Assembly: GCF_003073045.1 (NCBI RefSeq)
Contig: NC_037592.1
Location: 16,759,844 to 16,823,843 of the forward strand
Source of the DNA: Pomacea canaliculata
Lineage: Eukaryota; Mollusca; Gastropoda; Architaenioglossa; Ampullariidae
Length of the DNA stretch: 64,000 nt
Direction: 5' to 3'
In this document: positions 1 to 64,000 of the stretch, in pieces
How positions within the stretch are numbered: position 1 is the stretch's first letter
How the letters are laid out: each line of letters starts with the position of its first letter
Made by a program: the position numbers and the translations under genes
The notes under the pieces: generated by a model
Seen by the model: the letters and a program-made list of their open reading frames with translations, nothing else
What the model was told of the DNA's origin: nothing
The model's database searches: none

Positions 1-240
1 AAATACACTCCAGAAATACACTATATTTCTATTGATTTCTTGTGCAGAGTTTGCAGCCGCTCAGAACTTGCACAGGCTTGTGTATGCAGACCACATGTAT
101 GACACGAATGAACCATGGCTTTAATGTATAGCATTCAGTATGCCATTCCTGGTCTAGTAAATAGCACTAAATAGTTCTTTTCCATTTTCTGCCTACGTAA
201 AATGTCAATAAAACTTTTTAATTATTCTTCGTTTGTGCAG

Positions 241-331
241 ATTGTGTTTGAAGCACAGAGAGAAGGTTTTGCATCAGGCGACATCGCTATTGATGATATT
301 CTGATGAAAAATGGTGCCTGTGTTGATGCAG
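241..331 (+). CDS. MAM 1, last exon (partial domain)
   Basis: This 91-nt exon encodes the final strands of a MAM domain. It starts in phase 0 after TTTGTGCAG with [10 protein letters not shown], contains SGDIAIDDI and ends with the last MAM cysteine in NGAC. The donor is G|GTAAAT in phase 1. The rest of this domain and the N-terminus of the protein lie left of the window. The first 240 bases are intron. Confidence 0.85.
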
Positions 332-3300
332 GTAAATAATGAGAAAGAAAGAAAAGGTGAAAGGCTTGTATATGTCTTGTGTGGGTGTGCACAAGGGCAT
401 GCACATGAGAATGAGACAAGGATACTATCCCATCAAACACATGACTCTGTTACTTATAATTCAGATTTTACTTTCTGCTAGATTCCTGTGACTTTGAGAA
501 AGACCTGTGTTTGTGGACCAATGCTCATGACAGAAAAGATGAACTTGACTGGCTACGTGTCCAAGGCAGCACAGTCGCCAGGTCCACTGGTCCGAGCAAT
601 GACCATACCCAGGATACATCCAGTGGTCATTATATCCTACTTGAGCCTAGTCCAAATTATGCAGAAGAAGCCTATGCTCTTCTTGTGTCTCAAGTATGCT
701 TGCTGTATTATAGTTTTCTAAAATATTACTTTAAATTAGTATGACTTAAATATTATTCTTAATGTATGAAGATTATATTTTACATAACACTTGTTCTTTC
801 TTGTCTCTATTTACATCTTTGCATCAGGTCAGGAATCAGGTCTTGTGCTTTTTCATCAGTTTTCAAAACGTAAGCTCTGCTAAAGCAACTTTTATTTTGC
901 CTTTTTTCCAGATATTTTCAGCATCACCTGGAAATGATTACTGTTTTAGCTTTTGGTACTACATGAGTGATGAAGGCGCCAGTACACTCACAGTCCTCAT
1001 CTTCAGTAATGTCTCCCGTGATGTTATTTCTCCAGAAACTGCTCTCTGGCAGCACCCAAATGGTAATGGGGACCAATGGATCTTTGCTGAAGTCAGTATC
1101 TCCACAGATTACACAATGGAACCTTTCCAGGTGAGTCTAGTTCTATCATGTCGAAGTCAGCAAAAGCAACTCTTGTTGCTGTTAACTAAAATCAGGCAAA
1201 CCTGATAACCAGTGATTAGAAAACTTGAGAAAATTTGTTTTATTTAGATTAGATAAGGTAAATTCCCTCCCTTAATTTTTTTTTTTTGTTGCTTTGTTTT
1301 GTTAATGAGGAGTAGGTGTTTAAGACAACACTTTTCTCATCTCCTCTACCTCGCTGCATTAATTTCCCTATGGAGTACTTATTTTCAACAGCTGTACCAA
1401 CTGCACCACGCAGATATGAAACTAGTTCATCTACAAGTTCAGATATTTGTGCTCTAACCACTTTGCCATAATTAAATACATTGAAATCAGTACACATTTC
1501 AATGACAGATGTTAGAAACTGTTGGGTATTTCAGATTGCCTTGAAGGTGCAGTTGGAAAGGGTAACCATGGCACCTATTGCTGTTGATGATACTGCTCTT
1601 ATTTTTGGGTATTGTCCTACGCAGTTTGATTTTGCACCAACATCAGGTAAATGGTTTAGGTTATATAAATATAATAGTACTATATCGTAGCACGCATACA
1701 CGCGCACGCGCACGCACACAGGACAAGTACAGGCTTGGGGTGGGGGATAGTTACTGGCCGGGTGACAACCCCGTGACCGAAGGAGCGGGAGGGGAAACGA
1801 CTATGGTGACAGGGATGCGGGGGATGTTTTGGAGGGAAGTCTGGTGCGAAGGTCGGGAGAAGAGAACGTGAGGGGACAGTGTAGAGGTCAGAGCTAACAC
1901 TCATCGAGAGCGCGAGTGTGTGGTGTGAAGGTTTCACTTTAGCCAGAACCATCGACTGGCGTTAAAGAAAAAGGACTTGGAAATCCATGACAGTGTTGTG
2001 TTTGTTCGTGTGGTGAGACCGGGAAAGCAACCCCAGCTATACTCTGCTACATAAAGTGATTCAGAATGCCTTTTCCACTTTAAAGAAAAACCAACAACAA
2101 TCAAAGTCTTTAAAACCTTGTGTATAAGCAGACACAGACGTAAGAAACTTTTTGTAGACTTTTTAAAACTAGATAATTAATTTCTTACAATAAGCAAAGA
2201 TCAGCATTCCGACAATTCATTATAAGTCAGAAACAAAATGGATCTGTCAAAAATGCTATGTTGAATGAGCAGGCATGATATAGTCGTAATGCTGTGTTCT
2301 GTTTATTTTAGACATTAGCCTTATCTATTGCGACTTTGACCATGGCAGTACCTGTTCATGGAATCAAAGTACATCAGATCTTTTTGACTGGACACTGGCT
2401 AGTCATTCTACTCCAACTGCTGGTACTGGACCATCTGATGACGTCAGCGGAGGTGGTAAGATATGCTTACATCGTTTGTACAGGTTTGAATCCGTGCCCA
2501 AGAAAAATTTATGATTATTCATCCATGTTCTTTAATTAATAGATAGAAAAATTTATAAAAAGAAGAATGTTTTTTGCTGATATTTTGAATCTGATCTGTA
2601 GTGTAAGATTGATCTTGACACCATTGTATTTAACCGATCACTTAAACATTTGTCATGGTCAGGGAAGAATTTAAGCATTGAAAAATTATAGGATATTCAT
2701 TTTACTTAATGCCTTTTTTTCTGTTTAAATTATATCATCAGGTTCTTATCTCTACCTGGAATCTTCGCCACAAAAGGTCGGTGACAAAGCAGACCTAGTC
2801 TCATCTCTGCTGCCTCCGACTGATGGACTGAGCTGCTTTAACTTTTATTACCACATGTTTGGGCCCACAATTGGCACACTTTCAGTCTACATAGCTGTTG
2901 GTGTTAGCGAGTCCTTGAAATGGACTCTCTCTGGATCTCAGGGAGATGAGTGGAAAGATGCCCATGTCACCATTTCTAGCAATTCTCACTTCTATGTGAG
3001 TATCTGACATTTCATCCATTGAAACAACTTTTGCAATAGCTGTAATTAAAATGTGAGTTCTTTTTTAATTTCTAAGAGTTAATTAATGTTTCCTTTTGCT
3101 TTTTTAAAAAAAGCAAACATTATTTCTTCTGAAAAGTAAAAATAATTTCATAATTTTTTTTATAGATGTAGCATTTCATCACCATCATTACTTTAATAAA
3201 CAAGCTTCTTTTAGTTGCTTATAAACTTTATTGTAGCTTCTGATCATCTATTTCAGATTATCATCAGAGGAGTGTGGGTGGTTCACAAGGAGATATTGCT

Positions 3301-6300
3301 ATTGATGAAGTTTACTTTGAGCCCCAAGCCTGTCCTGAAATAAATGGAGGTGAGTGCTGTTAAAAAGGACCAGTAATTACTTTTAGACAAAAGACTGTTA
3401 TTTGTATATTAATGACTTTTAGCAGAAACTTTATCAAGGAATTATAAGATTTGCAATTAAAGTGGAAGATATCTTTTTGTGAAACACTCCTTTAAACAGT
3501 TAATCCAAGCATAGGAAAGAGATCAAGACCTCATCTCCCCAAAGTTTGCTCATTGATTGGACAATGCCTTAAGTAAACTGTTTGCTCCCTGATTCCTCCT
3601 TGTCTTTTATTGCTTGTCTGCATAGTGTTTCTCTTTCTGCCCTTCGTATTCTGTTCACGTCTTTCATTTGTCTTAAGCACTGAGAGAGTGCTTCTTTATG
3701 AGCATGATTATGCAATATGTAGATCACATGTTTCTATTATTTTTTTCCCCATCATATTCTCAAAGCTCTCACATCGGCTGCAGTCTTCAGTGACATGTTA
3801 GAATCTAGGTCAATAATATGTGCCTTTCTAAAAAAAAAAAGGATGAACTTTTCACAAGGCATTTTATTAACAGACTAACACTATATTTTGTTCACTTTCT
3901 AGTCATTTTGAGCGTAATTTCATGTCTGACTTTGGTTAGCTTATAAATTAAGTTAGCATGCATCTGTAGTCACTTTATACTTGAAATTTTATATCTTTCT
4001 ACAATTTTTCAGATTTTATTCTTTAATGTATTGTTAACATCTTTCTGTGATGTTTTTGTTGAATTTTCTGTTGCTGACTAGAAATGAAATTATCCAGAAA
4101 ACTTCATATTTGAAGCTCATTTTGAGTTTTCACTAAACACAAACTCCTTCAAGAAATAAGAAGTATTTGTCTGTGGGTGTGGATGTATGTGCATATGTGT
4201 GTGTATGTGCATGTGTTGTGTGCATGCAGTGATCTGTGATTTTGAGGTAGACATGTGCAGCTTTGTTCAGCTTTCCAATGGCAGTCTTCACTGGATCAAC
4301 ACCAATGGCTCCAACCACAATGGAATCAATGTGGATCACACCACGGGCTCAGAAACAGGTCCATAAATTTTTCTGTCTCACTTGTCTAAAAATTATGAAA
4401 TTTTGTTAGTTTTTTTAATCACATTAAAGTGGTTAATCACTTCATGTGGTTATCTATCACAGAAATCATTTTAGCTGAATAGCTACACATTTGTACCTTT
4501 CATCAGGTCACTACATTACACTCACGAACTCAAGTAGCACCAACAACTCTGCAACAATGGTGTCACCCATGTATGCCCCCTCCTCTGGTGAGTGCCTGCA
4601 GTTCTATTATCACATTCATGGCAACAATGGAGGCTCCTTGAAAGTGCAGCTTCACTTGAAAACCTCTGAGTCTATCATCTGGCAAATGCAGGGTGAGCAA
4701 GGAGATGACTGGAAAATAGCACAGGTTACAATCAAGACTCTCACAAAATATCAGGTAAGTCTTTATACCTGGTGACACATTTTATTTCTTTTATGCTTGT
4801 CTTAGTAACTGTACATTTGCACTTGTATCAGTTCTTGTTAACAATGAGAAACAAGACAAAAGCATAGTTCTCTAAACTTCTTCTCAATCTTGGTTCATCC
4901 CCTGGAAAGCCCTGAAATGTCTCAAATATTATATCATAAATATAAAAAAAATAAGAAAAGTTCTTTTTCTAGGTATATCTGGTAAGTGGTTATATCTTTT
5001 GAAAATGGTGTGATCAGGAAAGAATTTCACAGCTTCTGTGCATTTTCCACAGCTTTCTTTCAGTGGATGGATGCTTCCTGGTTCAGGCGATGTTTCACTA
5101 GACGACATCTCCATCTTGCCATTTCCATGTGCAGAGCCTGGATCTTGTGACTTTGAGACTGACTTCTGCACTTTCACTAATTCCAAAACAGATCAGTTTG
5201 ACTGGATACTGGGTTTTGGAGATACTAAATCACTCTATTCTGGACCTAGCACTGATCACACAACTGGCACTGTAGAAGGTCAGAAAAAGTTATCTGTAAT
5301 TAAAATATTGTAAAATTATGTGATTTGAAACAGTTTTATTCATAAAAATATAAATTGTTTCATGAGCACACTTGTTTGCTCACATAGTGGTTGACAAAAT
5401 TAGCATGCTTATGCATGTGAGTGTGCAAAGATCAGTGTAGGAAATTGGAAATCTGTGTGTGTATGTGTGTGTGGTGTATGTGTGTGCGCGCGTGTGTGTG
5501 TTAAGTACTTTGAACCTGCCATTAATTGTGGAAAAGGTACTATGTAAAGGAACAGTATTATTTATATGTAAAATCCAGCAATACTTGTGACCAGGCTTAC
5601 TGTTTATAGCTGATGTACTTACTGCATGCAACATACAGTATATGTAGTACATAATATATATATATTTAATGTGCTTTTGGCAGGGCACTACATTTTTATT
5701 GACAGCACTACGAGTCTTCCTGGTGACAAGGCCCAGCTTGTGAGCGAGACCCTACACCCCACCCCAGGAAGTTGCCTGGTGTTCTATTACAACATGAATG
5801 GTGCAGGTCCGTGTGCTATAATAATGATCTTTTTACATCATTTAATTACTAATTTGATTTGCTTTTATTAAACTGGATCCTATTTTATTGTGTAGTGGGC
5901 TTAAATATGGGAGTGCATATATGGTTTTAGGGTGGAAAGCTTGATGACTATGTGTGTTAATTCTGTCAGAAACTCAAACTCGGAAAGAAAGCACATGGCA
6001 GACCAGAAAGAAATAAATACCCTTTCAGTTTTGGTGGCCAAAGTCTCGTGACTCGGCCATGCAGTTGCCCTTTTAGAACATTCTAGACATTTTTGACAAA
6101 AGTAACATTAACTTCACTTTGGGCTTGAAGTCTGGCTTGCCCATAGCAAAACAGCTGACTCAAACATGCATGACTTTTGCTTGTAAATAAAGAATGAAGT
6201 ATCGTGTCATCTGCCCCCAACACATTATATCCACCTAATATGATACCCAGAGGTAATTTTGTCAAAATTGTCTTTTTCTCGATATTTCCATTTCATACTT

Positions 6301-9300
6301 TTCTGCAGTCTTTGAGTATGCTTTAATGATTATGATTTTTCTACTTAGCCTATGTGGTTAAAACAAGCAAGAACTGTCTTTTGGTCAGTCTAATCTATGT
6401 ACATTTTGCAAAAAAGGCATGGGATCACTGAATGTCTACAAGTCCACACAGCTCAGCCAAAAGCTAATCTTCAACCAGACAGGACATCATGCTAATGCAT
6501 GGCTTCAGTCATCTGTGAACCTTACTTCTGTGACACCTTACACCATTATCTTTGAAGGAGTCAAGGGAGCCAACAATACCAGTGACATAGCATTAGATGA
6601 TATCTCTGTGTCACAAGGTGCTTGTGGCCAGCAAAATGGAACAGGGACACCTGGAATCACCACAACACCATTATGTAAGAAAATGTTTCATTCTCTTTAT
6701 CAATGAGAGATGATGAAAGGCACAGGATGCTCAAAGACTGGTAACACTGATTATAAGCATCTTCACACCCTGCCTTTTGCTCCAAATTTGATTCCCACAC
6801 AAAAAAATTCTCCCACAACTATATACCCTCTATATGTCTCCACCTTCACTTCTCACACACTTATGTTAGATGGATGATCAAGATAATGAGTTGAGACTGT
6901 ATTTTCATGTGATAAAAATATAGCTGGAAATGAAAATTATATCCTCTTTGTTTCCTATAGCAATTCCTAACTTGGGCTGCGACTTTGAGAATGGCATTTG
7001 TCAGTGGACACAAGATACTAGCAATCAGTTTAACTGGACATGGCAGCAAGGTTCAACAGCCACTGCTGACTCAGGCCCCAGGTTTGACCACACACAAGGA
7101 AACATCCGAGGTGAGCTTCTTAAACTAAACATCAGCATTTAAAATAAAATATGTGTTGGGGATGTTTTACATACTTTTGGGGGCAATATGTAAATGAGAA
7201 CTTTTTTTCCTATCTGGAATGATTCTTGTAACTTCATTTTCTAAATTCCTTCTTGAAAAAAACTCAGGTGCTGCCCATATATGTAAAAGTGGGTTTTTTT
7301 TACTAAACAGAAGATAGGACAGGCAATGTTGCTGTAGTAAAGGAAGTTGCTTTATGCTTTATTCTTTTCAGTTTCTGTTTGATAAGAGTGCAGTCAGTCA
7401 GCAGCAAAGTAAAAATATTCAATGAAGGTAGGATATACTTCATACTTTAACAAGTGATGTGCCTTTTCAGGGCACTATGTGGATGTTGATGCCTCCCATG
7501 CAGCCAATGCCACAGCCCGCCTGCGCAGCCCACAGTTCAGCAACACAGGCTCAACATGTGCAACATTCTGGTACCACATGTATGGTGCAGATGTGAACAA
7601 ACTGAACTTGTATCTTGCAAGTCCTGGAAAACCTGGTTCTCAAGTCTGGACAAAGTCTGGCAACCAGGGCTTTATGTGGCAGTATGCAGAAGTTGAAGTA
7701 GGGGCTGTTTCTTCCGCACAGGTAAAGTCATGTCAAGGGATATGTAGGTCTTACCAACAATAACTTGCAGCATCTTTGTGCATGAGGCAGAAGACCACAA
7801 ATAAAAAGCTTTGTAATCTTTTCCTAGGTAGGACATTATCATTTTAGTTGACTGGCATTAAAAAAAATGTCTCTTTTTGTAGCCAATGCTCACCTTTGTC
7901 TCTGGTCTTTTATGGGACACATCCATACACCAACATGCAGGCATTCTCTCAGCTCTAAACTTGACTTGTACAGCACCATAGTTTTGTACATTTGTCAAAT
8001 GACGGTCATGGTCAAGAGACCAATATGCTTAAAATAACTGAGGACAAATATTTTTGGAAAATGCATATTAACTTCTGCCTGCTTATACATCTCATACATA
8101 TACAGATCTTTCTATAACTTGTTTTTATATATATTCAACATGTACAAATCTTTCTTTAAACTTCTTTTATTAATGACAGCTCATATTTGAAGCTGTCTGT
8201 GGCACTGCATACATGGGAGATATAGCACTGGATGATATCAGTATAATCAGTGGTCCATGTCCTGCACCAGGCAAAGATTTATGTAGGTGTAACCTAAGTA
8301 TTCTCTATTTTTCAGGTTTTATATCATAATATACCCATGTGTTGCAAAAAAGAGACAGATAAAATCTGGTCAACATGGGGAGATGATTGTTTATAGCAGT
8401 GCATCAAGAGCTGTACACAAAATAAAGAGAATAATATGGCCCTTTTATGGGTAAAGTCTTCCCATTTTTCTCAAGCTTATAATAAATTTGTTGCCATTCA
8501 ATTATCTTCTGGAAGTTGATTCTCTTGATTTACTCATTACATTTTTTATCCAGTTTTCTTTTTTCTTCTTGTTTGGGGACAGCATTTTGTGATTTCGAAG
8601 ACACTCACATGTGTGGATTCGTGCAGTCGATTAGTGACCAGTTTGATTGGGTATTGGAAACAGGAGCAACAACTCCAGACTTAGGACCTAAAGTTGATCA
8701 CACATATGGCAGTATAGAGGGCAAGTTTCATTCATTCATTTATTTGATGACATTGATAAAAGATATTTGAACTGAAAACTAGAATGGCCAACAATAACAA
8801 ACAGAAATCCTTTAAAATGAAATGCCACCACTAGCAGTTTATGATTAGGATTAGACTATCCTTCTAAATTTACAGACACATGGGTCAGTATTTTTCATTC
8901 TTATTTCAAATATTTTGGTGTAGTGGGTTTGAAGCTGAAATAGTTACAGTAAATGGTTAAACAGTGCTATATCCCTGAAACCAGGCTTAAAGCACGTTAC
9001 ATAGAGACAAGCGCACGTATGCATGCACACGACCAGAATAAAAACGCTGATGGACATCCCTGTAAACAGGTGTTATATCCAGATATGTATATTAGAAAAT
9101 AGTAGATTTAATTTGAAGATTATACGGAAGCCATAAAGTGAATCAAGAAGGACAAAACAGTTTATTTACACTGTGTTTATAACCAATCACAAACAGGTCA
9201 CTTTATTTATCTGAAGCCCGTAAATTTTGGAGGTGAAGCACTACTGTTAAGCAAGCCTTACAACCCAACCTTTGGAAGCTGCCTTACCTTCTGGTACTAC

Positions 9301-12300
9301 CAGAGAGGAGGTGATGTAGGAACCATTTTTGTCTCCATTGTTCCTGTTGGAGAAGAAATCACACCATCATCAATATGGAGAATGGATGATGACCAGGGCA
9401 CACAGTGGCACCTGGCTGCTATTAACATCGAAAATGCAGAACAATTTCAGGTCATTTTTTAGTTTGTCATTAAGCAACATTTCCATCTTGAGTCAAAGAG
9501 TTAACATCAAACCTGCTTGTGGTTGTTGCATGCACATGTGTGTGTGGGTGTATACATGCACATATTTCATAACATGTTGGCCTATATGTCTGAATGTAAT
9601 TCTTTGTCTATCTTTCTCTTTATAGATAGAAATTTGTATGCCCACATACTACTTGTATGAGTTATTCACAAATTATTGATTACAGGTAGTTTTTAAGGGG
9701 TCTCTTAGTGGCTATGGAGGTGGCATTGCACTGGATGACATCCGTATGTCACCTATAAGCTGTCAAGTCTTGGCAGACTGCGACTTTGAACAAGGTGGGA
9801 TCTGCACCTGGACTCAAAGTCAAAATGATGACTTTGACTGGCTAGTAAATAGTGGGGAAACAGCTTCTTTGGACACTGGGCCTCCCAGCGATCATACAAC
9901 TGGTACAGAAAGTGGTGAGAGAAAATATTATTTTCCAATGACATTACCCACCGTTATATTCTAGATAACAAGGAAGAGTGTTTCAACAAAATAACTAACA
10001 GAAATAACTTGATAGAGCAATAATTTAGCTTTGAAGACATCAGTTTGTTCCCTTATAAAACTGCTCACTTTCAATAAAAAAATGTGTCCTTGTAAGCCAT
10101 CTATTGGATTGTTGGAAAGTGAGGTGTGCCTTTGAAGTCTAGCGCTGTGTTTTAAAGAATGCTACCATTGTATTAGATTATCATTATCATTTGCTGCCTG
10201 TGTCTGCAGCTATCTTATATAGGCATGAGCCCTCGTTTTTCTGAGCTGTGCACATTCTGTTTGATTGTGTAAAGTGTTCAAATTCTTCTTTATTCCCTAC
10301 TCTTCTTGGATAAGTTCAATCATGGCCTACTATTGACCAGTTACTGATGAGAAAGTGCTTTTCACTTAAGTCTAGACCCACTATAAGTCCCACATTTATG
10401 TATGCTACTGATTAATGAATGGCACATGCATGCTATTTAAATTTTTTGTGTCCTTATTCAGGGGAGTATATCTACCTTCCATCAATGGCTCCTCTACATC
10501 CAGGATACAAGGCCATTCTGATATCTCAGATAATACCCCTCTATGACCTCCCTGACTTATGTTTTACATTTTGGTACTACATGTGGGGCTCCAGAGCTGG
10601 AACTCTGAATATCAGCTACCATATTCAAGGTGCATTCAGTGACGAGCCTGTGATTACGTTTACACGGACTGGTAACCAAGGAAACAATTGGATTCAAGGC
10701 TTTATGGATATTCCTCAACCATGGAATGCGATTACGGTGCATTTCTTCCCATGTCCTTCATTTCTTAAGACTATTAATCCAAATGTTGAGTTGCATGTAT
10801 TTGTGTGTGCAGATATGTATATGTGTGTGTATGTGCATTCAAGCATGATTCAACTTTTGCAGGGTGACAGTTTAGTGAGAATAAATTCTGCTATCTGTTT
10901 GTGAAATGATTTTTTAAGGTTAATTTTAATTTCTTTTACAAATATAACAAGTTATTTTTGTCAGAACTAATATTTGTCTTGGCTTCTTATTCTCAGATCT
11001 TTATTATGGGAAGTATTGGAAATGGGGACAAAGGTGACATTGCACTCGATGATTTCAAGCTCTATTCTATTAGTTGTGATCAAGGTAAGACCGTTGACTG
11101 GTGTCATGATTTTGAGGTATTGTTGCTGTTTAATAGCTGTGCAGTAGTTTGAACATACAGACAACTATATAGATCAGACCTGGGCAAAGGCCGGCCCGCG
11201 GGCCGGATCGCCTCCTGTCTCTGACCGGCCCCCCCCTTCCCGCCCGCCCGCCAGTAGATATATACTATATATACAGTATTGGGTAAAACTGAGTTAACTA
11301 TATTAGTCCGGCCCTCTAAAACCATCCCAATGTCTCATGCGGCCCCTTGGGGAAATTAATTGCCCACCCCTGATATAGATGATTGCTATCTTCAGCTTAA
11401 ATTCTTGCTTTAACATATTTCTTTATTTCAGTCAAGGGTACCACTTCTACTGCTGTATTGTTCAAGTGTAACGATGCAGCCAACACAACAGTTACACAGG
11501 ATAAAGTCTGCAACTTTATTAGAGACTGCCCACCTCCTTATTTAGATGAAGCTAACTGTGGTATGTGTCTTTTAATATTCCCATTAAAGGTTTCCATTTA
11601 CTTGTGCCTTTTTAGTATTTTTGGGCTCGAGAAGATAAGAGTACATTTTATTTTTAGGACAATATTTTATCAGAATATTGAACGTGCACTCATCCATAAA
11701 ACAGAACAAAGAGTTGTCAGGACTATTCATGTGAAAGAATATATCGTAAAAGATTTAGGATTCATAAGTGCATAATCAAGAGATCAAGTCCATTTGGAAT
11801 GAAATGTCAAAACTAATGGTGGTTATGATGATCACTTTAAACAAAGTATTTTGAGTGAATAATTATTTAAACTTATATAGCACCATGTAATAGCCCTATA
11901 GGCAAGCTCATGGCATTTTATGAAGGAATGACACACATAGTAAATAAGTTAGTGGAATGCCAGGGTTGTTGATGAGTCACAGTTTAGATCAACAAATTAT
12001 ACAGTCAATTGTCAAAAACAGAGTAGAACAGATAAAATAAATAATCAGGAACTGGTATAAAATCATTGTGAGATTGTTGGTACTCACACAGTCACCAAGC
12101 AAAATGAAACTGCAATAAAGTGTTAAAATACATGAGTGAGGGTTGATTTCAGGTCCTCCATAGTGAAGACGTAAAAAAAAAAACCCAAAGAAACTGTCGA
12201 GGCATTAATTAAAGAAGACTGAGCAGAGAAAGTTGAAATCAGTAGATGAAAAACAAAATGCTATAGGCAAGTAAGCAGTCTGAAGATGTGAAGGCCATTA

Positions 12301-15300
12301 AAAGAGCAACAGGAACAAGTCAAAGCAGAAAAACATAACTGTAAAGACCTGATCTCCTCATCCTTTACTCACTGATGAGATGTAATATGTCATATTGTTC
12401 TCAAAAGGTGACTGTGACTTTAATGATGATAACTGCCAGTGGACAGAGGCCAGTAACAGTATTTGGCAATGGTCTTTGGGTAATGGTCAATCCAATGCCA
12501 GCAGGGCTGTTCCCAAGTATGACCACAGCGGCAGCACCACAGGTAATTATTTATTAAGAAAAATTAAAAGACTGCTTTGCATTAATAAGGAGCTTGGACT
12601 GTGTTTTGTATTTTAAAAGTAGATGATTATAATGATGATGACACATTTTTGGACAAAGACAAGGTTAGTTTAAAGTCAAAATATATGAAAATGAACACTA
12701 AGAAAAAAAAAGAGAGCTAAATGATAGCAGATCTAAAAGAGACAAGAAAGAAATTGAACTATGCATAACATATAGGCAATGAATAATCTGGGTTAAAAAT
12801 AAGAAGACCTTTTCATAGATTTAAGTCTTTTTTATTTTCCTTCATTTCAGACAGTTTTTTGTACCTGGACAAGGGAACAGGCACACAAGCTGACTTTTCT
12901 GACATTTACAGCATTCAGTTTGGTCCTTGCAGTTCCACCTGTCAGATGCAGTTGTTTTATTACATTTCTGGACAGGGTAATTTTCCTTACTTAGGGGTTG
13001 ACAGGGGTTGGAGAATAAATGATGGTGGTGGTTGCAGATAGATTTAATAACACATGAAGGGCATGTTTAAAAGCTGCAGCTGAAATATAAGGAGTTATGT
13101 GTGTCTGGTGTAAATCCAATGCACTCGTCTCTACACTTTAGCAAGGGATCACTAACAAGTGAGAAAGTGTTACTTATTTAAGAAGGTTACACACAACTAC
13201 TGTGATGTGTCTAAATTACAGATAGCATGTGGTGATTAATGGCGTTAAGAGATTGAAAAGCTTAGTGGAATTCCCCATTGAAGTGTTCTAGGTATTGTTC
13301 TATTCATTTGCTTTGGGAATGACATGATGAATGCATCTAAGACCTAATTAGTATGTTTGTGAATATCCATGGAAACTAAAGCTATCCATAGAAAGCTTAG
13401 GCATTGTTAGTTTCCTTTTCGGTGATTGAGGTTTGTTTGATGGCTTATGAGAAAGTGAGTCTTGTTGATTTCTCACAAGATCAAAACTATTTGCACAAAT
13501 GCAATAATATGTTCTCTAGATGTTTTAGTCAAAATAACACAAAAAGAGGTTATTGAAAACAGTATTTAGTTTTAATTAGCCTCAACATGCTGAAGATGAA
13601 GCTAGCAAAGGCTTTAAGTGGATGTCATGTGTCCCAGTGGCACGTGAATTGTACATGTACATGTGTCAGTTATGTTATCTATGAAGGTTATAGTTTTGGT
13701 TTTAGTTAGACATTCAGTGATCTGATTCAACATGAATATTAAATGTTTGAGGAATTACAAAAATTGTTTGCATCAAGTTTTCATGTTAACACTGTTCAGT
13801 TTCCAGATATTTTTAATTGTCCATAATGGACATGGACTTTAATCTTACAGTTACTGGGCTTTGGTGGATATGAAAAAAAATGTAAACAAATTTAGATCCT
13901 TCAATCATTTATATTTTTTCACCCCAGCTTCACAAGTCAGGGTGCTGCTAGAGCAGGCTGAAGAAAAAACAGTCTTGTGGGCAACACAAGGACGAGATAC
14001 TGACAAGTGGGTCAAAGCTACAGTTGATATTCTGCGAGTGGCAACACCATTCAGGGTGAAAATTATTGGCATTCATTTTCCCTCCACCTTTAATAATTTT
14101 AATAAAAATGTAGATTGATAATATAATATTAGGAGTTTGTTTAATTGGGTAAATAGAAAAATGTAAAGAAATGAATCTGTTGTAGCCATGCTGTTTAACT
14201 GACGAAAACAGCTAAATTTTTTACGTCCTTCATATTACTACAATTTTACACTTGAAAACTTCAAAGTGCAGTTCATTTTCACACATGGACATTCAAGTTT
14301 TTCACTTATGGAAACTTCTAGCAGTTCATTATTAAAGTGTTTTATTGCTTTGCTCTATGCTTGTAGATACATATTCAAGGATACACTGCGCTGACAACTT
14401 CATTTCAAGGCATTGTGGCAGTTGATGATGTCCAGTTTGAAAACTGCAATTTTCCAGGTATTTAGTGGTGTGATTACTTAAGTACGGGGACCTGTTTTTT
14501 TTAAACTAAAAATTATGCGCTTTCTACTTTTATTTGGTCATAATATACAAGGCTTTTTCAATTGACTTTGATCTTATAAAAGATTTCATTCTGGGCTGTA
14601 GATACTTAGTAAGAGAGAAAAGTCTATAAGGAAAAAAAAGCAAGGTGCGTACATTCTTTCTCGCTCCTTATCCAGTATTTTTAATTCTCTGTGTGGTTTA
14701 GAAATGCAGTTATTAATCTATTTTTTTAATCAGGGCTGGTTATGAAAGTCCTCTATCAAAGCAGGAATGTAAATTTCAGGGCAAGCTGGAAACATTTAAC
14801 TTTTATGCTCATGAAACCCAGTTTGTATTGCAACATTGTAATACTAGAAGACCCTAACAGAATTAAGTGTGATATGTGTGTTCAGTACCAGGAAACTGTG
14901 ATAGCAGTCAGACTCAGTTCCACTGCAATAGCTCTGCCTGTATCCCTATGGCAGCTGTCTGTGACTTTACTGATGATTGCGGTGATGGCAGTGATGAGGC
15001 TTCTTGTGGTGAGTTAACAAGTGAATGAAACTGTTGATCAGACTGCCTAAGAGTTGCTCACCACCATAATGAATATTTATGAATGGATGGCATTAGGCAA
15101 CTGGCTTAGGCATAATTATGTTAAGTAAGCTTTTAGGTGTAAGCTTTACCCACTTACAAAATGACATCCTTAATCTCCAGAGCATAATATGTCTTTGCCT
15201 GTGATTAAAATGTTGAGACTTGTGTGTGAAGAAAATTAATGACATTTGTTTTAAATGAAAATGAAATAAAGGAACAAGCAAACAAAAATTATAGAAAGTA

Positions 15301-18300
15301 AAGATGTGCATCTTGGTCTGTGATAATGTAGTGATAATAAAGTAAATAAGTATCAAGAGAATAACAGAGATTTTATGAGACTGCAGATGGAGAGACAAAA
15401 TATTTGCTTAAACACTTTTTTTTTTATTGAATCCAGTGTGCATGATTTATATGGGAGCAGTTTACCCCTCCCACAATGTGTGTCATTCATTTATTCACCA
15501 TTCTTTACCTCATCCAGCATTGTCATCCACCTCTTTGGATTGACAATGCAGAGATGTTTGTGAATATGCTTCATCAGGCAGAAGTGCACGGTGTCATAGA
15601 AAGTATTCCAATTTATGATTATTCTTTTACTGTACCATCTTCAGGTACTTATCCATCCCGCACAGACTTTGAACAAAGTTTGGGTGCCTGGTACAATGAC
15701 CAGTCTGGGTCAGATAACTTTGATTGGATCCGTATGCATGGTTCAACCAGTACAAGTGGGACTGGTCCTTCACGGGATCACAGTAGAGGAACATCTAGTG
15801 GTGAGATATTTTGCATACCTGAGGTAGCTGTCTTACTGACAAAAGGTTTTCTTTCCTTACATTTTTCAAAATATTTAAGTATACACAGACTTGTAATCCT
15901 CTCATGGATATTAAGCACCATGTAGATCATTCCTCTGTGGGGATTACCTCAAGATTAAGCCAGATTGGATAATTGCAATTGTAACCATTAGTGGTACATT
16001 GCTGCATGGAGACTGATACACTAGTGCACCCTAAAAATTAGTGTGTTAAGCCAGGCACCTTTATCCTGTGGTTAATTTGAGCATCTGCTTTTACTGATAA
16101 ACATGTACAGCTATGTTCATTTTCTCACTTCATGCATTCCCCAGCAGTCTCTGTATGGATAAGGAATCCCATGGACTTTAATAAGCATTAGTAGATAAAA
16201 CAAACACAAATACCCAAGTAGTTAAGTAGAAGAACACTAAGTTTCTAGCAACACTTATTCTGTCCTCTAAAATGTCAACTAAACTCTTCTTCTTCTTGTA
16301 GGTTATTATATGTATATAGACAGTTCTCCACCCAGCAAACCTGGTGACAAAGCTTGGCTTCTGAGCATTGATGCGTTTAACCCCACTTTAGGATCCACTT
16401 GCGCAGTAAGTGTTTTTGCTGTTATGTTAATTCCATTGCTCATTTCTACATTCATGCATGTTACTACTATTAAAGAGCCCTTACAATGTTTTCTCTATGG
16501 TTACATCCACAGTATGATTACTTTATGATATCAGCCAAGGGGAGAGAGTAGGGTAAAAGCTTGACATAAGCTGTAAGAAGTGGGCTTCAAAGGCTCCTAT
16601 TGACACTGTGTACAGCTGGACATGAAAATTAAATTGTGTTCATTTTCGTGTTTCTTCTGATGGTAATACAGAAGGGCAAGGAATAAAGTGTACTTTTAGT
16701 CATTTACCCATTTAGTCATATCATTCATGTTACTCAAGACATTGAAGAAGCTTAATGTATGCTGTCTTTCAGCTGCGTTTCTATTACCATATGTACGGAG
16801 CAGCCATTGGAAATCTCAACATTTACACCCGTATCTCTCTTCATGGTAACTTAAAGCAGATTCTGTCTCTCTCTGGAAACTATGGTGATGCATGGATGCG
16901 GAAGGACATCATCCTCCAAGAAAAAGAATTATTTCAGGTGGATTGAAAAGATATTGCTTGGTGTGAAAAAATTGTTTGTGGAGCAAGGGAGGGAGGGGAA
17001 TAGACATGCTTGGTATGTACATATTTTATGTTGATAGTAGCACAGGATGAAATTCAGTTTGAAATGAAAGTTCCAAGGCGACAATAAATTTGAATGTCAC
17101 TTCATGATGCGTATATATATATATCACTATTGAGTTACTTAATTTTATAAATATTTGTTGTGTAGATCTGAAATGTCACAGCTACATTATGATATCTTAC
17201 TATTTCTGTTGGGCTGTAACGGCAATGGAAGATAAAGAGATGGACAGATTGACTAAATCCAGGTTACCCGGGCAGGTGAAACTTGCTTCAAACTGAAAGT
17301 AGCAGTCAGTCAAGTGGGAACTGTATATGCTGCCTTTTCTTTATTTCAGAGAAAGATGGAATGTTGGTCAAAAAGTACTATTACCTTTAAACAGAATAAT
17401 GAACTGTGCAGTATAAAAATAATTTTCTAGCAAGTTCATCTGGACTTTGATTGTCTAGATTGTCATTGAAGGAGTGGTTGGAAATGGTTACCTTGGTGAT
17501 ATTGGTATTGACGACATCTCCATGACTTCTGACTGTCAAGTGTCCAAAGGTAGACTGTGGTATATTTCATTGTTTTAGTGGAGACTGTTTTAGATTTGGG
17601 GAAGCAAGGAAAATATGAATTCAACAAATTTTATATCATTTGTTCTAATTTCTCATAAATATAAATATTTTTTAGTCTTTACCTAATAACATATTACCAA
17701 AGTGTATGATATTATGATATTATCATACTGTCACCTGTCATTTACAGTTGTATTTTGTAAATTTTTTCATGTATCATGTACTAGGTCAGGCGAACGCAGA
17801 GGCCACAAACCTTTGCTAACAGTTCGTACCACTGTGAAGGCCACATGAATTCAATATAATAAATCTTGAGAAGTGTGACGCGTTGCTCCATCCTGCTGAA
17901 AGAACACACGCCACTCTATATATTTCAATGTAGTTTTTAATCACCACTTTACTTTGGTGACATTTTTGATAGGCTAGAAATTAGTCACTGTATACATTCA
18001 GTGATGTTAAATCATATCTTGAATCACCAAATTTCAATGTGTTCACTTTTACATCTCTTTCTCTTCATTGCCTGTCTTAGTATCACTCCCATCTGGCTCA
18101 ACTCCTTTGCCTACTCAGCCTGCTCCCTGTTCAGCAAATCAGTTTGCATGTGATGGCTATCGCTGTATTCCAAGATCCCAAGTTTGTGACTTCCATAAGC
18201 AGTGCAGTGATGGCAGTGATGAGCTTATGTGTGGTGAGGATGCACAGCAACTGTTCTTTTCTGTTAATGTTTTATGCATTCTGCCTTATATGTCCTTATA

Positions 18301-21300
18301 ACTTTTTATATGAGCATATTTGTTGTCACTTGTGTGTTGATGCCGCATATCTTAGCTACCAACAACTCCAGTAATAGGTGATAGTCAATATTTATTTCGA
18401 GATAGTGTAATTGAAAGGGATAAGTGAACTGAGTTAAAATTAACTGGTCTCCATCCTTTGTCTCCCTTCATATTTGACTTAATCTTCCATTCAAGCATCC
18501 TAACCTCCCAACCCCAGACAAGGCTGACCTACACATTCAGTACTCTTTGACATGCTCACTTGATCATATGCAACCCAGAACAGATGCATCACCATTTTGC
18601 CCTAATATATATGGTCTTTTTGTGTCTTGTTTCTAAGTATCTTAATAAACAATTGACAGGTGTGAAGGTCCAATCACTGCCGCAGTTTTGATTTTCCACT
18701 TTGCTGTCAAAACCACATCAGTCTATACACATGCAAATTGATAAATACTTTTCATAACGAACATAAATTACACAGAACATGCTTAGCTGTAAGCTTTAAA
18801 CTTATTGTACACTGGCAAATATGGCATACAATTTAAATTACACCAGCACATTCATGCACTAAGATTACTGTTACAAATTTTGAAAAGTAAGAAATTTAAG
18901 TGGAAGATGTATTTTGAAAATTAACTATGGGCTGTATTTTTAGGTGACTGCACCTTTGAAGCTGGCCTCTGTGGATGGCGAGATCACAGCACAGGGCAGT
19001 TTGCTTGGGTCAGGAAGTCATTAAATGAAAGTGCTTCAACAGGTGGGCCCAGCTCTGATGCTGATGGAGGTAAATGATATGCTCTAACAGCCAAATTAGA
19101 AACTCATGGCATCATTTTCATGTTATATGATGTTATATCAAGTAGTCAAGTACTGATCAGTAAAAAGGCATTAAATTCAGTAATGAGATATGGTTTTAAT
19201 ACGGGTTTTAAGCTGTGAAAAGTGTGCTAAAGCAATGGCTGTGCAGTCATACACTGACTTAAGATGAATAAATGGCAAAAGCAACAGACATAGCAAAAGG
19301 TATTCATGAGATAGTTTACGTGTTTTAAGAAGGGTAAAAGTCAGACAAGTAGAGATCATTTAATAACTTATAGGAAACTTTATTCTATCTTTAGCAGGTG
19401 TTAGGCTTTGACAAAATAGTCTACAGAGTCTTAATTACAAGCAGTAATTAAAATAATATCTGTATGCACACCACAGAAATATCAGAAAATATCAGATGCT
19501 CAATCAGTTGTAATCCATAATAATAAATTTTGTATTCTATGCCGATCTGGTGCAGATCTGTTCAGCTCATTATTGTGCTTATATTGTCTACACAGGTGCT
19601 CAATACATAATCGTTCAGCCTACCATGGGTGTAACTCAGGATCCTGCTAGACTGATGTCTCCAGTGCTCAATGCTTCTGCTGCCATGTGCTGCATGAATT
19701 TTAGTTACCACATGTTTGGTTCTAGTGCAGGTATGACTCAATGAAAATTTAGAAATGTTAAATAAATGCCAACAGAGTGGCAGACCATCAAATTCTATTT
19801 CTTTGAGACATATCTTTGATTATGTAGCTTAATTCTTATAAAGTTATTGAAGTTTTTCTCAGTCTACACCATTACCTATCCTTTGTAATGCATTTTTTGT
19901 GCGTATCTTCATGACTGCTATTGTGGGCAGCACCCACATTATTTGCCCTTTATTTTCAGATTTATTTAGCTTATTTAGACCATCCAAAGGTATTGAATCC
20001 TGTCTGCAGGGTATTCATGGGTAGAAAAGCCACATGCAGAAAACTATTGGATTAATGTGCTGCTAACCAGGAGATGCAAAAGTTTTCTTGATCCACTGAA
20101 ATTTTTACCATTAGTGTCCAAGCTTAACTTAAATTAACAAAGGATCAACAGCAATCCTATTCAGAGCATTGATCTTTATTTACCATGTGCAGTTTCATGC
20201 AGAAAATGTGCAATATGTTTACCATATCAGTACCATACACTTTTGTCATATTTTTATATTTTTGTATGCAACCAACAGGTCAGTCCCTGATGGCTATGTA
20301 GGGGGTGGGCCAGTCGTACAAGAACTCAACAAAGATGGAAATTGCCGCATAACCGTAGATTTTATTCAGTCTCACTTGCCGGCTGGCCTGCTGTCTCTCC
20401 ACCCTCGCTTCCAAAATCAAAAACCCTCTCTCAACTGTAAAGTTACACTACTTATTTTATCTTCTGTCGAATGTTCCAGAACTATCCACTCCCTCTTCCC
20501 ATGGTCTCGTCACAACCTTTCTCAGCCTCCGTGGTCACCCACACCCTGTGGTCTCCACAATATGCTCAAGCAACTTGATAACTTCTGGTGTAACAGTTGG
20601 TCCAGTCGCCAGTAGCCGCGGGTGGGCAGGGCAAGGCTGGCTATTACATACGCAGCTGGCGTGAAAAAGGGACAGTCCTGGTAGCTGTTTGACCCCTATA
20701 CCCTCTACAAACAAAGACGTAAATTAGTACACTACTAGAGGGCTATGCTGCCTTTAATCAAGCCCGCTTCATGGTTTTCTGATCTTTTCATTGTTTTAAA
20801 TCTTTTCTTTCATTTAATTGAGAATTGTTATTCACTGTGCCTTTATGCTTGCAGGTAATTTGAGGATTCTTCTGCAGCAAACAATAGACATTGGCACAGA
20901 CAATGGTATTGATTTGTGGCACTATTCAGGGACTGCTGGCAATGCTTGGCAACAATATTCTGTTAGGATTGGGCAGATTGACTATCCCTTTGTGGTCAGT
21001 ACTATTAATTCTACACACATCTCCTTCTGTGATCAGTACACTATTTCAACATTTACATTTATAGTATCTTTTTTTATATCATGTATATGTATATACTATT
21101 GCTAGTATGAACACTATTTTGATTTGCTCCTGGGGATCAATAAAGTTGTATTGTATTGCAAGTGCAATTCTTTCACTGATTTCTCATCTTAACAGTTTTT
21201 CATCTGTGTTACTCTCTTTCTCTCTCTGTTTCTCTCTACCCATTCCCCATTTTTTTGTTGGGATGTGTTTATTTATCTGAATAAATCCATATTTTTTTCT

Positions 21301-24300
21301 CATAAAGTGTAATGTTTATAAGCTTCTGCAAGAAAAGAAAATATACCCACTGATTTGGGATTCCAGTAGCATGAAACTTCGAAGAAGAAAAGCAATAAAA
21401 CTTCTAGAGACTGGGAAAACAGCATGGTTGAGTATTTTTTAAGTTTATAATTATATTCTTATATCTGATGGTTATATAACAGTACTAGAGGGGTTCAAGA
21501 AATGGAGCTACAAGGGAATTTAAGTCTTGTCTACAATGTTGATTAACATTTGTTATTTTTGCAGATCACATTTTCCTCTTTGCCAACACCTGGATTTGGC
21601 AGGTATGATGTGGCAATTGATAACATTGCATTCTCAGATTGCCAGAATGAAAAGATCTTCAATCATACAGGTAAGCTTCTTTCAACAGCTAAGTTTTAAC
21701 TTTTTTCTCCTATTGCCATATAATCTTTCTGTTTTGTAGGTGTGTACGTGTTTAGGTGTGCATGCCCATGTGTGCATGAGACTTTGTATAATTGCACAAT
21801 GAATTCCTGTAGCCAGACTGTTTGTTTTAAAAATACTTTCATTATTAATTTTTTTAAATGGCAGATGAGTAGGTTTGTGGTATTTCTTTGAACGTACCTA
21901 TCTTGCAGACAGGCTGATTGAGAATTATAAATGTGGCAATTGAATTCAGCTTGATCAGATTAGTTCTCTGGTCACATTGTTTGAAAAAAAAATTCTGATT
22001 TATCATAGTTTTCCTATGTAAATGACTTTAGATTTACTTAAATGTACCATTCCTTACAGAGTTTACATTTTTTCAGTTACTGCTATATTTCTTTATGATT
22101 TCAGAAGTGAGCATGGACTGTTCGTTTGATTTAGGACTGTGTGGCTATTCACAAGTTCAAACGGATAACTTTGACTGGTCACTGACAGACATAAGTACAC
22201 CAACAGAAGGAACTGGACCTGATCGTGATCACACATCAGGCACTGGCTGTTACATTTACATTGAGACATCTACACCTCAGAAACCTGGTGATGTAGCTGA
22301 TCTGACATCTCCACTCCAGGTAGAAACCTGGATTCTGCTCTGTTAGTTGTGTCTTAAATTAAAAACTGATGGTCAGTCTCACACAACACATAAACATTCA
22401 CACACACACAGAAAATCAATATGCATGGATGCAAACACATGCAATATGTATGTTTGCACCATCCTCCCTCCCTGCCTTTCATACCCCTCTACCCTTACTG
22501 GACACAGATACCATCAGAAAAGGAAGACTCAGGGAAGGTAAGTATTGTGTACATTAGCATACTGGACTGTTGACTTGTGTCTGTGAGTGTGGATTGGAAG
22601 ATAGGTCTCTATCAGGTCTTTGAGAAAGCTGTTTTGTACTGTTTTGAGCCTTGAGTCATTGGTTCAAACCCAGTTACCTCAAGATATACTGAAACTTAGT
22701 AAACAACATTTAAAGCAGACACCTGTTAATAAACTTTTCATGGGCAGGCACCAACAAGTCCTGAAGGGAAGTGTTTAAAGTTTTGGTATCACATGTTTGG
22801 TGCACATGTGGAAACTCTGAATGTCTTCATACAGCAAGACTCAAACCGCACACTAATTTGGACTCGGTCAAACACACAAGGCAACATTTGGCGTCAAGCA
22901 TTGCGTACCATCGTCAGTTATCAGTCATACAAGGTTAAGTATGTGAAGTGTAATATGTCTGAGTGCTATGTTTTCTCTCATAGGATGTTTGTGGGCAAAT
23001 GTAAGAGAGAATGTGCATGCATGTGTGTGTGTGTGCATGCTTATATAACTCATAAAGAGTGCAATGTGACAACTTCCATTGAGAATGGTGATTGTTTGAG
23101 CCTTACCACCAAAACAGGATTCCTGGTTGTTAGTTCGGATTTAATTTCTAGTATACACATTTTCTCTCTGAATTTGATGGCATTTAGGGATGGACATGGC
23201 ATGGGATTCTCTCCAGATACTCTAGATTTCTCACTCTTGTTTCTCTAGTCTTCTGCAATTCTACTAACTTGTTTGCAAGTAACTTTTCCCTTACTAAATA
23301 AAAACCAATCAGCTTTACTTTAACAAGTCAAAATAAAATGCTTTACAGGTTATCTTTGAGGGAGTTGTTGGGGTGAGCTTCCTGGGTGACATTGCAATTG
23401 ATGATGTCTCACTTGTGGATGAGCCTTGTCCTCCTTCATGTAAGAATAACTCTTCTAATTAAGACAAATATTTAGATCATATTTATACTTCCATGCCTGG
23501 GTCTATGTCTGAATGGATAAAAATGTGTGACAGCCACAATTAGATTTAGACTAAATATATATTAAAACAGCTTAATTTTGTTCTTCTAATTCCAAAGCAA
23601 ACAAAAAAAAGCACTTCAGGTGTATTACTGTCTACAGTGGAATGTGACTTTGAGGCAGACTTTTGTGACTACACCCAGAGTACAGATGATCAGTTTGACT
23701 GGATTCGTCATGCGAATAATCTCTCACAAGTTAACACAGGTCCATCCTGGGACCACACAGCACTCAACCGAGAGGGTCAGCACCTTTGAAACTAAAAGCA
23801 CAATAAGTTTCTCCTTTTTCAAGGGTTTTGACTTTATTGCTTTTAAATTGTGACAGTCAGTGATGTTATTAGCATCAAATGTAGCAACATCGATTGGTCT
23901 TATTTGTTTATTTAGATTTTATAAAGATTAATTGAGTAAACTATTTAGTTAGACAGATTCTTTCTCTGCAGATGTAATTTTTCATAAACTTTATATCTCA
24001 TACTGTATTTTAGTTTTAGTTTTGATCTTAGTTATTTTCAAAAGTAAATTTTTGTGATCACAATGAGGTTTGTTTGTTCTGTAGGTTATTACGCATACCT
24101 TACAACAGGACCTCCCCATAAGGCTGGAGACCGTGCTGTCATTGTAAGCCCTGTTCAGCAAAGATCTCTAATCAGCCAGTGCTTAACTTTCTGGTACCAG
24201 ATGTATGGTTTCCCATCTGTGGGCCAGCTCAATCTCTACATTATTTCAAATGGTACTCGATCAACATCACCGGTTTTTAGTGTGGCAGGTGACCATGGAA

Positions 24301-27300
24301 GCATCTGGATTCAGGCTGCCTACACTTTGCCACCACCAAAAGCCTCATGGCAGGCAAGAATGATATTTTCCATTCATACACTTTTGAATAGTTGTTGTCT
24401 TTTTTTTTTGGTCAGTTATATCTTTGATACTGATATTTTGAACTAAACATGCATGTGTGCATGATGCCTCTGTGTACAAATGCATACTAATGTATTTATC
24501 TCCTCCATTTGCTCCAGGCTATTGTCCACTATGACTCCCAGCTCTCTTTCTGTTCTTTTACTACATACAACTGCTGTGAAGTCTCTTATAATATTCATGT
24601 TGGTTGTTATTATTCTGTTGTCCTTTACAATGAGCTGTCTATATCAGGGCATTTATGAACAGCAGAAATAATGCCAGTCCTGCTTCCAATGTGAGCAGTT
24701 CCTTCTCCCTCTCTGTCTTTCTGTAAAGATACTTCTAATACAATGTTCTCACTGATGCCATAGAATTCTATAGCACTTGCAGGCTCATTAAAAATACTTT
24801 AAAGTCTGGATATTTAGCATCAAATGGGAAGACTTTAATCTTTGCTATAAGTACAGTTGTCTGTAACTCCTAGTACATTACTTAGCACTTATTGGTCACA
24901 AAACAATGTTGAGTATCTGATAATAACAAGTTGTCTTTCAAATATTTAAATACTTCAACAGCTCATCCCTGATGATATTTTTGAGCAGCTAACCTTGGGT
25001 ATTTATAAGGCTAACAAGAATTTTTTGTCATATTGGAGTGTCTTGAAGCTAGGAATTCGACCCTATTGTAGTCTAGATGCCATTGACTCAGTCTGAGGAC
25101 AGTGATCTATGACCTTGATGGAAATGCATAGTTGCTAGAAGCAAGGGGCTTGGGAATGGATAAGTTAGAGAGCAGACAGGTTTTGGGACAGTGGACTTTA
25201 AGAGTGTAAATAAAACACTTTGTATACATAAAAGTTTGAGCTGTGTCTTAAGAAAATATTACAGCTGGCCATGCTCACATCACCGTCTTCAAGACAAGAG
25301 TTATACTGGCTGTCTTCCACTAAGATATTGTGAATGGGGGGAAATCACAAATCAAGAGCCCTGCTAAAACATCAAACCCTCCCTAAAGGATAACATACTC
25401 CATCTAGTCTTGCTGCCTTATTAACTTGTCTATAAGGATATTTTATTTGAAAGTGCCAGATGTTCCTAAATTTTTTTCTTAATAGCATGTTGACTGCAAA
25501 CTTATCTAATTATTGTTTTATTATTGGTGTCATTATCATCATAATTATTGCAATTGGATCATAAGACAAATGATAAAGGATGCTCTTAGGCTTAACTTCT
25601 CAGTGAAATGCAGACAGGCATGTCATTATCAATGATTTCAGATCATGATTGAGGCCGTAGTTGGGCAAAGCGATGCTGGAGACATTGCTATTGATGATAT
25701 AAAGATACAAGAAGGTGACTGTCCTCCTCCTGGTTCCTGTAACTTTGAAGTTGACACCTGTAGCTACTACAATATTGAAGGCTATGGCATGGATGACTTT
25801 GACTGGCTTCGCTCTGCAGGTGGGACTGTTGTAGCTGGCACTGGTCCTGCAGTTGACCACACATCTGATTCTGATGCAGGTAAATTAAAGAAATCTTCTC
25901 CGAGTCTGTGCACTTGTTCTGTCCAGATAGTAGAGGGGGGAATATATCTCTTGAAATCATTCATCTAATATGTGTTACAAAATGCAATATTCATATTTTT
26001 AAAAAAAACATTATTTTATTGTGACAAGAATTACTTAACAAAGAGCATTGTAAACTGCTATCTTTTGCAGCGATATTTTTACATTCTATGCTTTGTTGCT
26101 TTGCTTGATTGTTTTAGCCTGTGCTTCATCTTAAACCAAAGACATGACAATCTAGAAGCTGTTGATGAGTTACCTCCCTTGTTAGAAGAAAAAAAAGTTG
26201 AAATATGTATACTAACACAAACACAGTCAGTGGCATATACTAACAATCAGTGGCATATTAACGCAGTGACATATACTAACACAGTGACATTCCCTATTGT
26301 GACATATATTAACAGTCAGTGAGATATTCTAAGGATTTAGTAACCATCTGTAAAGGACCTGGCCATCATTTTTTTTCTACAGCTGTTTCTACATCAGTCA
26401 CATTATGTTACCTTACATCAGTTTGCATTAATTTTCACTGCTAGAAGTCATTTTATTTTATTGAGGTTTAATAACAGCTGTGTCTTCAGTATCTTGGCAG
26501 CTTGGAATTGTCAGTGTTTCCAAGACCATCTGGCACATAATTTGCTTGAGCTTTTCAAGACCTTTAGATGAAACCAGGAAATTGCTTTGTTGTTATCTTT
26601 GAAAGGAAAGTGATTCCACCTGTTATTGATTTCTTTTTGTGGAGGGATGTATGATGAATAGGGAAATATTCTAATGAATTTGTTTTCATTTCTTTTATGC
26701 ATATATTTGGGGGTTCCTCCCAGGTTTTTACATGTACATGCAAGCGGATACCCACAGCATGGGACAAAGGGCATCATTTTCCAGTTCTCCTATTCCTTGT
26801 AGCCCTCAGATGTGCATCAGCTTTTGGTATCACATGTATGGTCAGGGTATGAAAGAACTTGTCATCATTTTTGAGTGTCAGCTTTCTGTCAATTTAGTGT
26901 GTCTAGGGGCTAGATCCCCATTAATCTTAAGAGTTTGTGTTTATCATGTCCTTTTGACCAAATATTTAATTTAGTATCCTATTACATAGTGTATTTTCAG
27001 ATAAAAATACTTCCGACTTGGCTCTTTTGGCTTCTATATTATATGAAGTTTTTAAATATCAGTCTTCTATTGCATTTAATTTTAAAAACTAAATTGGAGA
27101 GAGATGCAATATAACTATTGTACAAGAGTTGTTATGGGACAGAAAAGAAGTGACTAGACAGCATAAAATATCAATGATTAACATCATGCTGTTTTTAGTG
27201 TTATTGGTGTGGAAAAATATAAATCTTTATAGTGCATTCCATTTAGACAAGGTCTGTAAAGATAATGTTATCATGTCAACCAGGCTGCCATAGTATTGTG

Positions 27301-30300
27301 AAAGATCATATTCTTTACCCAGAAAAGTAGTTTTATCTGGATATGGTTGCTATAGAATAACATGCATTTTTCTGAAAAAACAGATGAAGGCACCTTGGTA
27401 GTGTACCAGAGTGGAGAACAACTTGTGACTCTTATGACAATGACAGGTGACCAAGGTGATTTCTGGCACTACTGGGAGAACACAACAAGCTGTGACTCCT
27501 CTTTTGAGGTACAGTGACTGGTCAACATAGGTGGACTGGGGTCAGAGAAGGTGTGCTGATCTAGGGCTATGACATCCATTTTAATGAGGCATCTTTTTTT
27601 TATGCTAAATGGTTTTCAGTGATTTTAGCATTACTAATCTGGAGTCTAGCTTCGAAAGTTTTGCTTATATCTGTTAGAGCACACTTGCGTATTTTGTGTG
27701 ATGCTGCAAATTAAAATAAAGAAAGATGATAATGATATCTTGAATGATTCAAGAAAATGTTTTGTATGCTTGAAACCTAAAGCAAATGGATTAAAACTGT
27801 GAAATATATATATTTTGACAATGAAGATAATGTACATTATGCAGAGGACCTATTACAAAATATAGCTTAAATAGACCACACCTGTTTCTTACATCTAGGT
27901 GATTGTTTCTGTGTCAGGAGTTTTTGCATTGACTACCATCAAATTTCAATTGACTTTTCAGCTGATATTTGATGGCACAGTAGGAAATGGCTCTCGAGGA
28001 GATATTGCTATTGATGATGTGTCTGTGAAACCAGGAAACTGCACTGGTCCACCTGCTACTGACAATCCTGGAATTTCACAAGTTACATATGGTGGGTACT
28101 TTTAAAAATTGAAAAAAAGTCATTTGTAATGTGAGAGTCAAGCATACAAGTAGTTTTGCATTTTTATAAAGCAAGAAAAGGGTTTTCAAAAAAAGCTGCT
28201 TGTCTCAAAACATTTTAACATATCTGCTATCTGGCGTGCAGCACCAACGAAGTATGACTGCAACTTTGATCAGGCTAGCATCTGCAACTGGATCCAGGAC
28301 ATTACAGACAATTTTAACTGGACCCTGCATCATGGTGCAACGGCATCACTCCAAACAGGACCTAGCTATGATCATACACAGCAGAATATAAATGGTAGAG
28401 ATTTACTGTCTAGAAAGAATTGGGAATCTAAGATCTTTCAGCAATCTTTCTATAAAACCATCATACAGATAACCTCTTTAAAGAAGGAAATGCTTTGATT
28501 GCATCAGTTTGGTGCCACATTTATGTCGCAAAATTGATGCATTAAAGGCACTTACTAAATATTACTTAATATTTACAAGAATATTTAGACAAATGGACTA
28601 TCTGTATCATGATAAATAACAAATCCAGTTAGACTACCTTTGTTTTTTTTTAGCAGGATTATAGCTTCTCCTAGGAATTCATTCTACTGTGCATTGAAAT
28701 TAGTGATATAGATATTTAGAATGCGAACTGTATTACATACCTTGTTCTGTGCTGCCAAGTGTGAGGAAATGCTATGGAGATTTCTTAAAATATAAAATAA
28801 ATATTCATCTTAGAAGTGCAAACACTGTATTTTATTCAAGCTTGGGAAGAAAGACTGGCGTACTAGAAAAATATGTGTATACTTTTGCCTATGCAAATCA
28901 TTATTTTGAAAATTAAATTGTGTGCAGGTTACTATATATACACTGAAGCATCCCACCAGCCAGCCAATGCTACGGCACGTATTATGAGTCAAACTGTGAC
29001 CATAAATAACACTGGTTTATGTGTTCACTTCTGGTTCCACATGTATGGCAGCAGCATCGGATTGCTTAATGTCTATGCTCAGCAAGGTAGAGTTCTTTTT
29101 TTTCCATCAAGTTTTTCAAGTTTTTGTTCACTTCTGCTTCTTATTGGTCCTCTGCCATCATCTTTCCACCATTGACTTCAGTTCTGTTTGTAAATCCTTG
29201 AATGCTCTCCTCTTGTTTGGTTGTCACTGTGATGGTGATTTTGTGTGTGTGTGTGTGAAGGATTAATGGCAAAGACACCACTGAGTCAAAAGGTGTGTAC
29301 TGTCTGATGCCTTGCTAAAGATACTTGCCTGAACAAACTCATTGGATTATTTACAGTATTGAGACCATGCTTTCAAGATACTTTTAGATGTAATTGGGGA
29401 GGTGAGGGAAGGGTGTAGCAATATTTTAATAAAATTTGGAAACATAAGAAGGTTATGTTGAATATTATTTTAAAATACAGCATTCATGAGGATTAAGATT
29501 TACATTTATACTAGATACATAGTTTTTCCTCATATAAGAAATGATTCATTTGAAATGAACAAAAGCTCACAAGAACCCCCAGGCATGGAAGTGACTGGAG
29601 GAAGAAAGGAAGGAGGAAGAAGCAGAAAAGATACAGAACTGAATAGAAGGAGAACGGCAAACACACCCTTTATTAATGAGAGTGACACCACACAAGCAAT
29701 TAATATGCTATAGTCTATGTAGCTTTTACCCTAAAGAGGGAAAATAATTTGTTGAGAGAGAGAATCAGTCACAGATCATAGTTATGAAAGACATCTTTAT
29801 TTAAACCAACTTAAATGCCTACAATGTCATTTCAAAGGACTGGGGTAAGAGATTCCAAATAGTGGTAACTCAAAGAAGTACTACAGCAGATGCAGATGTG
29901 TTGGAACATATATACATGTATATGAGCACATGTATCTGCATGCCTGCTTAGAGGTCCATCATTGCTTCTTCTATAAAGTTGTTTTACAGTCCTTATCTTT
30001 ACTTGAGATCTCTTTCAATGCAGGAAAAAATCTGGGAAACCCTCTGTGGACAAGGTCAGGTGAACAAGGAGACAAGTGGATCAGTGCAACTCTATTTCTT
30101 ACACCCCAAGGTCTCTCTCCTCTCCAGAATCAGACAACTATTGTGCAGGTATGAAGCTTGATGTCTTTTTTTGCATCTTTTACAAATATAAGAAAAGAAT
30201 GTCCACTGTTATTTATTACCACAAACTATAACAACATGCAGATCTTTGCAGGGAGGACTAGACTGATGATGAGTAACATTGACACCATCAACCAGAGATG

Positions 30301-33300
30301 TCAAATTTAGATACCTGAAATAATTAAGTTGCCTTATAAAACAGCTATGATGATGATGATGATTTAAAACAAACCAAATTCTGTTTTCTCTGTATAATTT
30401 AAAGGTAGAGTACATCATTTAGGTGCTTTGGCTGTGGGGGCATCGTGATAATCATGCAACCAAATCTTGCCATTTCTCTGGCATTCTCTTGGATTTGCCT
30501 TATACATTTCATTTGAAAAGTGTATTGCCTGAGCATTATGCTTTACAATCGAAGGCTATCTTTGTGTGTGCATATGTGTGTGTGTCTATATGCATGATTT
30601 AGATTGTCTTTGAGGGTGTACTTACTAGAGGCTACCAAAGTGACATAGCACTGGATGACATCTCCTTCAACAATGGCAATTGCCCTACATCAGGTAAGAC
30701 TTCCTTCTTTGAAGCTAAAAATGTTAATTATTTTGTCTCTCTGCATTCCTTCCTTGGAACATTACAGAACAAAATATACATCAATTTTCTAAAGTTTAGG
30801 TTTTCTATTCAATAGTATTTTTCATGACAAGAAGATGTTCAGCTGTGTTTTGCACATTTCTTTCTTGCCGTTCTGTGAATAAATCGTGACATATTGTGTG
30901 GGATCTAGATATTTGATCTACTATTCACATAGTAAGCATATTTGAACTAATGAGCATATCTTTTTTTATATTTCAGTCAGTTGTAGTTTTGATTCTGATG
31001 ATATCTGTGGTTACCTGCAAGAAACAATTGCTAATTATAGCTGGACCAGGCAAAGAGGTCACACACCAAGCTCAGGAACAGGTCCAGCCGCAGACCATAC
31101 CTATGGCACAATGAGTGGTAAGTCAGACTGGTATGGTATGTGTGACTTGTCCTCAGTCTTGTGGAATATCTCATATCATGTTTTCTTCACACACACACAC
31201 ACACATGCACATGTCTGTATTGGCGAGTGTTTAAAAACAGTTAAAGGTCATTTTTTGGAGGTACCTTTTTTTTAATAATGACTGGTAAAATGAAGTGGAA
31301 GACACTATTTTCTTATTTAAATACCATCCCAATTCTCCTACCATTCTGTTCTCGAGATAAAAATGCCTAAAAACTTCACCATGAGCACAAAAATATCAAC
31401 AATATTTTGTGAGGATTCTACATCGATATGTTTATGTTGTGAAGGTCACAGCCAATGGAAAAAAAGCTAACTAGGATGATATGTTAACTAGGCACATCTG
31501 TGGACAAATGTGACATCACGAATTTGACTTCTTTCAGGGCATAGTGATGTTTGAAGTAGTCAAAAGTGGAAGAGGGACGCTCACCCAGATTTTGGGAAAA
31601 GTTGATTCTTATTCTGAGTGTTCCCCAGTCATTAGAAGAAAATGTTTAATGTTTGTACATTTTCAAAATAAGCTTTTATCTGTTGCTTTCTCTAAGGGTA
31701 CTACATGTATGCAGAGGCTTCCAAAGGAAATCCTGGCGAGAATGCAAACCTGTTGAGTCCTGTGCAGCCTGCCACAACAGGCAAGTGCCTTCACTTTTAC
31801 TACCACATGAGTGGCACAGGCATGGGAACACTCATGGTGTCCATCAGGGCACGGGCTGTAAGCACCGTCATCTGGCGCCGCTTTTCAGACCAGGGTGATG
31901 ACTGGCATACAGCACAAGTCTCCATCAATTCCAACTTTCAGTACCAGGTAAAACTTGAAACATCAAGAATAAGCGATGCAAATGTATATCAGCATAAAAT
32001 CATATCATTTATGTATATACTTTGAACATTCAAAATTAGATCCTCTTGTTAAGTATAAAAGATGATCAGCTAAATCATTCAGGGTATTATCATTTTATGA
32101 TCTTTAAGGTCAGTGACATTAAAATCACTGTTAAGCATAAGGGCTATGCAGGTGGGTCACTGTTAGAAAGCGCTGTTAAAAGCTTGGCATACAGGCTTAC
32201 TTTTTTTTCTTTAACCTCAGACACTATAGTTACAAATGTCATGACATTAACTTATCTTCGCAGGTGGAGTTTCAAGCTGTCCGGGGAAGCACTTATCAAA
32301 GTGATATAGCTATAGATGATGTTGAGCTGCAGGATGGCCTCTGCTCACTGCCAGCTTCATGTGACTTTGAACAGGGACAATGTGCCTGGAGCAATGATGA
32401 CGCTGATGATGACTTTGACTGGATTCGCTCTCAGGGCTCCACCATCACTGCAAATACTGGCCCTACAAGTGACCACACTCTGCAGAATATTAAAGGTCTG
32501 TGTGGATGTAGGTGTGTGAGTGCATACACATACATGTGCATGTGTGTGTGAGAGACAGAAAGAGACTGAAGTTACGGTAAACAGGTAAATTACTTTATGG
32601 ATCTTTCATGCAGACACTGCTGCCAGCAAAAAAGTAGACATCCCACTGAGTTGCTTGCTTGATTTTGCAGGTCACTACATGTACATAGAGGCATCTCAAC
32701 CTAGGAAACCAGGAGACAAAGCTCGACTGCATTCAGAGATTTTGAATAACAGTTCACATCCCCAGTGCCTCACCTTCTGGTACAATATGCATGGAGCTGG
32801 CATGGGTACCCTCTCTGTGTATAAGAACCTAGTCTCTAGAACGTCAGGACTTATTCAGCTCTGGACACTGAGTGGAGACCAGGGAGCTCAGTGGCAGAAA
32901 GCCTCAGTCCCTGTTCACGACAACAAAAAAGAGTTTATGCTGGTCTTTGAGGGAGTGGTTGGCAGTTCCTACCTTAGTGATATGGCCATTGATGATGTCA
33001 GTCTGACAGATGGAGACTGCTCTTCTAGTAGTCAGCCATCAAAATTTACCTGCAGAAATCAGCAGACTGTGACTAGTGATAAAGTGTGCAACTTTGTGAA
33101 GGACTGTTCTGATGGCAGCGATGAGGTTCAGTGTGGAAACTGTACCTTTGAGGTAGATCTGTGTGGGTATAATGACATTAGCAAGGGTTCTTTTAGGTAC
33201 CTGCGCACCAGTAATTCTACATCAACAAAGAGTCTTCCAATTCCATTTGACCATTCTTACAACAAAAACAGTGGATATCTGCTGTATGTGGACACAAGCC

Positions 33301-36300
33301 GAGGAACTTTCAACTCTTTGGCCACATTAGCAAGTCCTGTACTTCATCAGTCTTCTCCAGCCTGCCAGCTGTATTTCTACTACTTCATCATTGGTAGTGC
33401 TGGTGCTGGTCAGCTTCAGGTCTCCGTCATGACTGGAGACACCAAAACCATTGTCTGGCAGCTCCGTACCAGCTCTGTTACTAACCAGTGGCTACTTGCT
33501 GTGGCAGACATAGGTGCTTTAATGGAGACTTCCAGATTTACATAGAAGCCACGAGATTTTGTCATATGGCAGCCTTGTCATAGATTGATGTTCAGCTCCT
33601 TAACTGTGGATACCCACCCCACAAGCATATTGCCCTCCTGGTTCCTTTCAGTGTCAGATGGGATCGTGTATTAACAAGGATCAAGTGTGTGATGGGGAGA
33701 AGGACTGTGGTCAGCAGGATAATAGTGATGAAGCCACCTGTACGGCTGCCCACATGTGTGACTTTGAGCACTCACTCTGTGACTGGGCTCAGGATGTCAC
33801 AGATGATTTTGACTGGGTAATCATGAGTGGTCAAACCCCAACTCCAGACACAGGTCCCTTCCGTGACCACACTACAGGTCTTGTGACAGGACATTATGTT
33901 TACACAGAGTCTTCTGCACCACGTCGCCCTGGTCAAAAGGCAAGACTACTTAGTCCAGTAATCCAGCCTACTACAGCCAGTGACAACTGCTATCTTGTTG
34001 TCTACTACAAAACATGAATGGTAGAACTATGGGTGACTTTAATGTCTACATGCAAACATCATCCAATGGTTACCTAGCACTTTGATTCATCGCTCGGGTG
34101 ACCTTGGTCCTGTGTGTGGGTGCGAGATTCACGACTTCTTGTTTCTGCTCAACCATTTTCTCTTATAGTTGAAGGTGTTATTGGCCCTAGCTATTATAGT
34201 GACTTAGCTGTGGATGACATTGTGTTGTCAGCAGGCTGTAGATTTTCACAAAATACTCTTCCTACAGCTGGTTACACTGTAACTGACACAACCCCCAAAG
34301 TTTGTGCAACGAGCCAGTACCAGTGTGCAAATGGCGACTGCATAGACCAGTCTCGCTACTGTGACTTCTCCAAGGATTGTTCAGATGGCTCTGATGAGTT
34401 GACATGTGGCGCCTGCAATTTTGAGGCAGGACTGTGTGGCTACAAAGATTTAAGTGTTGGACGCTACAACTGGACACTGAGCTACCCAGCTTTGATGGGG
34501 TGGTGGCCCAGCTTCAGATCACACTCTGGGAAATAGACAGGGTCACTATGCTTATGTGGAGGGTGACAGAGGAGTGTTTCAACAAGTGGCCAGACTTCAA
34601 AGCCCTCCATTGCCAGCACTGTCTACTCAATGCACTGTTTCTTTCTTCTTTTACATATCAGATCATCAGTTAGGTCTCTTTCAGTTTGGGTTCAATATCA
34701 ATGATTCATACAGAAATGTATTCACTATTGCTGGACGCTATGGGTCAGGCTGGGAACCAATGAATATATACATAGGTAGTTTAGGTGGTCTACCAGCAGG
34801 CTCTCATCTTGAGTTCCGTGTGACGCCTGGCCAAGGAGCTCTTGTCAACAACTCTGCTGACGTGGCAATAGATGATATTACCTTTACTTACTGCACTCCA
34901 AGACAGCTACCTCCCGCTGTCAGCTGCACTTTTGAGACAGGATTCTGCACCTGGAACCAGAGCACCAGTGACCAGATGGACTGGTTAAGGCACCAGGGCT
35001 CAACACCAACAGCGCACACTGGCCCATCTGATGATCAAACAACAGGTGTAGGTTACTATGTATACATTGAAACATCACCACCAACAAGACCAGGTGATTC
35101 AGCTGTCCTGCAGACTCCATGGCTGCTGCCTACAGATTCTGCAGGTTACTGTCTGACTTTCTGGTATTACATGTTTGGATCGACCATGGGTAATCTCACA
35201 CTTAACTTAATGACACCACAGGGCATTCAGACATTCTGGTCTAAACATGGACCTCAGGGTGATCAGTGGAGACAAGCCCAGCGAACTGTTGTTTCCACTA
35301 CAGAATACTCCCTCTTCTTCCAGGCTTTTTCAGGAGGTTACCTTGGAGACATTGCAATAGATGACATCTTAGCATTGAGGGGACCTTGTCCTCCTACAGC
35401 ATCTTGTGACTTTGAAGAGGACACATGTTCGTGGACAAAGAGCAGCATGGGTAATATCAACTGGACCCTGGGCACCAATGGTTCTACAGCCATGGGAACA
35501 GGACCAAGACTAGATCACACATTTGGTTCAGACTCAGGCCACTTTTTGTTTCTACATGGAAGCAAATCAGGTGACCAGGCATTCCTTGCCAGCACATTAC
35601 TTAATAGTGTTTCATCATTTTGCCTACAGTTCTCGTATTACATGCATGGACAACATACAGGATCACTGAATATATCTGTCACTATAAATGGAACTTCTCC
35701 GCCTCAGTCTATGTGGAGCCTGCAGGGAGACCAAGGAGACCAGTGGAAGCATGCTGCAGTCAGTCTCCCCTATCTGAGCAATCAACAGTTCAGGATTCTA
35801 TTGCAAGGCATCAGTACTGGTGGTCAACAAGAAAACATTGCTGTTGATGACATCAGCTTCAACACTGGAGATTGTCCATTAGGTAGCTGCAATTTTGAAG
35901 CTGATATGTGTTCTTACTCTAATGTACTTACTGGTGATGACTTTGACTGGCAGAGAGGCCGTGGGGAATCATCAAGTCGCACATTGGGTCCATCTACTGA
36001 CCACACACGCCACACATCATCTGGGCACTACATGTACCTGGAAACTTCTGGTGCCAACCTCACAGCAGGGCAGAAGGCGTGGCTAGTGAGTGAGACTCTA
36101 CCATCTCCTAGAAATCCAACAGGAGGATGTCTTTTCTTCTATTACCACATGTATGGGGTGGGAATAGGCACCCTGAATGTCTACACATGGTCTGCATCCA
36201 CTCATAACTTGACTCTCATCTGGTCTGTAAGCGGCAACCAGGGCAATGTGTGGAAGTATGGCTTAGCTCCTATACTGACTAACAACTCATATGAGATCAC

Positions 36301-39300
36301 CTTTGAAGGTGTTTATGGAGGCAACACTACAGGAGATATTGCCATTGATGACATATCAGTATCATCTTATCAATGTTTTGGCATGACCAAGCCTACAACT
36401 CCATCAAGTGTTTTAATATCACCAGTGACATACCCACCTACCTCCATAGACTGTGACTTTGAGTCAGACATCTGTAACTGGCAGCAAGATACTAGTGACC
36501 AGTTCAACTGGGAGGTTCAAGCTGGCAGAACACTGACTGGGACAGGTCCCACTGCTGACCACACTTACAGTACTCTTCGAGGGCACTTTGCCTACATGAA
36601 CTCATCACATGACTCAGCAAACAGCTCTGCTCGTCTGCTCAGTCCAGCACTGACCATTGGACCCCAGGGTGTCTGCTTTAAGTTCTGGTACTACATGTAT
36701 GGAAGCTCTATTAACAGGTTAACTCTTCTTGCTCAGCGCAATGGAAAAAGTCAAGCAGTAAGCATTTAATTTTATCTTGATGAATATTTTATTTCTAAAA
36801 TCTTATGGTAAGTTTTTTTACTCTAGTCATTTATATATTTTAATTTTATTTTGTTGTTATCAAAGGGGCTTTTTATTATAACTGTATATTGGTATCATTA
36901 ACAATATTAGTCGCACATTAAATGGGAGAAATTCTGATGTTTCTGTTCCTTCTCAGGCCCTGCTGTTTGGAATTCTCTGCTAATTTGTCTTTGAGGTGAT
37001 CCGGTGGCATAACGGTTTGTGCCAGTCACTAATACAGTGAGGTTTGGCTGTCGTGGATTCTTATCTTAGGCATGCTGTTCTTTCTCTGCATGTGGCATCT
37101 GTTTACAGGCTGACTTCCGTGTCATGATATAGTTCCTGGCTCAAACAAACACCAATATCCCCTTCTTTCTCATTGAACAATGTCTACATTTGAAACCTTT
37201 AAATCTGATCTCAAACCTGACTCTTTAAGAAATATCTTGTACAATCAAGGTACTTTTCTTCTCACTTCTTACTTTTTCATACCTTTTACTTCGTTCATAT
37301 TTGTATCGTGGTTTTTATTCATTTATTTTTCTTGTTTAGTTTGCTGTTGGTTCATTTGTAGTCTTTTGTGTGTGATGTATTGAATTCACATCCACCTGGG
37401 AAATTTGCTTCAGAAATTTGGTTATTATTGCTTTTTTTCACAGACAGTAACACAATTGCTTAATGTATAGATACACAAAAAAAGAAACTTACAGAAGTTA
37501 TACAAAAAGTACATTCATTTCTCAACAACCAAGCAATCATTTGAAACATTATATCAAAATTATGAAATTAATAAGAGAAAGGTTAAAGTTACATGCAGAC
37601 CACAGTCTAATAGCTGCTGTATATTTAATTACTCATACATGCTGATGTCATAAAGGGAAAATTGAAAAAAACAAACATAGCTAGGGACCAGGTGCCACTT
37701 TTACCACGAGTGTTACTTAATGGTGCTTGAAGGTCTTTGGTCAAGTGATGTGTTGCATGTGTCCTAAGGGAAAGAAGTACACTTTAAACTGCCTTAAATA
37801 ACACATTATTATATTTATTATACCTCTAATATTACACTTATCATTTCTTGAAAAATGTCTTTGAATGATACTGATAAGATGTTGGGTAAAAATAGAACTT
37901 TTATGTGAATGGTCATAAGCTCAGTTTTGATGAGGCCAAAACAAGTCAAAGTTTCTTCATTCTTACATAAATTTTTAAACATGTGATTCATGAACGTATA
38001 ATGTGTTTAATTCATAGCTTGCATTTACTGTTAACAGGATTTACATTTATATTTACATTCAAACATGATATTATGCAATAATATCCCTCACATTTGCAGA
38101 GAAATAAGCACATGACAAGCACACCTGAAATAGTGCAAGCAGTTAGAATATTATTTGTAGTGTTTCTTCCTTCAAACAATTGTTTTAGTTATGGACACGG
38201 TCAGGGACCCAAGGACCACAATGGAGGTACGGTCAGGTACATATACGCACTAATGGATCTACAGTCTTCATCCTGGAGGGTCTGCCAGGACTTGGTGCAC
38301 ATGGGGATATTGCACTTGATGACATTTCTGTGAATGTTGACCGCTGCCCTGATGAAGTGATCTGTGACTTTGAGAATGATAAGTGTGGATACACTCAGGC
38401 ATATGATGACAACTTTGACTGGGACTTGAATCTTGCTTCAGCTTTTGACACGATTTCTGGCCCCTCTGCAGACCACACTTTTGGTACATCTCTAGGACAT
38501 TACATGTACACCATCTCCACACTACCACCTGGCAGTTTTGCACGAATGGACAGTCCCTTGCTGGGGGCCAACCTCAGGCTCCTGTTTGCAGTTTTGGTAC
38601 AACATGCATGGGTACAATATTCAGGGAGCAATAGTAGGGACAGTTAATGTGTACACTCGTAGTGATGGTGCTCTTAGTAACACCATTTTCACGCGGACAG
38701 GAGAGCAGGGTGCTGAGTGGGAAATTGCCCAAGCCACTCTCCGCAGTACTGTCCCATTCAAAGTGACATTTGAAGGTGTAGTTGGAAATGGATTCTTCAA
38801 ATCTATCTGTATAGATGACATCACTGTTCAGCCTGGTGCTTGTCCTGGTGAAGGTAACTGTGACTTTGAGGAGAACCTTTGTACATGGAAGAACACTGCT
38901 GTGGGAGATAACTTCGACTGGCTGCAAGGGCAGAACCAACCACTGGCAGGTTTTTCAGGCACTGTTGTTGACCACACCCTGAACACAGTCTATGGTGTTT
39001 ATATGTACACTGACTCATCTCCACCTCGTCAGACTGGTGACAAAGCATGGCTTATTTCACCATCATTTGACAACTCTACAGCTCGCTGTCTGTCACTGTG
39101 GTACATGATGGCTACAAGAGGTACTATCAACATCAAAGTCATTGCTTTGACCAATGGTACTGTCATAAATGTTGTGGGTATAAAGCAGGTTAGTGTGCCA
39201 TCTCTGTTGCTATGATTTAATTTGATTAGGTTAGTAAATACCTTATCTCTATTTACATGATATAACTTTTTATCATTAGGGAACATTGCAAGGCTATACC

Positions 39301-42300
39301 TATTACTTAATTATGTCAATGACATGACTTGAGAGACATACACAATATCACTGTTCATGATATGTAACTCTTCTTCAGGAGTTTAGAGGACATGGCATGC
39401 CTTTTGTTGCTCTGTGTGTGTGAGTGCGCATTCTTATGCACATGTTTGTATATGTTACACATGTGTGTGTGATCTGTGTGTCTGTGAGTCTTTATATCTG
39501 TGTTTGTGTAGCACTAGAAATTTATTGTTTTCTGGAAATTTATGTCAGTCTGCACCCTGTAAGAGTGCACTGAACACCAGTGTGTGAGGAAATACACTAA
39601 TTTGATCTTTATTATTATTATCATTATTATCATATTCTTTCGCTGATGAAGACACATTGGTGTAGCCTAGAAAGCAAGAGCCATTATTCCATTTTTAAAC
39701 AATTCAAGTTCATTTGAAAATGTTTCTCTTTCTTCTTGTTTTAATGAGTACATATATATATACACATGTGTCTGTGTGCTGTTATATGTACATCTTTTGA
39801 TCATCATTTTCTCCAAATCATTACATGATGCTGTTTTCGTGTTTCAGGAGAGTACCAACTGGCAGTTGTCAAGAGTGACCATAGCTAACATAAAGTCATC
39901 TTACCGCATTGTAATCGAACACATTGTTCAGACTCCAGGTCTGAGTGATGTTGCTATTGATGACATCTCATTACAGACAGGAAATTGCAGTGTATTGCCC
40001 ACAATGTCTCCACAGCAGTGTGCCTTTACATGTCCTGGATCGACCACATGCATTGCTCGCAACAAAGTCTGTGATTTTGTTTCTGACTGTCCCCATGGAG
40101 AGGAGGAAACAGCTTGCGGCTACAACTGCAACTTTGACAATCAGACTTGCCACTGGGTCAGCAACAGTGAAGGAACCTATGTCTGGACAAAATATCGTGG
40201 TGCTACTCCTGATTCCAACACAGGGACCAGACAGAGATCACACCACTAACTCTGGCCTGGGCTACTACTTGTACACAGATGCCTCTAATGGAACTCGTTA
40301 TGATCAGGCTCTTCTTCAGAGCCCACTGTTCCAGAGCTCTTCACCCACTTGCCAGCTAAGCCTCTGGTACCACATGTTTGGCAGTGGAGTTGGAGATCTT
40401 TTTGTCATGAAGGAGGAAGGTGTCACAAAAACTTACTTGTGGAAAACTAGTGGTGACCATGGCAACCGATGGTATCAAGCAGTTATTCCTATTGAGCGGA
40501 TGGCCTCACCTTTCACTCTGACTATTGGATCTACAAGATCCTTTAATGTTCTTGGTGACATTGCCATTGATGACATTTTTTTCCAGCACTGTTCCTTCCC
40601 AGACCCAGCTACCAGCTGCACAGCACACAGCACCTTTAAGTGCAGGAGCCAGGCTTGTGTTCCAACACAGAATGTATGTGACTTTGTTGATGACTGTGGA
40701 GATGGCACTGATGAACTTGACTACACCTGTGATGATTATATTCGCTGTGACTTTGAGACAAGCATGTGTGGATGGAATCAAGATACTACAGACAACATGG
40801 ACTGGAGTCGACTTGCAGGACCCACCCCTACATCAGGAACTGGCCCTTTGCATGACCACACCCTGGGTACCAGTTCAGGACATTACATCTATGTAAAAAG
40901 CTCTGACCCTCACAAAGAAGGAGCCACAGCCAGGATTATTAGTCGTGCCTTTCAATCTTCTGCATCAGCTCCATACTGTCAATTGAAGTTTTTCTACTAC
41001 ATGTATGGCCAAACCATAGGCAGTTTGTCAGTTTACACTCGAAATTCTTTCAATGGTCCGCTTGTTAAAAGGTTCAGTAGATCTGGTGAGATAGGCAATT
41101 ATTGGGTGAGCTCTGTGGTACCTATCTATGACACAAAGCCTTTCCAAATCATAATAGAAGCAACCTTGCACAATGCTTCTTTGGGAGACATAGGAATAGA
41201 TGACACCATCTTCACTTCAGCATGCAAACTTCTGACAACAGACTTTCCCATAGGCACACCAGGTTCTTCAGTCACAACACCTTCACCTTGTGGTGACCCC
41301 AGTGTTTACTATCAATGTTTAAATGCTTCAAGATGTATATCCAGAACTCTGGTGTGTGATTTTGTTACCCAATGTACTGATGGTTCAGATGAAGCCAACT
41401 GTGGGACATGTGATTTCCAGCAAGGTATGTGCGGTTGGCAGGACATCAGTGTTGATAAGTATGTGTGGGAAAGACATAATGGCTCCACTGCTTCTGCCAT
41501 TTCAGGCCCAAACGCAGACCACACCACAGGGAAGACCACTGGAAACTATATATATGTAGACTCAACTGCAACAGATGACTATGGGAAGGCAGTGATGATA
41601 TCACCCATGTATGGTGCCATTGGTGCTGGTTGTGAAATCAGTTTCTGGGTGCACAAGAAGACTTTTGCATACCTGAGTCTTTACCTAGTTCCTCCAGGAC
41701 AGAGTCCATATGATGGCCAGCGTATTCAAGTGTGGCAAGTTTCAGCATCTCTGGGCAGTAACTGGACCAGTGCTACAGCTGGTTTAGGGGCACATCCCCC
41801 TGGTTACAGACTTGTTTTTGAAGGTATTTTTGGCACAACAGATGGTGACATTGCTCTTGATGACATTACATTCAGTCCCAGCTGTGCTCTTGGCTCTAAC
41901 ATGAGTAAATGCCCATCAAACCAGTATCACTGTGATAACCACATCTGTGTAGACAAGACCAGGGTTTGTGATTTCGCTAATGACTGTGGAGACAACTCAG
42001 ATGAAAAAAACTGCTCCAGCTATGTTGAGCGTTGCAACTTTGAGGTGGATTTGTGCAATTGGATTCAGGATCAGACAGATGTATTTGACTGGACCAGAAA
42101 ATCAGGGTCTACCACCACAGCAGGCACTGGCCCTGACAGAGATCACACATTAGGCACTGAGACTGGAACATACTTGTACTTGGAGAGTTCTAACAGAAAA
42201 GCTAATGACACTGCCAGGTTAAAAAGCCTAATTTTCCAGCCAGCATCAGAAGGTCAGTGCTACATGCGATTTTTTCATCACATGCTTGGGAAGGACATCA

Positions 42301-45300
42301 ATGCTCTTAACATCTACATAGAAGGAGCAGAACAAGGCTCGAGAGCACTGCTGCTATCTATTCATGATCAGCAGGGTGATGAGTGGCGCAAGACCATCCT
42401 CAGCATTGTTAGTGCATATAACTTTAGGATTGTGATTGAAGGGACAACAGGGGCCAGTGACCTTGGTGATATAGGCTTGGATGATATCTCTTTCACACCA
42501 GGCTGTCGTCTGGCAGTAGGGGCAAGTCTACCACCGGTGCTCCCAACAAGCACCAATCATCAGTGTCCTACAGGAACATTTTTTTGTGGACTAAACACAC
42601 CATGTCGCTTGGATGTTTTACCTCTGTAACTTTTACTCTGACTGTGTAGAGGGCATAGACGAAGCTCAGTGTCCATCAGTTTGTGATTTTGAAAACCATG
42701 ATTATCATTTTGTCCCTTTGTGTGGATGGACCAATCAAGCAGAAGGCAATGCAGCAGACTGGATTTTAAGGACTCCAAGTTCCTCAGGTTATCCTGCAGT
42801 GGATCACAATCCAGGGACATCTTCTGGACATTTTGTTGGAGTTATATTCCCTGTCACCCAGTCTGTGCATGCTAATTCATGGCTGGTGTCTCAGATTTAT
42901 AGAAATTCAGGTCCTTCCTGCAGGTTTAATTTCTGGTACATGCACAGTGGCAGTACCATCCTTAATCTTTATCTATTTGTCAGGTCTGGTGGTGCAGACC
43001 AGCAAATCTGGGCACTGCCTGCCACTAGGCCTACACCAATGTTTGGCACAATGCTACTGCCTTGATACCCTCTTGTGTATCAGAATTTCAGCTTGTGTTT
43101 GAGCTGCAGGGACTGAGCAATGGCTATGCTGCTCTTGATGACTATTCCTTCCAGAACTGCGGATTACCTTCCATGAGTTCTTCTCCTCCTGTCTGCAATG
43201 AATTAAGTGAATTTCAGTGTGGCAATGGGCAGTGCATACCCAAAGGCCAAGTATGCGACATGCAGTCAGACTGCTGTGACAATTCTGATGAGTCTCCTTA
43301 CCAGTGCTATGCATATAAAAAAATTGATTTTGAGCAGGGCTTGGATGGTTTTGTGCAGCTGACTGATGACAATTTTAATTGGACACGTCATCGGGGTCCA
43401 ACAGAGACATCAGGGACAGGTCCCTCACAAGATCACACAACTGATTCTACATCTGGATACTATTTATATATTGAGTCTTCCCCTCCACAGCAGATGAATG
43501 ACAAAGCTCGTCTAGCTTACTATCTACCAGCACCCACTCCTGGCTTTCATTGTAGCATGCGTTTGTGGTACCACATGTATGGAGCACACTCAGGGAGCCT
43601 TAACATCTACAGTCAAGATGCAGCAGGTAACACTATCCCTTACCAAACCCTGGCCTTAGACCATGGCAACCAATGGCTGAAATCAGAAGTCACTTTTGAT
43701 GCACAGCTTCCTTTCTCAGCAATCATTGAAGGAGTCGTAGGGGTGGGACAACTGAGTGACATAGCAATCGATGATGTCTCTTTCACACCAGGATGTGGCA
43801 TAAGATCACCTACTACTCCTCCTCCAACGCCATCTGTAACAGTGACACAACCCTCCACTCCTTCAACTTTCCCACCATGCCAGGCTAGTCAGTTCCAGTG
43901 TGCATCCACTGGCATTTGCATCCCAGGAGAAAACCAGTGTGACTTTAACACAGACTGTCCTGATAACAGCGATGAAATGTCATGTTTCACCATCGGTACC
44001 TGTACTTTCTCAGCCTCCTTTTGTGGATGGGCAAAATACATTCCTGATTTAATGGACTGGCAGCTTGTGAGGCCTAGTGATATTCACAATGTCATAACTG
44101 CACCACAGAAAGATGGCGATGGGTCAAGCAATGGCTATTTTCTGTACTTACAGGACACTCAAAATGGTAACACCAATGGCCAGACAGACAGACTTTTGAG
44201 TCCAGCGTACAGCAGATGTTCTGGAGAGTGCAAGATTCAGTTCTCATACTTCATACAGGGATCTAACCCAGGAGCTCTAGCTCTCTCAATCTTTTCATCT
44301 TCTGTGAACAACACTCTGTGGAAATCAGTCAGCACTACATCAGATCAGTGGGTCACAGAAACTGTTGGACTTGACCGGAGGAAAGATAAGTTCTCACTAC
44401 AATTTGATCATGTAGATGCACCTAACATGTCAGGAACTATTGCTATTGATAACATTAAGTTTTCTAACTGTGAGCTACCAGTTCCTGTTTTAAAGTGCCC
44501 ATCAGACTTATTCAACTGCTCAAACCATGCTTGTATTGATAGCAGTCTCATTTGTGATCACATGGATGACTGTGGTGACAATTCTGATGAAAATCCCAGT
44601 CTGTGTACTCAGTACAAAATGTATGACTTTGATGAAAACCTACAGAGCCTTGGTGAGTTCACACAGGGCCTGACCACTATAGATGATCAGCAAGACTGGT
44701 CACTGTACAAAGGAAGCAGTACACCGGGCCTTCCCACCATGGATCACACAACAGGCACCCACTATGGACACTACATCTATCTCTGGGCCTCCAACGGGAC
44801 CAAGTTTGGGGACACAGCATGGCTTGTGTCTACACCCTTCCAAACCTCTACCTCAGACAAACCTTGTTCACTGCACTTCTTTTACTATATTTATGGCAAC
44901 AATGGACATCAGATCAACATCATGTATCGTACACATCGCAATGGACCAGCAGACAAAGTGGAATGGTCAGTGAGTGGCAGCTATGGAGCCATATGGCAGA
45001 GAGCATCCACACAGATTAGTGTCTCCCAGCCATTCCAGGTCATCATCGAAGGTCAGCTAAGGGGCAGCAGCTATGGTGTAGCCATTGATGACCTTTCCCT
45101 CAGCCCTGGCTGCTCTGTCAGTGACAGTCCATTGCCAGCACTACCAGTAACCCCACCCACCACACCTCCTCCAGCCTGTACAAGCAACCAGTACTTATGT
45201 ATCATCAACAGGATGTGCATCAGCAACAGGAGTCGATGTGATGGTGTCAGTGATTGCCCTGACTCCTCAGATGAACTTGGCTGTGGTGAGACAGTAATTT

Positions 45301-48300
45301 CAAGAACTAGTACAAAATGTTACATTGTCATAGTATTTTCATCTTTGAAAATAAGATATTAAACATTTTCACAGCCAAGATATCTAGTATTTTATTAGTT
45401 ATGAAGTATTAAGATGTTTTTAGATAGAACTACAAGACTTTTACCATATGTATCCACAGTTTTAATACCTTTGAAAGACATAAATTTAGTACCTTTGCTG
45501 AGTTTATGTTCCAAACATGTTTGGTGCTTGTCTTGGGTATGTTGCAGCCTGCACCTCAAGCAAATTCAGGTGCAGCAATGGTCTTTGCATTAACTCTAAC
45601 AAGAAATGTGATGCAGCCAATGACTGTAGGGATGAGAATGCATCAGATGAAAATGATCCAGACTGTGTCTTGTACTTGCGATTCAATTTTGAGAGTTCCA
45701 GCTTTGGGGAATTTACGCAAGGCCACACAGGCATAGAAGATAAGACTGACTGGCAGATTGGGCAAGCAAGCAGCATGTCATTCTCAGGACTTCCACATAC
45801 AGACCACACCACTGGGAAATCCTCTGGACATTTCTTGTTTTCAAGGTCTCACAACCCTGGAGACACAGCCTGGCTCATTTCTCGGCCATTTGGAGCACAG
45901 CAGGACAGAACTGCCAGATGAAGCTTTTCTTCTATATCTTTGGCAGCAGTGTGCATCATCTCAGCATCCTGTACCGCACACACAATGCTGGGCCTCCTGA
46001 TGGGCAGATCTGGACAAGTGCTGGTCAGCAGGGCCCCAACTGGCTGGAAGCCTCATCCCTCATTCAGTATTGACACACCTTTCCAGATCATTATTGAAGC
46101 CTACATGGCTATGGCCAATCAAGTCATTGCTATTGATGATGTGTCTTTTACACCTGATTGCCAACACAGTGTCTCCAACCTGCCATCATTGCCAGTTTCC
46201 ACAACAGCTAAGCCAACAGTGCCTCCAACAACAAAAATATGCAGTATAATTGAGCTAAAATGTGACAATGGACAACAGTGTTATGCCAAGACTCGGCTGT
46301 GTGATAACAAGAAGGACTGTGCTGATGGAAGTGACGAAGCAAGTTCAAAGTGCTGTGAGTCTTATATTGTCATATGTCTGTTGCATGAACTTTGAGCAAA
46401 TATGTAAAAGAAGCTGCAGGAATAGACATAAAATGAAAGGTAGTTAAACCTTTTGATTTAACTCTACAATTAATTTACTCCTCTTAATTTTAAAACAGAA
46501 GTAGTTGGAAATTAAAATAATATTAGATTTTTGATATCTCTGATGGAACATGTTCAGTTTTTAATTATCTGGACATGGCGTTTTGTATTAGACTGTATAA
46601 GAGTATTTTGAATAATGATTGAATGCTTTACATCAAATAAACTTTGCTTTCAGCTTGTAACAGTAGACTTTGCAGGAATGGTGGTCAATGCTCAGTCAAA
46701 GCTGGTATAGGACCAACATGCAAGTGAGTGCTTAAGATCCCTCATAGCATTCAATAAACAGGTCTTTTACAGCTAAAACACATGCACAACAAGTGAAATT
46801 GATCTTCCCAGAATTTGATCTTATAAATTGCCCATTTGTTCTCTTTACATTTTGATCTGCCAGTGAATTATATCTGACAGTGAATTATATGAATAAAGCA
46901 GCTTGATTTCTGTCATTTTCTATAATATCGATCTCTTCTAGCTGCACTAACAACTATTCTGGCCTTTACTGCAACAATCCACCTGCTACATCAGGCAGAC
47001 ACGGTGGCAGTAGCACAAGTGAGTTTATCTCTTTGTCTTTAACTTTTTGAATGCAAAGGAAATACAATCTTCAAGGTTTCTAATGTTGCTTGTTTTTCCA
47101 GTGCTCTTTATGGAAAATATGATTTTAAATGGTTGGTTATACATGTTTATTAAAGAAGACTTTTGAGAGAATAGTATTTTCAGATAAAAAATATGACATC
47201 CCAAACATATTATTACATTGTAATCACGCAGTTGGACATTTCTTAGTTTCCTTCTAATTGATTATGAATAAGTCATCATTGGAACATCCTCTGGAAGAAA
47301 ACACAGATCAAAGCTTGAAAATCTACGGTACACTACAAGACGTCTTTCTGATTAGTTTAAAGAACAGTATGTATTTAGTATAAATGCAGATGATTTTCAA
47401 AGGTAGCTGAAAATTTGTTACATCTGTTAAACTGAATTAAAATGGAGAAACAGAGTCATTTTGATCACAAATAACTAATTAGTTATGAAGAGTCATAAAA
47501 TATCCAGTTTACAACCAATATTAAATCATAGAGGAGTTTATTTATGATATAATCCTCACTAAAGCAGGAAAAAAAGAATTCTTAGAGATTCCTATATTGT
47601 TCATAGTGTAAATCGCTTCCATGTGCAGCAGCTGCTTGTTTGTTGGTTGTTTTTTATGTGTGTGTTAGGAGGGGAGAACACACTGGGCCCTGCGTATGGC
47701 CTATGGTAGTCATTTAGTCATTAATACAATAATTCATCAGTGTTCAGGGTGCTTATGAGGAGTTCAGTAGTGTAGCAGACGATGCGATATGTTTTTATCC
47801 ACCAACAATGGCTATTATAAGTAATAATTTTACTTCAATAAGCAGATGATTTACTATTGCCAAGAGCATAAAATCAGAATGAGATAATTGCTGGATCATT
47901 GTGGCTGAGGATATCTGCCACATATTAAATATCTTTTACAGCTTTTGTTTACTTTTGTCTTTGAGACAGTGTGACAATTTTATTATTAATGAAAGTAATA
48001 GGATTTATGGAGATTCCTCAGATTTAAGCAGCAACTTCTTGTTTGCATTTCCTACAGAGAACTGGGCTATTCCTGTGGGTGTCTCTCTGGGACTAGCTGC
48101 TGTTGGAGCCATTACTGGCTCTGTCATATTCTTTTGGCGGAGAAATAGAAGGCAAATAAAATTTCACCAAAATTTGATACTGACAGCATATTCTATATTT
48201 TCAAAACAGAGACCAGTAACATTAAATATTTCTTGAGTATGTTTCTTATTTCATGACCACAATATCAGTGTCCAGTAACTAAGCAAGTTTACAAAGTGAA

Positions 48301-49062
48301 TTTGTATAAAATAAAGATTATGCCCCCTTGTGTGTAGGTTTATCTTTCTTGATGGGTTAAATGACAATTATTTTTTTTACACAGGATATATATATATTCA
48401 TTATTGCCCTTTTGTACTTTATATTAATCCTGTTTATGTTTGACTGTATGAGATATGTTTTGAGTGGGACAGAAGCATGTGGCGTTTGGATGTAATGAGT
48501 GTATTTGTGTGCATGCATGTGTATGTGTATAAAGATTTTTTAATATTTTATATATATATAAACGTTTCTCATTCCCCCAACAGAAGATATCTGTATCTCA
48601 TAAACTCCTATTATTATTGTTATTATTTGGCCTCAGGCTTCCATTTTTACGCCAACACCGGACTGACGACACACAGTATCTAACCAATGTTGTCTACGAC
48701 AGCACAGAGAACACTGATGTGAGTAACAACTTTGTAAATAAAACGTATTTTGTACGTGAAGCAGATTTTGTATGTCTACAGGAAGTTTAAAGAAGAGTTT
48801 CCTATCCATGCATTTTATATTTAAGCAGCTTTTTAACATTTTTGATGTTTGTGGAGACTGGAAAATGGCTTGCATTCAAAGAAAAGGAACTGTAGAGTTT
48901 GAAAAATTAAGATTTATTTAGAGTTCACTTTAGAAAAAAGGGTGTTGTGCTGCTGGTTTTTGAAATGTGCAATAGATTGTCTTAAATATATTTACCTTGT
49001 GTTCATATGCAACAACTGATATCTGTATATTATTCCAGAACACACCGGGGACAGGACTTTAA
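241..49062 (+). CDS. MALRD1-like: Giant MAM/LDLa/EGF type I membrane protein, MALRD1-like (5' end outside window; 60 exons listed below)
   Basis: This multi-exon gene encodes at least 35 MAM domains, 17 LDL-receptor class A repeats, one EGF-like domain, one transmembrane helix and a tail of about 39 residues. The MAM hallmark repeats throughout: CDFE...LC.W, FDW, TGP..DHT, GHY, C..FWYHMYG, W...G.QG..W and GDIAIDD...C. LDLa repeats carry VCDF..DC.DGSDE..C. The domain order ending in EGF-TM-tail matches vertebrate MALRD1 (Diet1), a type I membrane protein of enterocytes with about 6 MAM and 9-10 LDLa units, so this copy is greatly expanded. Exons in the window sum to about 19.8 kb, or about 6,600 codons. 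In the 5' part introns fall in fixed phases: 1 at domain borders, 1 before the GHY motif and 0 before the VIFEG motif. There is no start codon, so the gene continues upstream. The 3' half has far fewer introns and about 14-15 frame disruptions. Family assignment is firm; orthology to MALRD1 is inferred. Confidence 0.9.
482..1646 (+). CDS. MAM 2 (exons 482-693, 912-1130, 1535-1646)
   Basis: Three exons encode a full MAM domain. The first begins [12 protein letters not shown] and runs through TGPSNDHT into GHYILLEP without the intron usually found before the GHY motif, so one intron is missing. The second carries the third cysteine in [10 protein letters not shown] and GNGDQW. The third ends the domain with [10 protein letters not shown] and FGYC. 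Splice phases join cleanly (1, 0, 0, 1). Donors are GTATGC, GTGAGT and GTAAAT. IAVDDT departs from the usual IAIDDI. Confidence 0.87.
1690..2010. other. GC-rich intron insertion, unclassified
   Basis: Starts with an alternating CACGCG microsatellite (1690-1722). GC-rich sequence follows (GGGGTGGGGGATAG, GGAGCGGGAGGGG) that contrasts sharply with the AT-rich intron around it. No terminal repeats, target duplication or reading frame of a known element were found. It is probably a transposon remnant. Confidence 0.4.
2312..3349 (+). CDS. MAM 3 (exons 2312-2455, 2742-2995, 3268-3349)
   Basis: A MAM domain starting [13 protein letters not shown], with FDW, TGPSDD, a SYLYLESS segment in place of [13 protein letters not shown] and GSQGDEW. 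The last exon is odd. From the expected acceptor (start 3257) the frame is wrong by one base and reads into a stop. Using a second AG 11 bases downstream (start 3268) restores [12 protein letters not shown] and the phase-1 end, but drops the usual I-I-x-x-G-V strand. I annotate 3268 as the working start. The alternative is a one-base deletion near 3272-3277 in the genome or the assembly. Confidence 0.75.
3350..4229 (+). other. Introns of the 5' half: general contents
   Basis: This 880-base intron is typical. Introns between 332 and 32670 range from about 140 to 1,290 bases. They are AT-rich, with poly-T and poly-A tracts and no additional coding sequence that I can support. The longer ones (3350-4229, 11561-12407, 12977-13927, 19731-20854, 24354-25641, 25880-26723, 29087-30023) were read on both strands. 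Only those given their own entry hold recognisable elements. Confidence 0.6.
4230..5278 (+). CDS. MAM 4 and N-terminal third of MAM 5 (exons 4230-4358, 4507-4754, 5053-5278)
   Basis: MAM 4 begins [12 protein letters not shown], lacks the FDW triplet (it has LHW), and continues [22 protein letters not shown] and GEQGDDW. The third exon finishes it with [10 protein letters not shown] and PFPC. It then runs straight into MAM 5 ([22 protein letters not shown]) with no intron at the domain border. Two donors are weak (GTCCAT, GTCAGA). The 880-base intron before 4230 ends in a GT-rich stretch that replaces a normal pyrimidine tract. Confidence 0.85.
5453..5502. repeat. GT microsatellite
   Basis: Impure (GT)n with TATG and GCGC interruptions, in the intron inside MAM 5. 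Confidence 0.85.
5684..6674 (+). CDS. MAM 5, remainder (exons 5684-5806, 6417-6674)
   Basis: The first exon starts GHYIFIDS and ends within FYYNMNGA. The second resumes GMGSLNVY, keeps IIFEGVKG and SDIALDDI without the usual phase-0 intron, and ends with a Thr-rich linker (TPGITTTPL). The acceptor of the second exon is poor (TGCAAAAAAG). It is accepted because both flanking phases and the domain continuity fit. The donor after 5806 is GTCCGT. Confidence 0.82.
6961..8282 (+). CDS. MAM 6 (exons 6961-7110, 7471-7721, 8180-8282)
   Basis: A canonical three-exon [28 protein letters not shown]; then [18 protein letters not shown] and SGNQGFMW; then [16 protein letters not shown] and GPC. All phases match (1, 1, 0, 1). 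The last exon is ended at TTA T|GTAGGT, because an earlier G|GCAAAG is a weaker donor; both are in phase 1. Confidence 0.88.
8583..9914 (+). CDS. MAM 7 and N-terminal third of MAM 8 (exons 8583-8720, 9197-9450, 9686-9914)
   Basis: MAM 7 starts [13 protein letters not shown], then FDW and VDHTYG. Its first exon ends at AGAGG|GCAAGT, a good match to the GC-AG class of donor. The second exon carries [14 protein letters not shown] (MYG replaced) and DDQGTQW, with donor GTCATT. The third finishes with GGIALDDI and runs directly into MAM 8 ([23 protein letters not shown]), so the border intron is absent. Confidence 0.86.
10462..11084 (+). CDS. MAM 8, remainder (exons 10462-10736, 10997-11084)
   Basis: The first exon reads [16 protein letters not shown] and GNQGNNW and ends phase 0 at ATTACG|GTGCAT. 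The second reads [15 protein letters not shown] and SC, ending G|GTAAGA in phase 1. It completes the domain begun in exon 9686-9914 and leads into the first LDLa-like repeat. Confidence 0.86.
11175..11372. mobile_element. hAT-type non-autonomous element (MITE), 198 bp
   Basis: The element is bounded by perfect 8-bp duplications ATATAGAT (11167-11174 and 11373-11380). It has imperfect terminal inverted repeats: CAGACCTGGGCAA at the left and, on the complement, CAGGGGTGGGCAA at the right. Both features are diagnostic of hAT transposons. The interior is GC-rich (GGCCGGCCCGCGGGCCGG) with no coding capacity. It lies in the intron between MAM 8 and LDLa 1. Confidence 0.85.
11432..11560 (+). CDS. 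LDLa 1, four-cysteine variant (single exon)
   Basis: A single phase 1-1 exon encodes an LDLa-like repeat with only four cysteines (KC, VC, DC, NC). The first and third of the usual six are absent. Those two form the C1-C3 disulfide in standard LDLa repeats, so a bonded pair was lost together. The calcium motif DGSDE is replaced by a sequence ending YLDEANC. The core [10 protein letters not shown] is very close to the repeat at 33042-33134. Confidence 0.8.
11871..11935. repeat. Candidate dispersed repeat (TATATAGC / AAGCTCATGGC type)
   Basis: Sequence with TTATATAGCACC, CTATAGGCAAGCTCATGGC and ATTTTATG resembles 51365-51425 (CTATATGCCTTTCC, CAAGGCAGGTTCAAAGC, ACTTTACA) and 8984-9010 (AAAGCACGTTACATAG). 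All may be decayed copies of one element carrying an AAGCGCTTTACA core. Resemblance is by eye only. Confidence 0.3.
12408..14457 (+). CDS. MAM 9 (exons 12408-12542, 12851-12976, 13928-14055, 14367-14457)
   Basis: A four-exon MAM with an additional phase-1 intron after FYYISGQ. It starts [12 protein letters not shown] and has WQW in place of FDW. DHSGSTT precedes the next exon, which starts [17 protein letters not shown] holds the third cysteine, and the last exon ends IVAVDDVQF and NC. Three consecutive Cys-containing residues around GPCSSTC add one cysteine to the usual set. This is one of the more diverged domains. Phases run 1, 1, 1, 0, 1. Confidence 0.84.
14886..15008 (+). CDS. LDLa 2 (single exon)
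   Basis: A phase 1-1 exon with all six cysteines: [32 protein letters not shown]. The acidic calcium cage (D...DGSDE) is intact. The exon begins after GTGTTCAG and ends G|GTGAGT. The 428-base intron before it and the 636-base intron after it show only AT-rich sequence. Confidence 0.9.
15645..17549 (+). CDS. MAM 10 (exons 15645-15800, 16302-16405, 16773-16937, 17459-17549)
   Basis: A four-exon MAM starting [12 protein letters not shown]. Both N-terminal cysteines of the domain are missing (RTDFE for CDFE, GAW for CxW), so the first MAM disulfide is lost. The rest is normal: [19 protein letters not shown], a phase-0 intron after [30 protein letters not shown] and GDIGIDDI. Confidence 0.86.
17780..17917 (-). 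pseudogene. Fossil of a mariner/Tc1-type DDE transposase
   Basis: On the minus strand one frame reads [16 protein letters not shown], one stop codon, then about 15 residues and [17 protein letters not shown] and WP.RSPDL flank the second and third catalytic acidic residues in mariner-like transposases. Only about 45 codons survive, with a stop inside. No terminal repeats are seen. It lies in the intron before LDLa 3. Confidence 0.75.
18081..18233 (+). CDS. LDLa 3 with Pro/Thr-rich linker (single exon)
   Basis: A phase 1-1 exon encoding a short Ser/Thr/Pro linker and then a six-cysteine LDLa repeat: [27 protein letters not shown]. The calcium-binding acidic residues are present. The preceding intron (17550-18080) carries a transposase fossil. 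Confidence 0.9.
18944..21670 (+). CDS. MAM 11 (exons 18944-19069, 19596-19730, 20855-20994, 21565-21670)
   Basis: A four-exon [27 protein letters not shown]; then QYIIVQ and [10 protein letters not shown], with an extra adjacent cysteine (CCMNF); then NLRILLQQ and AGNAW; then an end in VAIDNIAF and DC. DHT is replaced by DAD. The phase-1 intron after GSSA spans 1.1 kb and contains a GC-rich insertion. The donor at 20995 is GTCAGT. Confidence 0.83.
20281..20720. other. GC-rich intron insertion, unclassified
   Basis: About 440 bases of markedly higher GC and CCTC-rich sequence sit inside the 1.1-kb intron 19731-20854 of MAM 11. An open frame crosses it, but the translation resembles nothing I know. 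It is probably a decayed mobile element; its ends could not be fixed. Confidence 0.4.
22105..23439 (+). CDS. MAM 12 (exons 22105-22319, 22748-22933, 23349-23439)
   Basis: The first exon joins [23 protein letters not shown] and a CYIYIETS segment without the usual intron, and ends phase 0 after TSPLQ. The second carries [10 protein letters not shown] and TQGNIW. The third is [16 protein letters not shown] and PC. The usual GHY glycine-histidine is replaced by GCY, adding a cysteine. Confidence 0.87.
23638..25879 (+). CDS. MAM 13 and N-terminal third of MAM 14 (exons 23638-23775, 24085-24353, 25642-25879)
   Basis: MAM 13: [23 protein letters not shown] (donor GTCAGC); [16 protein letters not shown] and GDHGSIW, with the exon ending TGGCAG|GCAAGA, a GC-AG donor; then MIEAVVGQ and GDIAIDDI. 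The third exon continues without an intron into MAM 14 ([24 protein letters not shown]). The 1.29-kb intron 24354-25641 is the longest in the 5' half after 36758-38188 and shows no coding sequence. Confidence 0.87.
26218..26320 (+). repeat. Degenerate short tandem repeat in intron
   Basis: About five imperfect units of roughly 18-24 bases share CAGTGGCATATACTAACA. Units vary in length and in the ACA or GACA boundary. It lies in the intron between MAM 14 exons 25879 and 26724. Confidence 0.6.
26724..28091 (+). CDS. MAM 14, remainder (exons 26724-26846, 27384-27508, 27962-28091)
   Basis: The exons read FYMYMQAD and [10 protein letters not shown] (phase-1 break after MYGQ); GTLVVYQ, GDQGDFW and an extra cysteine in TSCDSS; then [18 protein letters not shown] and NC with a Pro/Thr linker. 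All phases fit. The preceding intron holds a degenerate tandem repeat (26218-26320). Confidence 0.86.
28242..30693 (+). CDS. MAM 15 (exons 28242-28394, 28928-29086, 30024-30148, 30603-30693)
   Basis: A four-exon [35 protein letters not shown] and [10 protein letters not shown], ending NVYAQQ in phase 1; then a short exon with [12 protein letters not shown]; then [16 protein letters not shown] and NC. The extra phase-1 intron lies later than in MAM 5, 9, 11 and 14, so internal intron positions are not strictly conserved between domains. Confidence 0.87.
29242..29257. repeat. GT microsatellite
   Basis: Pure (TG)8 in the 937-base intron 29087-30023, which otherwise shows only AT-rich sequence and a purine-rich stretch near 29590-29650. 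Confidence 0.85.
30977..32495 (+). CDS. MAM 16 and N-terminal third of MAM 17 (exons 30977-31117, 31697-31947, 32264-32495)
   Basis: MAM 16: [51 protein letters not shown]; then [16 protein letters not shown] and LC. The third exon continues without an intron into MAM 17 ([24 protein letters not shown]) and ends AAAG|GTCTGT. This is the last exon of the finely split 5' half. Confidence 0.88.
31189..31206. repeat. CA microsatellite
   Basis: Pure (CA)n of about nine units in the intron between MAM 16 exons. Confidence 0.85.
32671..36757 (+). CDS. Giant exon: rest of MAM 17, LDLa 4-6, MAM 18-23 and two thirds of MAM 24 (frame disrupted)
   Basis: This exon runs from GHYMYIEA at 32671 to KSQA|GTAAGC at 36757. 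It contains, in order, MAM 17 (to about 33030), LDLa 4 (33042-33134, four-cysteine variant), MAM 18 (33141-33610), LDLa 5 (33631-33745), MAM 19 (33757-34240), LDLa 6 (34303-34410), MAM 20 (34416-34895), MAM 21 (34920), MAM 22 (35403), MAM 23 (35888) and MAM 24 (from 36452). At least a dozen introns seen at equivalent sites upstream are absent. The frame is broken about 8-9 times in three clusters: 33525-33625, 34005-34117 and 34485-34505. After 34556 the frame stays open for 2.2 kb. The homology itself is clear in each frame. Whether the breaks are biological or assembly errors cannot be decided here. Confidence 0.8.
36758..38188 (+). other. Retained 1.43-kb intron inside MAM 24
   Basis: Bounded by GCA|GTAAGC and TTGTTTTAG|TTA, phase 0. 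It holds the SINE at 36998-37165 and otherwise AT-rich sequence. It is one of only three introns left across the 19-MAM block. Confidence 0.7.
36998..37165 (+). mobile_element. tRNA-derived SINE, degenerate
   Basis: A box A-like TGGCATAACGG (37005-37015) and a box B-like GGATTCTTATC (37055-37065) are spaced as in a tRNA-type pol III promoter. A non-tRNA body follows with GGCATGCTGTTC and GCATGTGGCATCTG. It lies in the intron between exons 36757 and 38189. The ends are approximate. Confidence 0.6.
38189..39188 (+). CDS. Exon: end of MAM 24, MAM 25, most of MAM 26
   Basis: The exon starts [12 protein letters not shown] after TTGTTTTAG in phase 0 and finishes MAM 24 with GDIALDDI. It carries all of MAM 25 ([46 protein letters not shown]) and begins MAM 26 at [11 protein letters not shown]. 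One extra G in a run of five Gs near 38564-38568 breaks the frame in MAM 25. It ends AAGCAG|GTTAGT. Both bordering introns sit inside a MAM domain, near the G.QG..W strand. Confidence 0.83.
39414..39511. repeat. Impure GT-rich tract
   Basis: GT-rich sequence with TGTGTG, CATGTTTGTA and GTCTGTGAG segments. It fills part of the 659-base intron 39189-39847 that interrupts MAM 26. Confidence 0.7.
39848..45285 (+). CDS. 5.4-kb exon: end of MAM 26, LDLa 7-15 and MAM 27-34 in strict alternation
   Basis: Starting ESTNWQLS after GTGTTTCAG, this exon holds LDLa/MAM pairs at about 40019/40135, 40618/40746, 41289/41408, 41910/42032, 42563/42682, 43194/43318, 43878/43999 and 44497/44620. LDLa 15 (45177-45285) ends it at TGTG|GTGAGA. 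LDLa repeats mostly carry VCDF..DC.D.SDE; LDLa 7 has HGEEE instead of DGSDE. MAM 32 and 34 lack both N-terminal cysteines. Ser/Thr/Pro linkers occur after MAM 32 (about 43803-43877) and MAM 34 (about 45119-45176). Frame breaks: an extra G near 40222, a shift near 42605-42620 in LDLa 11 and a one-base loss near 43060. The stretch 40250-42600 is otherwise open. Confidence 0.85.
45548..46354 (+). CDS. Exon: LDLa 16, MAM 35, LDLa 17
   Basis: The exon begins in phase 1 with ACTSSKFRC and LDLa 16, directly following LDLa 15, so two LDLa repeats are adjacent with an intron between. MAM 35 starts [10 protein letters not shown]; both N-terminal cysteines are missing and it shares GEFTQG and the following residues with MAM 34, suggesting recent duplication. 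LDLa 17 (about 46240-46350) reads [24 protein letters not shown]. Two frame breaks occur, near 45905 and 46055. The exon ends TGCT|GTGAGT in phase 1. Confidence 0.83.
46654..47018 (+). CDS. EGF-like domain and juxtamembrane linker (exons 46654-46723, 46942-47018)
   Basis: Two small exons encode one EGF-like domain with six cysteines spaced C-x4-C-x5-C-x9-C-x1-C-x8-C ([12 protein letters not shown] ... [10 protein letters not shown]). A phase-2 intron lies between cysteines 4 and 5. A Gly/Ser/Thr linker (SGRHGGSST) follows, ending phase 1 at ACAA|GTGAGT. No calcium-binding EGF motif is evident. EGF followed by a membrane helix is the C-terminal order of MALRD1 proteins. Confidence 0.88.
47019..48057 (+). 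other. Intron between EGF linker and transmembrane exon
   Basis: About 1.04 kb, AT-rich, bounded by ACAA|GTGAGT and TTTCCTACAG. A short GC-richer patch near 47665-47705 has no recognisable identity. Nothing else seen. Confidence 0.6.
48058..48151 (+). CDS. Transmembrane exon
   Basis: The exon encodes about 25 hydrophobic residues from WAIPV to VIFFW followed by the basic stop-transfer RRNRR, giving type I topology. It starts phase 1 after TTTCCTACAG. It is joined in phase 2 to the exon at 48637 through a GC donor (AGAAG|GCAAAT). If that intron is not removed, the frame stays open to a TGA at 48234-48236. That would give an alternative tail starting QIKFHQN and ending LNIS. Confidence 0.82.
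48637..49062 (+). CDS. Cytoplasmic tail and stop (exons 48637-48718, 49039-49062)
   Basis: The first exon reads [11 protein letters not shown] then [15 protein letters not shown] and ends phase 0 at GAT|GTGAGT. The second adds NTPGTGL and a TAA stop at 49060-49062. NVVY fits an NxxY-type endocytosis or PTB-binding signal. The C-terminus TGL fits the class I PDZ ligand pattern (S/T-x-hydrophobic). Both motif calls are short and inferred. Confidence 0.78.
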
Positions 49063-49813
49063 TATAGCCATGCCACACAGATGTAAGTTTTTGACAGTCT
49101 CTTGAAGCTTCTGGTTGACCAGTAATTGTAGCTAGCTTTTTAAACAAAACATTTTAATGAAAGCACAAAGCAAGCACTGAAATTCTGGGCTAGTAAATAG
49201 CAAGAACGAAAATGGTTTGGCAAAATAACATCACCCCCACCCGCCAACCCACAGACAGGCTGAGAAGTGATCACTCAATGATGCTATATATTTCTATATA
49301 GTTCCATATAATCTGATGGCTTGACAAGTAACTTCTTGCAGGTCTTTCACTGGTTAAAACCATTGTAATTCATAAGGGCTTCGTGCTTAGTGAGAATTGC
49401 TTGCCAACAGAATATTACCATAAGAGAATGTGCAGCTAGACTATACTATACATTATGTGCATGACAAAGCCTATAGCACAGACAAAATTTTCAGATGATT
49501 GATGCAGGTCCTTAAAACACCTGTACAACAAACATCACTGAATGATTTTATTGTTTTCATTTTTAACAATAGTTTAATGAAGCATATAAACATTTCTTAA
49601 CCAAAAACAGCTATATGAAAGATCACTTGATGTTTCCAGATTGTTATAATCAACACAAATGGATCTGCTGACATTTATCTCTAGTGACAACTCAGCATCA
49701 GAAAATATGCACGTGCATCATGCATTGTGGAACTGACAACTCTTTCTGGAAAGTGTCACCATTGTTGCTATTTCACAAAATTTTTAAACCACAAACATTG
49801 CCATTTTGGCATT
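49063..49813. other. Convergent 3' region between the two genes
   Basis: About 750 bases separate the two stop codons, with no open frame of note. ATGTAAGT at 49081-49088 could be a donor inside the 3' untranslated region of the MAM gene. The minus-strand poly(A) signal candidate lies at 49547-49552. Overlap of the two untranslated regions is possible. Confidence 0.5.
49547..49552 (-). terminator. Candidate poly(A) signal AATAAA for the minus-strand gene
   Basis: TTTATT on the plus strand reads AATAAA on the minus strand, about 260 bases past the TGA of the two-module gene. Position and sequence suit a cleavage/polyadenylation signal. Not tested against transcript ends. Confidence 0.4.
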
Positions 49814-52800
49814 TCACTCATACAGAAACTCTGGCCTTGCAGGGCTGTCCATCCAATCACAATCTTGGTGCAGATGCACCCTCTGGCCTTTAGGAATTGT
49901 TTTGAGCATTCGATCGAGAATGGAACCACCTGCAATAAAATAGAATAATCTGTTGCCATTAAATAGTGCAAATTTTAGTTACGTGAAAAAAGTGCAAGGT
50001 AACATGAGCACAAATAGAACTAACTTTTGAATTCCAGTCATCTGTGTCTTTTTGTATTATCATGCAGCAAATCCTACAACTATTTCTTACACCTTATTAT
50101 CCAAACTTTTCAGATCTGCAGGTAGGTCATGGTTACGGTGATGTTCCCTAGTTCTTGATGTTTAAAGAACTACTTTCAAGTGAAGGCAGTACTAATTGTT
50201 CTTGCAAGACTAGCAGCAAAATAAAAATTATTCCAGCTGGTGATCTTTAAATCTGTAATGTCACACCTGTAAAGCAGCAGAAACAGTGTAACTGCCTTAT
50301 GCTTAAAGTGGAATGTCAGAGAAGTTATGAACACTTAACCACAGCCAAAGGATTTTTACCATGGATCTGAGGGATCATTGTTAAGCATAAATGATTTGAT
50401 AGCATCATACAGTTTTGGCAGTTATGGAACTTACTGTTTAGTCTGGAGAAGACATAGCTGTAAAATGGATTATCTCTGATAGGAACAAAGCTGACACACA
50501 TGTAAGAGTCTTTATCTGCTGTTGGATATCCAGATGACCTGAAACAGTGGAAATTAAACATATCTCCTAATTTAAAATAAAGATTTCTGCTCACATCTCA
50601 GCTGCTGTGGATACATTATATTTGACCTGTAAAGGAGAAGACTAAAACCAGATCTGAAGCCTAGTTCATACAATATAGTTATGTGTCAGGAAAAATGTGC
50701 TGTATTACAGTATTTCTAAACTGTTAAAAATACACTAACTGTTCAGCACTGTGGCAAAGACAACACATCTCCAAGATGCTTAACTCTTTTTTAAAGTTTT
50801 TTTAAAAAAAATTAACCACTCCAATTCTACAGTACTGTCCCTTTCAGGCAGCAGGTACCATACTTAGAAATGTATATCAACATGTACAGCACAGCTCAAT
50901 GGATTGTCATTAATTTAAATTTGTTGTGAAATTTGTTTAAATTAAAAAGTTATGCTATGAAACACAAATACATGTCAGTGTCTTTTTTTTAACCTTTCAT
51001 GTCAGTTTAGTATTATGAATGGTGCGGGGCAGGGGAGAGTTGAAAAAGTGTAGGTATAGTTCATAACTTTATTAAACAGTTATCTTATAAATAAATCATT
51101 TTGTGTGTGTGTGTGTGCGCTCGCACCTTTGAAACCTGTGCAACTCCATGTCAGATTTTCCAGGAATATTAACATTTTGTTGGTTTTTTTTTTAATTTCA
51201 AAGCCTAATTGATGTAAAACACAGTAGGGGTGCCAGCATAAGCAGGTACTTAAATATAGCAGATAAATTATATTAGCACCAGTCAAGAGTATTAAAATAA
51301 GAAGCCAATACTGTATAAGATAAATGTTTGGTGGTAGAGAACATAGTGGAATCAAATTGCAAGGTGATTTCTATATGCCTTTCCCATTATCAAGGCAGGT
51401 TCAAAGCACTTTACAAAACTAAGACACAATAATATTAACTGCTAGGGGTACAGTTCCCATTGCTTGTCACCTTGCGGAACCAGAAGATGAAATGTGGGCG
51501 AACAGATATTAATTTTAATGCCGTTGGAAGTCTGGAGTAAGGATAAATGTCTGTCATGAGTTGCGGTTGGCATACATTGCTCCTGAGAATATTTTGTTTT
51601 TACTTTCTTTGTCCTAATATGTCAGCATTAGAAATAAAACAATACCATGCAGAAAAAAATTCCGACCATGGAGAAGAAATGCAGATGTCATAATCTGGGA
51701 GGGAGGGGGAACGACTGATGCAGTTGTTCCCCCTTTGTCGAACACAAGCTGCCAGCGGAGGGAACCTCCCCGAATATATGTGTTTATAATTTTGTTACAC
51801 CTGACACCGCGCATGAAGAAGCTAGACTGAAAAGAAGCAATAGATTGAAAGTTGACAATAAAAAAAAAAAATTAGACTGAAGAGTTAGCAGCAGAAATAA
51901 ATGTAGATGAAGACCCTGGCGCTCCAATCATCATTTTCATATTTTAATGCACTGCACTTTATACCTGATGGTTGTTTAGTAATTGTCATGCTGGTTTTCA
52001 ACAGATGTTTGTTTTTATGATTGTTTTACATCCAGCTTTTCTGTGCCCAATGTTCCTTATCCACTTTTCCACAATATCTTTGATTTTATCTCATTTTAAT
52101 TCACCTCGGGTGTTGTTAAATGTGTTGCGTGGAGCTTTGCATGAGCTGGGTGATATTCTAGTCAAGTGTTATTATTAGTAGTAGTATGAATGAATGAAAA
52201 CACGTGAATTGTTAATAAAATATTTAAATATCTTCAAGTTTTCAACAAACTGCATGTGAAAATAAGTGCGAGAAAGCGTGCGTGGGACAGGAATTATTGT
52301 CATCATCATTCTTTGGTGACACCGCGTGAAAAGTATCACAGAGAAAATTAAGGGACATCGGCTGTCTACAAAAAGACCAGTCTGAGAGAGAAAATCAGCT
52401 GATGTCTTCCTGCATGTAACTGGGTGCTAAGATGGCATTGCCCTATAGCAGCTGATGTCTATATAGGTGGAATGTTCACAATGGTTCACCCAGTCTTCTC
52501 AGCAACTAGTTTAACATGCATTGATGCATACTTATATCAACATGTTCATCTGTGACTAGCTGGCTTGAGCTATGATGGATTATTGGATTTACATCTGCTG
52601 AATAGGCCTAGATAGGCCTAGTGTAGTGTAAATTCTTCTTTAATGATTAGGTAAAGCTCAGTGCTAGACACTATTTCCCCCCAAATATTTGAGTGAATAC
52701 ACACCTTCAACATAAACACCTACAAATATCACCATGCACAGAAAGAGGTCAACACACATGCCTAATTAGCATATGCTCCCATGTCTCCCATTAAGGTCTT

Positions 52801-53252
52801 CAGAAAAGCTATCCATGTACAATCCTAACGTCTGTGTTGTTGACTTCTTTGTACATGGGGATGTTTGTAGGCGTATATTTTGAGAATGCAAAGGCGGTAT
52901 TCATCCAGATTTGAGGAAACAGCGTTTCATTGAGCTTTCGTCAAATCACTCAAAAAGAAACCCACACAAGTCCTTTAAATTCTAGAAGCCACAAGACCCC
53001 ACGACACATCTAGTCACGGACAGACAGGACAATATAAGTACTTGGAGTTTTCAGCTGCGGAACACGTGACAAATCACGTCACTCACCTGACCACGTAGTA
53101 GTTGCTGTCCCTAGCGTAACACGAGAAGACGATGCTGCGGCCGTTGAGGAGGATGAGGGTCATGTTGTTTCCGTCGATGACGAGGCGCCGTGCGTGCAGG
53201 TAGGTGAAGTTCCAGGACTTGTTTAGCTTCTTGGGAAACTTGCATCCGGGAG
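49814..53252 (-). CDS. Module 2 and stop (exons 53252-53087, 50538-50435, 49929-49814)
   Basis: The second module aligns with the first exon by exon: GCKFPKKLNKSW, LLNGRSIVFSC, YYVVRSSGY, YMCVSF, NPFYSYVFSRL and QDCDW. Exon lengths are close (166/160, 104/101, 116/129) and phases identical. The protein ends ARPEFLYE with TGA at 49816-49814. The 2.55-kb intron 50539-53086 shows no coding sequence. Confidence 0.85.
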
Positions 53253-56200
53253 CTGCGGCACGTGGCACGCGGCATCAGACAATTGAAAGCTGGACGTGAG
53301 TGACAGATGATCTGGAATGTAACTAGTGACGTACTCATCAAATTGTTGCCACTATAGTGTGGTAGTGATGGTAGTGGTGGTGGATGAGCAAATTTTGTTT
53401 TGTCCTTCAGTGAGCAGTTGGGTTGCTAACGCCCTTAACGCAAGAGGTGGCAGCACTCGCTTATGTCAGCGACACATGGGAGGATTAAAGACCCACTCGC
53501 TTTAAGTAGCAGGTCCCACCTTGTGGCACATATATATTCAAACGCAAATGAAAGTTTTAAGTAAAGTGCTCCAGGTCATAATCATGGACCATTGGGTATG
53601 ATGTTTTGAAACTACAATGTAGTAGGAAAACGGGAGATACAAACAAAAACAATTTTTCAGAAAGAAGTAGTGTTCACTCACTAGCCCGATGTATGAAGGC
53701 ATATTGCTGTCGCTCCTCTGGACCCACGAAGTCGCAGGTGGTGTTAATGGACACTTCAGTGCCGTGTGGAAACAACTGTGGACTCATGATATGGGACCCG
53801 ATGCCTTCAGCTGCACAGACAGGTAAACGCGCGAACCCCGAGTAAAACCTGTTAGTCAATAATTCCGACTTTAGTGAAACATCTTTACTTCAAACCCAGA
53901 TTTGCCGTTACGCTGAACACACTTATCAGAAGAAAATTAAAAAGAAATATTCAAATCACCAGAGTACCAGACAATTCAGGATATAGTATAATTCGCAACT
54001 CAGTTCCATAATTTCTGTCTCTTTCAAAGGTAAACATTTAAATTTTCACGAAGAAAACTTTACTGTGCAATTTTAGTCATTCTTATTAGTTGAGATTAGT
54101 CAGCCTGTACCCCAAGCTCTTCTTATCGTGAGAAGGTTCTGCTTGATTGTGCTCGTGCGTGTGTGTGGTTGCCCAAAGCTTGGAATACAGAGAGAATCAA
54201 GGCGGGAGACGGAATCTGAATCAGCATCATTGTTCGCTCCCCCATTTAGGACGACTCTTAAGCTGCACTAGAGGCTCACTCACTCATGAGTCGGATGGCG
54301 CTGTACTCGGCATATGGATGGTCGGCAACATAACTGAAGCCCACACACAGCACAGCGTCCTGGCCAGGCTTGTAATTGGACTTTCTGGTAGAAGCATAAT
54401 GACAACAAAGATGTTAACTGCAATTAGATGCGGGGCAGTTTCCTTCCTATACACAATATTTCTATAGATGCAGTCGAAGTGTTTTCAAGGCTTGTAAAAC
54501 AATTTTCTCAGACTTACTAAGCTTTGTTTAGCTCTTTAAATTAATTGAAATCACTTTACGTCCTTACGTGGAGATGGTGACACGGCGAAGCTAAACCTCT
54601 TTGACATATTCATTCCTTCCCATTCCACTCATACACACAAAGAGTTTACTATACTTCGTACCTGATCAGGTAGATGTTGCCGATGTTCTGCACACAGCTG
54701 AAGCGTACTCGGATTGGGCCGTTGCGAAAGATGAGAGATTTGCGACGGATGCGGATGTACGGACGTCGGCCCTGGTGGAGAAACCGCCACTTGTCTCGAA
54801 GGAGCACCTGTGTCTGGCAACCTGTGAAATGAGAGGATTGGGAATGGAAATGCCGATGTGTCGTCTGTCGCTTGTGCGCTGACCTCTGTTCCCGAGGACA
54901 GTGCGAGAAAACCAAGGTATTTGCGATCCTACACATACGTGTACATACATGTACCTAATCTCAGTGCCGATCTGTGGACAGATTTTGAGAAGCTACAACG
55001 ACGTTAAACGTCTTTTGTGAGTGCTGAAGAATTATATGTATATATGTATGTTATGTCCACAGAAAGCTTGAGAGAGGGAGGTCATCCAAACAGAGAAGGC
55101 ACTGAATGACACTCATCTCGCAGGATGTATGTAACACGGTAGTTTTACCTCCGAACCCTAGCTACGGATCATTGGGGATGGCGGGAAGCGAGGAACTATG
55201 GGATAGCTAGAGACATCCCACCAATGCCACCATTGCATCTGCTTGCGGCATGAGGTCCTCTCTTTATCTCGAGTCCATACCTGAATCTTCTAGAAGAATT
55301 ATTTCAGAAAAAAAGCAGGAATAAAAATTAAAAAAATTCTAATATACCAAATTTTTCTTACACCAGACATGCATCATCGGTGTCTGCTACGACGGTGGGG
55401 CAGTGAAGTAAAGACACGATAGCGTAAAACCGTTTTCATTTGTCGTTAAATTATGGAGGAAAACTCCATGTCAACTCATCGAAGTGTTTTGTGGGTAACT
55501 CCTTCAGCCATTTTAAAATCGAAGATCAAATATGTATAGGCGTTTTGAAAGCTACAACAGAGCATAAATGAAAACTAATCAGTCAAGCGCTTACATTTTA
55601 TTCTCGCACTGACCCTTTAATGAGACTGCCGTTCCATAAGCTACCCTCGTAGATCGAATGGCTGGATAAAAAGAAACCTTTTTTTTTACAAACTGCAGTT
55701 TTCTCCGTGCTAATGATAATGTACACGGCAGACGAAAAGGCCCAACAGACCAACATACTTAGCAAATCCGTACAAGTTGCATGATACAGGAAGACAATAA
55801 TTATTTTATTTATAATTAATATACACGAGCAGCTTTTTATGGCGAGGGATTACAATTTATTCTTGGAAGAGACCTTGGTGGTAGTATGGAGGGTGGGGAA
55901 AATATTTTTCAGTTCACATTCGTAGTGTCACGTGAAACTAAACGCAATTAGCGACTGGCTTGCCATGAAGCGTATAAGCGAAAACGATGGCGGAATGTGA
56001 CGGCACGTGCGGCTGGAGAACGTGCCGCGTGCCGCCCTTGCAGCAGAGCCCAGCATCACGTGTCACCTGGCCCGGCCGATTACCTCCTCCCCGTGTGTGT
56101 GTGGTGGTGCTGTTTGGTGTTGTGGTGCTGCGGTATTCACTCGCCTCTCGCTCTTTGCATCTCCCCCTCCCCCACTGTCCGTGCTCTTGCCGAGATTTAC

Positions 56201-58347
56201 GACCTCATCCGTGGGCCGCGCGGATTTCTAATTTGATCCAGTCATTTCTGAGACTGGTGTACGCGTGGATGTCAAGAGGTCATCTGGGCTCTCTAAGTAC
56301 GATTGATGCTTATGCCTAAAGCGTTCGATTTTTCGTCTTCTGTAACTTAGCAACGAGTATCTTCCTGTTCAGGTCACTGGACCCGCCCACCCGCGCGCTG
56401 CCCACAAATCCGCCACAACGCCAAAAGGTCTCCGAGTGCAAAAGCGAACTCCAAAAGTGTCCTGACCCTCGCGGTCTGTGTCGATGGGAGTCAAGGGGGG
56501 GAGGAGGAGGAACTCATCGACGAAACGCGCTGATGTTTTTAACTGGCGTCCCGGGTGTTTATCACCATGGTAACGCCATCTGAAATAGGTTCACCTGCTG
56601 AGTGATGAGGGATTCAGCAGGCTGTGGAAGGGTAGAGTTTCAGTCATGGATAGCGGCGCGCACCCGATCGAAACGCTAATCCACCCAGTGATTGGAAAGT
56701 CAATGGCAGCAATCGTCGGAAGTCTCTCCGAGCTCACCGCCCGCGGAAGACGAACAAATTCCGCAGACTTGAACGAGACACGACTTCCGCGCCCCTTTGC
56801 TCCGGATCCTCTCCCTCCAAACACCTCCTTTACCAAGTGTTGCTTGTCTTCTTCCTCCATTCTATGGATCTGTTTTCAACATCACGATCTTTATCTCTCC
56901 TACAGTCTGGTCAAATGTACAGACCCATTAATAAAACCCTTGCTGGTCAACAACGACAGAAACAGCTTATTGTGAAAAATAATCAGAAGTCAACAATATA
57001 AAAAGAAGCTATGTAGTAGCTTTCAAGACGAGGAAGGTAACACTAAAAAGCAAACTTAAACCTTTGCAAAAATATAGCCTGAAAAAATCTCTTCCTAGCT
57101 TATTACTAAACAGTTACATTCCTCGTGCCAGTAACTAATTTTTGTAAATAATCTTCGGGAATTTTTTCACAAATTTTGATGATTGCATTTTTAAAGTATT
57201 TATTGATCTGAAACTGATGAGTGCTGAACATCTGTATACCATATACCTCCAAATGTTTTCTGTTGAGTTAGGATCTGATGTTTCTACTGACCAATTTATA
57301 AATCCGATATTCTGTTCTTTTGGCTGTTTACTTTTAGTGGATCTTGGTAAGTGTAAGAAGAGAAAATGCATGCAGTCCTCCATCAACAAATGAAAAACAG
57401 TGATAAAGAAAAATACTCTGATATTTTCCCAAGTTTTGTTTTCCCGAGAGCAGTATAGTTTCCGTCTGACCAAGTCTCGTTCACTTGCTAGCAATACAAT
57501 TAAAATACCATTAAAGTACCACCCTAACTCCGGACATAGACATTATAGACCACTATTTGCTCTCTAACTACATCCACAGAGTGTCAGATTAAATTACTGG
57601 AAAAACACAGATTGCTCTGAATTTTAAGACCTTCATAAACTCTATTTCATGTCATAGGAAAAAATGTCCGATGATGTCGCAGAAAGAGTGCAAGCCACGC
57701 AAGGTGAGTTTCAGGATCTGTGACTAAAAGCAGTACATGTCATCAATGTTTATCGCAATTTAAAATGTCATCTTCTAACATCTCATACATGACAACTTTA
57801 TCGATTTCTCCTTGTTCCAGATCTCTTTCCTATTCCCAGACATGAGAAAATAATGTTTAGTTAATGATTAAAGCATTCAAGAATTATTCGCGTTCTCAGA
57901 ATATGTTAAAAGCTGACGAATCCAAGACTGTGAAAACATTCTTGTCACGCCATGTCACATGATGACTGATATTAAAGACTCTTAGTTCTAAAGAAAGTTT
58001 TGTCTGAAATGTCTAGTATGGTGTGGGTTTTTTTCCTAATAACTAGGTAAAGCTCAGTACAAAATACTATTTTACCGAATCTGGTTGACTTCCCTCTCCT
58101 TGCTATTCCTAATATATTCGCCTATTAAAAATAATCATGGTCTACATCTTAGTTTGGACAAAGGTAATGAATACATACCCAACAATACAGCAGAAGTAAA
58201 GCAGACATATACCACACAATACAACAGAAGTAAAGGACATACACCACACAATACAGCAGAAGACACCTACTCACCACTTACACTGTCTTCATTGGCGAGA
58301 GATGCGTTGCAGACGAAGCCTAGTGTTAGCAGTACACTCCACCGCAT
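49814..58347 (-). CDS. Secreted two-module cysteine protein, unnamed (7 exons, about 282 aa)
   Basis: Exons on the minus strand are 58347-58275, 54821-54662, 54384-54284, 53810-53682, 53252-53087, 50538-50435 and 49929-49814. They sum to 849 nt, a complete frame from ATG to TGA. All six junctions join in phase (1, 2, 1, 1, 2, 1), with consensus GTGAGT, GTACGA or GTAAGT donors. The product has an N-terminal signal peptide, two homologous modules of about 130 and 125 residues, and no second hydrophobic segment, so it should be secreted. Each module has four aligned cysteines: GC(Q/K)..., (R/V)FSC, (M/L)CV.F and (T/D)CD(F/W). I do not recognise a named gene. The spacing is reminiscent of uncharacterised extracellular domains (the DUF7042-DUF7045 kind) frequent in molluscs and arthropods, which is tentative. 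It is convergent with the MAM gene; the stops are about 750 bases apart. Confidence 0.85.
51102..51118. repeat. GT microsatellite
   Basis: (TG)8 in the large intron of the minus-strand gene. Confidence 0.8.
51365..51425. repeat. Candidate dispersed repeat (AAAGCACTTTACAAA type)
   Basis: See 11871-11935. The core CAAAGCACTTTACAAAAC follows a CTATATGCCTTTCC start. It lies in the 2.5-kb intron of the minus-strand gene. Confidence 0.3.
52637..52680. repeat. Dispersed repeat copy A
   Basis: A 36-base segment including TAGGTAAAGCTCAGT and ACTATTT recurs at 58035-58078 with about seven mismatches. It is probably part of a dispersed element. Both copies lie in introns of the minus-strand gene. Confidence 0.5.
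53682..54821 (-). CDS. Module 1 (exons 54821-54662, 54384-54284, 53810-53682)
   Basis: Three exons form the first module. It opens GCQTQVLLRDKW, has an arginine-rich stretch (RRPYIRIRRK), then VRFSC, YLIRKSNY, AVLCVGF, HPYAEYSAIRL and TTCDF. Exon phases are 1-2, 2-1 and 1-1, so the block is symmetric and can be duplicated without breaking the frame. A short spacer (VGPEERQQYAF) leads to module 2. Confidence 0.85.
58035..58078. repeat. Dispersed repeat copy B
   Basis: Second copy of the TAGGTAAAGCTCAGT element described at 52637-52680, in the same orientation. Confidence 0.5.
58166..58262. repeat. Three-copy tandem repeat of about 32 bp beside signal-peptide exon
   Basis: Three imperfect copies share ACAATACAGCAGAAGTAAAG, with ACCACA or ACCCA before the core. 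The array ends about a dozen bases from the donor of exon 1 of the minus-strand gene (58274), so it forms the start of that gene's first intron. Confidence 0.7.
58275..58347 (-). CDS. Exon 1 of the two-module protein: signal peptide
   Basis: The exon reads MRWSVLLTLGFVC then NASLANEDSVS. A short basic start, a hydrophobic core and small residues (ASLA) before NED fit a cleavable signal peptide. The donor G|GTGAGT at 58274 gives phase 1 and fits exon 2. A competing GTAAGT six bases upstream would give the wrong phase. The ATG follows AAG. Upstream untranslated exons are not identifiable. Confidence 0.78.
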
Positions 58348-59826
58348 CTTAAACAGACCACAAAACCGACAGAAAGTTGTTGTACAATGTCATGAAATCA
58401 GACACAAGAATTGTTTCATACACATTCTGACACTTCAGCAAGCCAATTTCAGAACCATCTACATCTGTAAGTTTTACCTCCACCGTCTACCTGCTGTAGG
58501 TAGACTCCAAAGCTTTCTCCACCAGCATGGTATCATGTGTGACTCAGATAAAACGAACTCACCAGGGCTTACAGCTACAGATTGCAGACCTATCCATCAA
58601 CACACAAAACACTGGTTTTTGTCACTGGGTCTTGGTTTGGGAATCCCTGTTGGTCTATCTAAATACTTAGAAAGGAGGCTAAACTATTCCGGGAAAGGTT
58701 CTCTTCATGTTTTACAAGAAAACGTCCACGCCATTTTTGTTAATCTCTCGATATATATATTACTGTAACTTTTTTTTTTTTGGCTTCGAGACAAATGAAA
58801 ATGACTGAAAAATATCCCAAGAGGCTTTGCGTGTTAGGGCATCATTTATACGATGTTTTGCGAGTTGGAGGTATGTTTGGAATATCCGATAATACTTTAT
58901 TTTGAGGTGGGTCACTTCGACATTGCTTACACAGTTCGCGCAGGTGTACCTCCCCCTGAAAGTGTTTCACGAATCCTAAAAACTTTTTTAACATGACTTT
59001 TCTTCTTTATCTTCTGTCTGCATCTTCTCTCCTCACCTGTTGCGAGAACAGAACGAGAAAACGATTCTTCGCAGAGCCCACTGGAATAAGCTTTTTAAAA
59101 AGAAAAAAAAAAAAAAAAACAAGAAAGGGACAATCTTCTTGCAGAAGAAATTTACTGCTCTCCTAGGAGGGAGAATCGATCAAATACTTATCTTGGCGAG
59201 AGCTGAATTCGGGTTTCGTGGTTTTAATGTAGCCCCACTAGTGTGCCACCAGCCTGGATGTAACAAATGACTTTCTGCGGGTTTGTAGCTGTTGTAGTTT
59301 GCTCAGGACGTTTACAGTCTGGCGGTGGAATTGAACAAGCATTGCATGTTGTCACAGCTGAGTCTGCGGACCTATTTCCTATTTTTCTAAAGATTATTCT
59401 GCTTGTAGACTAGCTTAGATAGGGACAAGGTAGCCAAAACACAGAATCAGACTACACTTCTTTTTGTAAAGTGGAGGCTTGGGTCCATGCAGCGGGTGTT
59501 TGTGTGCCTGCGTTTGCGTATTTCCCTAAGGGTAATCACCTGGAAAGTGCAGTCTAGTGAAACAAACTAATTTAAAATGTCGAGTACACTGTTCGGCACT
59601 CTGTCTTCTGTCACTGAGTAGAAAAGATAAGGAGAAAAAAAGTTTATTTGTTTGATTTCCAGCAATCTCTACAATGCTACAACTTCTTAGTACTGTCGTT
59701 TATCTACGAGGTGAACTGTAAGGCGGGAAATCTTGTCTAGTCATCATTCTTCTGTCGTAGATATAAATATATGACAGTGTAGTCAATGATGTATTTTATT
59801 GTTTTGTGTCTGTGTTTTGCGCACGA

Positions 59827-59861
59827 GTGTGTGCATGTGTACATGTGTGTGTGTGTGCAGA
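59827..59861. repeat. GT microsatellite
   Basis: Impure GTGTGCATGTGTACATG repeat passing into (GT)n, in the gene-poor right part of the window. Confidence 0.8.
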
Positions 59862-60074
59862 GATTTGCTAAGTCTAAGCCCCTTCCGCCAACTACCCATC
59901 CCCAGCACACACACACGCACACAGAGGAAGGGAGGACATGGGAGGATGTATGGAGAAAGACGGGGAAGATAAAGAAATGGTGGATGCTTGGCGTGTAAAG
60001 AAGCAAATCAGACCTGATAAGTATGAGGTTTGGTCCTGAAGACTGTTGCCCTCATGTAAGGACCACATCCCAAA

Positions 60075-60320
60075 TTGGAGCACTATAGTCTGAATGCTCA
60101 TCTTGAGAAGATAGGTATTGCAGGTTCAACTCAGTGTGAGTGTAGCCTTTCAGATTTTCAAAAACAAATCTCTCAGAATGACCCTCCCTACAAGGCAAAG
60201 CGCCAGGAATTGAGGAGAGGGAGGAGACTTTCACACCAACTGTGGGTGACAGGAGACGAGCTCTGCCGTACTACTAACATTGCGGCATCAGCAAGAGGAC
60301 CTGACCGCGAAGTCCTCAAA
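60075..60320 (+). pseudogene. Decayed LINE fragment (C-terminal part of an ORF2-type reverse transcriptase)
   Basis: The frame reads EHYSLNAHLEKIG, QCECS, YKAKRQEL, QLWVTGDELCRTT. This matches the Cys-containing segment and LW..DELRRTT tail that follow the reverse transcriptase in several LINE families. The usual CP or HIL core is disrupted, so the copy is degenerate. No 5' part is seen in the window. Confidence 0.6.
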
Positions 60321-62245
60321 CACGAAAGAAGATTGATGAAGCTAGGAGTCGCATGGATATGTAAACTTCATGACAGTCTACTCTACATCCAACACTAAAA
60401 TAGTAGCCTGGCGCTTCATCACAGACAGCTTTAATGAGGCTGCTTGTCTTTGCCGAGGACAAGACATATCTGTAGATTAACGATCCGCTAACGATCCCTA
60501 ATGGTGCGTTGCTAGATAGCTACAATCTATAATTACCGGTACATCTGCAAAAGCTATCGGATAAGACAGCGATAAAAATTCTGAAATGACGACAAGAAAA
60601 AAAAAGAAAAGAAAAGAGAAGAAACGTAGTTTGGAAATGGATCGGCATGAGGACCGCAACGTATGATAAAAACTCATCTTGCGCACGCGCACACTATGAC
60701 CAGCAGATGAAAGCACCAATCATACTAATGATGCACAATTTGAGCATGTAAGTGGTAATGTTATTTGTGTTGCTAATTTTGAATATAGAAACTGAAGTTA
60801 GTGTTTATTTAGAAAACACAGGATTTCGATAAAACTGGACGCCATAGTAAATATTCAACAACATTCCACCTCAAGAAGCCTGCTCATAAAGAATTATTTT
60901 CGTGCAAATTATTTTCTACTCAAGAAATTTGGTTACGACTTTTACACCAGATGGGAAGTGCATTGCCGTAAAAAAATTTAATTTTATATAAAGTAGAATT
61001 CAGGACCAATTACACTATAATAATAACACGATGATTAATGACCGACTGCTTATTACGGTATCAATCTTAAAGACCTACTTGATTGGTCCGAGTTATAAAT
61101 AAATTTTGGTGGGTAGAGATAATATAAATATATTCTGTAAATTTAATGCCTAAAACAGGGCTTATTTATTATCTAATTTCAAGGTTGGAGATATACATAT
61201 ATAGTCAGTAAGTCCTGCAAAAGCTCACTCCCGCGCGCTAGTAACGTGCGGACGTCACATCCGGTGGCATCCGATGACAGTAATTTCAGTAAACATAAAA
61301 TGACAAGAAGGTGGAGCAATACATCGGATTTATCAGATCTTCATTCATCGTGCAGCTACTCTGTTTATATTCAAGACACCAATAAGCAACATGAAAGGAA
61401 TCTTTTGAACGTGATATGTATCACCAATCGGGTAGGTCTTTAAACTGAGGTTTCTTTTTCTTTCTTTTCCGTTCTCTCTCTCTCTCTCACGCACACACAT
61501 TTTTAACAGATGTCCTGAATGCAGATTGAAACGAAAAGACTCAACATAAATAACCCGAAATTTCTGCGAGCAGAGTGCTCCTTGTAATGTCTATACAGCA
61601 AATTTACCTAAATCAACAAACACTGACAAACCGTCAAAACCGCCGGCTGGAGCGATGCCAGCCTCCATGGATTTAATTTGAAGTGACGGGGGGAAAGAAG
61701 CGAGGAGATTAAACAAGAGGCGAAATTAGCTATGAGATTGACGACCAGGCACCAGGAGGGGGAGGGAAAGCTGCCAGTTTTATTGACCACCGAGGACTAA
61801 GGAAACTGCCGAAGGGAGGTCAGTGTAGACAAAGTGGCTGCTAAAGTTCAAAGGTCCTTATGAAACTGGCGGACAGTTCTTACCCTTTGATAAAGCCGCA
61901 ACCAGCGCTTCGGGTCAGCCACTAACTGCCCATTGGAATTTTTTTTTCTGTCAGGGCGGCTGATGAAATTAATAAATCTAGGCGAACTTTGGACGTGTGC
62001 ATGCTAATAATAAGTCAGCGCAAAGAGGCATCTGAAGATGGGATGGTGGGATGAATAAAGCAGATGATGAAGAGGGAGGGTAGGAAACTCCTGCCAGTTT
62101 TTTTTTCCCAGCTTTCGTATTCTGCAATTGCATAATGAGGTCTACTTTTCTGTGCAAAGCAGCCAGCAGCAGCTTTCTTTCTGTATCGTCTTTCATTTGA
62201 CATGTCTTGACATTTTAAAAAAACCTGTTCAAGCCTCCTTGCTAC

Positions 62246-62274
62246 AAAAAAATAAATAAATAAATAAAAATAAA
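62246..62274. repeat. A-rich (AAAT)n microsatellite
   Basis: Poly-A followed by about five AAAT units, of the kind left by a retroelement tail. No element body was recognised beside it. Confidence 0.75.
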
Positions 62275-62507
62275 GTTTCCAAAGAAATGAGAAGAACTAC
62301 AAGTCACGAGTGATCAGTTATTGTTACTGAGTGATGTGATTATCTACCAGAGGGTACCCAACTGCTTTGTAGCACCGTGTAGGGTTACTTTATCTGCAAC
62401 TAGTGAAGTGAAGACCATTCTCAAACTGAATGATCTTAGTTCTCAGTATTTTAAGATCATGGCATGTGTTTTGTGTCCTGCCTTTTTTTTTTCCTAGACA
62501 AGTACTC

Positions 62508-62755
62508 AAATATTGCCCTACAAATAGTAAAATATTTCTCGACAACCTCCTCAATGTTGCTGGACAAGGTGGTGGCTACATTGCTCGACAACTGACTACA
62601 TGCTGCTAGTCGCTACTGGCTAGATGTTCGACAACTAGCGAGATGTTGCTCGACTAGCTGTTATTGCTAAACTAGCTAATTTGTTGCTTCCCATCTGATT
62701 AAATATTGGTTTCCAACAAGCTACATCTTCCTCAACAACTAGCATATCTGTTGCC
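62508..62755. repeat. Degenerate repeat built on TTGCTCGACAACTAGC
   Basis: About eight imperfect copies of a 20-30-base motif (TTGCT, CGACAACT, CTAGC or CTAGAT) occur in direct orientation. CTAG-containing half-palindromes are interspersed. No reading frame runs through it. Confidence 0.55.
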
Positions 62756-62933
62756 CAGTCTCAAAGCATCAAAGTCGACTTCTTCTTCTTTGGCACTCGG
62801 CAGTCCAGCTTGTATCTGTGTTTAAGAATGGGGCGACTCTTGAAGTAAGGAGAGGTTAATAGTGTAAGGAAGCCAATCGTTTCCCTCGCAGAACCGTTGA
62901 TCTAAAGTTCCTTCGTCCCTTCGACAACAAAAC

Positions 62934-63056
62934 ATGGCGGATGAAGTCTGGTGGAAACAAGCTGCGAGGGACATCATTGGTGGGCCATGTAAACAGCGGG
63001 CTTTGTCCCTCGCTGCCTCCCTTCCCACAGTCCTGTGTGGCGCCAGTGCTGGGTCC
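62934..63056 (+). other. Possible 5' exon or promoter-proximal ORF
   Basis: CAAAACATGGCGGATG gives a start codon in good context and matches a YY1-like ATGGCGG promoter motif. The frame (MADEVWWKQAARDIIGG...) runs about 40 codons to a stop. A shorter use with a donor is conceivable, but no convincing one was found. Weak candidate. Confidence 0.2.
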
Positions 63057-64000
63057 TCCTGAGGGTCTTTGTGATTGCAGGTTTACCCACTGTCACAGGC
63101 AAAATTGAATCGGGGGGAGATGGTAGCGGACCGACTCTCTACACAACGATAGCCAGGCGCGGTGTCGTCGGCTTCTGTGTGAATACGGAGCTAATGAAAT
63201 TTGTGTCGGAGCTGAGACCGAGGACAAACGGCCACCCACACGGATCGGTCTCATCGTCTGCTTGGTGTAGGTGTCTCCGAACATAGATACTTGGAAACAC
63301 TAGTGTATCTTCGGAAAGTGCCAACGGCTGGCTTAGGATGGAGAAGATAGAATGCTTTCTTTAGTTCGCAAAGTCAGTCACTGCAATATTAAAATACAAA
63401 GTGCAGCGAAAAATATTAAAGGTAAATACATATTACCCATCATGATGTCTTTCACAGAAATCCACGATGACGCTTGGCAGGACAATCCACGGGAGGGAAA
63501 CTATGGTTGATGGAAGGGGAGGGGGAGGTAGTCTCGGACAAAAAGTTTAAAAACAAATCAGTAACCAGTTGGGAGGTGCCTGTCGATTCTTTTTCGAGAA
63601 AGTCTAGACTCGAGGAGGGGGAAGTTACTACGAGACCCTATCACTATCACCAGAAGGCATTCATACCTTGAAGCTTTTAGGCTCATTTACACAGGATGGC
63701 ACCACGATCAAGTTTTCACTCAGAGAGAAACATTTCCAAGACTTAACGAAACAGTCTGCTGCTAATTTACTAATTTTCCGTGTGTATATATATGTTTACT
63801 TTTGAACAATCGAGAAATAGAGATAGCATTTTCAGCTATCACTTTCATTCCACTAAAAAAACATTCAAATCCTGTTTTAGGTTGTCTATTTTAAAACCCC
63901 TCAGACTATCAGCGGAATAATTTTTCACACCTTCAGACCACCCTTCACGCCTTCCTTCGCCTAAAAGTGCAGACAAAATAAAGTTATGAAAGCAGCGAAC

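Follow-up and report, generated by a model that had tools for sequence, protein, structure and literature searches.

This work describes an intron-poor block within a giant receptor-like gene of the snail Pomacea canaliculata, a block that is likely to be old and to evolve differently today from the rest of the gene because it lacks introns. The window, that is, the whole stretch of 64,000 nucleotides analyzed here, lies on chromosome C3. It carries one long copy of the gene from a tandem cluster in which there are at least six such copies, along with two short ones. Pfam MAM and Ldl_recept_a domains score above cutoff in open reading frames (ORFs) of the block, in tandem MAM units interspersed with LDLa units, and our unit map agrees. 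Judged by these tandem domains and the collinear order of its units, the gene is a MALRD-like MAM/LDLa gene.

Exons were modeled by profile alignment aware of frameshifts and introns; all features are on the forward strand. The intron-rich half (97..32670) holds the end of M01, 15 whole MAM units, the start of M18, three LDLa units, and 52 introns. The block that follows consists of four exons. Exon B1 (32671..36757; 4,087 bp) contains the end of M18, L05, M19, L06, M20, L07, M22-M25, and the start of M26, and is followed by a phase 0 intron at MAM position 106 (36758..38188). Exon B2 (38189..39188; 1,000 bp), with the end of M26, M27, and the start of M28, precedes a phase 0 intron at MAM 110 (39189..39847). 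Exon C (39848..45285; 5,438 bp) carries the end of M28 and then L08-L16 with M29-M37, and a phase 1 intron after L16, between two LDLa units (45286..45547), separates it from exon T (45548..46354; 807 bp; L17, M38, and L18). The next intron starts at 46355, and the 3' end (46654..48236), comprising an EGF-like stretch and a transmembrane helix, both recognized by eye, and a tail, again has introns. A preliminary description of this DNA had proposed the same four-exon layout, including the 5.4-kb exon, and the return of introns in the last exons; the profile alignment reproduced its block limits exactly. Its count of 14 LDLa units (L05-L18) also stands, while its 19 MAM units become 18 whole ones plus the last ∼115 positions of M18, which lies mostly inside the block.

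Upstream of 32671, introns recur at fixed positions, as that description had recognized in noting conserved phases: 14 lie at MAM 132 in phase 0, 12 at MAM 45 in phase 1, three at MAM 88 in phase 1, one each at MAM 44 and MAM 42, and 14 between domains. Of the 16 upstream units (M02 to M18), 14 have an intron of the MAM 45 type and 13 have one at MAM 132; the same positions and phases are repeated across most of the upstream units in copies 1 and 1b as well as in the window copy. The gene furthermore contains two homologous super-units in tandem, each of nine MAM and three LDLa units (diagonal score of 938 bits versus a maximum of 897 in 20,000 permutations). The first (L02 to M18) has 31 introns and the matching second has two, so that runs of adjacent introns are exactly absent from homologous sequence. 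A self-comparison of the window DNA gave a single 59-bp match and no recent repeats, which led us to reject recent growth of the block in tandem.

The age of the intron-poor state was approached through the other Pomacea copies and through ORFs that we take to be genomic and to come from other animals, both gastropod-like and more distant ones. Besides the window copy, copies 1 and 5 were read across the whole block, and both show its four exons, copy 5 without frame breaks and copy 1 with them; the block was thus read whole in three of the at least six long copies, all from one assembly. We mapped 19 selected ORFs and considered a placement clear at 100 bits or more over the next offset. Nine are placed uninterrupted on the block (P0012, P0275, P0260, P0197, P0198, P0194, P0199, P0026, and P0028) and two, also uninterrupted, on the upstream super-unit (P0092 and P0129). 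The remaining eight (P0007, P0267, P0119, P0124, P0121, P0010, P0023, and P0137) were kept out of the proof because their second-best offset fell within 100 bits. Unit trees largely separate the two super-units. On this comparative evidence, the intron-poor block is old, being common to three Pomacea copies and to apparently orthologous ORFs of other animals.

Of the introns that remain in the block, which the preliminary description had left to be sorted into old and new, the one at 45286 appears to be old, its position being also where two distant ORFs (P0194 and P0199) end. The intron at 39189 was observed in Pomacea copies alone (the window copy, copy 1, and copy 5), is absent from P0194, P0197, P0198, and P0199, and was probably gained. 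That at 36758, at the same position in copies 1 and 5, coincides with the ends of three gastropod-like ORFs (P0012, P0260, and P0275); two distant ORFs lack it. It measures 186 bp in copy 5 and about 2.26 kb in copy 1, and these sequences can be aligned over 36 bp only. Across the five introns in or adjoining the block, comparison of the three copies gave just two matches, of 36 and 38 bp. An 11-bp exon that appeared to split the first block intron of copy 1 in the model was rejected by reading the donor from the sequence, at 16233353.

Three other histories could account for this pattern. The preliminary description had spoken of an abrupt loss of introns and offered gene conversion by a reverse-transcribed partial cDNA as its cause. 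If such a cDNA had recently replaced half of the gene within the Pomacea lineage, this would explain why many adjacent introns are precisely missing, and in the 3' half, as the model predicts in the excerpted text of PMC3629103. However, the block is common to copies 1 and 5 even though the upstream exons of the window copy and copy 1 stand at a dS near 1. The three gastropod-like ORFs ending at intron 36758 also speak against it, as does the behavior of P0260, which runs into nonhomologous residues just before MAM 45, and of P0275, which starts at a Met just after; distant ORFs, moreover, span much of the remaining block uninterrupted. A recent event is therefore scarcely credible, and reverse transcription is retained only as the presumed agent of the first loss. 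Uninterrupted orthologous ORFs, distant ones among them, do exist for parts of the block, which is largely the outcome that the preliminary description would have taken to mean that the block is ancestral and the 5' introns gained. We did not follow this corollary. An intron-poor ancestor whose 5' half gained introns would agree with the uninterrupted upstream super-unit in other species (P0092 and P0129; P0121 is ambiguous), but MAM 45 and MAM 132 introns recur in most upstream units, and two canonical positions of these types bracket the uninterrupted run of P0129. Because independent gains at one site in every unit are unlikely, we regard upstream gain as very improbable and loss as the better reading. 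It is somewhat easier, although still doubtful, to suppose that the second super-unit and the sequence downstream were born without introns, as an inserted mRNA-derived copy of the first that then expanded; the super-units are positionally homologous, one with introns and the other nearly without. For the original event, a founder unit already lacking introns, the other explanation in the preliminary description, keeps some probability. Yet P0092 and P0129 run without interruption through part of the first super-unit itself (M08-M14 or M09-M14), with canonical positions flanking the run, consistent with introns having been lost in place. As these two runs lie on the intron-rich upstream part, we infer that block-type loss recurred elsewhere, in the upstream super-unit of other species.

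The preliminary description had also held that the block sequence is as diverged as the rest. This is correct for units compared within the gene but not for the tandem copies. In the comparison of the window copy with copy 1, pooled dS along the upstream part is 1.28, 1.06, and 0.87, falling to 0.40 in the last three small upstream exons; in the block it is 0.149 (B1), 0.150 (B2), 0.184 (C), and 0.45 (T), with dN/dS of 0.31 to 0.35 in B1, B2, and C. The proportion of synonymous differences (pS) in this pair is 0.541 within 30 bp of an exon end, 0.287 at 30 to 60 bp, and 0.14 to 0.16 beyond 170 bp, compared to 0.574 in upstream exons. A similar fall away from exon ends is seen between the window copy and copy 5 and between copies 1 and 5, and in exon T synonymous differences are high at both ends and low in the middle. 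Exon length is insufficient as the sole predictor of homogenization: exon B2 is not homogenized with copy 5 (dS of 0.496 against the window copy and 0.526 against copy 1), and length does not predict pS within upstream exons (Spearman coefficient of −0.08). Position does (−0.43), and the small exons adjoining the block have the lower dS; nearness to the block therefore also counts.

These observations identify exon-confined gene conversion among the tandem copies. In exon C, compared across six copies, similarity is mosaic and the nearest relative of the window copy switches by stretch among copies 1, 2, 3, 4, and 5 (C1 to C5). Identical runs exceed chance in 14 of 15 pairs, in a test that leaves regional constraint unmodeled. 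The similar stretches are bounded by background divergence, exon ends being near the upstream level. Conversion between copies from a cDNA template would leave tracts across splice junctions and lost introns; no such tracts were found, as pS rises at exon ends. The present homogenization appears to be DNA templated rather than cDNA templated, because it stops at exon ends and the two inner introns stay in place, diverged.

Whether the sequence itself can be trusted bears on this conclusion. The assembly is based on PacBio reads polished with Pilon on BWA-MEM alignments (excerpted text of PMC6129957), and the authors of another study guarded against artificial homogenization by such polishing (excerpted text of PMC9779670). 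We nevertheless consider it highly improbable that the similarity of exon interiors is an artifact of assembly or short-read polishing, given that short reads would hardly map across the 20 to 25% difference of the upstream level, misjoined long reads would bring introns along, and homogenized patches vary from pair to pair. A less remote concern, though still an unlikely one, is that the window copy is a decaying pseudogene whose frame breaks are real. The block is not open in this copy, a point absent from the preliminary description: relative to copy 5 it carries 14 indels of lengths not divisible by three (eight in B1, one in B2, three in C, and two in T). Copy 1 has 11, none in common with the window copy; over the 4.5 kb of exon C that was retrieved, copy 2 changes frame twice and copies 3, 4, and 5 stay open. 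An apparent intron at 33514 to 33625 in the first model was rejected in favor of four single-base indels. However, nonsense codons are absent (none in 3,749 and 3,750 codons), in the window's block too, the dN/dS values given above speak against decay, and the upstream half of this copy is free of frame breaks in the model. Breaks in the window copy fall at places of above-average similarity to another copy (reached by 34 of 20,000 random placements); copy 1 gave the opposite result (16,041 of 20,000), in a test that outside exon C had only two other copies for comparison. Assembly errors are thus more likely than decay to explain the breaks in the window's block. Annotated proteins represent the frame-broken copies only as fragments.

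Our preferred reading, an old intron-poor block with its own present mode of evolution, would run as follows. In an early ancestor, the block introns may have been removed in one or a few steps by recombination with a reverse-transcribed partial mRNA, and similar losses may have taken place in other species, in the upstream super-unit. Loss would have created 1 to 5.4 kb of unbroken homology, a good substrate for interlocus gene conversion, while exons of 80 to 330 bp between diverged introns would be poor ones. Among tandem copies, the interiors of large exons have been homogenized, and exon ends, introns, and small upstream exons have kept their old divergence. In the long copies of the cluster, the 3' half could thereby serve as a shared pool, with patches of extracellular repeats shuffled between copies, and the intron-rich 5' half would diverge gene by gene. 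That the intron-poor half is copied between neighboring duplicates and the intron-rich half is not suggests that introns can act as walls against copying. With moderate confidence, we extend this to the view that how a single gene evolves along its length depends on the density of its introns, with introns as partition walls against conversion and their loss as a switch to concerted evolution. Paralogue trees built from the large exons would then date conversions rather than duplications.

Among the titles listed by literature searches, some with narrow terms, none concerned intron loss in MAM/LDLa genes. The Pomacea gene has the same domains as MAM and LDL-receptor class A domain-containing proteins 1 and 2 (MALRD1/2-like), and the same unit order, compared as protein, as sequences from Gigantopelta (P0188, on M19-M31; 1562 versus 1239 bits) and Saccostrea (P0189, on M25-M37; 1531 versus 1108 bits); unlike these named relatives, it forms a tandem cluster. 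The reverse-transcriptase model in the excerpted text of PMC3629103 predicts precise loss of adjacent introns with a 3' bias. As in the fission yeast case of that excerpt, runs of adjacent introns are precisely lacking in the 3' half of the Pomacea gene, yet the 3'-most exons keep their introns and the runs in P0092 and P0129 lie upstream. Unlike that case, the second super-unit has about 29 introns fewer than the first, the state is old, and a second region is affected in other species. That introns diverge faster and may impede gene conversion is already in print in a Caenorhabditis review (PMC3966223); according to this review, conversion tracts in these nematodes frequently extend over introns, which are short in that genus. 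In contrast, the Pomacea tracts stop at exon ends, and one gene, in several tandem copies, holds both regimes side by side; because exons of 1 to 5.4 kb lie beside exons of 0.1 to 0.3 kb, it is possible to quantify the effect as a function of distance from the exon end. The major ampullate silk cluster of Argiope is alike in being tandem, with intergenic conversion and exon similarity despite highly divergent introns (excerpted text of PMC9779670). There, however, repeated introns are hypothesized to aid homogenization of coding sequence, whereas in Pomacea it is the scarcity of introns that goes with homogenization between genes.

The window maps to C3:16759844-16823843, and its gene is MALRD-like (MAM and LDL-receptor class A domain-containing protein) by its domains. 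Proteins of Pomacea canaliculata at 86-94% identity are located on the same record as the window's own ORF. Close matches to the region of units M32-M34 (MAM and LDLa units, M and L, are numbered along the gene) were found at six places on C3 between 16.24 and 16.80 Mb. The last of these is the window's, and two shortened copies are situated among the six long ones. The first, copy 1b (C3:16255000-16289400), carries introned upstream units up to M12 and then passes directly to the tail exon (82.9% identity to window 45577-46368), without the intron-poor block. By eye, P0144, an annotated protein, shares this composition (units to M12, then an EGF-like stretch and a helix); its source is either copy 1b or another short copy. 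The second shortened copy (C3:16740001-16750240) lies just upstream of the window's gene and ends near a diverged M33-M34-like fragment. Annotated Pomacea proteins P0002, P0003, P0072, and P0073 cover the block of other copies just in pieces, with some stretches of P0002 appearing out of frame.

Exon limits were obtained by a profile alignment tolerant of introns and frame breaks, which reproduced the block exons of the preliminary description (B1, 32671-36757; B2, 38189-39188; C, 39848-45285; T, 45548-46354). Its count of 19 MAM and 14 LDLa units in four exons held for the exons and the LDLa units; the MAMs number 18 whole domains plus most of a 19th. The 52 introns before 32671 recur at MAM position 132 in phase 0 (n = 14), at position 45 in phase 1 (n = 12; positions 44 and 42 each add a single intron), between domains (n = 14), and at position 88 in phase 1 (n = 3), the rest being single; positions in copies 1 and 1b are mostly the same. 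Within 11430-39990, two super-units of 9 MAM and 3 LDLa follow in the same order, L02-M18 and L05-M28, and are homologous position by position (diagonal of 938 bits versus a permutation maximum of 897; n = 20,000). There are 31 introns in the first and 2 in the second. FastTree phylogenies of three unit pairs separated the two types for M13/M23 (support of 0.905 for the first and, without Dreissena, 0.91 for the second, beside which Dreissena was placed) and supported the second type for M12/M22 (0.876); the M11/M20 tree did not resolve P0092, P0121, and P0007, three of the unnamed ORFs described below.

The block layout of exons and introns is identical in copies 1 and 5, and exon C contains open frames of 1,838, 1,870, and 1,851 amino acids in copies 3, 4, and 5; copy 3, for which a 1,865-amino-acid frame is also listed, may have a frame change past the part read. 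The preliminary description held that an intron-poor block shared with orthologues in many distant species would be ancestral. At the level of ORFs, 9 of 19 unnamed ORFs of other animals (a selection from a larger number in protein searches, mapped by MAM order) cover parts of the block uninterrupted. An ORF counted as placed when its best offset led the runner-up by 100 bits or more; two further ORFs fell on the upstream super-unit, and eight were ambiguous and left out of the count. The nine represent seven contigs, provided that contigs of the same size are the same contig. Contig sizes and ORF ends reading into non-homologous residues suggest genomic sequence, less certainly for contigs of 2.8-10 kb. 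P0260 and P0275 (88.8-kb contig) span M18 to M26 and stop at intron 36758-38188, P0260 running into non-homologous residues before MAM position 45 and P0275 starting at a Met just past it; the end of P0012 coincides with the same intron (per-unit identities for the three, 43-67%). P0197 (437-kb contig) and P0198 (379-kb contig) start in the last part of M20 and extend to M32 inclusive, with introns 36758 and 39189-39847 both absent. P0026 and P0028, on contigs as long as these, cover M33-M37, and P0194 and P0199 cover M27-M37, ending after L16 at the site of intron 45286-45547. Over M22-M25, identity to Pomacea is 56-57% for P0012, P0260, and P0275, 46% for Gigantopelta, and 47% for Dreissena; P0197 and P0198 show 38-43% to everything except one another. 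Both ORFs on the upstream super-unit are uninterrupted where Pomacea has many introns: P0092 (38-kb contig) over M08-M14 and P0129, which clusters with Elysia in all three trees, over M09-M14 (MAM position 44 to MAM position 135).

Divergence between copies, studied in one assembly of one species with copies 2-4 read only in part of exon C, follows the exons. Window and copy 1 are mostly 70-86% identical in upstream exons, about 90% in the last two small exons, and 92-93% in block exons (across 4,162, 1,018, and 5,463 bp); apart from short margins, the matches leave the introns out. Pooled dS for this pair is 1.28 (1-10000), 1.06 (10000-20000), 0.87 (20000-30800), and 0.40 (30900-32670) upstream and 0.149, 0.150, 0.184, and 0.45 in B1, B2, C, and T; it is 0.967 between the window and copy 1b over the compared upstream part. 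Against copy 5, the corresponding block values are 0.207, 0.496, 0.264, and 0.336 for the window and 0.218, 0.526, 0.252, and 0.313 for copy 1; B2 was therefore not homogenised with copy 5. By distance from the exon end, block pS between window and copy 1 is 0.541 (0-30 bp), 0.287 (30-60), 0.190 (60-100), 0.195 (100-170), 0.159 (170-300), 0.139 (300-500), 0.137 (500-1000), and 0.153 (>1000); the first four bins in upstream exons give 0.574, 0.538, 0.511, and 0.473. Away from exon ends, pS drops from 0.581 to about 0.2 between window and copy 5 and, more slowly (over 170-300 bp), from 0.487 to 0.14-0.22 between copies 1 and 5. The five introns in or adjoining the block gave only two matches among three copies (36 and 38 bp). 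In a six-copy alignment of exon C (4,483 gap-free columns), the window's nearest neighbour alternates among copies 1 to 5, and identical runs exceed those of 2,000 column shuffles in 14 of 15 copy pairs (global p < 0.05; copies 1 and 5, 0.23). Columns 2500-3000 (about window 42600-43100) contain patches with some copies just 73-80% identical, possibly from diversifying selection; elsewhere in exon C, all six copies are 96-99% identical.

Relative to copy 5, indels that shift the reading frame of the block number 14 in the window and 11 in copy 1, none common to both; copy 2 has two frame changes within 4.5 kb of exon C, over which copies 3, 4, and 5 are open. No nonsense codons occur in the 3,749 (window) and 3,750 (copy 1) codons compared. 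The model contains no frame break across 9,072 coding bases of the window up to 33500; the upstream part of copy 1 has a single break, and copy 1b has three, of which one falls where the compared piece ends. Half of the window breaks (7/14) fall inside 600 bp, and the breaks sit where another copy exceeds average similarity (a mean as high as that observed arose in 34 of 20,000 random placements, a significance inflated by clustered breaks); the same test on copy 1 found no such excess (16,041 of 20,000). Between assembly errors and decay, we judge the former the more likely cause, short of proof.

Homogenisation drops at exon ends and leaves introns alone; the conversion template was therefore most simply DNA rather than spliced cDNA. 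Unbroken homology of at least 1 kb could let conversion start and spread, and small exons among diverged introns would offer it less room; in the available text of a review, divergence of introns may impede conversion (PMC3966223). The original intron loss may have involved recombination with a partial cDNA, since adjacent introns were lost precisely, a pattern that, in the portion available of PMC3629103, points to recombination with cDNA. Gibbon opsin genes present the opposite picture: as far as the accessible part of that report goes (PMC3213168), conversion there acts mainly inside introns, and selection opposes it in exons.
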